A stretch of 54,804 nucleotides of DNA, from the NCBI GenBank assembly GCA_946182825.1, contig CAMGZH010000017.1:1-54804 (forward strand), read 5' to 3'. This DNA comes from an uncultured Lachnospiraceae bacterium (GTDB lineage: Bacteria; Bacillota; Clostridia; Lachnospirales; Lachnospiraceae). Made by a program: the position numbers and the translations under genes. The stretch's first letter is position 1; every line of letters starts with the position of its first letter. The notes beneath the pieces are model-generated. The model was not told the origin of the DNA and did no database searches. It saw only the letters and a list, made by a program, of their open reading frames with translations. This document shows, one piece after another, positions 1 to 54,804 of the stretch.

Positions 1-290
1 CAAGAAAGGAGTGATTCCCCCGGAAAAGAGGTGAAATAGGTATCTCCGGTGGAAAAGAGAAGATGTGAGAAAACTGGAATCCCCCGGAGGGGAAGAGAAA
101 TGTCCATTTCCGGTGGAAATGAGAAAAGCAAGGAAAGCAAGATTCCCCCGGAGAGTCGGCAAAATAGCCATCTCCGGTGGAAAAGAGAAGAGCAAGAAAG
201 GAGGGATCCCCCCGGAAAAGAGGTGAAATAGCCATCTCCGGTGAAAATGGAAAGATGTGAGAAAAACAAGAGCGGAGGAAATCCCCCGCG
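1..290. repeat. 64-bp non-coding tandem repeat, about 4.5 units
   Basis: A CCCCCGG core recurs at 17, 81, 145 and 209, exactly 64 bp apart, with a diverged fifth copy at 283. Each unit also has a second motif (TCTCCGGTGGA or close) about 28 bp downstream. The first motif (TCCCCCGGA) is an imperfect inverted copy of the second: in unit 1, 16-24 pairs with 45-53 with one mismatch and a 20-nt loop. Each unit can therefore fold as a hairpin. Because 64 is not a multiple of three, the short ORF read across the array is not a real repeat protein. The array may continue to the left of the window. Function unknown. Confidence 0.85.
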
Positions 291-300
291 GAAGCAAGAA

Positions 301-329
301 GAGCGCAGGCCCCGAAGGGGCCTGCGCTC
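301..329. terminator. strong hairpin terminator downstream of cysE
   Basis: A perfect 13-bp stem (GAGCGCAGGCCCC with its complement) has a 3-nt loop. It lies just past the cysE stop codon as read on the minus strand. The U-tract on that strand is weak (TTCTTGC), but the very stable stem and its position fit transcription termination or protection of the cysE mRNA 3' end. Confidence 0.75.
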
Positions 330-347
330 AGGAATGTAATAGAAGCA

Positions 348-383
348 TTAGATTACGTAGAACCGTTAGATTACGTAGAACCA
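348..383 (-). repeat. 18-bp tandem duplication of the cysE 3' end including the stop codon
   Basis: Positions 348-365 and 366-383 differ at one base. On the minus strand both copies read the codons for F-Y-V-I followed by TAA, so the last codons and the stop are duplicated and the gene has a second in-frame stop 18 bp downstream. It looks like a recent slippage event with no effect on the protein. Confidence 0.8.
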
Positions 384-1358
384 AGCTTCGTCCTGGTCGA
401 GCTCGTCTTTGCCGATGATGCGGCCGTCGGAACCTTTCATGACAAGCTCCTGGTTCTTGATGGTGACGCGGGTGTCGGCAGGGACGGACTTGGTGATAAA
501 GGCGTTGGAACCGATGACAGAGCCTTCGCCGATGACAGTGTCGCCGCCGAGGATGGAAGCACCGGAGTAGATGGTGACATTGTCCTCGATGGTCGGATGA
601 CGCTTAACACCGTGGAGCGCCTGACCGGCAGCGGTGGAAAGCGCACCTAAGGTCACGCCCTGGTATACCTTGACATGGTCACCGATCTTGGTGGTGGAAC
701 CAACAACAACGCCGGTACCGTGATCGATGAAGAAATACTTGCCGATGGTAGCCCCTGGATGGATATCGATACCGGTGAGGCTGTGGGCGTACTCTGTCAT
801 CATACGAGGAATCAGAGGTATGTTTAAAAGGAACAGCTCGTGAGCAATGCGGTTGATGGTAGTCGCCTTAAGGCCGGGGTAGGACAGGATGATGTCATCC
901 CGGTTGTAGGCGGCAGGATCTCCCTGGAAAGAAGCCTGCAGATCGGTCTCGACATATTCGCGGATCTGCGGAATGCGGTTGCAGAAGGTGAGGGCAAGGC
1001 AGTAAGCCTGCTCCTTGAATTTGGCTTCGTCCTCTGGAGTGAGCAGATCGTCGATGTTGTCCGGGTGGATGGAGCACACCGCATTGTATTTGAGCACGAT
1101 CTCGATCTGCTTGCTTAAGTTGTAAAGAACATCCTCGATCAGAACCGTAAGATTGCCCTGAAGGTTATAGCTCTTGTAGACCTGGTCGCGGTAATATCCC
1201 GGAAACACCAGGCGAAGGAGCTTTTTGACGATTAAAATAACAGCTTCCCGATCCGGCTGATTAAACACAGCCATCTTGTCGATATCGCGGTCTTTTCCGT
1301 AGTCGGCGAGAAGATCCCGGACTAACTGATCGACCTCTTGATTTTCACGAACACCCAT
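366..1358 (-). CDS. cysE: serine O-acetyltransferase (CysE/EpsC-type)
   Basis: Catalyses serine + acetyl-CoA to O-acetylserine, the first committed step of cysteine synthesis, in the cytoplasm. The 330-residue protein has an N-terminal alpha-helical region and a C-terminal left-handed beta-helix of hexapeptide repeats from about residue 195. These include DIHPGATIGKYFFIDHGTGV, with the catalytic Asp/His region of the family, and GVKRHPTIEDNVTIYSGASI. The length fits the longer clostridial EpsC-type enzymes; the E. coli enzyme is about 270 residues. The start is preceded by AAAAGGAAAAAG. It follows the AraC-type gene by 44 bp on the same strand, so the two may be co-transcribed. No S-box or cysteine T-box is visible in the short gap. 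Confidence 0.93.
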   Translation of the reverse strand: MGVRENQEVDQLVRDLLADYGKDRDIDKMAVFNQPDREAVILIVKKLLRLVFPGYYRDQVYKSYNLQGNLTVLIEDVLYNLSKQIEIVLKYNAVCSIHPDNIDDLLTPEDEAKFKEQAYCLALTFCNRIPQIREYVETDLQASFQGDPAAYNRDDIILSYPGLKATTINRIAHELFLLNIPLIPRMMTEYAHSLTGIDIHPGATIGKYFFIDHGTGVVVGSTTKIGDHVKVYQGVTLGALSTAAGQALHGVKRHPTIEDNVTIYSGASILGGDTVIGEGSVIGSNAFITKSVPADTRVTIKNQELVMKGSDGRIIGKDELDQDEAWFYVI

Positions 1359-1402
1359 TTTCTTTTTCCTTTTCCTTTTTGTAAAAAAATATAAAATGCA
1401 AA

Positions 1403-2656
1403 TTAATTGTCGCTGAGGTTACGGAATTCCAATGGGGAATAACCGGTCTCCTTGGCGAAGATGGTTGAAAAATAACTTCTGGAACAGAAGCCCAGCATAT
1501 TCGAGATCTCGGAAATGCTGGTATGCGTTGTGGTGAGAAGGATCTTCGCTCTGGCAACTTTCTCAGAATTGATAAAGCTGTTCACGGAGATTCCGGTCTC
1601 CTTCTTGAATTTTCTGGTCAGATAGTAGTCGGTGTATCCGGTCAAATGCGCAAGATCCTGTACGGAAGGATTGTTGTAAATATTCATCCGGATGTAATCG
1701 ATACAGGTCTGAACCGTACGGGAGATCTTGTCGTTGTTACGGTACTCGGACAGTCTCTGGTGGAAATCCTGGTAGGCTCTTCTCACCCAGTCTAAAAGAT
1801 CCCAGCTGGAAGTGGTCTTCCAGATCTTGTTGGAATAGTAGTCGCTGATGCTGTAAGAGATCGTAGGTGGAAGACCGCCCTCGGTGGAAGCCCGGCTACA
1901 GAGTACGATGTAGTTGATGGCAGCGTACTGGGCAGAATCAAGGCTGGCGCCGTTACTGAACTTGGCGGTGGCTTCTAACAGAGCGGTCTCCAACAGGTTG
2001 GCGTAATCCGGCTTGCTGTTCTTTAGGTACTTCAGAAGGAGCATCTGTGTAGCAGTGAGACCGGTCAGGTCCATTCCTCGCTCTTCGTCGGAGATGTTCT
2101 CGTGAAGCTGCTCTGCCGCCAGGGCAGGGATAACAGCGTCTTCGCTCATGTGGCAGATGGTGCCCGGATCACAAGGCTCATCGTTCAATACGTACCATGT
2201 GCTCTGGAGAAGATGCTGGACTTCAGAGGTCGGAACAAACGTAATAAAGGAAAGGATGTTGCCTTCCTTAACGTTCCGGCACTCAGGGATACGGAGAGTG
2301 ATCTCTTCCTCTAACGCTTCCGGATCGGCGGAAGAGTTCTGGAAAGGACCAAGGACGATGAAAAGATCGTCACGGTTCACATCCCTTAATGCGGGAAGCA
2401 CGATCCACTGCAGTCCAAAGGACTGATGGAAAATATAAGGCTTCTTGGAAGAGGAGATCGCCTCAGCCAATTGATCTACATTCTTGCTGGCACGAAGCAG
2501 ATCGAAGATGATATAACAAATATCCTTATCCGATGACAGCAGATTCAGGTTTGAGTCACAAAGCCAAAAATTGATAGGGGTCAGAGATTTCAAAACCCCC
2601 TTACAGTAGCTTAAACGAGCTGCTACTTGCTCTGCAAAAAAATCTTGTAGATTCAT
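1403..2656 (-). CDS. AraC-family transcriptional regulator
   Basis: A 417-residue DNA-binding regulator. The C-terminal roughly 100 residues form the double helix-turn-helix of the AraC/XylS family: SVQDLAHLTGYTDYYLTRKF for the first HTH, then SISEISNMLGFCSRSYFSTI and the family signature ending in GYSPLEFR. The N-terminal 300 residues look like a sensor region of unknown ligand and contain no obvious membrane segment. The ATG at 2656 is chosen over one 18 codons upstream because GAGGGG lies 8 nt before it. The gene precedes cysE and is divergent from the nucleosidase-like gene, so it could control either; this is inference. Confidence 0.88.
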   Translation of the reverse strand: MNLQDFFAEQVAARLSYCKGVLKSLTPINFWLCDSNLNLLSSDKDICYIIFDLLRASKNVDQLAEAISSSKKPYIFHQSFGLQWIVLPALRDVNRDDLFIVLGPFQNSSADPEALEEEITLRIPECRNVKEGNILSFITFVPTSEVQHLLQSTWYVLNDEPCDPGTICHMSEDAVIPALAAEQLHENISDEERGMDLTGLTATQMLLLKYLKNSKPDYANLLETALLEATAKFSNGASLDSAQYAAINYIVLCSRASTEGGLPPTISYSISDYYSNKIWKTTSSWDLLDWVRRAYQDFHQRLSEYRNNDKISRTVQTCIDYIRMNIYNNPSVQDLAHLTGYTDYYLTRKFKKETGISVNSFINSEKVARAKILLTTTHTSISEISNMLGFCSRSYFSTIFAKETGYSPLEFRNLSDN

Positions 2657-2779
2657 AATATTATCCCCTCGTGTTAAAAAAATATAGATTTTTCTCAAAT
2701 AATGTAACAAAAATCCCGGCGGTTTGCAAGATAATTAACTAGTGTTAAGAAAAATAGCTTTGCATAGGGTGGCTAATTT

Positions 2780-2808
2780 TTGACATTTTGAGAATGTGAA
2801 TTTATTAT
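2780..2808 (+). promoter_or_regulatory. sigma-A promoter of the nucleosidase-like gene
   Basis: TTGACA at 2780-2785 and TATTAT at 2803-2808 are separated by 17 bp, a near-ideal housekeeping promoter. A TATACT at 2806-2811 offers an alternative -10. Transcription would start near 2815, so the upstream in-frame ATG at 2796 cannot be used. This supports the start at 2895. Confidence 0.8.
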
Positions 2809-2894
2809 ACTATAGAAATGAAAAAATAAACAGATTCTATTGGGGAAAAATTGTTGTAAGGACGAATTTTTATAAAAGAGGAGAGAATGGGACG

Positions 2895-3800
2895 ATGTTA
2901 ATTATATTTGGCGCACTTTGGCAGGAACTGAAAAGTGTCGCAAAGGAACTTCAGTTGAAAAAGACGAAAAAAGATACTCTTTGCCCGGTGTATGAGGATG
3001 CAAAGGGACAGATCCGTCTGGTGATTACGGGGATGGGCAAGGAGGCAGCGTCCTTTGGAGCAGGATGGTATCTGGGGAGTTATGGCTGTAGCGGAGAGGA
3101 TATCTTCCTTAATATAGGAAGTTGTGCCGGAGAGGAGGATGCGGAGGGCATCTACCGGATCCATGGAATTGAGGATCTGTCGGACCATAAGACCTATTAT
3201 CCGGATCTTCGGGGGGTAAGCGAGCTGAAAACGGCAAGGGTCTATACAGCATCGTCCCCGGTGGGTTTCAAAACGATTGAACAGATCCGACAGAAAGCAG
3301 GCGGAGAAATCTGCCTGTTTGATATGGAAGCCTCCGGCCTGTACCAGGGGCTTCGACGGGCGGTCGGACCGGACCGAATGATCTTTTTGAAGGTCGTGAC
3401 GGACCACGGGATGAGCGAAACCAACGGGAAACCGGAACTTTCCGGACAGGTGACCGGAGAAATGGAAGGGAGAGGGGCAGAACTTTCGGAGATCATAAAA
3501 CGAATTATTGAACATGGTGTTCAGAGGGAAGACCCGCTGGATAAGGAAAAAGAAGGGTCGATCTCACCGAAGGAATTTGCGGAACTGGAGCAGACGTTGG
3601 CCCGTCAGCTTTGCGCTTCCGCCACGATGGAATTGCAGATTGGTCAGCTGTGTCGATATGTGGCGTCAGCCGGCATGGAAACGCGGTTTATTAAGGCGGT
3701 TATCAGCATGCAGGAGGCGGGAGTGCTGCCGGTAAGCAACAGGCGTGGCGGAAAACAGGCTTTGGAAACTTTAAAAAATTATATAGTTCCCATTTACTGA
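2895..3800 (+). CDS. phosphorylase-superfamily protein (MTA/SAH nucleosidase-like)
   Basis: About 302 residues. The N-terminal 200 resemble the PNP/UDP phosphorylase superfamily fold: a start like nucleosidases (MLIIFGALWQELK), a glycine turn (VITGMGKEAASFGAGWYL), the LNIGSCAG loop, and the active-site LFDMEASG, followed by FLKVVTDHG, where this superfamily has its substrate-binding Glu and catalytic Asp. The likely reaction is cleavage of an N-glycosidic bond of a nucleoside, substrate unknown. The last 100 residues are helical and unassigned. The start is supported by AGGAG upstream and by the promoter, which rules out a longer form. Similar genes occur in clostridia next to spore photoproduct lyase, but that gene is not present here. 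Confidence 0.72.
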   Translation: MLIIFGALWQELKSVAKELQLKKTKKDTLCPVYEDAKGQIRLVITGMGKEAASFGAGWYLGSYGCSGEDIFLNIGSCAGEEDAEGIYRIHGIEDLSDHKTYYPDLRGVSELKTARVYTASSPVGFKTIEQIRQKAGGEICLFDMEASGLYQGLRRAVGPDRMIFLKVVTDHGMSETNGKPELSGQVTGEMEGRGAELSEIIKRIIEHGVQREDPLDKEKEGSISPKEFAELEQTLARQLCASATMELQIGQLCRYVASAGMETRFIKAVISMQEAGVLPVSNRRGGKQALETLKNYIVPIY

Positions 3801-3888
3801 TAAAATGTGCAGAAAACGTGAATTATAAGTTAATTAAAAGAATTTAACTATGAAACGAAATAAATTAAAAAACGAAAAATTAAAATCC

Positions 3889-3917
3889 TTGCATACGCGA
3901 AAATAAAGGCATATACT
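3889..3917 (+). promoter_or_regulatory. sigma-A promoter of the type IV pilus operon
   Basis: TTGCAT at 3889-3894 and TATACT at 3912-3917 are separated by 17 bp. The predicted start near 3924 gives a leader of about 245 nt before pilB. The surrounding 100 bp is very AT-rich, as expected for an upstream enhancer region. Confidence 0.82.
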
Positions 3918-3923
3918 TTAGAT

Positions 3924-4083
3924 GGGTGAAGAGGGGACAAGTCTGTTCCAGTGGGGTATGTAATACGTGTTTTTAGGTCAGGTTTTTGATTTTGATCATA
4001 TCTTGACTGGTGACGAGGAACGATAATGTCATCGCGATTTAGCGACCCCGAAGAAGGATTCGCTTGATTGCGGTGGCTTTTTT
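3924..4083 (+). promoter_or_regulatory. structured leader RNA with terminator/antiterminator switch (riboswitch-like, class unknown)
   Basis: The pilB leader has several helices: GGGACA/TGTTCC around 3935-3951, GTAT/ATAC near 3956-3966, and GGTCA/TGACT enclosing TGAT/ATCA around 3977-4008. Next, GGTGAC (4009-4014) can pair with GTCATC (4028-4033). The same GTCATC is the 5' foot of an 18-bp terminator stem ending at 4077, so only one of the two can form. This is the layout of a transcription-terminating riboswitch or attenuator. The conserved cores of c-di-GMP-I (GEMM), T-box, SAM, TPP, fluoride or glycine elements were not found by eye, so the ligand is unknown. c-di-GMP would be a natural candidate because clostridial T4P operons can be under c-di-GMP riboswitches. 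Confidence 0.62.
4028..4083 (+). terminator. intrinsic terminator in the pilB leader
   Basis: Positions 4028-4045 pair with 4060-4077: 17 pairs including wobbles and one T/T mismatch, around a 14-nt loop. TTTTTT (4078-4083) follows at once. It lies between promoter and first gene, so expression of the pilus operon requires readthrough. Confidence 0.75.
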
Positions 4084-4169
4084 GGTTTCAGCGGGAGTTT
4101 GGATCTTCAACGGAGATAAAAGCCTCCTTCCCCAAGTAAGTAATAAGGAAAGGTCTATGGAGTTTTAAT

Positions 4170-5918
4170 ATGGCCAGAACGAAATTAAAGATAGGTGATC
4201 TGCTGGTTCAGGCAGGCGTTCTTACAGAAGAGCAGTTGAAGAAAGCCCTGGCTTATTCAAAGGAGCAATACGAGAAGGGTACCCCCAAGCGATTGGGTGA
4301 ATGTCTTAAGGAACTTCGTTTTGCTTCGGATCAGCAGATTGCGAAGGCACTTGCCCGTCAGCTGAATCTGCAACTGGTGGATCTGCAGGGATTTGTTCTG
4401 ACGGATGAGCTTCGGACATTGGTCAAGGGTTCCATCCTCAGAGCCAACACGGTTCTGCCGGTGGCATTCGATCCGAAGGATCCCATGTCAGTCTATGTGG
4501 CAATGGCAGATCCATTGGACTATAACGCATTAGATGATATCGAGATGCTTTTGAGCCCGCGGAGGGTTGTCCCCTGTGTTGCTACGGCATCCGCAATTAA
4601 TACCGTGCTGGATCATTACTTCGGTAATGAGGAGGCACAGAAGGCGGCGGAACGTTTTACAAAAGAGAACAAGGTTCGGCAGGAGGCTGTGCTTGCGGCA
4701 CAGGCCGAGAACGAGAGGCAGCTTGGGAATGCGCCTATCGTACAGCTGCTGAAGCAGATTCTGGAAGCGGCTGTTCGTGACAAGGCTTCGGATATTCACT
4801 TTGATGCTTTGGAGCGACAGGTGCGGATCCGTTATCGAATCGATGGAGTGCTCCAGGATAAGAGTGCCTACGATATTTCCCTGCTTCCGGCTTTTTCCAC
4901 ACGAATCAAGATTCTGAGCGGACTTGATATCGCCGAGAAGCGTAAGCCTCAGGATGGTCGAATGACCATTGAGGTAGAGGGCGTGGAATACGATATCCGA
5001 GTGGCGATCCTCCCCACCTCGTTCGGAGAGAAGATCGTAATGCGAATCACCGTGGCCAACGCTTTGACCAAGGCGAAGAGTGAGCTTGGTATCCAGCCCT
5101 ACGAAATGGCAAGGTTTAACCGGATCCTAAAGCGGCCCAACGGAATCATCCTGGTAACGGGACCGACGGGAAGTGGTAAGTCTACCACCCTTTACACCGC
5201 TTTGTCCGAATTAAATACATCCGATGTTAACATTATGACAGTAGAAGATCCGGTGGAGGCCAATGTACCCGGTATCAATCAGGTACAGGTCAATGTCAAG
5301 GCCGGCCTGACCTTTGCTTCGGCTCTTCGTTCCTTCCTTAGACAGGATCCGGACATCATCATGGTGGGAGAGATCCGAGACAAGGAGACGGCGGAGATCG
5401 CGGTTCAGGCATCCATTACCGGACATCTGGTGGTATCTACCGTACATACCAACAGTTCAGCGGCCACCATCACACGAATGGTGGATATGGGAGTTGAGCC
5501 ATACCTGCTGGCGGATTCTCTGGTGGGAATCATCGCCCAGAGACTGGTAAGACGCCTTTGTACGAACTGTAAGGAAGAACGACTGGCGACGGATTTTGAG
5601 ACAAGAGTGCTGGGACTTCCGGTGGACGGCCCACATCCGAAGATCTGCGTAGCTCACCCCGGCGGGTGCAATATGTGCCATGGCACAGGCTATAACGGTC
5701 GAATCGGTATATATGAGATTATGGAGATGACAAATAATCTCCGTAATATTGTTGCAGCAGGCAAGACTACCCAGGAGCTGGAAGAGGCGGCTAAGGAAGA
5801 GGGGCTTCGGACCCTTCGACAGAATGCGGCAGAGTTCGTTCTCCAGGGATTGACTTCTGTGGAGGAGATGCTGAAGGTAACGGTGAACGAAGCCGGCATC
5901 AATGAGACAGAAGATTAG
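4170..5918 (+). CDS. pilB: type IV pilus extension ATPase PilB
   Basis: Hexameric cytoplasmic motor that drives pilin polymerisation. The N-terminal 150 residues are a GSPII_E/MshEN-type domain (KIGDLLVQAGVLTEEQLKKA), followed by the secretion ATPase core. Visible motifs are Walker A GPTGSGKSTT (about residue 330), the Asp box around VEDPVE, Walker B DPDIIMVGEIRD, the His box HLVVSTVHTN, and a CxxC...CxxC zinc knuckle (LCTNCKEE, CNMCHGTGY) that separates PilB/GspE from PilT. At 582 residues it has the usual length. GGAG lies 7 nt before the ATG. It is the first gene of the operon, behind the attenuator leader. Confidence 0.96.
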   Translation: MARTKLKIGDLLVQAGVLTEEQLKKALAYSKEQYEKGTPKRLGECLKELRFASDQQIAKALARQLNLQLVDLQGFVLTDELRTLVKGSILRANTVLPVAFDPKDPMSVYVAMADPLDYNALDDIEMLLSPRRVVPCVATASAINTVLDHYFGNEEAQKAAERFTKENKVRQEAVLAAQAENERQLGNAPIVQLLKQILEAAVRDKASDIHFDALERQVRIRYRIDGVLQDKSAYDISLLPAFSTRIKILSGLDIAEKRKPQDGRMTIEVEGVEYDIRVAILPTSFGEKIVMRITVANALTKAKSELGIQPYEMARFNRILKRPNGIILVTGPTGSGKSTTLYTALSELNTSDVNIMTVEDPVEANVPGINQVQVNVKAGLTFASALRSFLRQDPDIIMVGEIRDKETAEIAVQASITGHLVVSTVHTNSSAATITRMVDMGVEPYLLADSLVGIIAQRLVRRLCTNCKEERLATDFETRVLGLPVDGPHPKICVAHPGGCNMCHGTGYNGRIGIYEIMEMTNNLRNIVAAGKTTQELEEAAKEEGLRTLRQNAAEFVLQGLTSVEEMLKVTVNEAGINETED

Positions 5919-5960
5919 AGATAGAAGATTAGAAGAAAAGAAAAAGAGTAGGACTTAGCT

Positions 5961-7025
5961 ATGACGTTTGGAGATTTTGATGAACTGGTGACACTGGCCA
6001 AGGATAACCGGGCCAGTGATATCCATGTCAGTGTAGGACAGGTGCCCAGCTTTCGAATCGATGGAAGCATCGTGCCGGTGGGAGAACAGAGATACTCCGT
6101 GAAGGAAATGGACGGAGTATTGGCGAAGGTGGTGGAGGATTCTCACAGCATGGAGATCCTTCGTAGTACCGGAGAGCTGGATCTTCCCTACTCCCTTGCA
6201 GGAGTGGGAAGACTTCGAGTGAATGTCTACCGGCAGAGAGGAAGTTATGCACTGGCAGCAAGACTTCTTAATCCCACCATTCCGGATCCAAGGGAGCTGT
6301 CTATTCCGGATTCTGTGGTTCGCTGCTGTGATAAGAAAAGAGGCATGATCCTCTTTACAGGACCTACCGGTTCCGGTAAGTCCACCTCACTGGCCAGTCT
6401 CATCGACTACGTGAACCGCAGGTATAACTACCATATTATTACCTTGGAGGATCCGGTGGAGTACCTCCATCATCATCAAAGGTCCATCGTCCATCAAAGA
6501 GAGATTGGAAGTGACTCCCTAAGTTATGCCAATGCATTAAGGGGAGCCCTTCGAGAGGATCCGGACGTGATCCTTATCGGAGAGATGCGAGACTTAGAGA
6601 CCATCTCCATTGCGGCAACGGCGGCAGAGACAGGACATCTGGTATTTTCCACCCTGCATACCGTATCGGCAGTGGATACCGTCAACCGAATCATCGATGT
6701 CTTCCCTCCCCATCAGCAGCAGCAGATCCGAACACAGCTGGCGGATATCTTAGAGTGCGTGGTGGCGGAGCAGCTTCTGCCCAGGATCGAGGGGACCGGT
6801 CGAGTGGCAGCCTATGAGGTTATGCTGGCCAACAATGCGATCCGGAACTATATCCGTGAGGGTAAGACCTTCCAGATTACATCCACCATCCAGACCAGCC
6901 GATCCTCCGGCATGATCACCATGGATGATTATATACAGCTGCTGTATCAGAACGGCGAGATCGACCGGGATACAGCACTGCAGTTCTCAAGAGATAAGAT
7001 CTCACAGAAGAATCGCCTTATGTAA
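5961..7025 (+). CDS. pilT: type IV pilus retraction ATPase PilT
   Basis: A 354-residue motor of the PilT/PilU type that depolymerises pili for twitching or DNA/surface retraction. The N-terminal PAS-like fold (ASDIHVSVGQ) is followed by Walker A GPTGSGKSTS (about residue 135), Asp box LEDPVEY, Walker B DPDVILIGEMRD and His box HLVFSTLHT. The zinc cysteines of PilB are absent, and the C-terminus lies in the AYEVMLAN region typical of PilT. It lies 42 bp after pilB in the same operon. Its presence implies dynamic, retractable pili. Confidence 0.95.
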   Translation: MTFGDFDELVTLAKDNRASDIHVSVGQVPSFRIDGSIVPVGEQRYSVKEMDGVLAKVVEDSHSMEILRSTGELDLPYSLAGVGRLRVNVYRQRGSYALAARLLNPTIPDPRELSIPDSVVRCCDKKRGMILFTGPTGSGKSTSLASLIDYVNRRYNYHIITLEDPVEYLHHHQRSIVHQREIGSDSLSYANALRGALREDPDVILIGEMRDLETISIAATAAETGHLVFSTLHTVSAVDTVNRIIDVFPPHQQQQIRTQLADILECVVAEQLLPRIEGTGRVAAYEVMLANNAIRNYIREGKTFQITSTIQTSRSSGMITMDDYIQLLYQNGEIDRDTALQFSRDKISQKNRLM

Positions 7026-7038
7026 GGGAGAGTAACAG

Positions 7039-8253
7039 GTGGCTAATTATATCTACACAGTAATCAATAAAGAGGGCAAACAGCTCAAGGGTAGTCTGGA
7101 GGCCGACACCAGGGAACTGGCAGAGCTTCAGCTTCGTAATCAGGAGATGACCATTGTAGGCATCAACGAGGCTTCGGTGATGAACCAGCAAATTAGTCTG
7201 AGTATCGGTGGTAAGCCCAAGGCCAGAGATATGTCGGTGTTCTGCCGACAGTTTGTCAGCATCGTGGATGCCGGTGTTCCGGTGATCACGGCTCTTACCA
7301 TGTTAGGAGAGCAGACAGAGAATAAGATGCTCCGGGAGGCCATTCAGGGTTGTAAGGTATCCATTGAGAAAGGTACCACCTTAGCGGATGCCATGATGGA
7401 TTATCCCAAGGTCTTTGACCGGATCTTCATTACCATGGTGCGGGCCGGAGAGGAATCCGGATCCCTTAGCAAGTCCTTTGACCGGATGGGGGTCCAGTTC
7501 GAGAAGCAGCATCAGCTCAATGCCCTGATCCGTAAGACATCCATTTATCCAACTGTACTTTTGCTGGTAACAGCAGTGGTGGTTGTGATCATGCTGCGGG
7601 TGGTAGTACCCCAGTATAAGGATATGCTCGCTGACTTAGATGCAGAGCTTCCTGCCATTACCAAGTTCGTAATGGCCTTATCCGAAGGGCTACAGGACTA
7701 TTGGATGATCCTCATTGGAATTGTAGTACTCCTGATTGTAGGATTTCGCCAGATCGCCAAGGGAGAGAGCGGAGCCATTGCCCTATCCAAGCTTCAGCTA
7801 TCCCTTCCTATGCTTGGCACCCTGGTGCGCAAGCAAAATTCCGCCGGATTTACCAGAACCTTATCCACCCTCCTGGCAGCCGGTATTCCTATGATGGATG
7901 CTCTAAATATCGCAGGAGGCACCCTTAAGAACCTGATCTTTGTTCAGGCGGTGGAGCATGCCAGGGATTCGGTATCCATGGGAAGTAACCTCTCCCTTCC
8001 ACTGAAGGAATCGGGACAGTTTCCCCCACTGGTGTATCAGATGATCAGCATCGGTGAGGACACCGGTAACATCGACGGTATGCTGGATAAGGTGGCAGAC
8101 TACTACGACGAAGAGGTGAAGGAAGCCACAGAGCAGATGATGTCCCTTTTAGAGCCGGCCATCATCATCATTCTGGCCCTTGTGGTGGGCACCATCGTTA
8201 TGTCGGTCATCATGCCAATGAGCAGTATGTACCAAGCTCTGGATAATGTATAA
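7039..8253 (+). CDS. pilC: type IV pilus inner-membrane platform protein PilC
   Basis: A 404-residue GspF/PilC protein that couples the PilB/PilT motors to the growing pilus base in the cytoplasmic membrane. It has two homologous GspF domains: residues about 65-190 (FCRQFVSIVDAGVPVITAL) and 265-395 (FTRTLSTLLAAGIPMMDALN). Membrane segments are around 165-190, 215-235 and 370-395. The start is GTG at 7039, with GGGAG 8 nt upstream. It follows pilT by 13 bp. Confidence 0.95.
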   Translation: MANYIYTVINKEGKQLKGSLEADTRELAELQLRNQEMTIVGINEASVMNQQISLSIGGKPKARDMSVFCRQFVSIVDAGVPVITALTMLGEQTENKMLREAIQGCKVSIEKGTTLADAMMDYPKVFDRIFITMVRAGEESGSLSKSFDRMGVQFEKQHQLNALIRKTSIYPTVLLLVTAVVVVIMLRVVVPQYKDMLADLDAELPAITKFVMALSEGLQDYWMILIGIVVLLIVGFRQIAKGESGAIALSKLQLSLPMLGTLVRKQNSAGFTRTLSTLLAAGIPMMDALNIAGGTLKNLIFVQAVEHARDSVSMGSNLSLPLKESGQFPPLVYQMISIGEDTGNIDGMLDKVADYYDEEVKEATEQMMSLLEPAIIIILALVVGTIVMSVIMPMSSMYQALDNV

Positions 8254-8272
8254 AGAGCCGTCCTTCATTTGT

Positions 8273-8302
8273 TGCATCTGCGCTTCAGGGGAGCGCTTTG
8301 CA
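8273..8302 (+). promoter_or_regulatory. stem-loop in the pilC-pilA gap
   Basis: TGCA (8273-8276) pairs with TGCA (8299-8302), and GCGCT (8280-8284) pairs with AGCGC (8292-8296), around the loop TCAGGGG. No U-run follows, so it is not a terminator. A hairpin just upstream of the major pilin gene could protect a processed pilA mRNA and raise pilin yield over the other operon products. The function is inferred. Confidence 0.5.
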
Positions 8303-8344
8303 TATATAACAGGTTTCATCTAACAAAATCAAAGGAGAAAAAGT

Positions 8345-8797
8345 ATGAAAGCTAATGTAACTAAGAATTTCAAGACAAAGAACAAGAAGAACAAAGGATT
8401 TACCTTAGTGGAGCTGATCATCGTTATCGCCATCATCGCCATCCTTGGTATCATCCTTGCACCACAGTACATCAAGTATGTGGATAAGTCCCGTTGGGCA
8501 ACCGATCAGAACAACGCTAAGACACTGTTAAAGGAAGTGCAGACAGCGGTTGTAGATGTACAGGAGGCAGGTGGAGCGTTACCTTCTGCAGACGCAACTA
8601 TTTATATAGATAAGTCTCACAATAAAGTTCAAGGTGTTGATGGGCTTACAACTGATTTGAAAAATTCACTTACTAACGCAGATGCGAACTGGGAAGACAT
8701 ACAGGTTACCAATAAGGGTAAGGCAGACGGTGCTAAGGATACATTCACAATTACTGTTACAAAAGACGGACAGGTTACAGGAAAGTGGAATGATTAA
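8345..8797 (+). CDS. pilA: major type IV prepilin PilA
   Basis: A 150-residue class III signal-peptide protein. The 18-residue leader is rich in Lys and Asn and ends KG, followed by FTLVELIIVIAIIAILGIIL. PilD would cleave between G18 and F19, with Glu at +5 of the mature protein. The hydrophobic helix assembles the pilus core, and the C-terminal 100 residues form the surface-exposed beta region, without a Cys pair. AAAGGAGAAAAAGT precedes the ATG. Compactness, position between pilC and pilD and the hairpin in front of it point to the major subunit; the other pilin-like genes downstream are longer and probably minor. Confidence 0.92.
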   Translation: MKANVTKNFKTKNKKNKGFTLVELIIVIAIIAILGIILAPQYIKYVDKSRWATDQNNAKTLLKEVQTAVVDVQEAGGALPSADATIYIDKSHNKVQGVDGLTTDLKNSLTNADANWEDIQVTNKGKADGAKDTFTITVTKDGQVTGKWND

Positions 8798-8812
8798 TCC
8801 ACTGCAAAGATA

Positions 8813-9583
8813 ATGATCCCATTTATCCCCTGGATCTTCCTCTTCCTTACGGGCATCTGTGTAGGTAGCTTCCTCAATGTATGTATCTACCGGATCCCCA
8901 AGGAGGAAAGTATCGTCATAGGCCCCAGCCATTGCATGAGTTGCGGACATAAATTAGGCTGGGCCGATCTTGTGCCGGTATTCAGTTTCCTCTTTTTAAG
9001 AGGACGGTGTCGTTATTGCAAAGCAGCATTGTCGTTTCAATATCCCCTGATTGAGGCGGCAAATGCACTGCTTTGGCTTTTTTGCTATTACCGGTTCGGT
9101 GATAGTATCGATACACTCATCGCCTGCGGTCTGTCCAGCATCCTGCTGGTACTGTCCGTAATCGATGCAAGGACCCAGATCATTCCATTGGGATGTAATA
9201 TCGGTATTGCCCTTTTAGCGGTGCTCTCCCTGATATTACCCATAGGCACCGCATCGATGGAAAAGCTCCTCTTTCATCTCTTAGGCGCTGTAGCTGTCAG
9301 TGGGTTTTTACTGCTGATCCTGCTCTTCACCGGAGGAGAAGGAATAGGAGGAGATGTGAAGCTGATGGCAGCAGCAGGACTTCTGTTGGGCTTTCCGGGA
9401 ATTGTTATAGCCTTTCTTATAGGCTGCATCGCCGGAACCATCCTTCACCTGATTCGAATGGTATGTTTCCATGCAGGGAGAAGATTGGCCCTAGGTCCCT
9501 ATCTGTCCCTTGGAATATTTATGACCTTACTTTATGGAGAAGATCTGCTCAACTGGTATCTTGGCCTGTTGGGTATAAGGTAA
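8813..9583 (+). CDS. pilD: prepilin peptidase / N-methyltransferase PilD
   Basis: A 256-residue membrane aspartyl protease that removes prepilin leaders and methylates the new N-terminal Phe. The N-terminal part has GSFLNVCIYRIP and the cytoplasmic zinc-type cysteine pairs (MSCGHKLGW, CRYCKAAL). The catalytic Asp residues lie in SVIDARTQIIP and GGEGIGGDVKL, the GxGD signature. About seven to eight membrane helices are visible. It serves pilA and the downstream prepilin-like genes. The ribosome site before the ATG is poor, so translation may be coupled to pilA, 15 bp upstream. Confidence 0.93.
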   Translation: MIPFIPWIFLFLTGICVGSFLNVCIYRIPKEESIVIGPSHCMSCGHKLGWADLVPVFSFLFLRGRCRYCKAALSFQYPLIEAANALLWLFCYYRFGDSIDTLIACGLSSILLVLSVIDARTQIIPLGCNIGIALLAVLSLILPIGTASMEKLLFHLLGAVAVSGFLLLILLFTGGEGIGGDVKLMAAAGLLLGFPGIVIAFLIGCIAGTILHLIRMVCFHAGRRLALGPYLSLGIFMTLLYGEDLLNWYLGLLGIR

Positions 9584-9600
9584 AACAAAGACCACCCGGC

Positions 9601-9654
9601 TACTGCCGGTGGGAAAGGGCGTTGCATGGGCAACGGTTTTTCCCATAGGCAGTA
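9601..9654 (+). promoter_or_regulatory. long intercistronic hairpin between pilD and pilM
   Basis: A 54-nt near-continuous stem. TACTGCC pairs with GGCAGTA (ends 9601 and 9654), TGGGAAA (9610-9616) with TTTCCCA (9639-9645), and GTTGC (9621-9625) with GCAAC (9630-9634), loop ATGG. The short stretches between are mostly wobble pairs. No U-run follows, so it is probably an mRNA processing or stability element that sets the ratio between pilin genes and alignment-complex genes, or a small mobile palindrome. The rest of the 121-bp gap holds nothing recognisable. Confidence 0.6.
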
Positions 9655-9704
9655 AGGACCCTATGTAGGCAAAAATAATAGAAGGTAAAGTAGAAAGAAC
9701 GATT

Positions 9705-11393
9705 ATGGCAGAGACACTTAACATTCAGGTTGGCGACCATATCACCATGGTCTGCCGAATGGCAAAGAAGGGGAAGATCAATCAGATCGCAGAACATTTC
9801 ATCTTTCAGACACCCAATGGATCCGTATCCGACGGAACCATTGCCAATGTGGAGATGTTTGCAAGAAAACTTACCGAGGAGATCGAGGGGCACGGACTAA
9901 AGAAGATCACAGATGTTAATTTCTGTATCTCCTCCAGTAAGATCGCCAGCCGTGAGGCCATCATTCCTAAGGTAAAGGAGAAACAGATCCAGAGTCTGAT
10001 TATGACCAACCTGAAGGACTATTTCCCAATGGATATGTCCGGTTATAAGATCACCTATACCATGTTAGGAGAGGCAACAGGGGATACCCCGGGATACCGG
10101 GTGGAGATTCGGGCGGCTCAGAAGGAGATGCTCAATTCCTATGTGTCTTTGGCCCAGGCGGCACTTTTACATATCAATTCCATTGAGTGCAGTGAGAATG
10201 CCCTCTTCCAGGCGGTGAAGAACGTGAAGATGAAGGGCAATGTCATGTATATGAATATCTCCGCAGTGCGAACGGAGTGTACCTTCATGCGGGACGGAGA
10301 GTTTAAGCTCCATCGTTCCTTCAACGACGGTGGTGACTGCCTGATTACCCCCTATATGGAGGATCAGCTCATCGGCCAGGAAGACTTCATGAAGACCTGG
10401 GAGAAGCTGCTTGATCCGAACCAGACCGTTTTGGATCGCCAGAGGGCGGAAGGCTACCTTGGCCGGCTGGTATCCAATGTAAACCGTGCGGTGGACTTTT
10501 ATGCCAGCACCACCAAGGGGTCTGTGGATGGGATCGTACTCCTGGGCCCCTGTGAGCATCTGCCCCACTTCCGGGAGATCTTAAAGGAAGGCACCGGAGT
10601 GGATGTAGCCTACATCGAGCACCTGTCTGAGGTGGCAGAGCAGCTGGGATCTGTGGTGGAGGTATCCACCTTCCTTACCTGTTTTGCAGGAAGCATCCAT
10701 CCGGTGGATTTTATTCCGGATGAATATCTGGCGAAGGGGAAGAAAAAGGGACTGTCCATCAGCTTTGGAAGTAAGAGTGTGGCAGGAGCCGGAACGGGAG
10801 ATGATTCCTTCACCGCGCCCATTATCATAGCAGCGGTGTGTGTGGCAGCAGGCATTATCCTAAGTCTTATTTCTGTTTTAGGTTACCTGGATAGTAAGGG
10901 ACAGCTGGCAGATATGCAAAAGGAAATGGAGGAATTGCAGCCTGCCAAGAAGGTCTACGAAGATTATCTGATCTACTCCAAGAACCAGGAGGGCATGTCC
11001 TATGTGAAGGATGACGCCAGAGGCAACAATGCCAAACTTAGGAAGTTCTTCGAGGAGTGTCAGAATAAGATGCCAAAGAGCCTTCTTTTCCTCTCTGCCC
11101 AGTTAAACAGCAGCGGAGCAGTTTTGGAGTGTGAGACTTCTACCAACTTGAAGGATGTGGCCAATGTGATCCATGAGTTCCGTTCCTTTAAGAGTATCGA
11201 GGTGATAAGTGTCAGCACACCGGAGATCGTGGAGAACAAGGGAGAGTCGGGAGCAGCGGTAGAGAAGTTCTCGCTTACGGTTACCTTTAACGATCCCCAT
11301 ACCAAGGCCAAGGAAGCGGCAGAGAATCCGGCAGGAACAGCTGCGGGAAGTGATACCACAAATACAGGCAGCACGGAGGGAGCACAGCAATGA
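9705..11393 (+). CDS. pilM: PilM-PilN fusion, type IV pilus alignment complex
   Basis: 562 residues. The N-terminal 340 look like PilM, an actin-like cytoplasmic protein (ISSSKIASREAIIPKVKEKQ, later VDGIVLLGPCEHLPHFREIL). It is followed by VDFIPDEYLAKGKKK, the place where PilN proteins carry their N-terminal 'NLLP' motif. Then come one membrane helix at about 365-390 (IIIAAVCVAAGIILSLI), a coiled coil and a PilN-like extracytoplasmic domain. In most bacteria PilM and PilN are separate and PilM binds the PilN N-terminus; here the two are covalently joined. The tail is rich in Ala, Gly and Thr. It overlaps pilO by 4 bp (ATGA), which suggests coupled translation. Confidence 0.82.
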   Translation: MAETLNIQVGDHITMVCRMAKKGKINQIAEHFIFQTPNGSVSDGTIANVEMFARKLTEEIEGHGLKKITDVNFCISSSKIASREAIIPKVKEKQIQSLIMTNLKDYFPMDMSGYKITYTMLGEATGDTPGYRVEIRAAQKEMLNSYVSLAQAALLHINSIECSENALFQAVKNVKMKGNVMYMNISAVRTECTFMRDGEFKLHRSFNDGGDCLITPYMEDQLIGQEDFMKTWEKLLDPNQTVLDRQRAEGYLGRLVSNVNRAVDFYASTTKGSVDGIVLLGPCEHLPHFREILKEGTGVDVAYIEHLSEVAEQLGSVVEVSTFLTCFAGSIHPVDFIPDEYLAKGKKKGLSISFGSKSVAGAGTGDDSFTAPIIIAAVCVAAGIILSLISVLGYLDSKGQLADMQKEMEELQPAKKVYEDYLIYSKNQEGMSYVKDDARGNNAKLRKFFEECQNKMPKSLLFLSAQLNSSGAVLECETSTNLKDVANVIHEFRSFKSIEVISVSTPEIVENKGESGAAVEKFSLTVTFNDPHTKAKEAAENPAGTAAGSDTTNTGSTEGAQQ

Positions 11394-12067
11394 ATCTGAA
11401 TTTACAAAAAAGAGATATTAAGCTCCTGATCATTTTTGGAGGACTTGTTACCTTACTTCTCTGTTATCTTCTGGTTTTTAATAAGTTTAACGAGAAGCGG
11501 GATGCCATCGATGCCAAGATCACAGAGCTTTCCCCGGAGCTTGATACCCTTCGGGATTATCAGGCCCACAAGGCAGAGTACCAGGAGAAGATCTCCGTTG
11601 CCAAGACGGAGATTGAAAGTGTCCTCTCGGCTCTTCCCACTTCCATCTGGGAGGAGGATCAGGTGCTTTTGGCGGATCGCATGGAAGAAGACCTTAAGAT
11701 CGATGCCGTAGGAGAGGGCTTTAGTGAGCCCCTTCTGGTAAAGCAGCTGAAGGGTGTGACAGAGGATCACTTAGATGAAGCAGCCTCTGCCATCGATCAG
11801 AGTATCTATAAGTCACAGATGACCCTCAAGGCCAAGATGACCTACAATCAGATGAAGGAGTATCTGGATTATATCTTCCATGAGGAAGAACTGACAGGAA
11901 TCGAGTCCATGGAACTGACCTACAATGCAGAGGATCGTAAGATCGATGCCACAACGGTGATCAATTCCTACTATATCAATTATGCCAATGCTCCGGAGGA
12001 GTCCCACCTTGTGCCTAATGTGACCAAGGGTGTGAAGGATCCTTTTGGAACCCATGAGAAAAAATAA
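11390..12067 (+). CDS. pilO: type IV pilus alignment protein PilO
   Basis: 225 residues. A short cytoplasmic N-terminus and one membrane helix (LLIIFGGLVTLLLCYLLVF, about 13-31) are followed by a long coiled coil (about 35-85) and a small alpha/beta domain with a PilO-like ring-building topology. It would pair with the PilN part of the upstream fusion and link the PilC platform to the outside of the membrane. Its ATG overlaps the upstream stop. The assignment rests on topology, size and position between PilMN and the minor pilins; sequence conservation in this family is low. Confidence 0.8.
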   Translation: MNLNLQKRDIKLLIIFGGLVTLLLCYLLVFNKFNEKRDAIDAKITELSPELDTLRDYQAHKAEYQEKISVAKTEIESVLSALPTSIWEEDQVLLADRMEEDLKIDAVGEGFSEPLLVKQLKGVTEDHLDEAASAIDQSIYKSQMTLKAKMTYNQMKEYLDYIFHEEELTGIESMELTYNAEDRKIDATTVINSYYINYANAPEESHLVPNVTKGVKDPFGTHEKK

Positions 12068-12082
12068 GGAAGGAAGAGGGAC

Positions 12083-13381
12083 ATGAAAGCTGGCCGCAGG
12101 TTAAAACTTCATAAGAAAAAAGGCAATCAGCAGGGATTTACCCTGGTGGAGGTTTTGATCGCGGCTATTATTTTAGCCCTGATCATTGTTCCCCTTTTAA
12201 ATCAGTTCGTCTTCTCCTCCCAGGTGACCAGGAGTACCAGAAAGATCAGTAACCAGACCTTAGCGGCAGAGAACCTCTACGAGAAGGTAAAGGGAGCGGA
12301 TGTATCGGTTCTGATTCCTAAGGCAGATGCCACAGGTCATGTGAATCCGGCGGATGTTACCAACCTTCGGGATTATTTTGATGCGGATTCGGTCAAGGTC
12401 CTTACCCCTAAGACCGCTTCTCCCGGCAGATGTGTCTTAGATGTCCGTAACGCCTATGTGACCAATGGCCGATATGATGCGAAGATCATCTTAGATGATG
12501 AGGGAAGTACCGAGCAGTATCTGAACAATCGCCTGATGACGAAGCAGATGGCCTTTGATCATGTGTGCCTGATCGCCAGCAATGACGACGAGGAATACAC
12601 CAAGAATCTCACTGCGGGTAGCAATGTGATAAGGAGGGAGAGAAATATTAAGGTGACCTTCAAGAAAAGCGAGAAGGATGGAGTCACCTTTGTGACACCT
12701 TTGATCACAAGAACCTATAATATTATTTTTGAGCGGCCCACCAAGGAGTGGGAGAAGGCACAGTTTGGTAATTACAAACAGGAGAAGTATGAAGACCAGG
12801 TGGTGACAGATGATCATATAAAACCCTTTGCCTATACCAAAGCAGATGAGGATGGCAATCAGCAGGAGATCCCCTTCGATTTCTTTTTGATCTATACCCC
12901 CTATTATGAGAGTACCTCCATCAATGATAAGGACGATATTACCATTGACAATTCCGAGAATTTCAAGGGGGACTGTTTTGTGGTCCGGGAAAACCGGCCC
13001 TCAGAGGGGGTATCCTATTCCGGAACCATTAACCTGCTTGAGAATCACCCGGAGGATACCATTGATTCCTTCCGTATGAAGATGCACTCCAATATGGGAC
13101 TTAAGAGTGGCGTTGGGGATGAGGACAAGGAACTGGATTTTGGAACCTATCGAATCCGTTACGTCCACAATGCCGAAGGTTGGTTTCGTGAAGGATATAA
13201 CACCATTACCAAAAGCGGAAATACGGTGCTATCCGATCCCTACAGTATCCTTACGGTGTTAAAGCAGGAGAAGATCGATCATGTTTTTCATGTGACCATT
13301 GCGGTGTATGAACATGCAGAGGGGGAGGAAGAACATACCGATGATCCGTTGTATACGTTAGAGGGAATGAAAGTATGGTAA
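12083..13381 (+). CDS. large minor pilin (prepilin-type N-terminal domain protein)
   Basis: 432 residues. A basic 20-residue leader ending QQG precedes FTLVEVLIAAIILALIIVPL, so PilD can cleave it, and Glu+5 is present. The 380-residue globular part is far larger than PilA and is probably displayed at the pilus tip or rarely in the shaft. It is acidic and rich in Asp and Thr; no enzyme motif was recognised. It overlaps the next gene by 7 bp. The class resembles PilV/PilW-type minor pilins. Confidence 0.82.
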   Translation: MKAGRRLKLHKKKGNQQGFTLVEVLIAAIILALIIVPLLNQFVFSSQVTRSTRKISNQTLAAENLYEKVKGADVSVLIPKADATGHVNPADVTNLRDYFDADSVKVLTPKTASPGRCVLDVRNAYVTNGRYDAKIILDDEGSTEQYLNNRLMTKQMAFDHVCLIASNDDEEYTKNLTAGSNVIRRERNIKVTFKKSEKDGVTFVTPLITRTYNIIFERPTKEWEKAQFGNYKQEKYEDQVVTDDHIKPFAYTKADEDGNQQEIPFDFFLIYTPYYESTSINDKDDITIDNSENFKGDCFVVRENRPSEGVSYSGTINLLENHPEDTIDSFRMKMHSNMGLKSGVGDEDKELDFGTYRIRYVHNAEGWFREGYNTITKSGNTVLSDPYSILTVLKQEKIDHVFHVTIAVYEHAEGEEEHTDDPLYTLEGMKVW

Positions 13382-15717
13382 GACAGGGTAAGAAGGCGCT
13401 AAAACAAAATAGTGGAAACGGTCTGATCCTGGTACTTGTGATCGCCATGGTGGTGACTCTTTTAGGGGTTGCCCTCTTGTCCACCAGCTATACCTCCTAT
13501 ATGGTGAAGGTGGCGGAGCGAAAGAGCAACGATACCTTTGCTACGGCAGAGGACGGTATGGATCTGATCCGAGCAGGACTTTTGAATGCAGAGAGTAATG
13601 CCATTGCCAGCGGTTATGCCAAGGTACTTAATTCCTTTTCGGATAACAGTACCAATACGCTGGTGTTTAAGACCGCCTTTTTTGACAGACTGCAAAGCTT
13701 TCAGACCACAAAGATCGACGGATCCGAAGCGAAGCCTCTTTTCCCCAATGCTATGACCAATGCGGATGGAACCAAGACCATCCGTTATTATTCTATTTCC
13801 GCTTTGGAAAACTACCTGCCCTCCGTTCATGCCCAGGGAGACAGCTATACTCTTCAGGCAACGGTGGTAGCCGGCAACAATTCCGACTATGGAAGTGCGG
13901 TGCAGGCAGCGGATAACAAGTCCGTTACCCTTCGGGGAATTAAGCTGACCTACACCAGAGAGGATGGCTATATCACCTCTGTGACCACGGATATTACCAT
14001 GGCCATTCCGGAGATCAGCCTTCGTAGAGCAGATATTGTGGGTGGCGATAAGGCCTTGCAGAATTTCACCGCCATTGCGGATAAGGGGATTCGTAATTTC
14101 CGTACAGGAGAGGGTGGTCAGACGCCGGATGGTGGAACCATCGAAGGCAGTATCTATGCCGGTATGATCGAGATGAAGGGCGGAAGCTTTAATGTGGCGG
14201 ATAACCAGTCCATGGTGGTGGGACGCACCCTTTTGGAGAATGGAGAGCGAACCAGCGGAGATATCACCTTCCTTCAGGGAGGGCAGTTCACCCAGGGAAG
14301 TGGCTCTACACTCTGGATTAATAACATTCAGATGGAAAATAACGGAACCTTTGTTACCCAGTCCAATTCCAAGACCTTAGTGGCAGATGACCTGATGTAT
14401 GAAGGGGAGGGAAGCGTGACCCTTCGGGGCAGCTACTATGGTTTTGGTGCAGAAGATACAGCAGAGAAGAGCAGTTCCATTATTTTTAATTCTACGAAGA
14501 AGGGGATGCTGGATGTTACCGATATCCAAAGTCTTCTCTTAGGTGGCCGAAGCTTCGTACAGGAGAAAGCTAACTCCAATAATATGGTTGCCATGGGATC
14601 TTCTGTTACGGCGAAGCCAGAGCAGGTGGCATATCTGGTACCTTCGGACTTTATGGATGGAGGGAAGAATCCGGATGTGGTAAGTGCAGATGAGGCAGAT
14701 GCAAGAAAAAGCGAGATGGTGGATAGGATCCTCTCCAACAAGAATAAGAAGATCCTTCATGACAATACCCTTGCAGATTATGGAATTAACAGTGCTTCGG
14801 ATATCCGGGTATTGACCTATTCACTACCGGGAGATCAGCCCAAGGTGAGCCAGTACTACTTTTTAAATTTCTCGGATCAGAGCAAGGCCAATGCCTACTT
14901 CCGTGATTATTTTACTTCCCATAAGGGGGAGATCAGCCGTTACTTAGATGCCTATGCCAATCTTAGGGGATTTGAGAAGGGAGGCTCCTTTGTCTCCTCC
15001 TCCACTTCCGTTAAGAAGGTGGGAGAGGGCTATGAGGTGACCCCCGGAGGCCAAAACCTAAAGGATGAGGGGGAGGACTATGCCCGCCGTTATATGAACC
15101 TAAGCCAGACCTTAAGCGAGGATAACAGCAACGAAGAGAGTACACCTTTCTGGACCTATATTAATAAATCCACCCTGGATGCCTGGTGCGAAGGAAAAGA
15201 GGGAAGTCTTGTCCCTGTAGCATGGCATGTGAAGCCTGACGTTGCAGAACGAAGATATAATAAAAATAAGGTGGTCTGCCGGGGGAAAACGTATGGCTCC
15301 GAGACCATTGGTGCCGATGGTCCTTCCGTTGGTAAAATGGAAGTGGCAGGCTACTGTGCAGTGGCCCGCCCGGGAGTTCCTATTGATGCCTCCTCCCTTT
15401 CCGGCGGAACGAAATGTAACTTCCTGGTGGTAGATGGTGATGTGAACCTGGGTAAAAGAGTGGTAGATGGTGATGTGAACCTGGGTAACGGAGTGGTGGA
15501 TGGTGATGTGAACCTGGGGAACGGATTCGATGGAATCATCATGTGCAGCGGTTACTTAAATACCGGTGGAGCCTACCTGCATCTTCAGCAGGATGGCATC
15601 AACCATCTGCGTAAGTCTGACCTGTGGAACGGAACGAAGAACGGTTCCGGACTTTCCAAGGGAGATGACTGGGAGATGGATGAGATCGTCACCTATTCCA
15701 ACTGGAAGAAGGACTAA
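13375..15717 (+). CDS. PilX-like minor pilus protein, 780 residues
   Basis: The N-terminus (GNGLILVLVIAMVVTLLGVA) is a PilX_N-type segment: a hydrophobic pilin helix without the usual GF cleavage pair. The 700-residue exterior is Ser/Gly/Thr-rich. Its middle, about residues 230-370, has the repeating glycine and asparagine turns of a beta-helix or adhesin (GNMVVGRT-like and GGQFTQGSG-like turns). Near the C-terminus an 11-residue motif, VVDGDVNLGNG, is repeated three times. Its start overlaps the end of the previous gene, so translation is probably coupled. A priming minor pilin or tip adhesin is the most likely role. Confidence 0.75.
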   Translation: MVRQGKKALKQNSGNGLILVLVIAMVVTLLGVALLSTSYTSYMVKVAERKSNDTFATAEDGMDLIRAGLLNAESNAIASGYAKVLNSFSDNSTNTLVFKTAFFDRLQSFQTTKIDGSEAKPLFPNAMTNADGTKTIRYYSISALENYLPSVHAQGDSYTLQATVVAGNNSDYGSAVQAADNKSVTLRGIKLTYTREDGYITSVTTDITMAIPEISLRRADIVGGDKALQNFTAIADKGIRNFRTGEGGQTPDGGTIEGSIYAGMIEMKGGSFNVADNQSMVVGRTLLENGERTSGDITFLQGGQFTQGSGSTLWINNIQMENNGTFVTQSNSKTLVADDLMYEGEGSVTLRGSYYGFGAEDTAEKSSSIIFNSTKKGMLDVTDIQSLLLGGRSFVQEKANSNNMVAMGSSVTAKPEQVAYLVPSDFMDGGKNPDVVSADEADARKSEMVDRILSNKNKKILHDNTLADYGINSASDIRVLTYSLPGDQPKVSQYYFLNFSDQSKANAYFRDYFTSHKGEISRYLDAYANLRGFEKGGSFVSSSTSVKKVGEGYEVTPGGQNLKDEGEDYARRYMNLSQTLSEDNSNEESTPFWTYINKSTLDAWCEGKEGSLVPVAWHVKPDVAERRYNKNKVVCRGKTYGSETIGADGPSVGKMEVAGYCAVARPGVPIDASSLSGGTKCNFLVVDGDVNLGKRVVDGDVNLGNGVVDGDVNLGNGFDGIIMCSGYLNTGGAYLHLQQDGINHLRKSDLWNGTKNGSGLSKGDDWEMDEIVTYSNWKKD
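15427..15525 (+). repeat. 33-bp in-frame tandem repeat (3 copies) inside the PilX-like gene
   Basis: Units at 15427-15459, 15460-15492 and 15493-15525 are nearly identical and encode VVDGDVNLG plus two variable residues. The low divergence suggests recent expansion. Because 33 is divisible by three, changes in copy number would lengthen or shorten the protein without a frameshift. Confidence 0.92.
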
Positions 15718-15732
15718 GAGAGGGCAGTGATC

Positions 15733-16254
15733 ATGAAAAAGAATAACAAGGGTTTTACATTGCTGGAACTGATCGTGATCGTAGCCATTATTGCAGTGAT
15801 CTCCGGACTGGCGGCAGTGTCCTTATTTCCCATACTAAGTACTGCGGCCAAGCAGGCTGCAACCTCCGCCAAGGCTATGATCTACCAGTGTAAGACAGAC
15901 TGTATGGCAAAGGATCCGGATAAGACCTGCCTGGTATTAGAGAATACAGAGGGCCGTATCCTGGCCACCTATTATGAGGGGGATCTTACCACAGAAGTTT
16001 CCTCCGAGAAGCTGTCAAAGCACAAGGTCACCCTGACCTATGGAGGAACGACCCTGCAGGAGGGAGAGAAGCTTTTCCTTAATTTTGATAAGTCCACAGG
16101 ATCCCTTCACCATTTTGGGGTGGCAGATGCACTGGAGAATGCAGCGGTAGCAGTTGCAGATACCAATTGCCTGATTACCCTTACCAGCGGAAGCACCACT
16201 TATGAGCTTCAACTGGATCCTGTGACCGGTGTATGCAAACTGAAGAAGCAGTAG
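15733..16254 (+). CDS. prepilin-like protein (minor pilin)
   Basis: About 173 residues. The leader MKKNNKG precedes FTLLELIVIVAIIAVISGLA, a standard class III prepilin cleavage site with Glu+5. The mature exterior is about 140 residues with two Cys in the first half and one near the end. The ATG at 15733 is chosen over a GTG two codons upstream because AGGG lies 8 nt before it but only 2 nt before the GTG. It is probably one of the low-abundance pilins that initiate the filament. Confidence 0.85.
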   Translation: MKKNNKGFTLLELIVIVAIIAVISGLAAVSLFPILSTAAKQAATSAKAMIYQCKTDCMAKDPDKTCLVLENTEGRILATYYEGDLTTEVSSEKLSKHKVTLTYGGTTLQEGEKLFLNFDKSTGSLHHFGVADALENAAVAVADTNCLITLTSGSTTYELQLDPVTGVCKLKKQ

Positions 16255-16264
16255 GAGTTACGGT

Positions 16265-16891
16265 ATGACAAGAATGATCCGAAAACTTCATAAAGGAAAC
16301 AACGGGGGCTTTACTCTGGTGGAGCTGATCATCTCCATTGCGATCCTGTCCATGGTGCTGGCCACGGCCTGTGCCTTTATGGTCTTAGGGGCTAAGACCT
16401 TCTTCTCTGTGAATGAGAGGGTGGAACTGTCCTACAGCTCCGGTCAGGCCTTGGCTCAGATCAATCAGAAGATCATCAACAGCAATGGGAAGGTCATTCT
16501 GAAAAAGGATCCCGGGGCTGCGGATTTTAAGCTGTTTATCATTCAGGCCACAGCCTGGGATGATACCACCTTAAAGCCCACCCTGTATCAGATCTGCTGT
16601 TATACCTATGACAGCAGCGAGGGAACCCTTTCCTATAAGGAGAGTGCTCCGGCGGCCTACGGAGAGGGAACGGTGGAGAGCGGTATCGCCTTTGGAGGGG
16701 AGCATATCCTCTGTTCCAATATTACCGCAGCAACTGTTACGTCCAATCCTTCGGACCATAAGCTGTACGGATTGAAGCTTATCCTGCAGCAGAGTAGGAA
16801 TGGTAAGACCTATAACGCCAGACGGGATATTTCCCCGAGAAATCATCCGGTCTATGGGGAAAGCTTTGATGATAATTTCCTCTGGAAATAA
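16265..16891 (+). CDS. prepilin-like protein (PilW/GspJ-like minor pilin)
   Basis: 208 residues. A leader of 14 residues with basic side chains ends GG before FTLVELIISIAILSMVLATA; Glu+5 is present. The exterior domain contains QALAQINQKIINSNGKV, like the start of PilW/GspJ minor pilins. It lies 10 bp after the previous pilin gene and 23 bp before the giant gene. A tip-complex role is inferred from order and size. Confidence 0.84.
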   Translation: MTRMIRKLHKGNNGGFTLVELIISIAILSMVLATACAFMVLGAKTFFSVNERVELSYSSGQALAQINQKIINSNGKVILKKDPGAADFKLFIIQATAWDDTTLKPTLYQICCYTYDSSEGTLSYKESAPAAYGEGTVESGIAFGGEHILCSNITAATVTSNPSDHKLYGLKLILQQSRNGKTYNARRDISPRNHPVYGESFDDNFLWK

Positions 16892-16914
16892 GAAAAAGGA
16901 GTATGGAGGCGCCT

Positions 16915-19900
16915 ATGAAAAAGCGGCCGATGTTTGAAGTAAAAGAAGTGAAGAAAAAGAAAGAAAAGGGGCAGGGGCTGGTAAAACGGCGCCTGCTTTC
17001 TGCCATTCTTGCCGGGGCGATGATCCTTCCTGTGGTGGCCTATCAATATACCTCCACAGCCTCTGCCAAGCAGCAGACCTCTCTTCCCCATATCGAAGAG
17101 ATCAAGCGGGTGATGAATACCGCCTCCTCCGCTTCTTTTCATATCTTAGAAGTAACCCCTAAGGCAGGAGCGGGAACAAGAGAGGACGCTGTGACCGGTG
17201 AGATCGGTTACTATATTGCAGGGCAGGAGCCGGTGAATTTTAAGGAGATGCTCTCCGGTACTTCCTTTTCCTCCTCTCAGGAGAGAGTAAGCTGGGCCAA
17301 TGGCTATCTTCAGGGACTATCCGGTGCCGGGATCTTAAGTGCACAGGAGGATAAGGCCCCTCTTAAGGCGACCTTCCAGGAAGGGAACACTTATTACAAA
17401 GAGTATTACCCCTGGGAGCAGGCCCCGGAGGGAGCAAAGGATCTGTATTTTACCGATGATCAGGGTGACGAGCGGGTAGAGACGACCCGGGTCAACGGTC
17501 AGATCAAAGAAAAAGAGGGAGGAGCCTACGACGCTTCCAAAGATGCCTATGTGGTCTCCACTGAGGGCCATTATGTTCAGAACATCGATGCAGATTATCC
17601 TCTCCGGCAGGTAAGCGATATCAAGGATCTAAAGGAGGACTTTGATTCTGCAAAGGAGCAGTATATCTTCTATGAGGATCCTGTCTTTTCCAAGGAGCTT
17701 GAGGTGGGAGATGACGGGAAGCTTGTTGTGCCGGAATCCTATTATGCTGCCATCGGTAAGAAGCTGATCTACTCATTAAATCCGGAGGATAAGGAGCCGG
17801 CATGGCGGTTTGACTATGATGCCACGGCACATAACTACTATCAGGTGGGATGTAAGTTCCGGGTGCTTTCCGGATTCAACTCCCTTCCTTCCATGGGGAA
17901 GGAGATTTCCCTGGACTATGATGATCTGTTGGCCGGCGGCTATTATGCGGCAAGGATCCGTCTGGACGGTCCCTTTAAACCGGCAAAGGATGGACAGGTG
18001 GGCTTTTTTGACCTTCAGACCAGTGACCTGCAGTATGTTGGTCCCGGTAAGGGAAGCTTTGACCTGGAAGGTCTGTCGGTGGATGCCAACGGAAATTACC
18101 TTGTCAGCTATGATCATGTAAAATACAAGGGCGGTTATAAGAACAACAACTGGTTCCTTCGCAGTGTATTAGATTACCGGGAGAGCAGTCCGGAAGAACT
18201 GGCATCTTTGTCGAAGAAGGTCACAGTAGATTCATTAACACCGGACAAGGTGGATAAAACCATGGATCTAGATCGGGGGCAGTCCCAGGATATCGACGGC
18301 TATGATCTGATCGTGGTAAGTAATGGAATCAATGTTTTTGCCAATAATCTTAATAATTCGAATCAGTATAGTGCCTATGGAGATGAAAAAAAGGGCTTCA
18401 AGCAGGCTCTAAAGAAGTACCTTGGTAACAAAGGGGCTGTGGTAGCCCGGGAAGAGGCAGCCGGCTATTTTAACGATCCACTTACGGGAGGAACCAATCA
18501 TCCCAATACTGTCCGGCAGGGAGATACCAACGGAAGGATCTACGGCGGCATCTATCTGGTAAGAGCGGACAATGACAGAAAGACCCTTATAACCCCAAAC
18601 TTTACCACAAACTTCGACGAGAGCCAGTATAAGGAGAATGACAGCGGGTTCTACGATGTCTATGATGAGATCAACCACGAGAACATCCTACGCCAGAGAA
18701 CGGATGAGAATACCACGGATCTTTTGGATGATGATATCAATATGGCAACGGCCATCCGTTATGTGATCAATTTCCGGAATCAGCGTAGCAGAGGTAAGAA
18801 GGAGAGGATAAGGATCTTAGATATTGAGCCCCCGGCAGATCCGAGAGGAAATGTATCCAATCATACCATTTCCTCTGAGATCACAAAGGACAGTCAGGCC
18901 AGTGGAACCATTAGGGATCGACTTTTAAAGCAGTGGTTCTCCAATGTCTATACAGCGGATAAGATCACAATTACCACAGTTTCTACGGCCACCTTGATCG
19001 GTCTGACCCAGGATGTGACCGAGGACTATGATCTGATCTATATCGGTGGCGGCAATAAACAAAAAACGAATGAGTATCAGGATACGGGGATGAGAGGCCT
19101 GATCTACTACAATATTGGTGATACGGTGAAGGTCCCAAACAGAAGGGATGAGGGACTTTTTTCCACGTCAGGCCTTCTGGATGAAGACTATGACAATCAA
19201 AAGGCCTACGATCAGGTCTACCGTTACAGCGGCAATGATCTGACCCAGAAGAAGGCGGATGAGATTTCAGGTTTTGCCGCAGTGGGACTTCCGGTGATCT
19301 ATTCCAAAAATCTGGCAGATGAGAAGTCTTATCCTGCACAGGAAATTGAAGTGGGATTTAAGGATCAGCCAAGTCTGGCCTTACAGGATTATGGCAATAG
19401 TGCCAAGGTGACGGTGACTCCCTTAAAGGAGGGGGATAATATTTCCTACAGTTACCAGTGGTACCGTAACGATTCAGTGGTACCGGGGGCAACAGGACCT
19501 TCATTCTCCGTGCAGAAGGGAGATTTCCATAATGGGACGATTCTGCAATGTTGGATCACCTCTGTCGAGGTGAATGGACAGACCTTCACCTTTGATACAG
19601 ACCAGGCTCCCAGAAGTGACAGGATTCGATTGAATGTATATCCTTCTGCCTATCTGGAAGGCCGTGGTACAGGATCGGCCCAGTATTATAAGCCTACTCA
19701 TTATTGGTCCCATTGGTATGAACAGGTGCAAATGACCGACGATAAATCAGCGATCTGGGTTCCGGGTTTTAATTCTGATAAGGCACAGGTCTACTGGTTT
19801 AAGACAAAGGATGAACAAAAGAGGGTATACGGTAACTATACGAGGGCTATCGATTGGAGTGACGGAGATGTGATCCAGTGCGTTTATGATGACCGGTATT

Positions 19901-22158
19901 ACACGAAGTATTCCAACGAATACATTGTTCACTACAATATGGATAATAGTGGTTTCGGGACAGAAGGAGGAAAGAAAAACAGCAAGGTGAGGGCCCAGGC
20001 CAGCGAGGGTCTTGCGATAAATAAAGCCACGGTGGATCAGGCTTCGAGACTGTATTCGGTTATGACCTCCATGACCGGACGGGATAACGTTATGGTAGAA
20101 GGCCAGGTGGATGCCGGTAAGCTTTCTGACTATGTGAATCTGTCTCACCCGACGATTCAGTACGCCGAGGATGGTAAGCCAAAGGAGTATATAGAAGATG
20201 CAGTGGATCACAATGCCATCAATGTAACGGCAGATGGAACCCAGGAGATCGGTAAGCTTCGCTTTACCTTTAAGATCATCAATCCGACGGATCCGGATCC
20301 TGCCAATACCACCTATTCTGCCAAGCTTTATACGGATAATAATGGTGATGGTATCTTCTCTGCAGATGAAGAGGTGCAGTCCGGTGACGAAGAGGTAGAG
20401 GAATTAAGAGGAGGCCTCTCTGCAGAAAGTGCTCCGGAGGTGAGCTTCTCCGAAAACATTGATGCTGCCTCCCATCCGGGTTGTGTGCCCTGGAAGCTGG
20501 TGATCTCCCAGAATAATAATCACAGCATCCATATTTCATCCTATGGTATTTCCTATATCAAGCCCTTGGAGAAGATCCGGCTGAAGATCCTGCAGATCAA
20601 TGCGGATGATCAGAAGGGGTATAACCTGGAAAGTATGAACATCAATGGAACGGGAAATTATGGAAGATGTCTGAAGGATCCGGCAGTGACTGATGTATAT
20701 GATCTTACGATCATTACAATAAAAGCTAAGGATCTGGCTGCACAAGAGTCTGGATCTGTTATTTCGGATTATTTTGATCACTTTGATATGCTGATCCTAG
20801 GTTTTAACGATATGTATCGTACCTTAGACCGAAAGACCTGTTATGCCATTGAGGACTTTGCAGATCAGGGTAAGTCGGTACTTTTCAGCCATGACCTGTC
20901 CTCTCATGTGAATATGAATGCGGCTAACCTGAAGAAGTACTATAATACCACGGGAGTTTTCGATGCTCTGAACTTTAATTCCATTCTGCGTTGCAGAAGT
21001 TATCTGGATCAGTACGGTATTTCCGATACCAATACCTATCCGATTGGAGCGAAAAAGTACCAGTTTGGTGGAACGAAGAACTGGGGATTTAAGGATCGGA
21101 ATGGAAAGAACATTACCAGTGGTTTCCTGGCAGAACTGACGGAGGGATCGGCATCTCTTTCCGGGGAGCAGATCAATGCGCTGGAAAGTGAGAACTACTC
21201 CATTGCCTATAAGCCCATCAGCAGCTCTAAGACCATAACGAAGGAGACCATCCATCAGACCCAGGGCTTTACCAACAGTCTGTTAAACCGATTCAAAGAT
21301 AAAGGTTCCGGTCTGGTTAAAACGAATTCCGTTCAGCAGGTGAACTCAGGTCAGATCACAAGTTATCCCTTTGATCTGAATGAGAGCAAGACCTTGGGGG
21401 TATCCACCACCCATGGACAGTATTATCAGCTGAATATGAATTCCGATAATATCGTAGTCTGGTATACCTTAAGCGGTAAAGGGTTCCAGGATCGTGATGG
21501 AGTGAATGAGTACTATATCTACAGTGCAAATAACATCACCTATACCGGTGCCGGTCATAGCAGTGATGTAACACTGGATGAGGCGAAGCTGTTTGTTAAC
21601 ACGATGGTGGCGGCAAGACGTGATACCATTAAAAAGCCCGAGGCAAGCTTTGTGTCTTCTGCTAAGGATGATTCGGAGATCTCTTCCTACTATCTGCTTA
21701 TGGATCAGAAACAGGATACCACAGGCAGTGGCGGGCAGAATGGTCAGGGAAGCGGCCAGGGAAGTGGCCAGGAAAGCGGTCAGGGAAGTGGTCAGACTTC
21801 GGATGAGACAAGTGATCTGCTCTCCAATCGGATCTACTTCAAGGTGGAGGATGACAACCTGGTATCCAGCCGTCGGATCACGGTAAACTTCTATGATGAT
21901 ACCTATGCCTCTGAGAACACCATTGAGGATGTAACCATCTACCAGGCCAAGGATGATAAGGTGGTAAGCAAGTTAAAGAGCGGCAAGATCTATTACATCA
22001 ACCTTCCGGTGGAAGTAGCGGTGAAGGTAAAACAGAAGGATTCTGCCAAGCTTGTGATCTTACCTGTTACCCATTACGGAGAACAGGAGTCCAACGACCA
22101 GGTGGGCGAGCCTAAGACACTGGTGATTCAGAAAACAGGAATGTTTGATTTAGGTTAA
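16915..22158 (+). CDS. giant T4P-operon protein, 1747 residues (DUF5057-like, proposed)
   Basis: A Lys-rich cytoplasmic start and one hydrophobic segment (LLSAILAGAMILPVVAYQY, about 25-43) export or anchor the rest. Three similar modules recur: SFHILEV (about 73) with GYDLIVVSNGINVF (about 461), RIRILDIEPPAD (about 631) with YDLIYIGGGN (about 702), and RLKILQIN (about 1221) with FDMLILGFNDMY (about 1290) and GKSVLFSHD. Each pairs an opening beta strand with a later 'YDL-I' strand, as in Rossmann or glutaminase-like folds. An Ig-like stretch (YQWYRNDSVVPGATGPSFSV) lies near 830-850, a Gly/Gln/Ser linker at 1602-1632 and a beta-rich end. It resembles, from memory, DUF5057 proteins near Lachnospiraceae pili. 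The ATG at 16915 has GGAGG 5 nt upstream; an ATG at 16903 is too close to its ribosome site. A pilus-associated adhesin is inferred. Confidence 0.7.
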   Translation: MKKRPMFEVKEVKKKKEKGQGLVKRRLLSAILAGAMILPVVAYQYTSTASAKQQTSLPHIEEIKRVMNTASSASFHILEVTPKAGAGTREDAVTGEIGYYIAGQEPVNFKEMLSGTSFSSSQERVSWANGYLQGLSGAGILSAQEDKAPLKATFQEGNTYYKEYYPWEQAPEGAKDLYFTDDQGDERVETTRVNGQIKEKEGGAYDASKDAYVVSTEGHYVQNIDADYPLRQVSDIKDLKEDFDSAKEQYIFYEDPVFSKELEVGDDGKLVVPESYYAAIGKKLIYSLNPEDKEPAWRFDYDATAHNYYQVGCKFRVLSGFNSLPSMGKEISLDYDDLLAGGYYAARIRLDGPFKPAKDGQVGFFDLQTSDLQYVGPGKGSFDLEGLSVDANGNYLVSYDHVKYKGGYKNNNWFLRSVLDYRESSPEELASLSKKVTVDSLTPDKVDKTMDLDRGQSQDIDGYDLIVVSNGINVFANNLNNSNQYSAYGDEKKGFKQALKKYLGNKGAVVAREEAAGYFNDPLTGGTNHPNTVRQGDTNGRIYGGIYLVRADNDRKTLITPNFTTNFDESQYKENDSGFYDVYDEINHENILRQRTDENTTDLLDDDINMATAIRYVINFRNQRSRGKKERIRILDIEPPADPRGNVSNHTISSEITKDSQASGTIRDRLLKQWFSNVYTADKITITTVSTATLIGLTQDVTEDYDLIYIGGGNKQKTNEYQDTGMRGLIYYNIGDTVKVPNRRDEGLFSTSGLLDEDYDNQKAYDQVYRYSGNDLTQKKADEISGFAAVGLPVIYSKNLADEKSYPAQEIEVGFKDQPSLALQDYGNSAKVTVTPLKEGDNISYSYQWYRNDSVVPGATGPSFSVQKGDFHNGTILQCWITSVEVNGQTFTFDTDQAPRSDRIRLNVYPSAYLEGRGTGSAQYYKPTHYWSHWYEQVQMTDDKSAIWVPGFNSDKAQVYWFKTKDEQKRVYGNYTRAIDWSDGDVIQCVYDDRYYTKYSNEYIVHYNMDNSGFGTEGGKKNSKVRAQASEGLAINKATVDQASRLYSVMTSMTGRDNVMVEGQVDAGKLSDYVNLSHPTIQYAEDGKPKEYIEDAVDHNAINVTADGTQEIGKLRFTFKIINPTDPDPANTTYSAKLYTDNNGDGIFSADEEVQSGDEEVEELRGGLSAESAPEVSFSENIDAASHPGCVPWKLVISQNNNHSIHISSYGISYIKPLEKIRLKILQINADDQKGYNLESMNINGTGNYGRCLKDPAVTDVYDLTIITIKAKDLAAQESGSVISDYFDHFDMLILGFNDMYRTLDRKTCYAIEDFADQGKSVLFSHDLSSHVNMNAANLKKYYNTTGVFDALNFNSILRCRSYLDQYGISDTNTYPIGAKKYQFGGTKNWGFKDRNGKNITSGFLAELTEGSASLSGEQINALESENYSIAYKPISSSKTITKETIHQTQGFTNSLLNRFKDKGSGLVKTNSVQQVNSGQITSYPFDLNESKTLGVSTTHGQYYQLNMNSDNIVVWYTLSGKGFQDRDGVNEYYIYSANNITYTGAGHSSDVTLDEAKLFVNTMVAARRDTIKKPEASFVSSAKDDSEISSYYLLMDQKQDTTGSGGQNGQGSGQGSGQESGQGSGQTSDETSDLLSNRIYFKVEDDNLVSSRRITVNFYDDTYASENTIEDVTIYQAKDDKVVSKLKSGKIYYINLPVEVAVKVKQKDSAKLVILPVTHYGEQESNDQVGEPKTLVIQKTGMFDLG
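21748..21795 (+). repeat. 12-bp tandem repeat (4 copies) coding the Gly/Ser/Gln linker
   Basis: Four 12-bp units of the form GGAAGYGGYCAG encode repeated G-S-G-Q in the giant protein, with one unit changed to E-S-G-Q. It forms a flexible linker between the large N-terminal part and the C-terminal beta domain. Confidence 0.9.
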
Positions 22159-22163
22159 TGATT

Positions 22164-22218
22164 AAACTGACACTTTTGTATGTTATACTAATGTAACAGG
22201 ACAGGGGTGTCAGTTTTT
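22164..22218 (+). terminator. terminator after the giant pilus gene, with a possible promoter in its loop
   Basis: AAACTGACAC (22164-22173) pairs perfectly with GTGTCAGTTT (22207-22216), and the T-run 22214-22218 follows. The 33-nt loop is long for a terminator and contains TATACT (22184-22189), a good -10 element for the VWA gene, although no clear -35 is seen 17 bp upstream. The VWA gene may thus be transcribed separately or by readthrough. Confidence 0.6.
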
Positions 22219-22278
22219 CTTATACAGGAAAAGCGGGCAGACGGTCCGGGATCTATGGGTCTGGGAGGAAAAGGAAGA

Positions 22279-23517
22279 ATGAAAAACATTTGTGTCAGGC
22301 TGCTGGCTGTGATGACAGCAGCAGTGTTGCTGCTATCGGCAGGCTCTGATATAACTGCAGAGGCGAAGCAGAAGATCAGGACAAAGGGTAAGCTTAAGGT
22401 AGAGCAGGTCCAGGTGGATGTTCCTCTGGTGAATGCCTATGTGTACAGTGAAGGGAAGGATCTCTCCAGAGTCCGGCCAGAGCAGGTTCAGGCGAAGCTG
22501 GCAGGACAGAAGCTTCAGGTCCTGTCTGTGGAGCAGCAGAAGAAGACGAAGCAGGGCGTGTTCTACGCTTTTTTGCTGGATGTATCGGCCTCCATTCCTC
22601 AGGCGGATCTGGATGCAGCCAAGAATGCCATCGAACAGGTAGCTGATGATATGCGAAGCCAGGATCAGCTGGCCGTGATCACCTTTGGAGACAAGGTGAA
22701 GGTGATCTCGGACGGCAGCCAGCCGGTGGAGGACACAATCAGGAAGATCAGGGCTTTAAAGGCAAAGGATCAGACCACCAAGTTTTACTCCGCTATGGAT
22801 AAGCTGATCAAGGTATCCCAAAAGGTACACGACATGCGACGTGTGGCGGTGGTGGTCTCCGATGGTATTGACGATACGGATGCAGGCATGAGTCAGGGTG
22901 AGCTTGAAGATATTCTTCAGCAGAGCGGTATTGCGGTGTATGGAATGGGGATCGGTAAGAACAAGGCCCTTTCGGAGAAGTTTGGAACCTTCCTTCGTAT
23001 CTCCGGAGGAGAGTTGTACCCCTTTACAGCAGCAACAGCAAATGCTAAATTAAACTCTCTGATCAAGCGTCTGTCTTCGGTTTACCGTTTGTCGATGGAG
23101 TTTGACGGTAAGATGCCAAAGGGCGATACCATTAAGCTTTCGGTGAAGGTAGCCGGGGCAGGAAGTTTTTCCATGATGCTGGACAGCTCTTACTGGGGCG
23201 AGGCAACGGCATCCCAGAAGGAGGAGAGTAAGGCGGCAGCGGAGAAGAACAGCCAGAAGCGTACGCCTTCCTCCCAAGAGGTGACCACCGGGGAAGAAGA
23301 GAAGGAAGAGACCTTGGACAAGGGGGCGATCTCCCGGCAGAAGCTGATGGTGACCATTGCCATTCCGGCGGTTGCTTTTGCAACCCTTCTGGGAATCCTT
23401 TTGATTCTTCTGATAAGGCGGAAAAAGGCGCTGGCAGAGTACTACAGAGCCAATGGCGTAGATTACAAGAGTGCAAGGGAGACGGAGAAGGCGATCCGTC
23501 GGAAGAGAAAGCACTGA
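22279..23517 (+). CDS. membrane-anchored von Willebrand factor A domain protein
   Basis: 413 residues. A signal peptide (LLAVMTAAVLLLSAGSDITA) is followed by a VWA domain at about 85-260 with the MIDAS motif DVSAS. Further metal-site residues are plausible in FGDK and SDGIDDTDAG. A charged linker and one C-terminal membrane helix (about 355-380, VTIAIPAVAFATLLGILLIL) precede a short basic tail. VWA domains bind proteins through a metal ion; in other bacteria PilY1-type VWA proteins take part in pilus biogenesis and surface sensing. The start at 22279 follows GGGAGG. Its position directly after the pilus operon suggests a related role, which is inference. Confidence 0.82.
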   Translation: MKNICVRLLAVMTAAVLLLSAGSDITAEAKQKIRTKGKLKVEQVQVDVPLVNAYVYSEGKDLSRVRPEQVQAKLAGQKLQVLSVEQQKKTKQGVFYAFLLDVSASIPQADLDAAKNAIEQVADDMRSQDQLAVITFGDKVKVISDGSQPVEDTIRKIRALKAKDQTTKFYSAMDKLIKVSQKVHDMRRVAVVVSDGIDDTDAGMSQGELEDILQQSGIAVYGMGIGKNKALSEKFGTFLRISGGELYPFTAATANAKLNSLIKRLSSVYRLSMEFDGKMPKGDTIKLSVKVAGAGSFSMMLDSSYWGEATASQKEESKAAAEKNSQKRTPSSQEVTTGEEEKEETLDKGAISRQKLMVTIAIPAVAFATLLGILLILLIRRKKALAEYYRANGVDYKSARETEKAIRRKRKH

Positions 23518-23546
23518 CACGACGGTTCAGATAAAGTGAGGTAGAG

Positions 23547-24413
23547 ATGATCATTGAAATTTTAAAAGCGATCCTGTTTGGATTGGTAGAGGGCGTTACC
23601 GAATGGCTTCCGGTGTCAAGTACAGGGCATATGATCCTGGTGGAACACTGGGTCTCTTTTGCAAAGACATCCGAAGATTTCTGGAAGATGTTCGAAGTTG
23701 TGATCCAGCTGGGTGCCATCCTGGCGGTGGTCGTGATCTTCTGGGACAAGCTTTGGCCCTGGCGGATCAAGAATGTTAAGGTCAAAGGCAAAATGGCCAT
23801 CGAAGAGAAGGTCGTCTTTAAGGACGGAGCCCTGGATATGTGGTGCAAGATCATTGTGGCATGTATTCCGGCGGCTGTTGTGGGGATCGTGTTTGATGAT
23901 CTGATCGACCGGCTCTTTTATCATCCGGTTCCTGTAGCCCTTGCCCTTATTGTGGTGGGTGTGATCTTTATCATCATTGAGAGCACCTCCGGTCAGAAGC
24001 TCCCTAAGATCAACAGTATTTCACAGATGTCTTATTCTGTGGTGCTTCTCATTGGTGTGGCACAGACCATTGCCGCTGTTTTTCCGGGAACGAGCCGTTC
24101 CGGAGCGACCATCATCGGAGCTTTGATGCTGGGCGTCTCCCGTGAGGTTGCAGCGGAGTTTACCTTTTTCCTGGCGGTGCCGGTTATGTTTGGTGCCTCC
24201 CTTTTGAAGGCGGCAAAGTATGTGATCAAGGGAATGTCCATGGGAGCAACCGAGTGGGTGATCCTTTTGGTGGGATGTCTGGTGGCATTTTTTGTTTCCC
24301 TGTTTATTATTAATTTCTTGATGCGTTATATCAAAGAGCACGATTTCAAGATCTTCGGCTGGTATCGAATCGCCCTTGGAATTCTTGTGATCGTACTTCT
24401 TGTGGTGATTTGA
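23547..24413 (+). CDS. uppP: undecaprenyl-diphosphatase UppP (BacA)
   Basis: 288 residues. A polytopic membrane phosphatase that converts undecaprenyl diphosphate to the monophosphate, recycling the lipid carrier for peptidoglycan and cell-wall polymers; it gives bacitracin resistance when abundant. The family motifs are intact: EGVTEWLPVSSTGHM at the N-terminus and PGTSRSGATI (catalytic Ser/Arg region) in the second half. About eight helices are visible. The ribosome site GAGGTAGAG lies just before the ATG. It is the first of a run of closely spaced genes (uppP, glycosyltransferase, rlmD, kinase). Confidence 0.96.
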   Translation: MIIEILKAILFGLVEGVTEWLPVSSTGHMILVEHWVSFAKTSEDFWKMFEVVIQLGAILAVVVIFWDKLWPWRIKNVKVKGKMAIEEKVVFKDGALDMWCKIIVACIPAAVVGIVFDDLIDRLFYHPVPVALALIVVGVIFIIIESTSGQKLPKINSISQMSYSVVLLIGVAQTIAAVFPGTSRSGATIIGALMLGVSREVAAEFTFFLAVPVMFGASLLKAAKYVIKGMSMGATEWVILLVGCLVAFFVSLFIINFLMRYIKEHDFKIFGWYRIALGILVIVLLVVI

Positions 24414-24427
24414 TGAAGGAGGGGTGT

Positions 24428-25483
24428 ATGGTAACATTCTCCCTGTGTATGATCGTGAAAAATGAGGCGGCGGTCCTGGACCGCTGTCTTTCTTCCCTTG
24501 TGGATCTTATGGATGAGGTGGTGATCGTGGACACGGGTTCCACCGATGATACCCTTGCCATTGCAAGGAAGTATACGGATGAAGGACATATCTATCATTT
24601 TGACTGGGTGGATGATTTCTCGGCGGCAAGGAACTATGCGTTTTCTCTGTGTACGGGGGATTACATCTACACGGCGGATGCGGACGAATATCTGGAACAA
24701 AAGGATCATGATGCCCTTAAGAACCTTAAGTCTGTTCTGATGCCGGAGATCGAGGTGGTGCAGATGCATTACTATGAGCCGAAGATTTCTTCGGTGCTGA
24801 ATACCATCTCGGAGTATCGGCCGAAGCTTTTTAAGCGGCTTCGAACCTTTACCTGGATCGATCCAATCCATGAGCGGGTAAGGACAGAACCTTTAGTGTT
24901 TGACTCCGATATTACGGTGACCCATATGCCCCAGCAGCTGCATGTGGGCAGGGATCTTGAAGTGTTTGAGAAGGCCTATGAGAAGGAAGGAAAGTTATCC
25001 CATCAGCTCTACGGCATGTACCTTCGGGAGCTGTACCGCAGCGGAGATCTTGACCAGCTGACAAGAGGAAGCAGGATCATAAAAGAGATCCTGTCCAGAG
25101 AACAGGTAAGTGATGCTTTGTTTTTGGATATGTATACGGTTCTGGCCAGACAGGCGAGAAAGGCCGGCAATCTGGCGGCGTTTTTGACCTACGCGGCAAG
25201 ACTTCTGCCCGGAGAGCCTGCCAGTGAGATCTGCTATGAAATGGGTGAGTATCTCTACTGTGAGGGCAGGTTTGATGAGAGCGCATACTGGTATGAGAGC
25301 GCCCTTGGGCAGCAGCCGATCCTGGATATCCATTGCAGCGGAGATTTAAGTCTTCGGGGACTGGCCCTGTGTTATGGGCAACTTTCCGAAGCGGCCGACG
25401 GAGAAGAAAGCGATCTGTATCGGCAGAAGGCAAGTGCATATGAAAAGGCAGCAGATGAGTGGAAGATGCCGGAGGAAGAGTAA
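24428..25483 (+). CDS. family 2 glycosyltransferase
   Basis: 352 residues. The N-terminal 200 are a GT-A fold: SLCMIVKNEAAVLDRCLSSL at the start, VDTGSTDDT nucleotide-binding loop, and DADEY (about 83-87), which supplies the metal-binding DxD-type motif. The C-terminal 150 residues are helical and TPR-like (repeats around YLREL, LDMYTVLARQA and EMGEYLYCEGRFDESAYWYE). Such GT2-TPR proteins glycosylate proteins or cell-wall precursors; the acceptor is unknown. The start at 24428 has AGGAGG 5 nt upstream. The next gene begins directly after its stop. Confidence 0.87.
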   Translation: MVTFSLCMIVKNEAAVLDRCLSSLVDLMDEVVIVDTGSTDDTLAIARKYTDEGHIYHFDWVDDFSAARNYAFSLCTGDYIYTADADEYLEQKDHDALKNLKSVLMPEIEVVQMHYYEPKISSVLNTISEYRPKLFKRLRTFTWIDPIHERVRTEPLVFDSDITVTHMPQQLHVGRDLEVFEKAYEKEGKLSHQLYGMYLRELYRSGDLDQLTRGSRIIKEILSREQVSDALFLDMYTVLARQARKAGNLAAFLTYAARLLPGEPASEICYEMGEYLYCEGRFDESAYWYESALGQQPILDIHCSGDLSLRGLALCYGQLSEAADGEESDLYRQKASAYEKAADEWKMPEEE

Positions 25484-26641
25484 GTGAGTGAAGTTTTACA
25501 TTGCCCCCACCATAAGAAATGTGGAGGCTGCAATCATATTGAAGAAGACTACCAGAAGACGTTGATGAAGAAGACGGCGTACTGCCGGGAGCTTTTAGGC
25601 GGTTTCGGGAAGGTACATCCCATCCTTGGAATGAATTATCCCTATTATTACCGCCATAAGGTTTCCTCGGTCATCGCCTTTGATCGCAAGAAGCATAAGA
25701 CGGTCTGCGGAAATTATCAGGAGAAGAGCCACCGGGTGGTTGCCATTGACACATGCCTTATCGAAGAGAGAGGAGCTCAGGAGATCATCCGGGATGTGGT
25801 TTCCCTTATGCCGTCCCTTAAGATCCGTTCCTATGATGAGGATACGGGGAATGGCCTGCTTCGTCATATCCTTGTAAGGAAGGGATATGCCACAGGAGAG
25901 TACATGCTGATCCTGGTGGCGGCTTCTCCGGTTTTTCCTGCCAAGAAGCGGCTGGTTTCACAGATCCGAAAGCTTCATCCGGAGATCTCCACCATTGTCC
26001 TGAATATCAATCAGAGGACGGACAGCATGGTGCTTGGTGAGCGAAACGAGACCTTGTACGGTCCCGGATATCTGAAGGATAAGGTACTTGGCAAAACCTT
26101 CCGGATCTCACCATCCGCCTTTTACCAGGTCAATCCCCTTCAGATGAAAAAGCTCTATCAATATGCCCTGGATGCTGCTAAACTTACAGGTAAAGAGACA
26201 GTGATCGATGCCTACTGTGGAACCGGAACCATCGGCCTGTGTGCAGCGGATCAGGCAAAGCGTGTGATCGGCGTGGAGCTGAACCGTGATGCGGTATCGG
26301 ATGCCATCAAGAACACCAGAGACAATGCCGTAGATAACGCCAGATTCATTGCAGGAGATGCCGGCGACTACATGGTGTCCATGCTTCGTGAGGGGAAGGC
26401 GCCGAAGGACTGTGTTGTGATCATGGATCCGCCCAGAGCGGGAAGCACACCGAAATTTTTAAAATCCCTTTTGGATTTCAAACCAAAACGTATTGTATAT
26501 GTATCTTGTAACCCGGAAACGTTAGCCAGAGATTTAAAGACACTCACAAAGTTATATCGCGTTGCGGCGATTCGTCCTGTGGATATGTTCCCGTTCACAG
26601 ACGGTGTGGAGTGTGTGACGGAACTTATTCGTAAAGGATGA
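25484..26641 (+). CDS. rlmD: 23S rRNA (uracil-C5)-methyltransferase, RlmD/TrmA family
   Basis: 385 residues. SAM-dependent methylation of a uridine C5 in RNA; RlmD-type enzymes act on 23S rRNA. The iron-sulfur cluster cysteines are at the N-terminus (CPHHKKCGGCNH). The SAM pocket is DAYCGTGTIGLCA, followed by MDPPRAG and the catalytic Cys in YVSCNPETLARD. The protein lacks the N-terminal TRAM domain found in many relatives, so it is about 60 residues shorter than the E. coli-type enzyme. The start is a GTG immediately after the preceding TAA. Which uridine it modifies cannot be told from sequence. Confidence 0.9.
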   Translation: MSEVLHCPHHKKCGGCNHIEEDYQKTLMKKTAYCRELLGGFGKVHPILGMNYPYYYRHKVSSVIAFDRKKHKTVCGNYQEKSHRVVAIDTCLIEERGAQEIIRDVVSLMPSLKIRSYDEDTGNGLLRHILVRKGYATGEYMLILVAASPVFPAKKRLVSQIRKLHPEISTIVLNINQRTDSMVLGERNETLYGPGYLKDKVLGKTFRISPSAFYQVNPLQMKKLYQYALDAAKLTGKETVIDAYCGTGTIGLCAADQAKRVIGVELNRDAVSDAIKNTRDNAVDNARFIAGDAGDYMVSMLREGKAPKDCVVIMDPPRAGSTPKFLKSLLDFKPKRIVYVSCNPETLARDLKTLTKLYRVAAIRPVDMFPFTDGVECVTELIRKG

Positions 26642-26646
26642 CGCCG

Positions 26647-29600
26647 ATGGAATCAACATATATTCGAAAGTTAACACCTGCTCAGAAAAAAAACTATTAC
26701 ATTGTGATGGTACTCTGTCTGGTCAGCGCAGTGATCATTACGGTCTGGGATCTCCGGAGGAACGGAGGGCTGTTACTGAATTTTGGATATGGTTATATTA
26801 CATTTTCGCAGCTGCCGGCATTTTTGTTGGGAAGTTTTATAGGCTATCTGCCGGTGATGCTGTATGCCCTGATGATCTTTGTCTATGCTATTACCCATGA
26901 TTTTGCTTTTGGGTATGTGACCTTTATCTATCTGCTGGCAGGGGTCATGGGCTATCGTTTCGTTAAAAAGCGCTACTATAAAAGACGAGCCGGGATCCTG
27001 GTTGCGATCCTTATTACGACCCTTGTTATGGGAAATGGCTGGTATCTTCTGGTGGGACTCGGTTCTCCCAGCGGAATTCGCAATTACACCCTGCTTACGG
27101 CCGGGCGTCTGGTGGTTTATGCTCTTCCACAGGCTCTGATGGGAGTCTTGTTCCCTGCGATTTTCTTCCGTCGTAGCAGCTACAAAGTGAAAATGCTCAG
27201 CTACAACGGAGTTTTTTACACAGATGAATATGAGCAGTTCCTAAAGGATCGGAAGGTTTTTAAAAGAGGCCTTAGCCAAAAGTTTGGGATCTTAAACGCC
27301 ATTGGTATCCTGGGCGTGGTTCTTACGGTCATCCTTCTTGGAATCGGATTGTATACCAATGCGGTAAACGGTTACTTTTCTGTTACCAAGCAACTGTTTC
27401 CGGATGAGTATATGCAGATGACGAAGAAGTGGACCAGTACGGAACACCGGTGGATTGGTTTTGTTTCTCAGCAGGATCAGAGCGGTCTTGGTTCTCTGAT
27501 CCGTGGGGAGGCTTTTTCCATTCAGGATACCGGGCTTTCCTTCATCATAAAGCTCATGATGATGATGATGAGCGTGGTGGTTCCTCTGATGAGCCTTGTG
27601 GATTATCTGATGAAACGGATCTTTCTTCAGCCGATCTATCACCTGACCGCTCTTCTGGAGGGATTTACGAAGACGACGGATGTGGATCGCAAGGATTACG
27701 TTGAGATGATGCAGAATGATCCGGATCCGGCACTGTTGTCCGAAGATGAGGTGGGGTCTTTGTATTCCACCATCATAGAAATGGCAAAGCAGCTGACGGT
27801 CTACATTGAACAGATGCAAAACGATCAAAAGCTACAGGTGGAGCTTGAGACGGCCCGTAAGGCAAGCCGTGCCAAGACGGAATTTTTGTCCAATGTCTCC
27901 CATGAGATCCGTACGCCTATCAATGCGATCCTGGGTATGGACGAGATGATCCTTCGGGAGACCAAGGAGAGTTTCACCACCCAGTATGCGCTGGATATTC
28001 AGGATTCCGGTAAGATCCTCCTGTCTCTGATCAACGGCCTTTTGGATTCCTCCAAGATCGAATCCGGCAAGCTGGAGATTCTGCCGGTGGAGTATGACCT
28101 GTCCTCCCTTGTGAATGATCTGGTGAATATGACCGCCGGCCGGGCAAGGGCGAAGGGGCTGGAACTGAAGGTGGATGTGGATCCGGAGATTCCTCTGATG
28201 CTCTATGGAGATGAGGTGCGGATCCGTCAGTGCGTCACCAATATTCTGACCAATGCCGTCAAGTATACGAATCAGGGTGGCATCACCATGACCTTCCGCC
28301 ACAGAAGGTTAAAGGATAAGCGCAACATTGTCCTGTCGGTTTCTGTGACCGACACCGGAGCTGGTATCCGGGAAGAGGATATGGACAAACTCTTTAAGCC
28401 TTTCGAGCGGATCGAAGAGAAGAAGAACCGGGATATTGAAGGAACCGGTCTTGGCATGACCATCGTGCAAAGCCTTCTGTTCCTTATGGGTTCACAGCTG
28501 AACGTACAGAGTGTCTATGGGGAGGGCTCCACCTTTTCCTTTGATCTGGTACAGAAGGTCATTGGCTGGGATCCTATCGGAGATTATACCAAGTCCTACG
28601 AGAAATCCCGCAACCGGGAGGATTATCATCAGCAGTTCGTTGCACCGGATGCAAAGGTTCTGGTGGTGGATGATGTTCCTATGAATCTGAAGGTGTTTGT
28701 GAACCTTCTTAAGAAGACAAAGATCCAGATCGATACGGCGGACAGCGGATTTAAAGCCATTGATCTGGTGAAAAAGACCCGGTACGATCTGATCTTTCTG
28801 GATCACCGCATGCCGGAAATGGATGGAGTGGAGACTTTACATGCTATGGGTAAGCTGGGGGATGCCAACCTGAGCCGGCGGCAGCCGGTGGTTGCATTGA
28901 CGGCGAATGCCGTTTCCGGCGCCCGGGATATGTATTTTAGCCAGGGATTTAACAACTATCTGAGTAAGCCCATTGATCCGGACAAGCTGGAGCAGTTGAT
29001 CCTCCACTATCTTCCGGACAACCTGATCCAGGAGAGCACGGAAAGCGGACAGGCGCGAGAGGACTCCAGAAAATGGAAGTCGTTGCCTGACATTGAGGGC
29101 ATCAATTATGAGCTTGCCCGTCAGTATGCTGACGATCCGGATACGCTGATCTCGACCTTCCGGGATTTTGCAGAGGCAATTCCGGAGAATTCTCAAAAGA
29201 TTGAAGACTTCTGGCGAGAAAAAGATTACAATAATTATACAATCCTTGTGCATGCCCTTAAGAGCTCTGCCCGTCTTATCGGTGCCCAGGAACTCTCAGA
29301 AGAAGCTAAGATTCTGGAGGAAAAGGGAGATGAAGGAGATGTGGATTATATCGATCAGGCGACGCCGGATCTTATCGATCATTACCGCAGATATGTGAAG
29401 CTGCTGGCTCCCTTTATCAGTGAGGGAGAAGAGAAGGATCTTGTGGAGATCCCGGAGGAACAGTTGGCGGATGCCTTAAAGCTTTTGGCTCGGTACAATG
29501 ATGCATTTGACTACGATGGAGCGGATTCCATTATGGATACCATGAAGGCTTTTTCTATGCCGCAGCCTTTGGCTAATCTCTGGAAGGATATCTGTAAAGC

Positions 29601-29679
29601 GGAGTCGGCCTTTGACCATGACCGGTTGGCGGAACTTTTGGAACAGGCTTTGCATGTGATCGAAGCCGGACAATCATAA
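26647..29679 (+). CDS. hybrid sensor histidine kinase with receiver and Hpt domains
   Basis: About 1010 residues. The N-terminal third has five to six membrane helices (residues about 17-170), then another at 215-240, a short extracellular loop and a helix near 300. The cytoplasmic part has HisKA with phospho-acceptor His in SNVSHEIRTPINAI (about 420), HATPase with NILTNAVKY and GTGLGM, a receiver domain with VLVVDDVPMN and phospho-Asp in FLDHRMPEMDG (about 715), and an Hpt domain with HALKSSARLIG (about 868). It is a complete intramolecular phosphorelay. The first ATG (26638) overlaps the rlmD stop; the ATG at 26647 fits the AAAGGA site better. Input signal unknown; the partner is probably the double-receiver protein that follows. 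Confidence 0.9.
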   Translation: MESTYIRKLTPAQKKNYYIVMVLCLVSAVIITVWDLRRNGGLLLNFGYGYITFSQLPAFLLGSFIGYLPVMLYALMIFVYAITHDFAFGYVTFIYLLAGVMGYRFVKKRYYKRRAGILVAILITTLVMGNGWYLLVGLGSPSGIRNYTLLTAGRLVVYALPQALMGVLFPAIFFRRSSYKVKMLSYNGVFYTDEYEQFLKDRKVFKRGLSQKFGILNAIGILGVVLTVILLGIGLYTNAVNGYFSVTKQLFPDEYMQMTKKWTSTEHRWIGFVSQQDQSGLGSLIRGEAFSIQDTGLSFIIKLMMMMMSVVVPLMSLVDYLMKRIFLQPIYHLTALLEGFTKTTDVDRKDYVEMMQNDPDPALLSEDEVGSLYSTIIEMAKQLTVYIEQMQNDQKLQVELETARKASRAKTEFLSNVSHEIRTPINAILGMDEMILRETKESFTTQYALDIQDSGKILLSLINGLLDSSKIESGKLEILPVEYDLSSLVNDLVNMTAGRARAKGLELKVDVDPEIPLMLYGDEVRIRQCVTNILTNAVKYTNQGGITMTFRHRRLKDKRNIVLSVSVTDTGAGIREEDMDKLFKPFERIEEKKNRDIEGTGLGMTIVQSLLFLMGSQLNVQSVYGEGSTFSFDLVQKVIGWDPIGDYTKSYEKSRNREDYHQQFVAPDAKVLVVDDVPMNLKVFVNLLKKTKIQIDTADSGFKAIDLVKKTRYDLIFLDHRMPEMDGVETLHAMGKLGDANLSRRQPVVALTANAVSGARDMYFSQGFNNYLSKPIDPDKLEQLILHYLPDNLIQESTESGQAREDSRKWKSLPDIEGINYELARQYADDPDTLISTFRDFAEAIPENSQKIEDFWREKDYNNYTILVHALKSSARLIGAQELSEEAKILEEKGDEGDVDYIDQATPDLIDHYRRYVKLLAPFISEGEEKDLVEIPEEQLADALKLLARYNDAFDYDGADSIMDTMKAFSMPQPLANLWKDICKAESAFDHDRLAELLEQALHVIEAGQS

Positions 29680-29716
29680 GGGTAGGATAATGGGCGATTT
29701 GTCTAAGTTTGTCCTC

Positions 29717-29744
29717 TTGCGTTATGGAGGAATTGTGATATACT
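29717..29744 (+). promoter_or_regulatory. promoter of the double-receiver gene
   Basis: TTGCGT (29717-29722) and TATACT (29739-29744) have a 16-bp spacer and an extended TGn before the -10. The receiver gene can thus be expressed apart from the kinase. Confidence 0.6.
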
Positions 29745-29778
29745 AAGCTGTGCTACATTGGTTTACAGAGGGAAAAAT

Positions 29779-30540
29779 ATGAGAAGCAAAAATCAAATTT
29801 TACTGATCGGAGATCCGAAGAGCTTTATGGTTCTTGCTATGAAGAATGAGCTGGATCAGCAATTCAGTGTGGTATCCTGTGAGGCAACACGGAAGGATGT
29901 CAGCATGTTGGGATCGGATGTTCCTACAACGATTCTCTATTATGTTGATGGACTGGCGAATGTTGATCTGTTGGAATATATCCGGGATGTGACATTGAAT
30001 GACGGTCGGGATTTCTTTATCTATATTGTTGGAGATCAGGACGGTATCGACAGTGTCTATAAGATTATTCCACAGGAGCAGATCAGTGGTTCTTTCCTTC
30101 GTCCGGTGAATGTGCGTGAGATGGTGGATCAGCTTTGGGCTGCAGATCATAAGAAGGAAGGCAGCGGAATCAAGAAGAAGATCCTTGTGGTGGATGATGA
30201 TCCGGTGATGCTTCGTGCCATTAAGAGTTGGCTGATGGAGTACTACCGTGTCTATGTGGTGAATTCCGCTATGAATGTCATTACCTTCCTTGCGAAGAAT
30301 TCGGTGGATCTGATTCTTCTGGATTACGAGATGCCGATTGTGGATGGACCTCAGCTTCTTAAGATGATTCGGTCTGAGGAGTCGACGAAGGATATTCCGG
30401 TTATGTTCTTGACAAGTAAGTCAGATAAGGAGCATGTGTTAACAGCAGCGAATCTTAAGCCGGAGGCGTATCTTCTCAAGACAATGCCTAAGAAGGATAT
30501 CTTAAACAACATTACAGAATTTTTCAAAAGAACATCATAA
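29779..30540 (+). CDS. double-receiver response regulator without output domain
   Basis: About 253 residues. The C-terminal half is a canonical receiver: KILVVDDDPVMLRAI acidic pair, phospho-Asp in ILLDYEMPIVDG, then MFLTSK with the conserved Thr/Ser and Lys. The N-terminal 120 residues look like a second, degenerate receiver (ILLIGDPKSF, ILYYVDG), in which the phospho-Asp position is lost. No DNA-binding or enzymatic domain follows. It probably works as a phosphate sink or protein-protein switch in the relay of the upstream hybrid kinase. The start at 29779 follows AGAGGG; upstream codons lie before any ribosome site. Confidence 0.83.
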   Translation: MRSKNQILLIGDPKSFMVLAMKNELDQQFSVVSCEATRKDVSMLGSDVPTTILYYVDGLANVDLLEYIRDVTLNDGRDFFIYIVGDQDGIDSVYKIIPQEQISGSFLRPVNVREMVDQLWAADHKKEGSGIKKKILVVDDDPVMLRAIKSWLMEYYRVYVVNSAMNVITFLAKNSVDLILLDYEMPIVDGPQLLKMIRSEESTKDIPVMFLTSKSDKEHVLTAANLKPEAYLLKTMPKKDILNNITEFFKRTS

Positions 30541-30557
30541 AGATATAGGTGGAAGCG

Positions 30558-30625
30558 ACCATGCACTTTTCTCCTTGTTTTTCTGGTTTGTAATCAGAGG
30601 CAGGGGAGGGGCATGGTTGTTTTTT
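30558..30625 (+). terminator. intrinsic terminator after the double-receiver gene
   Basis: ACCATGC (30558-30564) pairs with GCATGGT (30611-30617), with additional inner pairing between the CTCC and GGAG tracts. A T-run at 30620-30625 follows. It ends the uppP-to-receiver cluster. Confidence 0.75.
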
Positions 30626-30652
30626 CGTTCCTTCCTTTTTTGTTCTAAGCTA

Positions 30653-30680
30653 TTGATAACAGGGGGGAGTAAGATAAAAT
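30653..30680 (+). promoter_or_regulatory. promoter of the VanZ-like gene
   Basis: TTGATA (30653-30658) and TAAAAT (30675-30680) have a 16-bp spacer, about 40 bp upstream of the ATG. Confidence 0.6.
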
Positions 30681-30719
30681 ATAAGTAGTGGAGTTAATGT
30701 TATGTGATGGGAGGAGTAT

Positions 30720-31292
30720 ATGATCATTTTAGATTTTCATATAGTGACATTTTTGGTAGCATATCTTATAGTAATGCTACTTACGTTGGTTGTTCAAAAA
30801 AGACGGGAAAACAGACAGGGACTGGGTTATCTTTGCGTAAGGAATCTGTATCTACTACTGCTATTTAAGGTCACGATATTTCCAATCATGCTATTGCATC
30901 ATCAGGCGCGGGCTGCCTTTGCCGGAACAAAAGTAACGTACACACAGCTTGTGCCCTTTCATATTTTCGCCAATATGGAGTGTTCAAAATCCTGGTTACT
31001 TCAAACCATTGGAAATCTAATCCTGTTGTTTCCGCTTCCGATTTTACTTTATCTAAAGCCCCATAAGACCTACAGGCTTCGGTTTTTGCTTGTGAGTGGA
31101 ATTCTGGTAAGCTTGGGAATTGAAGTGGTGCAGCTGGGAATTGATCTGCTGACAGGTTATCCGAGTCATGTCTGTGATGTGGATGATCTGATATTGAACA
31201 GCATCGGTGTGATCCTGGCAACCCTTTTATGTAAGATGCTTCCTGCGAGGTCAGAAAGTAAGATGAACAGAGAGAAAGTGGTTTCAGAGTGA
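30720..31292 (+). CDS. VanZ-family membrane protein
   Basis: 190 residues with four to five membrane helices (for example IVTFLVAYLIVMLLTLVV and FLLVSGILVSLGIEVVQLGI). The VanZ-like pattern is visible: a QTIGNLILLFPLPILL block, then GIEVVQLG and a polar DVDDLILNSIGVILA segment before the last helix. VanZ proteins give low-level teicoplanin resistance in enterococci, but most members, including chromosomal clostridial ones, have no proven function. GGGAGGAG lies before the ATG. It is a single-gene unit with its own promoter and terminator. Confidence 0.85.
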   Translation: MIILDFHIVTFLVAYLIVMLLTLVVQKRRENRQGLGYLCVRNLYLLLLFKVTIFPIMLLHHQARAAFAGTKVTYTQLVPFHIFANMECSKSWLLQTIGNLILLFPLPILLYLKPHKTYRLRFLLVSGILVSLGIEVVQLGIDLLTGYPSHVCDVDDLILNSIGVILATLLCKMLPARSESKMNREKVVSE

Positions 31293-31330
31293 GTGCGATG
31301 TAATTGCAACAACAATTCGATAAGATAATG

Positions 31331-31363
31331 GGGACTGGTGCGAAGTGCGGGGTCCCTTTTTTT
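31331..31363 (+). terminator. intrinsic terminator of the VanZ-like gene
   Basis: GGGAC (31331-31335) pairs with GTCCC (31352-31356), followed by seven T. It lies inside the nominal start of the ABC ATPase remnant, which shows that the remnant has no native 5' end. Confidence 0.8.
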
Positions 31364-31369
31364 AATTCG

Positions 31370-31579
31370 AGAGCAGTGTTTGCCAGAGGGATCCTGGTGA
31401 ATCCTCCCCTTATTCTGGCGGATGAACCCACAGCCTCTTTGGATGAGGCCAATCGGGAGAAACTGGTTCAGTTGCTTTTTGAACATAACAAAGAATATAA
31501 TACAACTATCCTGATGGTGACCCATGATATGGAGATTGCAAATTATCATGACCGTTTGATTCGGCTGGAGAAGAAGTAG
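31370..31579 (+). pseudogene. 3' fragment of an ABC transporter ATPase (LolD/MacB-type)
   Basis: Only the last 70 residues of an ATPase are left. Homology begins at the residues after the signature (RAVFARGILVNPP) and includes Walker B with catalytic Glu (LILADEPTASLD) and the His switch (TTILMVTHDMEIA). The Walker A and LSGGQ motifs are missing, and the VanZ terminator occupies the place of the 5' part. The reading frame is intact but too short to bind ATP. No partner permease is next to it, so this is a deletion relic. Confidence 0.85.
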
Positions 31580-31659
31580 GCATTGCCTTTGTGTGCAAAT
31601 CTATGTGTGGCGTCAGATCAACGGATAAGTGAAGAAATGAAGAAGAGCAGAGGAGTTGC

Positions 31660-32409
31660 ATGGTGGGAAAGAGAATATATGAGATCATCGAAATAGCCGA
31701 TGAGAAGGATACCGTAAGCCGGATCTATGATGTGACCATGATGGTTGTTATTGTTGCAAGTTTGATTCCGGTGGCGGCAAAGAGTACCGCCGGTCTGTAC
31801 GGAATCCTTGATCTTGTGACGACAGGAATCTTTATTGTAGATTATATTTTACGGCTTCTAACAGCCGATCAGAAGCTTCGCCGTGGATGGAGCTCTTTTT
31901 TTCTATATCCCTTTACGCCTATGGCAATCGTGGATCTCTTAGCAATCTTACCCTCTGTTGTTGCCATCAGCGGAGCTCTTCGTACGCTGAAGGTGCTTCG
32001 GTTACTTCGCACCTTCCGTGTCTTTCGGGCATTTAAGGCCATCCGTCATTCCAGAAGTATATCCATTATTTTGCGGGTTTTTAAGAAACAAAAAGAGTTG
32101 TTGTTTGTGGTGGGGATTTTGGCTGTAGGTTATGTCCTGGTATCGGCTCTTGTGGTGGTCAGCATTGAGCCCCAGACCTTCCCAACATATTTTGATGCGG
32201 TCTACTGGGCAACGGTTTCACTGACAACGGTGGGATATGGGGATATCTATGCCGTTTCCACCGCCGGCAAGGTGATTACCATGATTTCTTCCATGTTTGG
32301 AATCGCCATTATCGCTCTTCCGGGCGGCATCATCACAGCTGGTTATATGGAGGAGATCAGAGAACAGAAGGATGGAAAAGACGAAGAAGCCTTGGAAAAA
32401 GAGGAATGA
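31660..32409 (+). CDS. voltage-gated-type potassium channel
   Basis: 249 residues with six helices. S1-S3 are followed by an S4 with regularly spaced Arg/Lys (residues about 108-126, LKVLRLLRTFRVFRAFK), then S5, the pore helix and the K+ filter TVGYGD (about 188-193) and S6. A short acidic cytoplasmic tail has no RCK domain. The architecture matches prokaryotic Kv channels such as KvAP. It would conduct K+ across the cytoplasmic membrane in response to voltage. GAGGAG lies before the ATG. No partner gene is obvious. Confidence 0.92.
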   Translation: MVGKRIYEIIEIADEKDTVSRIYDVTMMVVIVASLIPVAAKSTAGLYGILDLVTTGIFIVDYILRLLTADQKLRRGWSSFFLYPFTPMAIVDLLAILPSVVAISGALRTLKVLRLLRTFRVFRAFKAIRHSRSISIILRVFKKQKELLFVVGILAVGYVLVSALVVVSIEPQTFPTYFDAVYWATVSLTTVGYGDIYAVSTAGKVITMISSMFGIAIIALPGGIITAGYMEEIREQKDGKDEEALEKEE

Positions 32410-32477
32410 AAGAGTACCATGGCAGTATGCAGTTTTTGCATGGAACAAATAAAGGTATTGGTTAGGAGGGAGAGGCC

Positions 32478-32762
32478 ATGATCGATTTATTATTTGAGCA
32501 GATTAGAAAAGCAGCAGCAGAGGATTCTTTGTTTAAGGAGAATCTTCTTAAGGCATATGAGGGAGAGCATCGAATCATAGCATTCTGCAAGGTGTGCAAC
32601 GAAAAGGGCATCGAGATCTATCCTATGGATCTTGCGGATGCGGATGAGAGCATGTATGCAGCCATGCGAAGAAGTACCAATGGCGGAGGCGAGAATTCCC
32701 CGCATTTGAACTGGCAGGAGGAGGCCTTTGCCTCTCTGGTACGGGATATTGCAGGGGAATAA
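32478..32762 (+). CDS. small hypothetical protein, Nif11-like
   Basis: 94 residues, unrecognised with certainty. It is acidic, without membrane segment, and begins with a helix (LLFEQIRKAAAEDSLFKENL) followed by FCKVCNEKGIEI. The pattern, with a charged N-terminal helix and 'A...G' at about residue 40, resembles Nif11-type leader peptides. There is a GGG after residue 70, but no Cys/Ser-rich core follows it, so a RiPP precursor is only a possibility. AGGAGGGAGAGG lies upstream of the ATG. It faces dinB convergently; the stops are 21 bp apart. Confidence 0.6.
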   Translation: MIDLLFEQIRKAAAEDSLFKENLLKAYEGEHRIIAFCKVCNEKGIEIYPMDLADADESMYAAMRRSTNGGGENSPHLNWQEEAFASLVRDIAGE

Positions 32763-32783
32763 GGAAAAGAGTGCCGGTGGATT

Positions 32784-34169
32784 TCAGTTTTTTGTTTTCA
32801 GGCGGTCAAGATTGGATTGATCGCTACTCTTCTTCAATTCGCTGGCTCTTTTCAGGACAGATCTGCCGTATTTGTGCTCTAGAAGATTTCTCATGTCAGC
32901 CAGGGCTTGTGAACGCTGCTCTTGTCCAAGAGGAATCTCTGGTACATCTTTGGCAGTGTGGGAAACATCAGCCGGATCTTCAAGCAAATCAAACAGATTC
33001 ATCTGTCGATATTGACCATGATCAATTCCGCTGACACCGACACCCACCAGGCGGACGCCGAGACCTTTGGCAAAAAGTCCATGATTTCCAAAGAGCAGTT
33101 CATCTGCAATTCTTGTGACAGTATTGTAAAGTATTCCTGCATCCCGCGTGGAATCTGCAAGAGAAATCTGGCGACTGTGGCGATGGAAGTCGCTCGTTTT
33201 GACCTGGAAGGTGATGGTCTTGCCATAGACATCATCCTTGTGCAGTCGCCTTGCGACAGAATCGCACAAAGCAAGCAGGATGTCGGGCATACGCTCTTCG
33301 TAGTTGGATTCTGTAATGTCCTTTGCAACGGTTGTTTCGTTCGAGTAACTCTTGGCTTCGACGTGATCGGTTCTTACGACAGAAGAGGCAATTCCATTCG
33401 CCTTGTTCCAGATATAGGTTCCGGTCTTCTCTCCTAAAGCCTGTATCAGAATGTGGGGTGCGGTCCTGGCAGCTTCTCCGATGGTACGAATGCCAAGCCG
33501 GCGAAGCTGTTCGGTGGTAGCCTTGCCACAACCGTGGAGCTCACCCATAGGAAGAGGCCACATCTTATCAGGAATCTCTTCGGGAAAAAGGGTATGGATA
33601 CGATCGGGCTTCTCCATGTCGGAGGCCATCTTGGCCAGTAATTTATTGGAAGAGATGCCGACATTCACAGTAAAACCAAGGGTTTGCCGGATTTCATTCT
33701 TGATCGCCTCTGCAATGCAGTAAGGGTAGGGGGACTGTTCTGTGGAGAGGTGTTCGTAAATGGATTCGGTTCCGGTAAGGTCGAGATAGGCTTCATCAAT
33801 TGAAACCTGCTGTACCTTGGGTGCATAAGAGCGAAGAATCGTCATGACATTATGGGAGCACTCCCGATACCAGGCAAAATCAGCGGGAACCATAACAAGG
33901 TTCGGACATTTCTCAAGTGCTTTCATGACAGGTTCTCCGGTTATAATACCATAGCGCTTGGCAGGTATGGACTTGGCAGTTACAACACCACGCCGGCTAT
34001 CCTTGCGTCCTCCTACGATGGAAGGAATCTTGCGAAGGTCAACAGAGGAGGGATCATCCTGTAATTGTCTGACGGCACTCCAGGAAAGGAAGGCAGAATT
34101 TACATCCACATGGAAGATAAGGGTCTCGCCGTGGTGGCAGGTGTGACCGCCGAATGTTCCTATATACAT
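32784..34169 (-). CDS. dinB: DNA polymerase IV (Y-family)
   Basis: 461 residues. Error-prone translesion DNA polymerase acting at stalled forks. The metal-binding Asp is in IFHVDVNSAFLSW (about 22) and the catalytic pair in SIDEAYLDLTG (about 118). The little finger domain starts near 270 and the tail carries a QMNLFDLL-like beta-clamp motif (about 393). The N-terminus has HVDVNSAF instead of the usual DMDAFFASVE. AGGAGG is 7 nt before the ATG. The promoter overlaps an SOS-box-like palindrome, so LexA control is likely. Confidence 0.92.
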   Translation of the reverse strand: MYIGTFGGHTCHHGETLIFHVDVNSAFLSWSAVRQLQDDPSSVDLRKIPSIVGGRKDSRRGVVTAKSIPAKRYGIITGEPVMKALEKCPNLVMVPADFAWYRECSHNVMTILRSYAPKVQQVSIDEAYLDLTGTESIYEHLSTEQSPYPYCIAEAIKNEIRQTLGFTVNVGISSNKLLAKMASDMEKPDRIHTLFPEEIPDKMWPLPMGELHGCGKATTEQLRRLGIRTIGEAARTAPHILIQALGEKTGTYIWNKANGIASSVVRTDHVEAKSYSNETTVAKDITESNYEERMPDILLALCDSVARRLHKDDVYGKTITFQVKTSDFHRHSRQISLADSTRDAGILYNTVTRIADELLFGNHGLFAKGLGVRLVGVGVSGIDHGQYRQMNLFDLLEDPADVSHTAKDVPEIPLGQEQRSQALADMRNLLEHKYGRSVLKRASELKKSSDQSNLDRLKTKN

Positions 34170-34192
34170 GTATAGCCTCCTTTCATTAATAC

Positions 34193-34204
34193 AAACATTT
34201 GTTT
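34193..34204. promoter_or_regulatory. SOS-box-like operator in front of dinB
   Basis: AAACATTTGTTT is symmetrical and differs from the Gram-positive LexA core GAACNNNNGTTC by one symmetrical change on each side. It sits directly downstream of the dinB -10 box, where a bound repressor would block transcription start. LexA binding is inferred. Confidence 0.6.
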
Positions 34205-34205
34205 T

Positions 34206-34234
34206 ATTATATAACGGGAAATGTATTATGGCAA
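34206..34234 (-). promoter_or_regulatory. dinB promoter
   Basis: On the minus strand TTGCCA (34234-34229) and TATAAT (34211-34206) have a 17-bp spacer. A good sigma-A promoter whose start region overlaps the SOS-box-like palindrome. Confidence 0.8.
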
Positions 34235-34262
34235 GTCAAAGGCAAAGGTGAGAGAATAGTGC

Positions 34263-34291
34263 TTTACAATTTCTGTAACCTGCGATACAAT
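34263..34291 (+). promoter_or_regulatory. promoter of the T-box/thrS transcript
   Basis: TTTACA (34263-34268) and TACAAT (34286-34291) are 17 bp apart. Transcription would begin near 34298, just before the T-box leader. Confidence 0.75.
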
Positions 34292-34309
34292 AGGAGCGAA
34301 TTTTATATA

Positions 34310-34547
34310 AATCGTTGAAGAGAACAGTAGCATAGTGGGCGGTCCCAGAGAGGGATACAGTTGCTGGAAGTATCCTGTCAGGAAGCTATGTGAACACCAT
34401 CTCGGAGAGGCCCTTAATCGGGCACGGTGATTCCGTTATCATCAGGAATAAGTGGTCGGATGACTCCGGCAAGCTAGGGTGGAACCGCGCTGAATTATTA
34501 TGATTCTTCGTCCCTTGCATCACAACAGTGGTGCAGGGGATTTTTTT
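34310..34547 (+). promoter_or_regulatory. T-box leader (threonine-responsive) of thrS
   Basis: The invariant T-box AGGGTGGAACCGCG is at 34476-34489. Stem I lies near 34310-34420, and the specifier is probably ACC at 34396-34398 after GAAC, a Thr codon. The terminator is 34512-34523 paired with 34528-34539 (12 bp), then TTTTTTT to 34547. Uncharged tRNA-Thr would pair with the T-box and specifier and allow readthrough into thrS. The reading of the specifier is inference; the T-box itself is certain. Confidence 0.93.
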
Positions 34548-34601
34548 ATCTTCTGCACCGTTAACAGGTTCAGCCCGTATCGGGCGAGAAAGGAAGTTAC
34601 A

Positions 34602-36386
34602 ATGGATAAGGAACAGTTTTTAGAGGTTTATCGTCACTCACTGTCTCACATTCTTGCTAAGGCTGTGATCGAACTTTACGGTAAAGAAGTGCAGTATGCC
34701 ATCGGACCACAGATCGCAGATGGTTTCTACTACGATTTCTTACTGCCGGAAGGTGCACGTATCACAGAGGATGATTTCAAGAAAATCGATGATAAGATGC
34801 GTGAGATCATTAAGAGAAGAGAAGACTGGACTCGTAAGGAAGTATCCAAGGCGCAGGCACTTGAGATGTTTAAGGATCAGAAGTATAAGACAGAGCTGAT
34901 TGTTGATCTTCCGGAGGACGAGACAATTACTGTTTACTATACAGGGGAAGACTATGTGGACCTTTGCCGTGGACCACATGTGGATAACTCACAGGAACTT
35001 ATGAATACGGCCTTTGAGATTCGCAGTGCTTCCGGTGCTTATTGGAGAGGCGACGAGAAGAATGATACTTTAGTACGTGTCTATGCCTATGCCTTCCCGG
35101 ATAAGAAGCAGCTTAAGGAACATAAGGCTTTCATCCGCGAGGCAAAAGAGAGAGATCATAAGAAGATCGGACCACAGCAGGATCTGTTCATGTTTGATGA
35201 GACAGCTCCAGGTATGCCATACTGGCTTCCAAGAGGTTGGAAGCTCTTCAATGCATTACTTGCATACTGGAGAAGCATCCATGAGGAGCACGGTTACAAT
35301 GAGATTTCCGGACCGGTCATCTCCAAGAAGATTCTTTGGGAGACATCCGGACACTGGGATCATTATCAGGATGGTATGTTCATCGTTCCAAGTGATGATG
35401 ATAAGGAAACATACGCCTTAAAGCCGATGAACTGCCCGAATGCCATTAAGGTATTCATGAATCAGGCTCGTTCTTATCGTGAGCTTCCATTTAGAATCAA
35501 TCAGGTGGATGTTATCCACAGAAAAGAGAAGTCCGGTGAGCTGAATGGTCTTTTCCGTGTACAGCAGTTCCGTCAGGATGATGCGCATATCCTTGTAACA
35601 GAGGATCAGATCGCATCCGAGATCGGTGATATCATGGATATCGCAGGAGAGATCTATGGAACTTTCGGACTTACCTATGAGGCTGAGCTTTCCACACGTC
35701 CGGACGATTACATGGGAGATATCGAGGTATGGAATCAGGCAGAGGCGGATCTGAAGGCAATCCTTGACGCAAAATACGGTGAGGATGGATATGAGATCAA
35801 TGAAGGAGATGGAGCGTTCTACGGTCCTAAGATTGACCTTAAGATGCGTGATGCACTGGGTCGCGAGTGGCAGATGGGTACCATTCAGCTTGATTTCCAG
35901 CTTCCATTGAACTTCGATATGAAGTACACAGCAGCAGACAGTTCTCAGAAGCGTCCGGTTATGATTCATAGAGCAATCTTTGGTTCCATGGAGCGTTTCA
36001 TCGGAATTATTACAGAGAACTTCAAGGGTGCATTCCCATTCTGGCTCAGCCCGTATCAGGTAGGTATCGTGCCGATCCGTCAGGAGCATAATGATTACGC
36101 CAAGGAGATCCTTGGAATGCTTCGTAAGAACGGTGTTCGTGCCGAGGCTGATTTCTCTGAGAAGAATATGAAGGAGAAGATCAAAGCATACAAGAACTAC
36201 AAGGATCCATACATTCTTGTACTTGGTGACAAGGAAGTTGAGGAGCGCACAGTATCCATCAACCTTCGTGGCTCTAACAAGCAGCTCAACAATGTTCCGC
36301 TTGATATCTTCCTTGATATGTGTGACATGATGAACGAAGAGCATTCGCTTGAGATCATGGATCAGATGCCTGAAACAGAGGCATAA
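34602..36386 (+). CDS. thrS: threonyl-tRNA synthetase (no TGS domain)
   Basis: 594 residues. Charges tRNA-Thr with threonine in the cytoplasm. The editing domain is present with HSLSHIL histidines (residues about 12 and 16) and CRGPHVDN. The class II catalytic core has MNCPNAIKVF (zinc Cys), VIHRKEKSGEL and HRAIFGSMERFIGI, followed by the anticodon-binding domain. The N-terminal TGS domain (about 60 residues in the E. coli enzyme) is missing. The AAAGGAAG ribosome site precedes the ATG at 34602; the extension upstream is the T-box leader and is not translated. Confidence 0.96.
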   Translation: MDKEQFLEVYRHSLSHILAKAVIELYGKEVQYAIGPQIADGFYYDFLLPEGARITEDDFKKIDDKMREIIKRREDWTRKEVSKAQALEMFKDQKYKTELIVDLPEDETITVYYTGEDYVDLCRGPHVDNSQELMNTAFEIRSASGAYWRGDEKNDTLVRVYAYAFPDKKQLKEHKAFIREAKERDHKKIGPQQDLFMFDETAPGMPYWLPRGWKLFNALLAYWRSIHEEHGYNEISGPVISKKILWETSGHWDHYQDGMFIVPSDDDKETYALKPMNCPNAIKVFMNQARSYRELPFRINQVDVIHRKEKSGELNGLFRVQQFRQDDAHILVTEDQIASEIGDIMDIAGEIYGTFGLTYEAELSTRPDDYMGDIEVWNQAEADLKAILDAKYGEDGYEINEGDGAFYGPKIDLKMRDALGREWQMGTIQLDFQLPLNFDMKYTAADSSQKRPVMIHRAIFGSMERFIGIITENFKGAFPFWLSPYQVGIVPIRQEHNDYAKEILGMLRKNGVRAEADFSEKNMKEKIKAYKNYKDPYILVLGDKEVEERTVSINLRGSNKQLNNVPLDIFLDMCDMMNEEHSLEIMDQMPETEA

Positions 36387-36471
36387 ATTCCGGTAAAAGG
36401 TTCTTCGGGCCACCGGAGAACATTCTACAAATATATAGGCTATGCCAAGCCTAAGATTCCGTAAACAAAGG

Positions 36472-36513
36472 AAAAGCGCACAGATTCGGGTGACCGGGTC
36501 CGCTGCGCTTTTT
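36472..36513 (+). terminator. thrS terminator
   Basis: AAAAGCGCA (36472-36480) pairs with TGCGCTTTT (36504-36512), with inner CGG/CCG pairing, followed by a T-run to 36513. A weaker hairpin (36400-36421, no T-run) lies closer to the stop codon. Confidence 0.75.
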
Positions 36514-36542
36514 CTGTTGTCTGAAAAAAATAGGGGACATTT

Positions 36543-36570
36543 TTGAAAAATTGGTCATTTGTGGTAAAAT
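36543..36570 (+). promoter_or_regulatory. promoter of the acetyltransferase-amylase fusion
   Basis: TTGAAA (36543-36548) and TAAAAT (36565-36570) are separated by 16 bp, about 45 bp upstream of the ATG. Confidence 0.65.
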
Positions 36571-36615
36571 GGGGAAGAGCGAGTCTTGAATAACGGACAG
36601 AAGGAGGTAGACCAT

Positions 36616-38706
36616 ATGACCAACAAAGAAGCAATGAAAGCCGGTCTGATATATGATTCGGGAGATCAGGACATTATGGATGTCCAGCTTGAGGCAATGG
36701 AGAAGATGTATGACTACAATCAGACCAGGCCACGGGAGCAGGAGAAGAGAGCTGCACTTCTAAAAGAGATGTTTGCAGAATGTGGGGAGGGCTGTTATGT
36801 TGAGCCACCGGTCTACTGTAACTGGGGAGGTCGCCATGTTCATTTCGGAGAGCATGTCTATGCCAATTTCGGACTGACGTTGGTGGATGACGGCGAGATC
36901 TACGTGGGTGATCAGGTTTTGTTCGGACCTCATGTGACGCTGGCAACGGCAGGACATCCTGTCAACCCCAAGCCCAGGGATAAGGCATGGCAGTTTAACA
37001 GGGACATTCATATTGCAGACAACGTATGGATCGGAGCCGGAGCCGTTGTCGTTCCCGGAGTAACCATTGGGGAGAACACTGTGATCGGAGCTGGTTCTGT
37101 TGTTACGAAGGATATCCCGGCCAATGTAGTAGCGGTAGGAAATCCCTGCCGTGTCTTAAGAGAGATCGGAGAAAGGGATCGGGAATACTTCTTCAGGGAT
37201 GAGAAGATCGACTGGAAGATGCTGGCTGATCTCGGTTATCCGGTGGATAAGAAAGCGGAGCCATCGGCATCAGAGGAATCCACAGAACCGTCAGAAGCAG
37301 TATCGGAGGAATCCGCAGAACCGTCAGAAGCAATCCCTGTTGGATCTGCAGAGCCGGTGGCCCGGGAAACGGATCTTGCAGTGGAGACCGGCCGCCCCTG
37401 GTGGGAGAGCGCAACCTTTTACCAGATCTATCCTCTGGGTATGTGCGGCGCGCCGTTTGAGAATGATGGGAAGCAGGAGCACCGCATCTTAAAAGTGTTA
37501 AATTATGTGGATCATCTGAAGAAGATGCATGTGAATGCGGTTTATTTTTCGCCGCTGTTTGAGTCGGATACCCATGGCTACAATACCAGAGATTATCGTA
37601 AGATCGATACAAGATTAGGAGATGAGGCAGACTTTATCAAGGTAGTGGATGCTCTGCATAAGGCCGGGATCCGTGTGATCTTAGACGGTGTGTTCAATCA
37701 TGTGGGAAGAGGGTTCTTCGGATTTTTGGATGTGCTTCAGAATCGGGAGAACTCCAGATATCGGGACTGGTTCCATATTGATTTTAATGGTAACAACTGC
37801 TGTAATGACGGCCTCTGGTACGAAGGCTGGGAAGGCAACTACGATCTGGTCAAACTGAATCTGCAGAATCCGGAAGTTACGGATTATCTTATGGATTCGG
37901 TAAAATACTGGATCGATAAGTTTGATATCGATGGCCTGCGTCTGGATGTAGCCTACATGGTGGATCGGGAATTTTTAAAGAGACTGCGTTGGCAGACCGG
38001 CGGCTGGAAGAAGGACTTCTTCCTGGCAGGAGAGATGATCGGCGGGGATTATCGCCAGATCATGAACGATGAGATGTGTCATTCTGTTACGAACTACGAA
38101 TGCCGCAAGGGAATTTTCTCTGCCATCAATTCCAATAACCTGTTCGAGATCGTCCACTCTCTGCTCCGTCAGTTTGGAACCGATCAGTGGTGCCTGTACC
38201 GGGATTACCACCTGATCTCCTTCGTAGACAACCACGATGTCAGCAGGATCGCGAGTGTACTGGACGACAAGCGGAATCTTTCGATTGCCTACGGATTTGT
38301 TTTTGGACAGCCGGGAATTCCGATGGTCTACTACGGAAGTGAGTGGGGCGTTTTGGGAGATAAGGCGCAGGGAGATCCGGCCCTTCGCATTGCCATTGAT
38401 TCTCCTCAGTGGAATGAACTGACGGATCAGGTGGCAGCCATGGCACGGGCGCACAGCCAGACACCGGCTCTGGCCTATGGAGATTTTAAGTCTCTGTTCT
38501 TAGAGAATAAGCACTGCCTGTTCCAGAGACAGTACGAAGATGACAGAGTACTGGTAGCGATAAACCTTGAGGATGGTGATTACACCATTCATACGGAATT
38601 CGGGGCAGGACGCGGAAGAGACCTGATCACTGATACCTGGTATGATTTTGGCGGAGGCTTAACGGTTCCGGGTCACGGGGTTTTATTCTTACATATTGAA
38701 GACTGA
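36616..38706 (+). CDS. fusion of a maltose/galactoside-type O-acetyltransferase and a GH13 alpha-amylase
   Basis: 696 residues. Residues 1-190 are a hexapeptide acetyltransferase of the Maa/LacA type: N-terminal helices, VYCNWGGRHVHFGEHVYANF, the catalytic His region TAGHPVNPKPRD, then WIGAGAVVVPGVTIGENTVI. A 50-residue Ser/Glu/Pro linker with imperfect repeats of SEES-EPSEA follows. From about 245 there is a GH13 (beta/alpha)8 domain: YQIYPLG, NAVYFSPLFESDTHGYNT, nucleophile Asp in DGLRLDVA, acid/base Glu in AGEMIGG, and the third acid in VDNHDVSRI. There is no signal peptide, so it acts on cytoplasmic maltodextrins. The acetyltransferase may modify the same sugars. AGAAGGAGG precedes the ATG. 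Confidence 0.9.
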   Translation: MTNKEAMKAGLIYDSGDQDIMDVQLEAMEKMYDYNQTRPREQEKRAALLKEMFAECGEGCYVEPPVYCNWGGRHVHFGEHVYANFGLTLVDDGEIYVGDQVLFGPHVTLATAGHPVNPKPRDKAWQFNRDIHIADNVWIGAGAVVVPGVTIGENTVIGAGSVVTKDIPANVVAVGNPCRVLREIGERDREYFFRDEKIDWKMLADLGYPVDKKAEPSASEESTEPSEAVSEESAEPSEAIPVGSAEPVARETDLAVETGRPWWESATFYQIYPLGMCGAPFENDGKQEHRILKVLNYVDHLKKMHVNAVYFSPLFESDTHGYNTRDYRKIDTRLGDEADFIKVVDALHKAGIRVILDGVFNHVGRGFFGFLDVLQNRENSRYRDWFHIDFNGNNCCNDGLWYEGWEGNYDLVKLNLQNPEVTDYLMDSVKYWIDKFDIDGLRLDVAYMVDREFLKRLRWQTGGWKKDFFLAGEMIGGDYRQIMNDEMCHSVTNYECRKGIFSAINSNNLFEIVHSLLRQFGTDQWCLYRDYHLISFVDNHDVSRIASVLDDKRNLSIAYGFVFGQPGIPMVYYGSEWGVLGDKAQGDPALRIAIDSPQWNELTDQVAAMARAHSQTPALAYGDFKSLFLENKHCLFQRQYEDDRVLVAINLEDGDYTIHTEFGAGRGRDLITDTWYDFGGGLTVPGHGVLFLHIED

Positions 38707-38715
38707 TAGTACGAA

Positions 38716-38756
38716 GAGGGCCGGTGAGACAATCTGTTTCACCGGCTCTCTTTTTT
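38716..38756 (+). terminator. terminator of the fusion gene
   Basis: GAGGGCCGGTGA (38716-38727) pairs with TCACCGGCTCTC (38739-38750), one wobble, then TTTTTT (38751-38756). Confidence 0.9.
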
Positions 38757-38791
38757 AACTCAGTCGGGGTACAAGGTCCGACTGAGTTAAA
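38754..38791. repeat. perfect 14-bp inverted repeat between convergent genes
   Basis: TTTAACTCAGTCGG (38754-38767) and its exact complement (38778-38791) enclose a 10-nt loop. It abuts the T-run of the previous terminator. On the minus strand no T-run follows, so it is an unusual xth terminator, if it is one; it could also be a protein-binding palindrome or a short mobile element. Confidence 0.6.
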
Positions 38792-38813
38792 CACGAGCGA
38801 GTCTTGACGATTC

Positions 38814-39572
38814 TTATTCAAATGAAATGGTGACCGGGCAGTGATCGCTGCCTAAAATCTCGGTCTCGATGGTGGCATCCTGCATACGCTGGGCAAAACG
38901 GTTGCTGACAATAAAGTAGTCAATACGCCAACCGGCATTGTTCTCTCTTGCGTGGAAGCGGTAGGACCACCAGGAATAAATGCTGTCCTTCTCCGGGTAG
39001 AAAAAGCGGAAGCTGTCAGTGAAGCCACTGGCCAGAAGTTCCGTCATCTTGTCTCGTTCTTCGTCGGTAAAGCCGGCGTTGTGACGGTTGCTCTTGGCAT
39101 TCTTGATGTCGATCTCTTTGTGGGCAACGTTGAGATCCCCGCAGAGGAGAAGAGGTTTCTTCTGATCCAGTTCCATAAGATAAGAACGGAAGGCGTCTTC
39201 CCACTCCATCCGATAGTCCAGACGGGCCAGACCGTTCTGGGAGTTAGGGGTGTAACAGGTCACCAGATAGTGATCTTCAAATTCCAAAGTGATGACACGG
39301 CCTTCTTGATCGTGCTCTGGAATACCGATGCCGTAGGAAACAGAGAGGGGCTCTTTTTTGGTGAAGATGGCGGTGCCGGAATACCCCTTTTTCTCGGCGT
39401 AGTTCCAGTAGGCGTGGTAGCCCGGCATCTCCTCAGACAAATCGATTTGTCCCTCCTGCAGTTTGGTCTCCTGGAGGCAGAAAGCATCTGCATCCACCTC
39501 GTGAAAATAATCCAGAAAACCCTTCTTCACACAGGCCCGAAGCCCGTTTACATTCCAAGATACGTATTTCAT
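38814..39572 (-). CDS. xth: exodeoxyribonuclease III (AP endonuclease)
   Basis: 252 residues. Cuts DNA at abasic sites and has 3'-5' exonuclease activity in base excision repair. Family motifs are intact: SWNVNGLRA, LQETKLQ with metal-binding Glu, CGDLNVAHKEIDI, AGWRIDYF and the C-terminal ILGSDHCPV with catalytic Asp-His. Length is typical. The ATG at 39572 is preceded by TTGGAGG; upstream in-frame codons lack a ribosome site. Confidence 0.95.
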   Translation of the reverse strand: MKYVSWNVNGLRACVKKGFLDYFHEVDADAFCLQETKLQEGQIDLSEEMPGYHAYWNYAEKKGYSGTAIFTKKEPLSVSYGIGIPEHDQEGRVITLEFEDHYLVTCYTPNSQNGLARLDYRMEWEDAFRSYLMELDQKKPLLLCGDLNVAHKEIDIKNAKSNRHNAGFTDEERDKMTELLASGFTDSFRFFYPEKDSIYSWWSYRFHARENNAGWRIDYFIVSNRFAQRMQDATIETEILGSDHCPVTISFE

Positions 39573-39643
39573 AAATATATCCTCCAAAGCTGACTGATAG
39601 GGATTGATATTTGCAATCCGATCTTCTGATTCCATCGGAAACA

Positions 39644-39674
39644 TTCGTAATCTTACGAACTCTCATCTATTATA
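39644..39674 (-). promoter_or_regulatory. xth -10 element followed by a palindromic operator candidate
   Basis: On the minus strand TATAAT lies at 39674-39669 with a weak -35. Just downstream TTCGTAA (39644-39650) and TTACGAA (39653-39659) form a perfect palindrome with 2-bp centre, at about +4 to +19 of the transcript. This is the place of a repressor operator. It does not match the LexA core seen at dinB. Function inferred. Confidence 0.45.
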
Positions 39675-39795
39675 TCGAAAAACAAGATTCCCTTCCACCG
39701 GATCCAAGGCCGCAAAATACCATAGACAGACGCCAAGGGGGAGACTGGAATAAAAATCATGCTATAAAAAGATTCCCATTAGCATGGAAACCATG

Positions 39796-39801
39796 TATAA
39801 T
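39796..39801 (+). promoter_or_regulatory. -10 element of the NSS transporter gene
   Basis: A perfect TATAAT lies 50 bp upstream of the transporter start. The hexamer 17 bp upstream (TTCCCA) is a poor -35, so activator help is possible. Confidence 0.45.
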
Positions 39802-39851
39802 AGGGTGTATTTAACACGTGAAAGTGTTACAGAATATCGAGAGGATAGAAA

Positions 39852-41276
39852 GTGAGTTTTATGGAAAAGAAAGAAAAACGCGGCAGCTTTACCGGCCAGC
39901 TTGGTTTTGTGCTTGCAGCCGCAGGAAGTGCAGTAGGTGTAGGTAATCTGTGGAGATTCCCGTATCTGGCGGCAAAGGACGGCGGCGGCCTGTTTTTGCT
40001 GGTGTACCTTGTGCTGGTACTGACCTTTGGATTTACCCTGCTTACCAGTGATATCACAATAGGAAGAAAGACAAAAAAGAGTGCCATCCTGGCGTATGAG
40101 ATCATGCATCCCAAGTGGAAGTTCCTGGGGATCCTGACCTTTCTTGTTCCGGTACTGATTATGACCTATTACGCGGTTATCGGTGGATGGATCGCAAAAT
40201 ATGTGGTGTCCTTTGTGACAGGACATGGATTTGCGGCAGCAGAAGACGGGTATTTTACAGGATTTATCACCAATCCGGTAGAGTCCGTTGTCTATGCCGT
40301 GATCTTCATGGTGTTGACCTCTGTGATCATCTTCAATGGAGTCGAGGGAGGAATCGAGAAGTGTTCCCGTATCATTATGCCGGTGCTTTTGCTACTTATT
40401 GTGGCAATCTCCATTTATTCTCTGACCATTTCCCATACAGGGGCAGATGGAGTGCGGCGTACCGGATTACAGGGATTTCTGGTGTATGTGACACCGGATC
40501 TTCACGGGCTTACCCTTAAGAAGTTTATGTCCATTTTATTGGATGCCATGAGCCAGCTGTTCTTCTCTTTGTCTGTGTCCATGGGAATTATGATCACCTA
40601 TGGATCCTATGTAAAAAAGGACGTGGACCTGAACAAGTCCATTGGACAGATCGAGATCTTTGATACCGGCGTGGCTCTTCTGGCAGGAATGGCTATTATT
40701 CCGGCGGTCTTTGCATTTTCCGGAATCGACGGAATGAATGCAGGCCCGGGACTTATGTTTGTGTCCCTTCCTAAGGTCTTTGCCTCCATGGGATTTATTG
40801 GTAACTTTGTGGGAGCAGCCTTTTTTATCATGGCAGCCTTTGCTACATTGACCAGCTGTATCTCCGTGCTGGAGGCCATTGTTTCCAACTGTATGGAGAT
40901 CTTCCATACCACAAGAAAAGCCACCACATCGGTTCTGACTCTGGTCTACCTGGCGGCATCTGTCGTCATCGCCTTAGGTTACAGCCTGTTCTATTTTGAG
41001 ATTCGGCTTCCCAATATGGGCCCCACACAGAATGGCCAGCTGCTGGATATTATGGACTATATCAGTAACAGTGTGATGATGCCTTTTATTTCTCTTTTAT
41101 CCACGATCCTAATCGGCTGGATTGTAGGACCCGACTGGATCGCAGGAGAGATCGAGTCAAGTTCTGAGAGTTTTAGAAGAAAAAAGCTCTACTATGTGAT
41201 GATCCGTTTTGTGTGTCCGGTGATCATGGCAGTCCTTTTTGTTCAGTCAACCGGTATAATGGATCGAATTTTTTAA
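39852..41276 (+). CDS. NSS-family sodium:amino-acid symporter
   Basis: 474 residues, about 11-12 membrane helices. It belongs to the LeuT/MhsT/TnaT group. Helix 1 carries the family hallmark GSAVGVGNLWRFPYLA with the unwound Na+-binding stretch, and helix 6 has ALSQLFFSLS-like AMSQLFFSLSVSMGIMITYG. It would import a hydrophobic or aromatic amino acid with Na+; the substrate cannot be read from sequence. The GTG at 39852 is 6 nt after GAGGA, while the ATG three codons later is 15 nt away, so GTG is chosen. Confidence 0.92.
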   Translation: MSFMEKKEKRGSFTGQLGFVLAAAGSAVGVGNLWRFPYLAAKDGGGLFLLVYLVLVLTFGFTLLTSDITIGRKTKKSAILAYEIMHPKWKFLGILTFLVPVLIMTYYAVIGGWIAKYVVSFVTGHGFAAAEDGYFTGFITNPVESVVYAVIFMVLTSVIIFNGVEGGIEKCSRIIMPVLLLLIVAISIYSLTISHTGADGVRRTGLQGFLVYVTPDLHGLTLKKFMSILLDAMSQLFFSLSVSMGIMITYGSYVKKDVDLNKSIGQIEIFDTGVALLAGMAIIPAVFAFSGIDGMNAGPGLMFVSLPKVFASMGFIGNFVGAAFFIMAAFATLTSCISVLEAIVSNCMEIFHTTRKATTSVLTLVYLAASVVIALGYSLFYFEIRLPNMGPTQNGQLLDIMDYISNSVMMPFISLLSTILIGWIVGPDWIAGEIESSSESFRRKKLYYVMIRFVCPVIMAVLFVQSTGIMDRIF

Positions 41277-41333
41277 TAGAAAACATACAAGCGTTTGGGC
41301 GAAAAAATTTTTTAAAATTTTTTTCGAAAAAAG

Positions 41334-41359
41334 TGTAACATTTTTGGCTGAAATCCGTT
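41334..41359 (+). promoter_or_regulatory. ECF-sigma-like promoter 1 (in front of the DUF3298 gene)
   Basis: TGTAAC (41334-41339), 16 bp, then CGTT (41356-41359) within CGTTTATATAAG. The pattern TGWAAC-N16-CGT is that of extracytoplasmic-function sigma factors such as SigV/SigW. An A/T-rich palindrome (TTTTTTCGAAAAAA) sits directly upstream as a UP-type element. The same motif with the same spacing occurs twice more in this window (45215, 46559). Confidence 0.75.
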
Positions 41360-41472
41360 TATATAAGTAGAGGGTGTTTTTTACGGGATCCGAAAGTGGT
41401 AAGTCGGATGCAGAATCCTCCCTCGACTCATGAGTTATTTTGTAACGTAGTAATATGAAAGAAGGTAAATGT

Positions 41473-42378
41473 ATGAAAAAGTTCCGTATGCTATTGTCAT
41501 CTGTTTGTATGACTGCCACACTTGCAACTGCGGTACCAATGAGTGTTCCTGCAGCGGTAACATCCAACACTGTTGCAACAGAGACATCTGGGGAGACGTC
41601 TGATGTTGCAGTGCAGGATGAGATAACTGCCACCAAGAAGCTTTCTGTTAAGTATCAGAAGAAGACATATGTCAAGAAGGCCACAGTAACCGTTGGTAAT
41701 AAGAAGGTGAAGAAGACTGTCATCAAGTCCAGTTTTTCCTATCCGGTAATCGCCAATAAGGACAAGGCGGCCAAGAAGATCCAGGCCTATTTCGATCAGG
41801 AATATAAGGAGTGGCTTAAGACCAACAAGAGTCTGAAGACCAAGGATTGGAAGGAGCAGTACTATTACACCCCAAAGGCGGATCGTAAGTATATGAGTGC
41901 TTACAACTACAGCGTTTCCTATGAGCTGTCCTATAATACGGATGATTTTTTTACATCCTTTATCCGGACAGCAGATGCTTACCTCGGCGGAGCGCATGGA
42001 AGCCATATCGTAACGGGAGCTACCTTCTTTCGTGAGACAGGAAGTAATTGCCATTATCCAATCGGCTGTGTAGAGGCAAACTATACTCCGGAGGTTTTTA
42101 AGCAGAAGATCTACAAGGCCTTCGCTAAGGTATTTGATGCCAATATGAAGAAGTACGGTTCCAGTGTATTCTATGCAACCACAAAGAAGCAGCTGAAGAA
42201 GGATGTATATGATTACTACGATTGCAAGGTGGGCAAGGAGAAGGAGCCATTTGCTTTTAGAGACTGCTTCTATCTGAAGAAGAATAAGGACGGATCTACA
42301 AGCATGGTTTTTATCGCAAACCAGTATGAGCTGGGACCATATGCATCCGGCACACTTACCGCAGAGATCATTCTCTGA
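41473..42378 (+). CDS. secreted DUF3298/RsiV-like protein
   Basis: 301 residues. A signal peptide (about 1-30, ending near VPAAV) is followed by a basic region and a domain with the pattern of DUF4163/DUF3298: SYPVIANKDKAAKKIQAYF, a middle AYLGGAHGSH, and at the C-terminus FIANQYELGPYASG. The same domain is the lysozyme-binding part of the anti-sigma factor RsiV and part of the deacetylase PdaC. Here there is no anti-sigma helix, so it is a free extracellular protein. An ECF-type promoter lies 115 bp upstream. Role in cell-envelope stress is inferred. The ATG at 41473 has GAAGG upstream; an earlier ATG lacks one. Confidence 0.78.
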   Translation: MKKFRMLLSSVCMTATLATAVPMSVPAAVTSNTVATETSGETSDVAVQDEITATKKLSVKYQKKTYVKKATVTVGNKKVKKTVIKSSFSYPVIANKDKAAKKIQAYFDQEYKEWLKTNKSLKTKDWKEQYYYTPKADRKYMSAYNYSVSYELSYNTDDFFTSFIRTADAYLGGAHGSHIVTGATFFRETGSNCHYPIGCVEANYTPEVFKQKIYKAFAKVFDANMKKYGSSVFYATTKKQLKKDVYDYYDCKVGKEKEPFAFRDCFYLKKNKDGSTSMVFIANQYELGPYASGTLTAEIIL

Positions 42379-42660
42379 TGGATGTGTCCTGACCGGACTG
42401 GGAGAGATTTGATTCCAAGCGGTCAGGACATGAAATTGCTCTCTTCTTGCCATCGCGTAGTGAAGGGAGATCAGGATGGGGATCCTATAAATGTTTCATC
42501 ATATGTATATAAATTATGTGGTGGCTGTTTCCGTGTGAGCGTTCCAGGGGAGCGGAACGGATCCATGGAAAACCGTCGCCCCGGGAGAAAGTAATACGTA
42601 CTTGTGCATCAATTATGGTGCGGCTTTGATGCTCTGGGGAGAGCAAAGAGATGAATAACT

Positions 42661-42669
42661 TGTTATAAT
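42661..42669 (+). promoter_or_regulatory. extended -10 promoter of the DUF4176/T7SS-substrate transcript
   Basis: TGTTATAAT is an extended -10 (TGn-TATAAT) without a good -35. Transcription would start near 42676, inside the RNA element and just upstream of the terminator at 42688. The second copy has the same sequence at 45952-45960. Confidence 0.6.
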
Positions 42670-42687
42670 GCGATCGTAAGATCGGAG

Positions 42688-42723
42688 GAGCTGCAGAGTT
42701 GATGTTACTCTGTAGCTCTTTTT
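42688..42723 (+). terminator. terminator/attenuator in front of the DUF4176 gene
   Basis: GAGCTGCAGAGT (42688-42699) pairs with ACTCTGTAGCTC (42707-42718), 12 pairs with one wobble, loop TGATGTT, then TTTTT (42719-42723). It lies between promoter and gene, so either a short RNA of about 45 nt is made or transcription reads through. In copy 2 (45984-46019) the stem is kept and the T-run is reduced to TTTG. Confidence 0.75.
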
Positions 42724-42788
42724 CGTGGTGGAGATAAATGCTTCGCGAATTGTGGAGCCAGACTTGAATTAACGGGAGAGAAAAGAAA

Positions 42789-43115
42789 ATGGAAGAGAAG
42801 AAATTTGCACATTTAAGAGAAGAAGCCAAGAAGATGTTACCCTTAGGTTCTGTTGTCCTTTTAAAGGGGCAGGTCAAAAAGTATATGATCTGCGGCAGAA
42901 AGCAAAAAGATGAGAACGGCGATATTTATGATTATTATGGTTGTGAATTTCCGGAGGGTTTGGATTTAGAAGAGGACGGGATCCTCTTTGATGCTGGTCA
43001 TGTGGCAATGGTGCTTTTCCTGGGATATCAGGATATGAGTGAGATTCACCAGCGCTTTGTCCTGATGCAGGATCTGATCGACCAGGTGGATCAGGCGAAA
43101 GGTGGTGAGGCTTAA
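42789..43115 (+). CDS. DUF4176-family protein (T7SS chaperone/targeting-like)
   Basis: 108 residues, cytoplasmic. The pattern LGSVVLLKGQVKKYMICGRK followed by YDYYGCEFPEG and later FDAGHVAMVLFLGYQD fits the DUF4176 family. Members sit beside LXG/WXG100 genes of type VIIb secretion systems and, as I recall, at least one is a dedicated chaperone needed for toxin export. It overlaps the same transcript as the following T7SS-substrate-like gene (2 bp gap). No T7SS ATPase (EssC) is in this window. Confidence 0.78.
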   Translation: MEEKKFAHLREEAKKMLPLGSVVLLKGQVKKYMICGRKQKDENGDIYDYYGCEFPEGLDLEEDGILFDAGHVAMVLFLGYQDMSEIHQRFVLMQDLIDQVDQAKGGEA

Positions 43116-43117
43116 AC

Positions 43118-44176
43118 ATGGCAAAATTCTACATCGATAGTACTGCTTTGAAAAAGTCACCCCGTCAGATCGGTGAGATCAACAAAGAACTTGTTTCGAT
43201 TGAAAAGGTTCTAAGAGATATTTCCCTGACAAACTGGCCGGAGGCCGAGATGCAGTCCCTTGCAGATTCAGTAGGAGAGATCGCAAAGGATGTGAAGGAG
43301 GAAGCAAAGTCTGCACAGGACTTAAGCGAAGTTTTGGCGAAGATCATAACGACCTACGAGAATTCTGAGGCCTCTTTGGTGGCAAAGAAGGATACTGTGG
43401 ATCAGAACAAGGTGCCGGGAGATTCGAAGGAAAAGGGTGCTTCGAACCCGCTGGAAGCATTGAAAAACAGTATGTCGCCGGAGGCATGGGATGTGTTAAT
43501 GTTTATTGCGGGCCTGATTCCGGGATTAAATATTCTTGTGGATGGATACACACTTGTAGATGATATTAATAAATTCCTGAAAGATGGCAAGATCAGCGCC
43601 GGTGAAGCAGGTGTGCTTGCGCTGGATGTTATTTCCTTGGGTGCAGATATAGCCTCCTTTGGATCTATATGTAAAGCGATCAAGGGAGCTAAAACTGCAG
43701 AAAAAGTGGCACAGTCAACTGCGAAGGAGACGGTCCGAGTGGCAGAGAAAAATGCCTTGAAGAAAGAAGCAACCGAACAGGCGGCTAAGTCTGCTGTTGA
43801 AAAATCTGCAGAAGCAACTGCAAAAGCGGAAAGAGCAGCAAAGGCGGCTGAAAATGTAGATAAATCTACAAAAGCAGGAAGGCAGATCGCAAAGGATGCA
43901 CAGACAGCAGCCCGGAATGCTGATAAAGCGGTAGATGCTGCAAAAACAGCAGAGAAGACAGCGAAGGAAGCAGCAGACAAATCTGCCAGGGCTGCGGCTA
44001 AGAAGGAAGCAGCCGAAGAGGCAGCAGAAGCGGCACATAAAAATGTTTACAGAACTGTCGAGGAAGAAATGAAAAAAGGAACATGGGATAATCTGAAAGA
44101 TAAAGCGGATCCGGAAAATATTATGAGAGATAGTGCAAGTGATAGTATTCGGGAACAATCTGAATCTGACGAATAG
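43118..44176 (+). CDS. T7SS-substrate-like protein with helical N-terminus and pretoxin-like hydrophobic middle
   Basis: 352 residues. The N-terminal 90 form a helix hairpin of WXG100/LXG type with Trp40 near the turn and Y80ENSE84, matching the YxxxD/E export signal. Residues 125-185 (MFIAGLIPGLNILVDGY, VLALDVISLGADIASFG) are hydrophobic and Gly-rich, like the pretoxin segment of secreted T7SS toxins. The last 160 residues are an Ala/Lys/Glu-rich coiled coil with no catalytic motif. It is either an effector that acts by membrane insertion or a structural WXG-like protein. The following membrane protein is a possible immunity partner. The assignment rests on architecture and the DUF4176 neighbour. 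Confidence 0.65.
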   Translation: MAKFYIDSTALKKSPRQIGEINKELVSIEKVLRDISLTNWPEAEMQSLADSVGEIAKDVKEEAKSAQDLSEVLAKIITTYENSEASLVAKKDTVDQNKVPGDSKEKGASNPLEALKNSMSPEAWDVLMFIAGLIPGLNILVDGYTLVDDINKFLKDGKISAGEAGVLALDVISLGADIASFGSICKAIKGAKTAEKVAQSTAKETVRVAEKNALKKEATEQAAKSAVEKSAEATAKAERAAKAAENVDKSTKAGRQIAKDAQTAARNADKAVDAAKTAEKTAKEAADKSARAAAKKEAAEEAAEAAHKNVYRTVEEEMKKGTWDNLKDKADPENIMRDSASDSIREQSESDE

Positions 44177-44196
44177 TTCATGTGAGGAAGTAGAAT

Positions 44197-45123
44197 ATGA
44201 AGACTGAAACGATAGAAGATATAAAACTGTATTCGGGAATCGCTCTTTTTGTAGAAATGTTTCTGATGCTTTTAGAATTTGGTCCTGTTTTGATCCGAGT
44301 AACGACAGGAAGATCGGGAGAAATAGATCCTTTAAATATCAAGATAGGGGCAGGATTTGCGGTATTATTTGCTTTTACGTTGTTACTCTATTATATTGCG
44401 TCAGTATCTATAAAAAAGCGCAAGGCTGATGATGGCGAGGAGGGAATGATCCGTATTCTCTTTAATTTTCTTTTCTTGCGAAAGGATGAAGAATATGAAG
44501 CTGTTGCCGGTGAATTACCGGTAACTGAGGTGAAGAAAAGCCCGTTGATCAGACACTTTGCAAGACGGATCAATATAAAACCGTTCTTGATATTTGTACT
44601 TTTGACCTTGTATCTGCTTATAGCGGTTGAATCTTTTCGGGAACTTTTTATTTCAGGTCATTCGGTTGGAGTGGAAATTTTCAATAGACACTATGACCCG
44701 AAAACATCGGATTCGATGACAGCTGCTATTGCAATGGTTGTAGTAATCCTATGGCTATTGATCCTGGATATCGCCGCCCTGATCCGGATCAAGGTCTCTG
44801 CCAGAGGACTAAAAGCAGATGTGGTGAACAGCAAAATTTCTCTTCCTGTATTGGATGAGGAATTTAAGAAGAGCATCAACATCGGTCATGACATCTGGGT
44901 GGGAGAAGAGCATATCTTCTTATCCGCCGGAAGAGAGAGCTACATGTTTGCAAAGGACAAGATCTATGACATCCGCTGTGAGAAGACGACCTGGAACTGG
45001 CGCCTTTTCTTCCTGCCGGCCTATATGATCATCATTACGGGAACAGGAGGAGTCCGGCAGGCTTCCTTCTTTACTTTACGAAAGGGCTTGTATGAGAAGC
45101 TGAGGCAGGCAGTGGAAGGATAA
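44197..45123 (+). CDS. four-helix membrane protein with C-terminal PH-like domain, full-length copy
   Basis: 308 residues, family not recognised. Helices lie at about 12-33, 53-72, 131-148 and 179-198. The 110-residue C-terminus (LDEEFKKSINIGHDIWVGEE, then SYMFAKDKIYDIRCEKTTWN) has the beta-rich pattern of a bacterial PH-like domain and is probably cytoplasmic. Two paralogous pieces follow downstream: the N-terminal half at 46039 and the C-terminal half at 46651. It comes 20 bp after the T7SS-substrate-like gene, so membrane anchoring, immunity or export assistance is plausible. GAGGAAG precedes the ATG. Confidence 0.7.
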   Translation: MKTETIEDIKLYSGIALFVEMFLMLLEFGPVLIRVTTGRSGEIDPLNIKIGAGFAVLFAFTLLLYYIASVSIKKRKADDGEEGMIRILFNFLFLRKDEEYEAVAGELPVTEVKKSPLIRHFARRINIKPFLIFVLLTLYLLIAVESFRELFISGHSVGVEIFNRHYDPKTSDSMTAAIAMVVVILWLLILDIAALIRIKVSARGLKADVVNSKISLPVLDEEFKKSINIGHDIWVGEEHIFLSAGRESYMFAKDKIYDIRCEKTTWNWRLFFLPAYMIIITGTGGVRQASFFTLRKGLYEKLRQAVEG

Positions 45124-45214
45124 AGCAAGACAGCATTAGCGCTGGGCTAGTGGGTGTTTTTCTCCTCGGTTTGACCGAAGAGCCCAAAATTTTTTTAAAT
45201 TTTTTCGAAAAAAG

Positions 45215-45240
45215 TGTAACATTTTTTGTTCTAATCCGTT
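45215..45240 (+). promoter_or_regulatory. ECF-sigma-like promoter 2
   Basis: TGTAAC (45215-45220), exactly 16 bp, then CGTT (45237-45240) in CGTTTATATAAG; the same as promoters 1 and 3. The A/T palindrome upstream is also kept. It now drives the gutted DUF3298 copy and the small membrane ORF. Confidence 0.75.
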
Positions 45241-45353
45241 TATATAAGTAGAGGGTATTTTTTCGGGATCCGTAAGGGGGAATTCGGATGGCCAAGGAAT
45301 GTCTTCGACTCATGAGTTTTTGGCAATGAAGTAATAAGAAAGAAGGTAAGTGT

Positions 45354-45625
45354 ATGAAAAAGTTCCGTGTGCTGTTGGAGGTGTGTTTTGAATAAAAGCA
45401 TAGTAACATCAATTATAATTTTCTTGGTTATAATACATCTTTTGGATTTGTATAAGAGGTCTAGAAAAACAGGAGAAAAATACAGTTCCCTTTTGGGGGG
45501 GAAAATTCACCTTAGTAGCTATTATACTGTTATTATTGACGTATTTTCAGCTTTGATTATATAAGCATACGGGCGTGCTGGACCTATATGCCTCTGGCAC
45601 ACTTACAGCAGAGATCCTTCTTTGA
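45354..45625 (+). pseudogene. gutted DUF3298-gene copy
   Basis: The ATG at 45354 starts MKKFRVLL, matching the intact gene (MKKFRMLL), then hits a stop after 13 codons. At 45578-45625 the last 15 codons (YASGTLTAEILL and stop) are still readable. The central 270 codons have been replaced by about 180 bp that code for a small unrelated ORF. The product is not functional as a DUF3298 protein. Confidence 0.85.
45388..45564 (+). CDS. small membrane protein inserted in the DUF3298 relic (58 residues)
   Basis: A TTG at 45388 has GGAGG six bases upstream (45377-45381). The ORF reads a membrane helix (IVTSIIIFLVIIHLLDLY), a basic loop (KRSRKTGEK) and a second hydrophobic end (YYTVIIDVFSALII). It lies behind the ECF-type promoter 2. 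Size and topology fit a small stress peptide, a toxin-antitoxin or immunity-type membrane protein. No family recognised. The TTG start and translation are inferred. Confidence 0.45.
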   Translation: MNKSIVTSIIIFLVIIHLLDLYKRSRKTGEKYSSLLGGKIHLSSYYTVIIDVFSALII

Positions 45626-45673
45626 TAGGATTCTGCTGATCCTGCCCAAAGGGGATAGGTAAATTTTGCAAAT

Positions 45674-45701
45674 CATCCTGCGTCGGGCAGACGGCAGGAT
45701 G
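45674..45701. repeat. hairpin in the second copy
   Basis: CATCCTGC (45674-45681) pairs with GCAGGATG (45694-45701), extended by GTC/GAC inside. It lies between the relic and RNA-element copy 2 and may end the short transcript of the small ORF; a T-run is lacking. Confidence 0.5.
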
Positions 45702-45714
45702 CGGGAAAGAATAG

Positions 45715-46019
45715 GATGGGGATCCTATAAATGTTTCATCATTACGTATATAGAGCCTGCGGATGGGGCTTTGCCCTGTGGCTACTTCCAGGGGAGCGGA
45801 AGTAAGCCAAAGCAAAGACCTGCCGGTACAGATAGAACCGAAAATTGCCTTTGCCGGGTGTTGCAGACATTCTTATGGAAAAAGTAATACATACTTGTGC
45901 ATCAGTTATGGTGCAGCTTTGATGCTCTGGGGAGAGCAGAGATGAATAACTTGTTATAATGTGATCATTAGATATTTGACCTGGGAGCTGCAGAGACGAT
46001 GTTACTCTGTAGCTCCTTT
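45715..46019 (+). ncRNA. candidate structured RNA, copy 2
   Basis: It keeps AGGAT-GGGG-ATCCT (45714-45727), ACTTCC/GGAAGT with loop AGGGGAGC (middle stem, near 45784-45803), and TGCTCT-GGGG-AGAGCA (45923-45938), plus TGTTATAAT and the GGAGCTGCAGAG/CTCTGTAGCTCC stem. The middle stem is extended by GGCT/AGCC and GCTTTG/CAAAGC. About 60 nt more lies between the helices than in copy 1. Conservation of helices in a decayed locus suggests a functional RNA. Confidence 0.55.
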
Positions 46020-46038
46020 GCGTAGTGGAGATAAATGT

Positions 46039-46497
46039 ATGAAGACAGAAAAACTGGAAGATATAAAAATGTATACAGGGATCATTCTTTTGGGTGAAAT
46101 ATTTATGGTAATGCTTGGTGTCGGACCGGCTATCATTTTATGGATACAAAGAAAGCCTCTTGGAGAATATTCCAGTGGTCTTGTGTTGAGCGAATATGTT
46201 ACGGTCATCCTGGTTTTCACATTGATGGCATATTTGTTGATGATTAGAGTGTTGAGGGTGAAAAGTCGCAAACTCCCCGGAAGAGGAGAAGACAGGTTAC
46301 TTGGGATGTACCAGATGCTTTACCAACCGATCAGGCTGAAATGTTGCAAGACCTCCGTGCCCGGCATTCCTTATCAGTTTAAACCGGGTATCCGGGAAAT
46401 GCTCCTTCATGTACCTGATATCCAGCTTGCGGTTCTTTTCCTCGGCATCAGCACACCAGTATTCGATTCTACTATGTTTGTCAATTGGCACATTTAG
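46039..46497 (+). pseudogene. truncated paralogue of the four-helix membrane protein (N-terminal half) with a foreign 3' end
   Basis: Residues 1-85 match the full-length protein at 44197 (MKTEKLEDIKMYTGIILLGE versus MKTETIEDIKLYSGIALFVE) with both N-terminal helices. From about residue 86 on the sequence is unrelated: it is the antisense reading of an alpha/beta-hydrolase gene fragment. GTGGAG precedes the ATG. A 152-residue protein could be made, but only the first half belongs to the family. Confidence 0.7.
46297..46497 (-). pseudogene. C-terminal fragment of an alpha/beta-hydrolase
   Basis: On the minus strand the frame reads IEYWCADAEEKNRKLDIRYM, then FPDTRFKLIRNAGHGGLATF. The NAGHGG motif carries the catalytic His of alpha/beta hydrolases, and the preceding strand is typical of Firmicute members. 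The nucleophile elbow and N-terminal part are missing. It is antisense to the truncated membrane gene and marks one end of an inversion or insertion. Confidence 0.7.
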
Positions 46498-46558
46498 AGG
46501 GGTAAATTGGATAAAAACAAATACAATCCGCCTGTTGTGAAACTTTTTGTGAAAAATC

Positions 46559-46584
46559 TGTAACATTTTCTTTCCTGATTCGTT
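46559..46584 (+). promoter_or_regulatory. ECF-sigma-like promoter 3
   Basis: TGTAAC (46559-46564), 16 bp, CGTT (46581-46584) followed by TATATAAGTG. It has the same spacing and downstream AT block as promoters 1 and 2, but without the long A/T palindrome. It drives the C-terminal paralogue at 46651. Confidence 0.72.
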
Positions 46585-46650
46585 TATATAAGTGAGTGGG
46601 AAACACAGCAACATAATGAAAAGATGTTTTCAGGAATGAGAGGAGAGAAG

Positions 46651-47286
46651 ATGAAGACAGAAGTAGAAACAAGAGATGTAGCAGGAGCGGCATTGACCGT
46701 GGAACAGAAGAAGAACAGTCCGCTGATCGGACATTTTGCAAAGAAGATCAATGTGTATCCGATTTTTGCATCGATCGTATATACAGCATTTCTGGTGCTG
46801 GCGATCAAGGTGCTTTCGGGAATTATACTCTATGATGATATGTCCGGTGTGAATATGTTTAGCAGACGGGGAGGAGAGCATGATCCGGCAGTGGCAACGG
46901 TATATATGTCTCTGATCGTGATTGTCCTTTTGATCCTGGATCTGATCAGCCTGTTTAAGATCAAGGTTACCACCGGCCGTTTGGAGGAAGATATCCAGGA
47001 AAGCAAGGAGTCGATCCAGAGTCTGGATGAGGAATTCTTAAGAAGCCACAATATCGGACATGACATTTGGGTAGGAAGCAGGCATATTTTCTTTTCTTCC
47101 GGAAGACATTCCTATATGTTTGCAAAGAAGGAGATTAATGATATAACACAGGAGAAGGCAAGGAGCGGCCTGAAGAAGATCTTTCGTCCCACTTATATAC
47201 TTGAGATCTCTTCGAAGGACGGTCGGGAGGCCAGGATCGATACCTTTGATGGAAGATTATGTGAAAAACTAAAGAAGGCAGTGTGA
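46651..47286 (+). CDS. membrane protein, paralogue of the C-terminal half of the 44197 protein
   Basis: 211 residues. It matches residues 113-308 of the upstream full-length protein: KKNSPLIGHFAKKINVYPIF versus KKSPLIRHFARRINIKPFLI, two helices (about 35-55 and 88-108), then SLDEEFLRSHNIGHDIWVG and SYMFAKKEINDI. The two N-terminal helices are absent. With its own ECF-type promoter and a good ribosome site (GAGGAGAG) it is a free-standing gene, not just debris. The function is unknown. Confidence 0.7.
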   Translation: MKTEVETRDVAGAALTVEQKKNSPLIGHFAKKINVYPIFASIVYTAFLVLAIKVLSGIILYDDMSGVNMFSRRGGEHDPAVATVYMSLIVIVLLILDLISLFKIKVTTGRLEEDIQESKESIQSLDEEFLRSHNIGHDIWVGSRHIFFSSGRHSYMFAKKEINDITQEKARSGLKKIFRPTYILEISSKDGREARIDTFDGRLCEKLKKAV

Positions 47287-47337
47287 GGACTTCTGCGGAG
47301 CTGAGATGGCGGTGTGAGAACTTCTACGAGGCTGTGA
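47281..47337. repeat. 31-bp tandem duplication at the 3' end of the membrane gene
   Basis: GTGTGAG-ACTTCT-CG-GCTG-GA recurs at 47281 and 47312 with six differences in 26 bp. The first copy includes the stop codon of the preceding gene. It is non-coding and probably a slippage product. Confidence 0.7.
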
Positions 47338-47414
47338 AAGTCAAGTGAGAAATCCCGGCCGGAGAATGCTATACTGTCTCTTGAAAGTGTAATCTGTTAC
47401 AGAAAAGAGGCAAT

Positions 47415-48023
47415 ATGCAGCAGGAACGATTTGAGAAACAGAAAGCGTTTATATTAGAGGCTGACAAAGAGAAGAATATTTTGAGACAGACGCATTTAAG
47501 CGGACACGGAAGACGTGAAAATGATGCGGAACATGCCTGGCATATGGCGATGATGGTGTATCTTCTCAAAGAATATTCCAACGAGTCCATCGATTTGGCC
47601 AGAACGATGATGATGTGTCTGATTCATGATATTGTAGAGATCGATGCAGGAGATACCTATGCCTATGATGAAGAGGGGAAAAAGACCCAAAGGCAAAGGG
47701 AAGAGGCAGCGGCGGACCGGATCTTTGGGCTGTTGCCAAAAGATCAAAGGGATGAGCTGCGGGGCATCTTTGAAGAGTTCGAGGCTGCAGAGACCGGGGA
47801 GGCGAAGTTTGCCAGAGCTATGGATAATCTTCAGCCGCTGCTTTTAAACGACAGCAATGGTGGAGAGGACTGGAGATCGCATGAGGTCACCTATGATCAG
47901 GTTCGAGGAAGACAGGATACGACCCAAAGAGGATCGAAGGAACTCTACGAGGTCACACGAGAGATCCTGGATCGCAATCTGGAGAAGGGAAACCTGATTC
48001 CACGTTATAATTGGAAAGCTTGA
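47415..48023 (+). CDS. HD-domain hydrolase (5'-nucleotidase YfbR-like)
   Basis: 202 residues. An HD-type metal phosphohydrolase with the metal ligands in NDAEHAWHMAMM (His), LIHDIVEIDAGD (His-Asp) and a later Asp in RAMDNLQPLL. Such HD_3/YfbR-type proteins cleave deoxynucleoside monophosphates or related phosphates in the cytoplasm. Substrate uncertain. GAGG lies before the ATG. An extended -10 (TGCTATACT, 47367-47375) gives a promoter candidate. The next gene is convergent (stops 20 bp apart). Confidence 0.85.
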   Translation: MQQERFEKQKAFILEADKEKNILRQTHLSGHGRRENDAEHAWHMAMMVYLLKEYSNESIDLARTMMMCLIHDIVEIDAGDTYAYDEEGKKTQRQREEAAADRIFGLLPKDQRDELRGIFEEFEAAETGEAKFARAMDNLQPLLLNDSNGGEDWRSHEVTYDQVRGRQDTTQRGSKELYEVTREILDRNLEKGNLIPRYNWKA

Positions 48024-48043
48024 TCCTGTGTTACGTCAAGGAA

Positions 48044-48946
48044 TCAGCTCGGATTCTTACTGCCTCGCCCCTTTCGATATTCGGTTGGGGACATGCCCTG
48101 TATCTTTGCGAAGGTCTTGGCGAAGTAATTGGAGTCCGGGATGCCAACCATATCTGCGATCTCAGTGATGGTGGCGTCCGTATCCAAAAGGTAACCAAGA
48201 GACTTCTGGATCCGATACTGCTGAATAAAACCAAAAAGAGACTGTTGCATGTTGGCTTTGAAGATCCGGGAGCACTCACAGCGGGACAGATGAGTGGCAC
48301 TTGCAATGTCCTCTAAGGTAATGCTTTCCTGATAGTGACTTTCCACATAGGAGATCATGCAGCGGATGCGTTCATAGTTTTTACGGAAGCGTTCGCTTTG
48401 CTTTGTTTTCCTGTGGTCATAGCTTTCCCACAGGATCTGCCAGAATTCCATCAGAAGAGAAGTGATACGAAGCTCGTATCCCTTCTCTTTTTTTTCAGCT
48501 GTTTCGGAGAGTTGACGTGCCAAGTGATGAACGCGTTCGCCGAAGGGAGACGTCTTCTCAAACAAGATCCCACCGACGTTTGGGTTATCGGTAATGGGAC
48601 GAACATAGCTGTTGTAAATGGTGCTTTCCTTGTAGCCATAGATCAGCTTGGGGTGGAAGGTAATGGCGTTATAGGTGCAGTCTTTGTTGCCGGTCATATT
48701 GCCTGCATGAAGTGCGCCGCCGTTACAAAAAATGACATCTCCCTCTTTTGCATAAAAGACCTGTTCGTTTACATGATATTCCATTTCGCCGGAGGTGACC
48801 AATGTCAGCTCCGCCTCCGGGTGCCAATGCCATAAAAAGCTTCCGGACTCGTAACTTAAGAGCCGTTCATAGCTGAGTAAAAATGGAAAAGAAAAGCTGC
48901 CGTGCTCCTTTTTTTCTTTTCTGGTCTTGTCGGTAATGATCTGCAT
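48044..48946 (-). CDS. AraC-family regulator with cupin sensor
   Basis: 300 residues. The N-terminal cupin (WHWHPEAELTLVTSGEMEYH, then EGDVIFCNGGALHAG) probably binds a sugar. The C-terminal double HTH shows ITLEDIASATHLSRCECSRI and ITEIADMVGIPDSNYFAKTF with the final GMSPTEYR. Genes of this type control nearby sugar genes. It is transcribed away from galK, which begins 124 bp off, so galactose or a galactoside is a good candidate effector. That link is inferred from position. Confidence 0.9.
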   Translation of the reverse strand: MQIITDKTRKEKKEHGSFSFPFLLSYERLLSYESGSFLWHWHPEAELTLVTSGEMEYHVNEQVFYAKEGDVIFCNGGALHAGNMTGNKDCTYNAITFHPKLIYGYKESTIYNSYVRPITDNPNVGGILFEKTSPFGERVHHLARQLSETAEKKEKGYELRITSLLMEFWQILWESYDHRKTKQSERFRKNYERIRCMISYVESHYQESITLEDIASATHLSRCECSRIFKANMQQSLFGFIQQYRIQKSLGYLLDTDATITEIADMVGIPDSNYFAKTFAKIQGMSPTEYRKGRGSKNPS

Positions 48947-49025
48947 AGTGTTCTCCCACTTTTGTTTATTTGCACAATATTTTACCAGTTTAAAGCAATC
49001 CCTTCAAGGAATGAGAAGCGTGGTT

Positions 49026-49034
49026 TGCTATAAT
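49026..49034 (+). promoter_or_regulatory. extended -10 promoter of galK
   Basis: TGCTATAAT is a perfect extended -10, 36 bp upstream of the galK ATG. No good -35 is seen at 17 bp, as in activator-dependent promoters. The AraC regulator across the gap is the likely activator. Confidence 0.6.
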
Positions 49035-49069
49035 AAATGCATAGATTACAAATACTGAGGAGGGTTATT

Positions 49070-50317
49070 ATGAGTACACCAAAGAAAGACATATTAGAGC
49101 AGGTTTACGGAAAGGATCTTGAGCAGGCAATCGCCAGATTTGAACATATCGATGCTGCATTTCAGGAGAATTATCCGGGCGTGGGTGAGGTAGAATTTTT
49201 TACAGCTCCGGGCAGAACGGAGATCATTGGTAACCATACAGATCACAATGGGGGTCGTGTGATCGCAGGTTCCATCAATTTAGATACCATCGGTGCGGCA
49301 GCAAAGAGCGATGATGATGTAATCGAGGTATTAAGCGAGGGCTATCAGAAGGTTACTGTCGATCTTAAGAAGCTTTCTGATGTGCCAAAGGAGGCTGGAA
49401 CGCTTTCTCTCGTTGCCGGAATGGTTGAGGGAATGCAGAAGATGGGCTACGAGGTCCATGGATTTAAGCTTTATGCAACCACCACCGTTATTGCGGCAGC
49501 AGGCGTAAGTTCTTCTGCATCCTTTGAGATGCTGATCTGTGCCATTGTTAATTATTTCTATAATGATAATAAGATTCCGGTGGGAGATTATGCAAGAATT
49601 GGACAGTACAGTGAGAACAACTGGTGGAACAAGGCATCCGGCCTGATGGATCAGATGGCCTGCGCTGTCGGCGGCCCAATCAAACTGGATTTTGCAGGTG
49701 AGATCGTCTACGAGAAGATCCCGTTTGGCTTTGATGAGTATGGCTATAAGATGGTCATCACCAACACCGGTAAGGGTCATGCCGATCTGTCGGATGACTA
49801 TTCTGCTGTCCCTAATGAGATGTTTGCTGTGGCAAAGGCTTTGGGTGTAGAGAAGCTTTGCCAGACGAATATGGATAATCTTCTTAACAGCCTTTCCAGG
49901 GTGTTGGATGAGGTAGGAAATGACAGGGCGGTTCTTCGTGCTATGCATTTCCTGAATGAGACACAGCGCGTGGCAGATATGGCAGAGGCTGTAGAGAAGA
50001 AGGAGTTCGACAAGATTCTTTCTCTGATCAAGGCTTCCGGGGAATCTTCCTATGATCTCTTACAGAACTGCTATACCAATTCCAATTGGAAGGAGCAGAA
50101 GATCGCTCTGGCCCTGGCTCTGACCAAGGAATTCCTGGCGGAGAAGGGACGCGGTGTCTGCAGAGTGCATGGCGGTGGTTTTGCCGGTGTGATCCAGTGT
50201 ATTCTTCCGGAGGAGGATTGCGATTCATATGTAGCATATATGGCGCAGTTCTTTGGCGAAGAGAATGTATATCCGATGAATATCCGTCAGACCGGAGCTG
50301 TGCATCTGGCAAAATAA
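49070..50317 (+). CDS. galK: galactokinase
   Basis: 416 residues. ATP-dependent phosphorylation of galactose to galactose-1-phosphate (Leloir pathway). GHMP-kinase motifs are intact: APGRTEIIGNHTDHNGG (motif 1), AAGVSSSASFE (motif 2, phosphate-binding) and CRVHGGGFAG (motif 3). The catalytic Asp lies in SGLMDQMACAVGG. It is slightly longer than E. coli GalK (382). GAGGAGG precedes the ATG; an upstream ATG (49037) lies in the -10 region. No galT or galE follows; the next gene is a separate unit. Confidence 0.95.
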   Translation: MSTPKKDILEQVYGKDLEQAIARFEHIDAAFQENYPGVGEVEFFTAPGRTEIIGNHTDHNGGRVIAGSINLDTIGAAAKSDDDVIEVLSEGYQKVTVDLKKLSDVPKEAGTLSLVAGMVEGMQKMGYEVHGFKLYATTTVIAAAGVSSSASFEMLICAIVNYFYNDNKIPVGDYARIGQYSENNWWNKASGLMDQMACAVGGPIKLDFAGEIVYEKIPFGFDEYGYKMVITNTGKGHADLSDDYSAVPNEMFAVAKALGVEKLCQTNMDNLLNSLSRVLDEVGNDRAVLRAMHFLNETQRVADMAEAVEKKEFDKILSLIKASGESSYDLLQNCYTNSNWKEQKIALALALTKEFLAEKGRGVCRVHGGGFAGVIQCILPEEDCDSYVAYMAQFFGEENVYPMNIRQTGAVHLAK

Positions 50318-50358
50318 GGTTTGATAAGGTTTGAATCATTGAGATTTGTTATGATTTG

Positions 50359-50388
50359 AGGAGTCCTCCTGCGTGGGGACTCCTTTTT
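50359..50388 (+). terminator. galK terminator
   Basis: AGGAGTCC (50359-50366) pairs with GGACTCCT (50377-50384), loop of 10, T-run 50384-50388. Confidence 0.88.
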
Positions 50389-50431
50389 AGTTGACGCACT
50401 CCACAATTCGATTTCCTCATTTGCGGGTGAA

Positions 50432-52552
50432 ATGATGAAATTAAAATGCTATGATATAGACATGAGTACTACAAAGAAGAAAACAAAAAAGACAGATATT
50501 GATGAAGAGATACAGTATTCTACTGAGACGGCTGAGGCTGCAGAAGAGGAAACGAAACAGTTTCATAAGACCGTAATGGAGCCGCCGGCGGTAGGGGCTG
50601 AATATGACGAGGAAGACGAAGTTCATAAACGACAGAAGATAAAAAAGAAAGTAGAAGAGGAGGAGGACGAGGGAGAGGAACCGCAGGAGTCTGAACCGGA
50701 TCGGGAAACGCTGAAGACAATCCTTGGAATGGGATATCATCCGAAGAAAATGGTTCGAAGGACCTTCACGTTGCTGAAAGGGAATTTCGGCAGTTTTATG
50801 CGGTTCGAGATCATATATAAGCTGGTCTCATTTTTCCTTTTTTATCCGCTCCTTGAGTTCTTGGAACGGCAGGCGTTTCGCATTTCGGGGGTGTATTATC
50901 TAAGCAACTACAACCTGCGTAACGTCATCAAAAATCCGGTGGTATGGATCATGCTCTTTGGTGCGTTGCTTTTGATGTCCATCTTCATATCCGTGGAATT
51001 TCTGGCGCTGTCCAGCGCGATCCACGCGTCACAGAATAAGGTGAAGATCACAGCCAATGACATGTTTAACGATGGACTTAGCCGCATACGTTACATGCTT
51101 CTTCCGAAAAACTGGGGATTCTTTTTATATGTATTTATGGTATTGCCCATGGTGGATCTGTATGACTGCCTGACGGCGGTTCAGCATTTCAGTTTGCCCG
51201 GTTATCTGGTAGAACGTCTTTTGAAAAAGGATCAGTTTCTTCCCTATGCATCCGTGGCTACCATTGTTCTTTTGGTGCTTGCCATCTGGTGGGTCTTTAC
51301 CATTCCGGGCATTGTCGTAAGACGGCAGGATTTTCATACCGCAGCGGGAAAGAGCCGTCAGATGATGCGTTGGCATTTTTTTCCGACGATCCTTGTGATC
51401 ATTGGCTGGATGGGGTTGATCGTTTTGATTTCTGCAGCCCTGTTCCTGGTACTTTTAGAGGGAACGAAATTTGGTATCATGTGGCTGGATCCTACGGTAG
51501 ATCCCTCCATTGCTACTTCGGGAAATACCATTATGGTTCTGGAAATGATCGTATTTCTGGTGTTTACCTGGTTTTTTGCTCCGCTGGTTTTTTGCAGAAT
51601 TCAGGCGGGATATTATGATCGCCTTCAGACCATGGGAATCCGGATCTCCAATTATCGCCCTTCCCGTCATGTTATTCAGGAACGTTGGTGGACGAAGGCG
51701 ATCGCCTGGATCTGTCTTATTACCTGCTGTTATGCTTTTATTCCGGGTAGATATCAACAGATCAAGACGGCCATTGTTGAGGGTGGCCGTGGAACTATGG
51801 TCATGGCTCACAGAGGTGATTCGGTGTCTGCTCCAGAGAATACCCTTCCGGCCTTTAAGAAAGCAATCGAAAATGGCGCCGATGCCATTGAGCTGGATGT
51901 GCAGATGACCAAGGACGGAACCGTTGTCGTAATGCACGATGCTTCCCTTTACCGGACAACGGGCAAGAAGAAAAAGATCTGGGAAGTGACCTACGATCAG
52001 ATCAAAGACCTCGATAACGGAAGCTTTTTCAGTAAGGAATATCAGTTTACGCACATTCCGACCCTGGATCAGACACTAAAACTCTGTAAGGGCCAGGCGT
52101 ATTTGAATATTGAGATCAAGCGAACCGGACATGACAGGGGAATTGTTGAAAAGACCCTTGAGATCATTGCAGCCAACCACTATGAGAAGGACTGCGATAT
52201 CACCTCCATGGACTATAATACGTTAAAACAGGTCAAGAAGTTGAATCCGAACATCTATACAGTTTACACCACGACCGTGGGAGGCGGCGATCTGTCTCAG
52301 TTGAAGGCGGCCAACGCTTTTTCTGTTGAACAGAACTTTGTGACCTGGGGCTTCGTTCAGTATATGAAGAGTGCCAACAAGGGTATTTTTGTCTGGACAG
52401 TGAATGATGCGGGAACCATCAATAAAATGATCGATCTGGATGTGGACGCGATCATCAGTAATGATGTGTCCCTTTGCAGAAGCCTGATGGCATCCAACAG
52501 CGGCCCCAAAGGTATGCTGCAAAGGATTCAGAGACTGATCCTTAACCTATGA
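50432..52552 (+). CDS. membrane-anchored glycerophosphodiester phosphodiesterase
   Basis: About 706 residues (696 if the ATG at 50462 is used; neither start has a clear ribosome site). The first 85 are disordered, rich in Lys and Glu. Six to eight helices follow (about 105-440, for example IMLFGALLLMSIFISVEFLA), then an extracytoplasmic GDPD domain from about 455: MAHRGDSVSAPENTLPAF, IELDVQMTKDG, VVMHDASLYRTT and NIEIKRTG. The catalytic His, Glu, Asp and second His are in place. It would cleave glycerophosphodiesters or teichoic-acid-type polymers at the outer face of the membrane. The gene is a single unit convergent with the next, 2 bp apart. Confidence 0.9.
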   Translation: MMKLKCYDIDMSTTKKKTKKTDIDEEIQYSTETAEAAEEETKQFHKTVMEPPAVGAEYDEEDEVHKRQKIKKKVEEEEDEGEEPQESEPDRETLKTILGMGYHPKKMVRRTFTLLKGNFGSFMRFEIIYKLVSFFLFYPLLEFLERQAFRISGVYYLSNYNLRNVIKNPVVWIMLFGALLLMSIFISVEFLALSSAIHASQNKVKITANDMFNDGLSRIRYMLLPKNWGFFLYVFMVLPMVDLYDCLTAVQHFSLPGYLVERLLKKDQFLPYASVATIVLLVLAIWWVFTIPGIVVRRQDFHTAAGKSRQMMRWHFFPTILVIIGWMGLIVLISAALFLVLLEGTKFGIMWLDPTVDPSIATSGNTIMVLEMIVFLVFTWFFAPLVFCRIQAGYYDRLQTMGIRISNYRPSRHVIQERWWTKAIAWICLITCCYAFIPGRYQQIKTAIVEGGRGTMVMAHRGDSVSAPENTLPAFKKAIENGADAIELDVQMTKDGTVVVMHDASLYRTTGKKKKIWEVTYDQIKDLDNGSFFSKEYQFTHIPTLDQTLKLCKGQAYLNIEIKRTGHDRGIVEKTLEIIAANHYEKDCDITSMDYNTLKQVKKLNPNIYTVYTTTVGGGDLSQLKAANAFSVEQNFVTWGFVQYMKSANKGIFVWTVNDAGTINKMIDLDVDAIISNDVSLCRSLMASNSGPKGMLQRIQRLILNL

Positions 52553-52554
52553 TC

Positions 52555-54078
52555 CTAAAGTTCGGCTCGGAACTGCGAAGGACGTTTGGATTCCGCTATT
52601 GCAAGAAATAAAAACAGGAGCGGTACCAGCAGGTTATGCGGGTTGTTTACAAGAGCCTGCGCGTAGTAACCGATGATACCGTAAAAGAAAAGGCTGGCCG
52701 ATGGGTCAGTTTTTTTCTTGCAAAAATACCGGCACAGGGTTCCTAGCAGCATACCGGTATAGCCGAGAAATCCGAAGATTCCGGTGGTGACGAGGTACTG
52801 CAGGTATTCGTTGTGGGCGTTGTTTACCGCGTTTCCCCAGATCCTTTGAATCTCTTCGGAAAAGTAGCGGTCTGTGTAGACTCCAAAGCGTTCCAGGCCG
52901 ATGCCGAAGAGTTTCCCGGGAAGGGAGACCTTCCGGAAGATGGAAAGGGCGTATCCCCAGATATAGCCGCGATTGTTTCCGAAGGCCGGTGAATAGTGCA
53001 TTATGACCCGGACCAGACAAAACAGGACAGCGCCGGCACAGAGCAGGAGATACAAAAGAAAGGGCAGGTTGTGAAGTTCCTTCTTATGGCTCATAAAGTA
53101 GCGGGACAGAAGAAGGAGCAGAGTGCATACCAGCAGGGCAACGGGCGGGATATGCCATGTTAGAAGGAAGGCAGGAACCCCACGGCGCACCGGAATGGCA
53201 GAGGGGACGATCACGGCTAGAAGCTGGCTCAGGCTACCGGCCAGAGACAGCAGAAGCAGCAGGGAAAGCAGACGCAGGTAGAGCTTACGGTGCAGAGCAA
53301 ACCCCACCAGAAAGGCCAGGCCGGCAGCCACCCCAAGAAATCCTCCGTCGCTATTATTATAAAAAAGTGCCATGGTACCGAGAAATGCACTGGTTCCAAA
53401 GAAGATCCGGCGGGAAGTTTTCTTATAAGAAAGAAAGGCGGCACAGATCGGTGGCAGCATCAGAGACAGATAGCCGGAAAAGGCGTTGATATTTCCGATG
53501 CAGGCAATATAGTTATACCGCTGCTCCGGCAGTAGCTTTTGGTGCAAGTCGAAGGGATCTGCTCCCAGTCCGTTGGCTATGGCCCAGAGAAACAGAGGAA
53601 GGGTCATTATGCCGATGGTCTTGATCAGAAAATCTTCCTCCACAGGGGCAAGCCGAAACAGCCCGTAGACGGCTGCAGATCCAAGAAGGGACCACAGCCC
53701 TACCTGCCAGCCCCGGTCTCCGGTAAAGGATGCAGCAGGCGATGTACAAAAGATGGTTGCCAGCACGCAGCTTACGCTGAATAGGAAAACAGCAATGTCG
53801 GTGGGGTGGAGGCGGTGCTTCCACGGGAAGACAGATGCATTTTCTGAAGGTTGCAGGTCGTCGGGTTGTATTGCGAGGTCTTGAGGCCGCAGGGGGATAA
53901 GACAGCCGAGTAGAATCAGTGATGGAATCAGATAAAAGGTTAGGGTAACCTTATAGGCATAACTTTTGGCTATAATGGTATTAAAATATCCCTGTTCCAT
54001 ATAATAAAGGCAGAAAGAGAGCAGAAGAAAAATGAAAAATTTATTCCAGTTTTTTTGATATTCCAGTAATTTTTTCAC
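52555..54078 (-). CDS. O-antigen ligase/polymerase-like membrane protein
   Basis: 508 residues with about 12 helices. The Wzy_C-type signature is near residues 390-450: RGYIWGYALSIFRK, then GIGLERFG and NNAHNEYLQYLVTTGIFG, with the conserved extracytoplasmic Asn-His-Glu that attaches or polymerises lipid-linked sugars. In a monoderm it could ligate a cell-wall glycan or glycosylate pilins, as PilO/PglL-type enzymes do in Gram-negatives. The longer reading starts at 54291, but AAGGGAG lies 10 nt before the GTG at 54078, the start used here. A pilin-glycosylation role is speculative. Confidence 0.78.
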   Translation of the reverse strand: MKKLLEYQKNWNKFFIFLLLSFCLYYMEQGYFNTIIAKSYAYKVTLTFYLIPSLILLGCLIPLRPQDLAIQPDDLQPSENASVFPWKHRLHPTDIAVFLFSVSCVLATIFCTSPAASFTGDRGWQVGLWSLLGSAAVYGLFRLAPVEEDFLIKTIGIMTLPLFLWAIANGLGADPFDLHQKLLPEQRYNYIACIGNINAFSGYLSLMLPPICAAFLSYKKTSRRIFFGTSAFLGTMALFYNNSDGGFLGVAAGLAFLVGFALHRKLYLRLLSLLLLLSLAGSLSQLLAVIVPSAIPVRRGVPAFLLTWHIPPVALLVCTLLLLLSRYFMSHKKELHNLPFLLYLLLCAGAVLFCLVRVIMHYSPAFGNNRGYIWGYALSIFRKVSLPGKLFGIGLERFGVYTDRYFSEEIQRIWGNAVNNAHNEYLQYLVTTGIFGFLGYTGMLLGTLCRYFCKKKTDPSASLFFYGIIGYYAQALVNNPHNLLVPLLFLFLAIAESKRPSQFRAEL

Positions 54079-54181
54079 GAAACAGGTGCTCCCTTCATGC
54101 CTGCAAAGCCAGTGTTTATCAGCTTTTTTCATTGTAGCACAGGGGGTTAAAAGAAGGAATGAAAAAAGTTTCAAAAAATGC

Positions 54182-54210
54182 TTGCATTGGTAAAAATCCT
54201 GTGATAATAT
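54182..54210 (+). promoter_or_regulatory. promoter of the tRNA operon
   Basis: TTGCAT (54182-54187) and TAATAT (54205-54210) with a 17-bp spacer, about 44 bp upstream of the first tRNA. The 40 nt between holds a small GAGG/CCTC hairpin. Confidence 0.8.
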
Positions 54211-54253
54211 ATATTTCGTCGCCGAGGGGAACACCTCACAGACACAACGAAAT

Positions 54254-54325
54254 GGCTCCATGGTCAAGCGGTTAAGACATCGCCCTTTCACGGCGGTAAC
54301 ACGGGTTCAATTCCCGTTGGAGTCA
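54254..54325 (+). tRNA. tRNA-Glu (TTC)
   Basis: Acceptor stem GGCTCCA with TGGAGTC; anticodon loop CTTTCAC, anticodon TTC at 54287-54289; T-loop GGTTCAATTCC. No encoded CCA. Confidence 0.97.
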
Positions 54326-54356
54326 CTAAGTGGACAGCTGATTCGTGTCCTACTTT

Positions 54357-54430
54357 GGACCTTTAGCTCAGTTGGTTAGAGCAACCGGCTCATAACCGGT
54401 CGGTCCCGGGTTCGAGTCCCCGAAGGTCCA
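54357..54430 (+). tRNA. tRNA-Met (CAT)
   Basis: Acceptor stem GGACCTT with AAGGTCC; anticodon loop with CAT; T-loop GGTTCGAGTCC. The fully paired first base pair fits elongator Met; an Ile2 (CAT, lysidine) identity is not excluded. Confidence 0.9.
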
Positions 54431-54462
54431 TTTTAACATCATATTCCCAGTATTATTTATCT

Positions 54463-54536
54463 GGCCTGGTGGCTCAGTTGGTTAGAGCGCCGCCCTGTCA
54501 CGGCGGAGGTCGCGGGTTCGAACCCCGCTCAGGTCG
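54463..54536 (+). tRNA. tRNA-Asp (GTC)
   Basis: Acceptor GGCCTGG with TCAGGTC (wobbles) and discriminator G, typical of Asp; anticodon loop CTGTCAC. Confidence 0.97.
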
Positions 54537-54540
54537 GTTT

Positions 54541-54613
54541 GGGATCTTAGCTCAGCTGGGAGAGCATCTGCCTTACAAGCAGAGGGTCACAGGTTCGAGC
54601 CCTGTAGGTCCCA
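54541..54613 (+). tRNA. tRNA-Val (TAC)
   Basis: Acceptor GGGATCT with AGGTCCC; anticodon loop CTTACAA, anticodon TAC; discriminator A. Confidence 0.97.
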
Positions 54614-54632
54614 TTTGGATGTTTACATCCGT

Positions 54633-54716
54633 GCCGGCGTGGCGGAATTGGCAGACGCGCAGGACTTAAAATCCTGTGGTGGCGACATCGTACCGGTTCG
54701 ACCCCGGTCGCCGGCA
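54633..54716 (+). tRNA. tRNA-Leu (TAA)
   Basis: Acceptor GCCGGCG with CGCCGGC; anticodon loop CTTAAAA, anticodon TAA; a long variable arm (84 nt in total) as in class II tRNAs. Confidence 0.97.
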
Positions 54717-54753
54717 TTTCGCAACTACAGGTTGTGATGCAAATATCATATAT

Positions 54754-54804
54754 GTGTGTGTAGCTCAGCTGGATAGAGCACTTGGCTACGGACCAAGGTG
54801 TCGG
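54754..54804 (+). tRNA. tRNA-Arg (ACG), cut by the window end
   Basis: D-arm TAGCTCAGCTGGATAGAGCA and anticodon loop CTACGGA with ACG are present; the T-arm and 3' acceptor lie beyond 54804. Confidence 0.9.

Follow-up and report, generated by a model that had tools for sequence, protein, structure and literature searches.

The window, that is, the whole stretch of 54,804 nucleotides analysed here, comes from a Lachnospiraceae genome and carries a type IV pilus operon whose first gene is pilB. Its PilB is 97% identical to the PilB of Lachnospiraceae bacterium C10 (C10) and to that of the MAG RUG14892 (RUG). The leader of the operon spans the gap between a promoter-like site and pilB, and the following features were assigned to the region.

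3889-3917, + strand: promoter-like site of the operon, TTGCAT-N17-TATACT (from the sequence; kept in both orthologues)
3922-3963, + strand: possible 13-codon leader ORF, MGEEGTSLFQWGM-stop, covering the P1 5' strand (putative, from translation)
3934-3949, + strand: 5' hairpin P0, with sequence and size differing among species (folding)
3953-3961, + strand: conserved GGGGTATGT, with GGGGU as 5' strand of helix P1 (identical in 3/3 orthologues)
3976-4007, + strand: species-variable hairpin between P1 and P2 (folding)
4008-4014, + strand: P2 5' strand UGGUGAC, antiterminator (folding, alignment)
4028-4034, + strand: P2 3' strand GUCAUCG, common to the terminator base (folding, alignment)
4028-4083, + strand: intrinsic terminator, stem 4028-4077 and U6 4078-4083 (12/12 basal pairs kept in 3/3 species)
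4038-4049, + strand: conserved UUUAGCGACCCC, of which ACCCC 4045-4049 is the P1 3' strand (TTTAGYGACCC in 3/3 orthologues)
4170-5918, + strand: pilB, the gene that opens the operon; MshE-related c-di-GMP-binding N-terminus (profile matches)
5961-16891, + strand: further type IV pilus genes (Pfam)

The pilB product matched the T2SSE domain with 461 bits (Pfam). The stretch 5961-16891 encodes pilT-like and pilC-like proteins (T2SSE, T2SSF), a pilin, a prepilin peptidase, a pilM product and further N_methyl proteins; two ORFs within it had no Pfam match. This gene content agrees with the preliminary description, which had placed the leader before a whole type IV pilus operon. Downstream of the pilin-like genes, we also observed a protein of 1751 aa that carries a DUF5057 domain (16903-22158), followed by a VWA-domain protein (22207-23517); both are possibly large pilus-associated surface proteins. 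The ORF immediately upstream of the leader (2796-3800) had no Pfam or NCBIfam match, and its stretches NIGSCAG and FDMEASGLYQ may hint at nucleoside phosphorylase/MTA-SAH nucleosidase proteins.

The -35 element of the promoter-like site (TTGCAT, 3889-3894) and its -10 element (TATACT, 3912-3917) are separated by the N17 spacer, and the arrangement is conserved across the window, C10 and RUG. A simple promoter/terminator scan listed neither this site, because its -35 element matches three of six consensus letters, nor the terminator of the leader, which probably lies outside the stem and loop limits of the scan. Judging from the position of the promoter-like site, the RNA probably starts near 3922-3925. 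As a consequence of this start, the most upstream helix in the fold of 3900-4090 would be absent from the transcript; its CATATACTTT arm covers TATACT and is probably untranscribed, since TATACT is the -10 box of the conserved site. The upstream multi-helix region of the preliminary description would need correcting to that extent.

The letters GGTGAC (4009-4014), GTCATC (4028-4033) and T6 (4078-4083), on which the preliminary description was built, were all found in the sequence. It had proposed an 18-bp terminator with GTCATC at its base and six T at its end. The base and the U6 tract were retained in our analysis, and 17 of the 18 positions are paired in the predicted stem, the remaining one being a mismatch. 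Twelve basal pairs were compared in the three species, and all 36 cells were paired, with both sides changed in two of the pairs. A result as good was reached by 65 of 500 shuffles, and a slide of +3 also gave two doubly changed pairs. The T run is separated from pilB by 86 bases in the window, by 45 in RUG and by 194 in C10. In the C10 interval (3807-4000 of locus L002), palindrome-like stretches were visible by eye.

The same GTCATC strand is predicted to pair with GGTGAC, so that the two folds compete for it and are mutually exclusive, as had been claimed. The competing fold contains, besides P0 and P2, the helix P1 (GGGGU 3953-3957 with ACCCC 4045-4049), which encloses P2 and had been overlooked in the preliminary description. 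When the transcripts were cut before the 3' arm of the terminator, this antiterminator of P0, P1 and P2 was the best fold in 3/3 species (minimum free energies of -33.4 in the window, and -27.2 and -30.3 in the others), with an equal-energy alternative lacking P2 in C10. The P2 pairs had probabilities of about 0.55-0.99, except for the terminal U-R pair in the window (0.01). P1 reached 0.8-0.9 in the window and 0.96-1.0 in RUG; in C10 it formed solely after a register shift, as GAUGGG/CCCAUC (0.96-0.99), and the pairing used by the window and RUG had just 0.01-0.04 there. The adjoining P1b (URR/UUA), with probabilities of 0.25-0.3 in the window, 0.83-0.84 in RUG and 0.01 in C10, appears to be a weaker proposal than P1 and P2. 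At full length, the terminator was the minimum free energy fold in the window (-48.5 vs -40.3 for the antiterminator, a lead of 8.2 kcal/mol) and in C10 (-44.0 vs -32.9, a lead of 11.1 kcal/mol, the C10 antiterminator having been computed in the P1 register of the window and RUG and thus probably being given as too weak). The default state is predicted to be OFF in these two species because the terminator wins at full length. In RUG, the antiterminator (-41.0) was slightly favoured over the terminator (-39.8).

Comparisons with shuffled sequences gave a mixed picture of the folding energies. The region 3900-4090, which includes the terminator and part of the promoter, was more stable than its shuffles (z -3.09). 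For the truncated antiterminator, z was -0.46 in the window, -1.05 in C10 and -2.57 in RUG; its stability lies clearly above that of shuffles in RUG only, as 5 of 500 matched it there vs 144 in the window and 76 in C10. After shuffling of the leader part that precedes it, pairing onto the 5' part of the terminator was matched by 107/300 versions in the window, 181/300 in C10 and 21/300 in RUG. An in silico exchange of GGGG for CCCC in the window left the predicted fold no weaker (-35.2 vs -33.4). Of the 48 alignment cells of P1, P1b and P2 taken together, 95.8% held standard pairs, compared to 31-58% when the strands were slid by 1-3 columns. The antiterminator pairs are mostly invariant, and 312 of 500 shuffled partners did as well; the covariation score was 0.208, with a higher value (0.271) in the +3 slid register. 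With n = 3 sequences, covariation is neither for nor against the antiterminator.

The conservation of the leader against the drift of silent sites is stronger evidence than folding energy. At fourfold-degenerate sites of pilB, the three species were identical at 79 of 265 positions (30%), with pairwise values of 0.44-0.56. In the leader, on the other hand, GGGGTATGTRR is kept, and in the blocks GGGGTATGT, TGGTGRC and GTCATCRYGRTTTAGYGACCC 32 of 37 columns were identical (binomial P 1e-12, to be taken as a guide only, as the blocks were picked after viewing the alignment). Strands of both folds are conserved in this comparison, and the terminator carries two compensatory changes. Conserved sequence was also found outside the helices, namely the AUG of GGGGUAUGU and GRUUUAGYG, and the interval between P1b and P2 measured 43 nt in the window, 19 nt in C10 and 7 nt in RUG. 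Homologous pilB leaders had been named as the place to look for conserved pairing, and both folds recurred in the two orthologous leaders found. The case for the antiterminator is thus one of conservation and of the recurrence of the same predicted fold in three species, not one of energy.

The element seems to be confined to the clade of these three species. PilB matches were present in all 13 genomes of the genus, and the leader was recovered by DNA similarity in three of them, including that of the window; riboswitch classes are usually far broader in distribution than 3/13 species of one genus. The same similarity search gave none in phages and, among 200 genomes of the family, only the window's own copy, and viral contigs had 0 matches to GTCATCNNGRTTTAGYGACC. 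In a PilB scan of relatives' contigs, the best 80 of 163 included two at 97% identity, followed by the next at 51%; TTTAGYGACCC was absent from the other 78 of these best 80. Among 113 loci examined, it occurred in 8, all from the species of the window, C10 and RUG. The six sister species (L087-L092, PilB 68-71%) had no GTCATC or TTTAGYGACC within 320 bases before pilB (238 in L087). Promoter-like TTGNAN-N17-TANNAT sites precede pilB in these six within the ≤ 320 bases inspected, a reach that falls short of the C10 site; they lie 76-122 bases upstream of the pilB start, which gives short leaders. L093-L095 (PilB 41-43%) likewise had neither GTCATC nor TTTAGYGACC and no such promoter, the match there not starting at the start codon. 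Another genome of the genus, G200, yielded distant ATPase matches only; GGGGTATGTRR was seen once in L109, the stretch around its distant ATPase.

A model (R1) built on the three sequences, which recovers the window copy partly (model positions 17-59), was searched in four overlapping samples of 391-397 genomes each, with stricter filters that could miss distant members. It found 3/395 among the relatives, all three known, and 1/392 in the order sample, the window's own copy. The class sample gave 2/391 and the family sample 2/397, with one additional match each. The class match (L118, 24.0 bits, E 0.08) was treated as chance, its position being within a coding sequence. The family match (L119, 24.8 bits, E 0.04) sits 22 bases before a gene start; being a GC-poor (0.29) palindrome with neither GGGGUAUGU nor UUUAG, it was judged to be chance as well. 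At relaxed stringency (E ≤ 5), R1 found one copy and no second in each of the genomes of the window, C10 and RUG.

The preliminary description had recognised no known riboswitch core, which is in line with our search of 4227 Rfam families: none was found in the leader at the gathering score, and the only five matches in the window were tRNAs at 54 kb. At E ≤ 10, region 3780-4200 returned four eukaryotic families only, far below their cut-offs (best E 0.15) and not credible. The c-di-GMP-II riboswitch (RF01786) had no match in the window at the gathering score, nor in 3780-4200 at E ≤ 10; across the genus it was found in 0/13 genomes, a count that does not demonstrate absence, since the control genomes also gave 0. 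The c-di-GMP-I riboswitch (RF01051) is present in the same genus, as one copy in one of 13 genomes (G202), with 0/14 control genomes matched, whereas none was found in the window or elsewhere in its genome.

As described in two papers (PMC6200980, PMC11477304), a c-di-GMP-II riboswitch, Cdi-2-4, precedes the pilA1 operon of Clostridioides difficile and is an ON switch, its c-di-GMP-bound form permitting transcription read-through. The leader studied here resembles Cdi-2-4 in that both are structured leaders of type IV pilus operons and both belong to Clostridia. It differs in having no match to RF01786 or any other Rfam family and in preceding pilB, not the main pilin gene. In a limited literature search, titles and the beginnings of abstracts held no attenuator or orphan riboswitch that we recognised as described for such a pilus operon. 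Regarding the cellular context, the genome of the window has 25 GGDEF matches, and the PilB N-terminus matched the MshE-related c-di-GMP-binding model with 49 bits (cut-off 38) as well as Pfam MshEN. On account of these GGDEF matches and the MshE-related domain, c-di-GMP is circumstantially favoured, to the extent of being a reasonable first candidate ligand. Across the 13 genomes of the genus, the number of GGDEF matches ranged from 13 to 35, which is high for a genome size of ~ 2-3 Mb.

As in an attenuator, the leader is predicted to hold a terminator and a mutually exclusive antiterminator. Our main and most likely reading, to which we assign a probability of about 0.45, is that it acts as a lineage-specific ON-type transcription attenuator of the pilus operon, probably with a ligand or other factor as its trigger; this effector might be a small molecule, for example c-di-GMP. 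In this mechanism, where the RNA start and the effector are inferred, as are the switching and the direction it takes, the RNA would start near 3922-3925. P0 and the variable hairpin would fold first, together with P2 (UGGUGAC/GUCAUCG) and P1 (GGGGU/ACCCC). The effector would stabilise the upstream P1/P2 fold. With P1/P2 held, the 5' strand of the terminator would be occupied and the polymerase would read into pilB; otherwise, the terminator would form and transcription would stop at 4078-4083. Of the label "riboswitch-like attenuator" used in the preliminary description, the mutually exclusive folds before a pilus operon stand and recur in both orthologues, and the term riboswitch is not yet justified. 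A bolder form of the proposal would make the leader a new riboswitch class of a small Lachnospiraceae clade. Its P1/P2 core, comprising GGGGUAUGURR and GRUUUAGYGACCC, would bind either c-di-GMP or a different signal related to the pilus, and would thereby switch the whole operon on; we consider this form distinctly unlikely.

The main rival is control by a leader peptide, since all three species have a short frame with its end on the P1 strand, the C10 frame having a weak start. A ribosome on this 5' frame would mask P1 and let the terminator form; if the frame were poorly translated, P1 would become free and read-through could follow. In the window and in RUG (MGEVRRKSPRGM-stop) the frames open with an ATG at the promoter and share their end point; C10 has a GTG frame ending in WGM-stop. 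The stop codons of the three frames are TAA, TGA and TAG. The frame closes with Gly-Met-stop atop GGGGUAUGURR. However, no Shine-Dalgarno sequence was seen by eye and the 5' UTR is almost nil, C10 has no ATG in frame, and the peptides share little beyond their last two residues. Pairing with the conserved UUU could also account for the purines that follow UAUGU, though this pairing is predicted to be weak in the window and C10. In trp/tnaC-type attenuators, terminator and antiterminator compete, and there is a short frame overlapping one of the key strands. The leader is similar in both respects but has no visible ribosome binding site, a poorly conserved frame and no run of codons for a sensed amino acid, and we regard ribosome-controlled attenuation as unlikely. 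Another small frame (4026-4067, MSSRFSDPEEGFA-stop, with GAGGA upstream; MSSWFSDP... in RUG) was rejected as a candidate for conserved coding sequence, having an in-frame stop in C10. A trans-acting RNA-binding protein might take the place of the ribosome, reading the conserved internal-loop and junction sequences and stabilising or blocking the antiterminator. The conserved AUG of GGGGUAUGU and GRUUUAGYG outside the helices, and the narrow, lineage-specific spread, would suit such a protein, while the single copy per genome found by the model in all three genomes argues against it and makes this explanation distinctly doubtful.

The remaining two explanations dispense with a switch. In one, a fixed partial terminator would do no more than set a basal level of operon expression, and the antiterminator-like fold would be incidental; the closeness of the folding energies to shuffles in the window and C10 and the dominance of the terminator at full length in both are consistent with it. 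Against this, GGGGU and UGGUGRC, strands used by the antiterminator only, were kept while the silent sites of pilB diverged, and we hold this explanation to be more doubtful again. Alternatively, the terminated transcript of ~ 160 nt could itself serve as a small regulatory RNA whose exposed seed is GGGGUAUGU, the pilus operon being transcribed by mere read-through. It would have its own promoter-like site and terminator, and the full-length fold of the window leaves GGGGUAUG unpaired; yet the seed stretch can pair with the downstream ACCC in 3/3 species, and the element precedes pilB in all of them, which leaves this explanation very improbable.

If the c-di-GMP-binding or otherwise pilus-related new class proved true, it would act in a genome in which no known c-di-GMP riboswitch was found. 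If c-di-GMP is the ligand, the leader would represent a further RNA solution beside the c-di-GMP-II riboswitch at the pilus operon of C. difficile. Should the switch prove real, RNA would control the pilus operon in a small clade whose sister species have plain short leaders, and this would offer a compact case for how attenuators arise.
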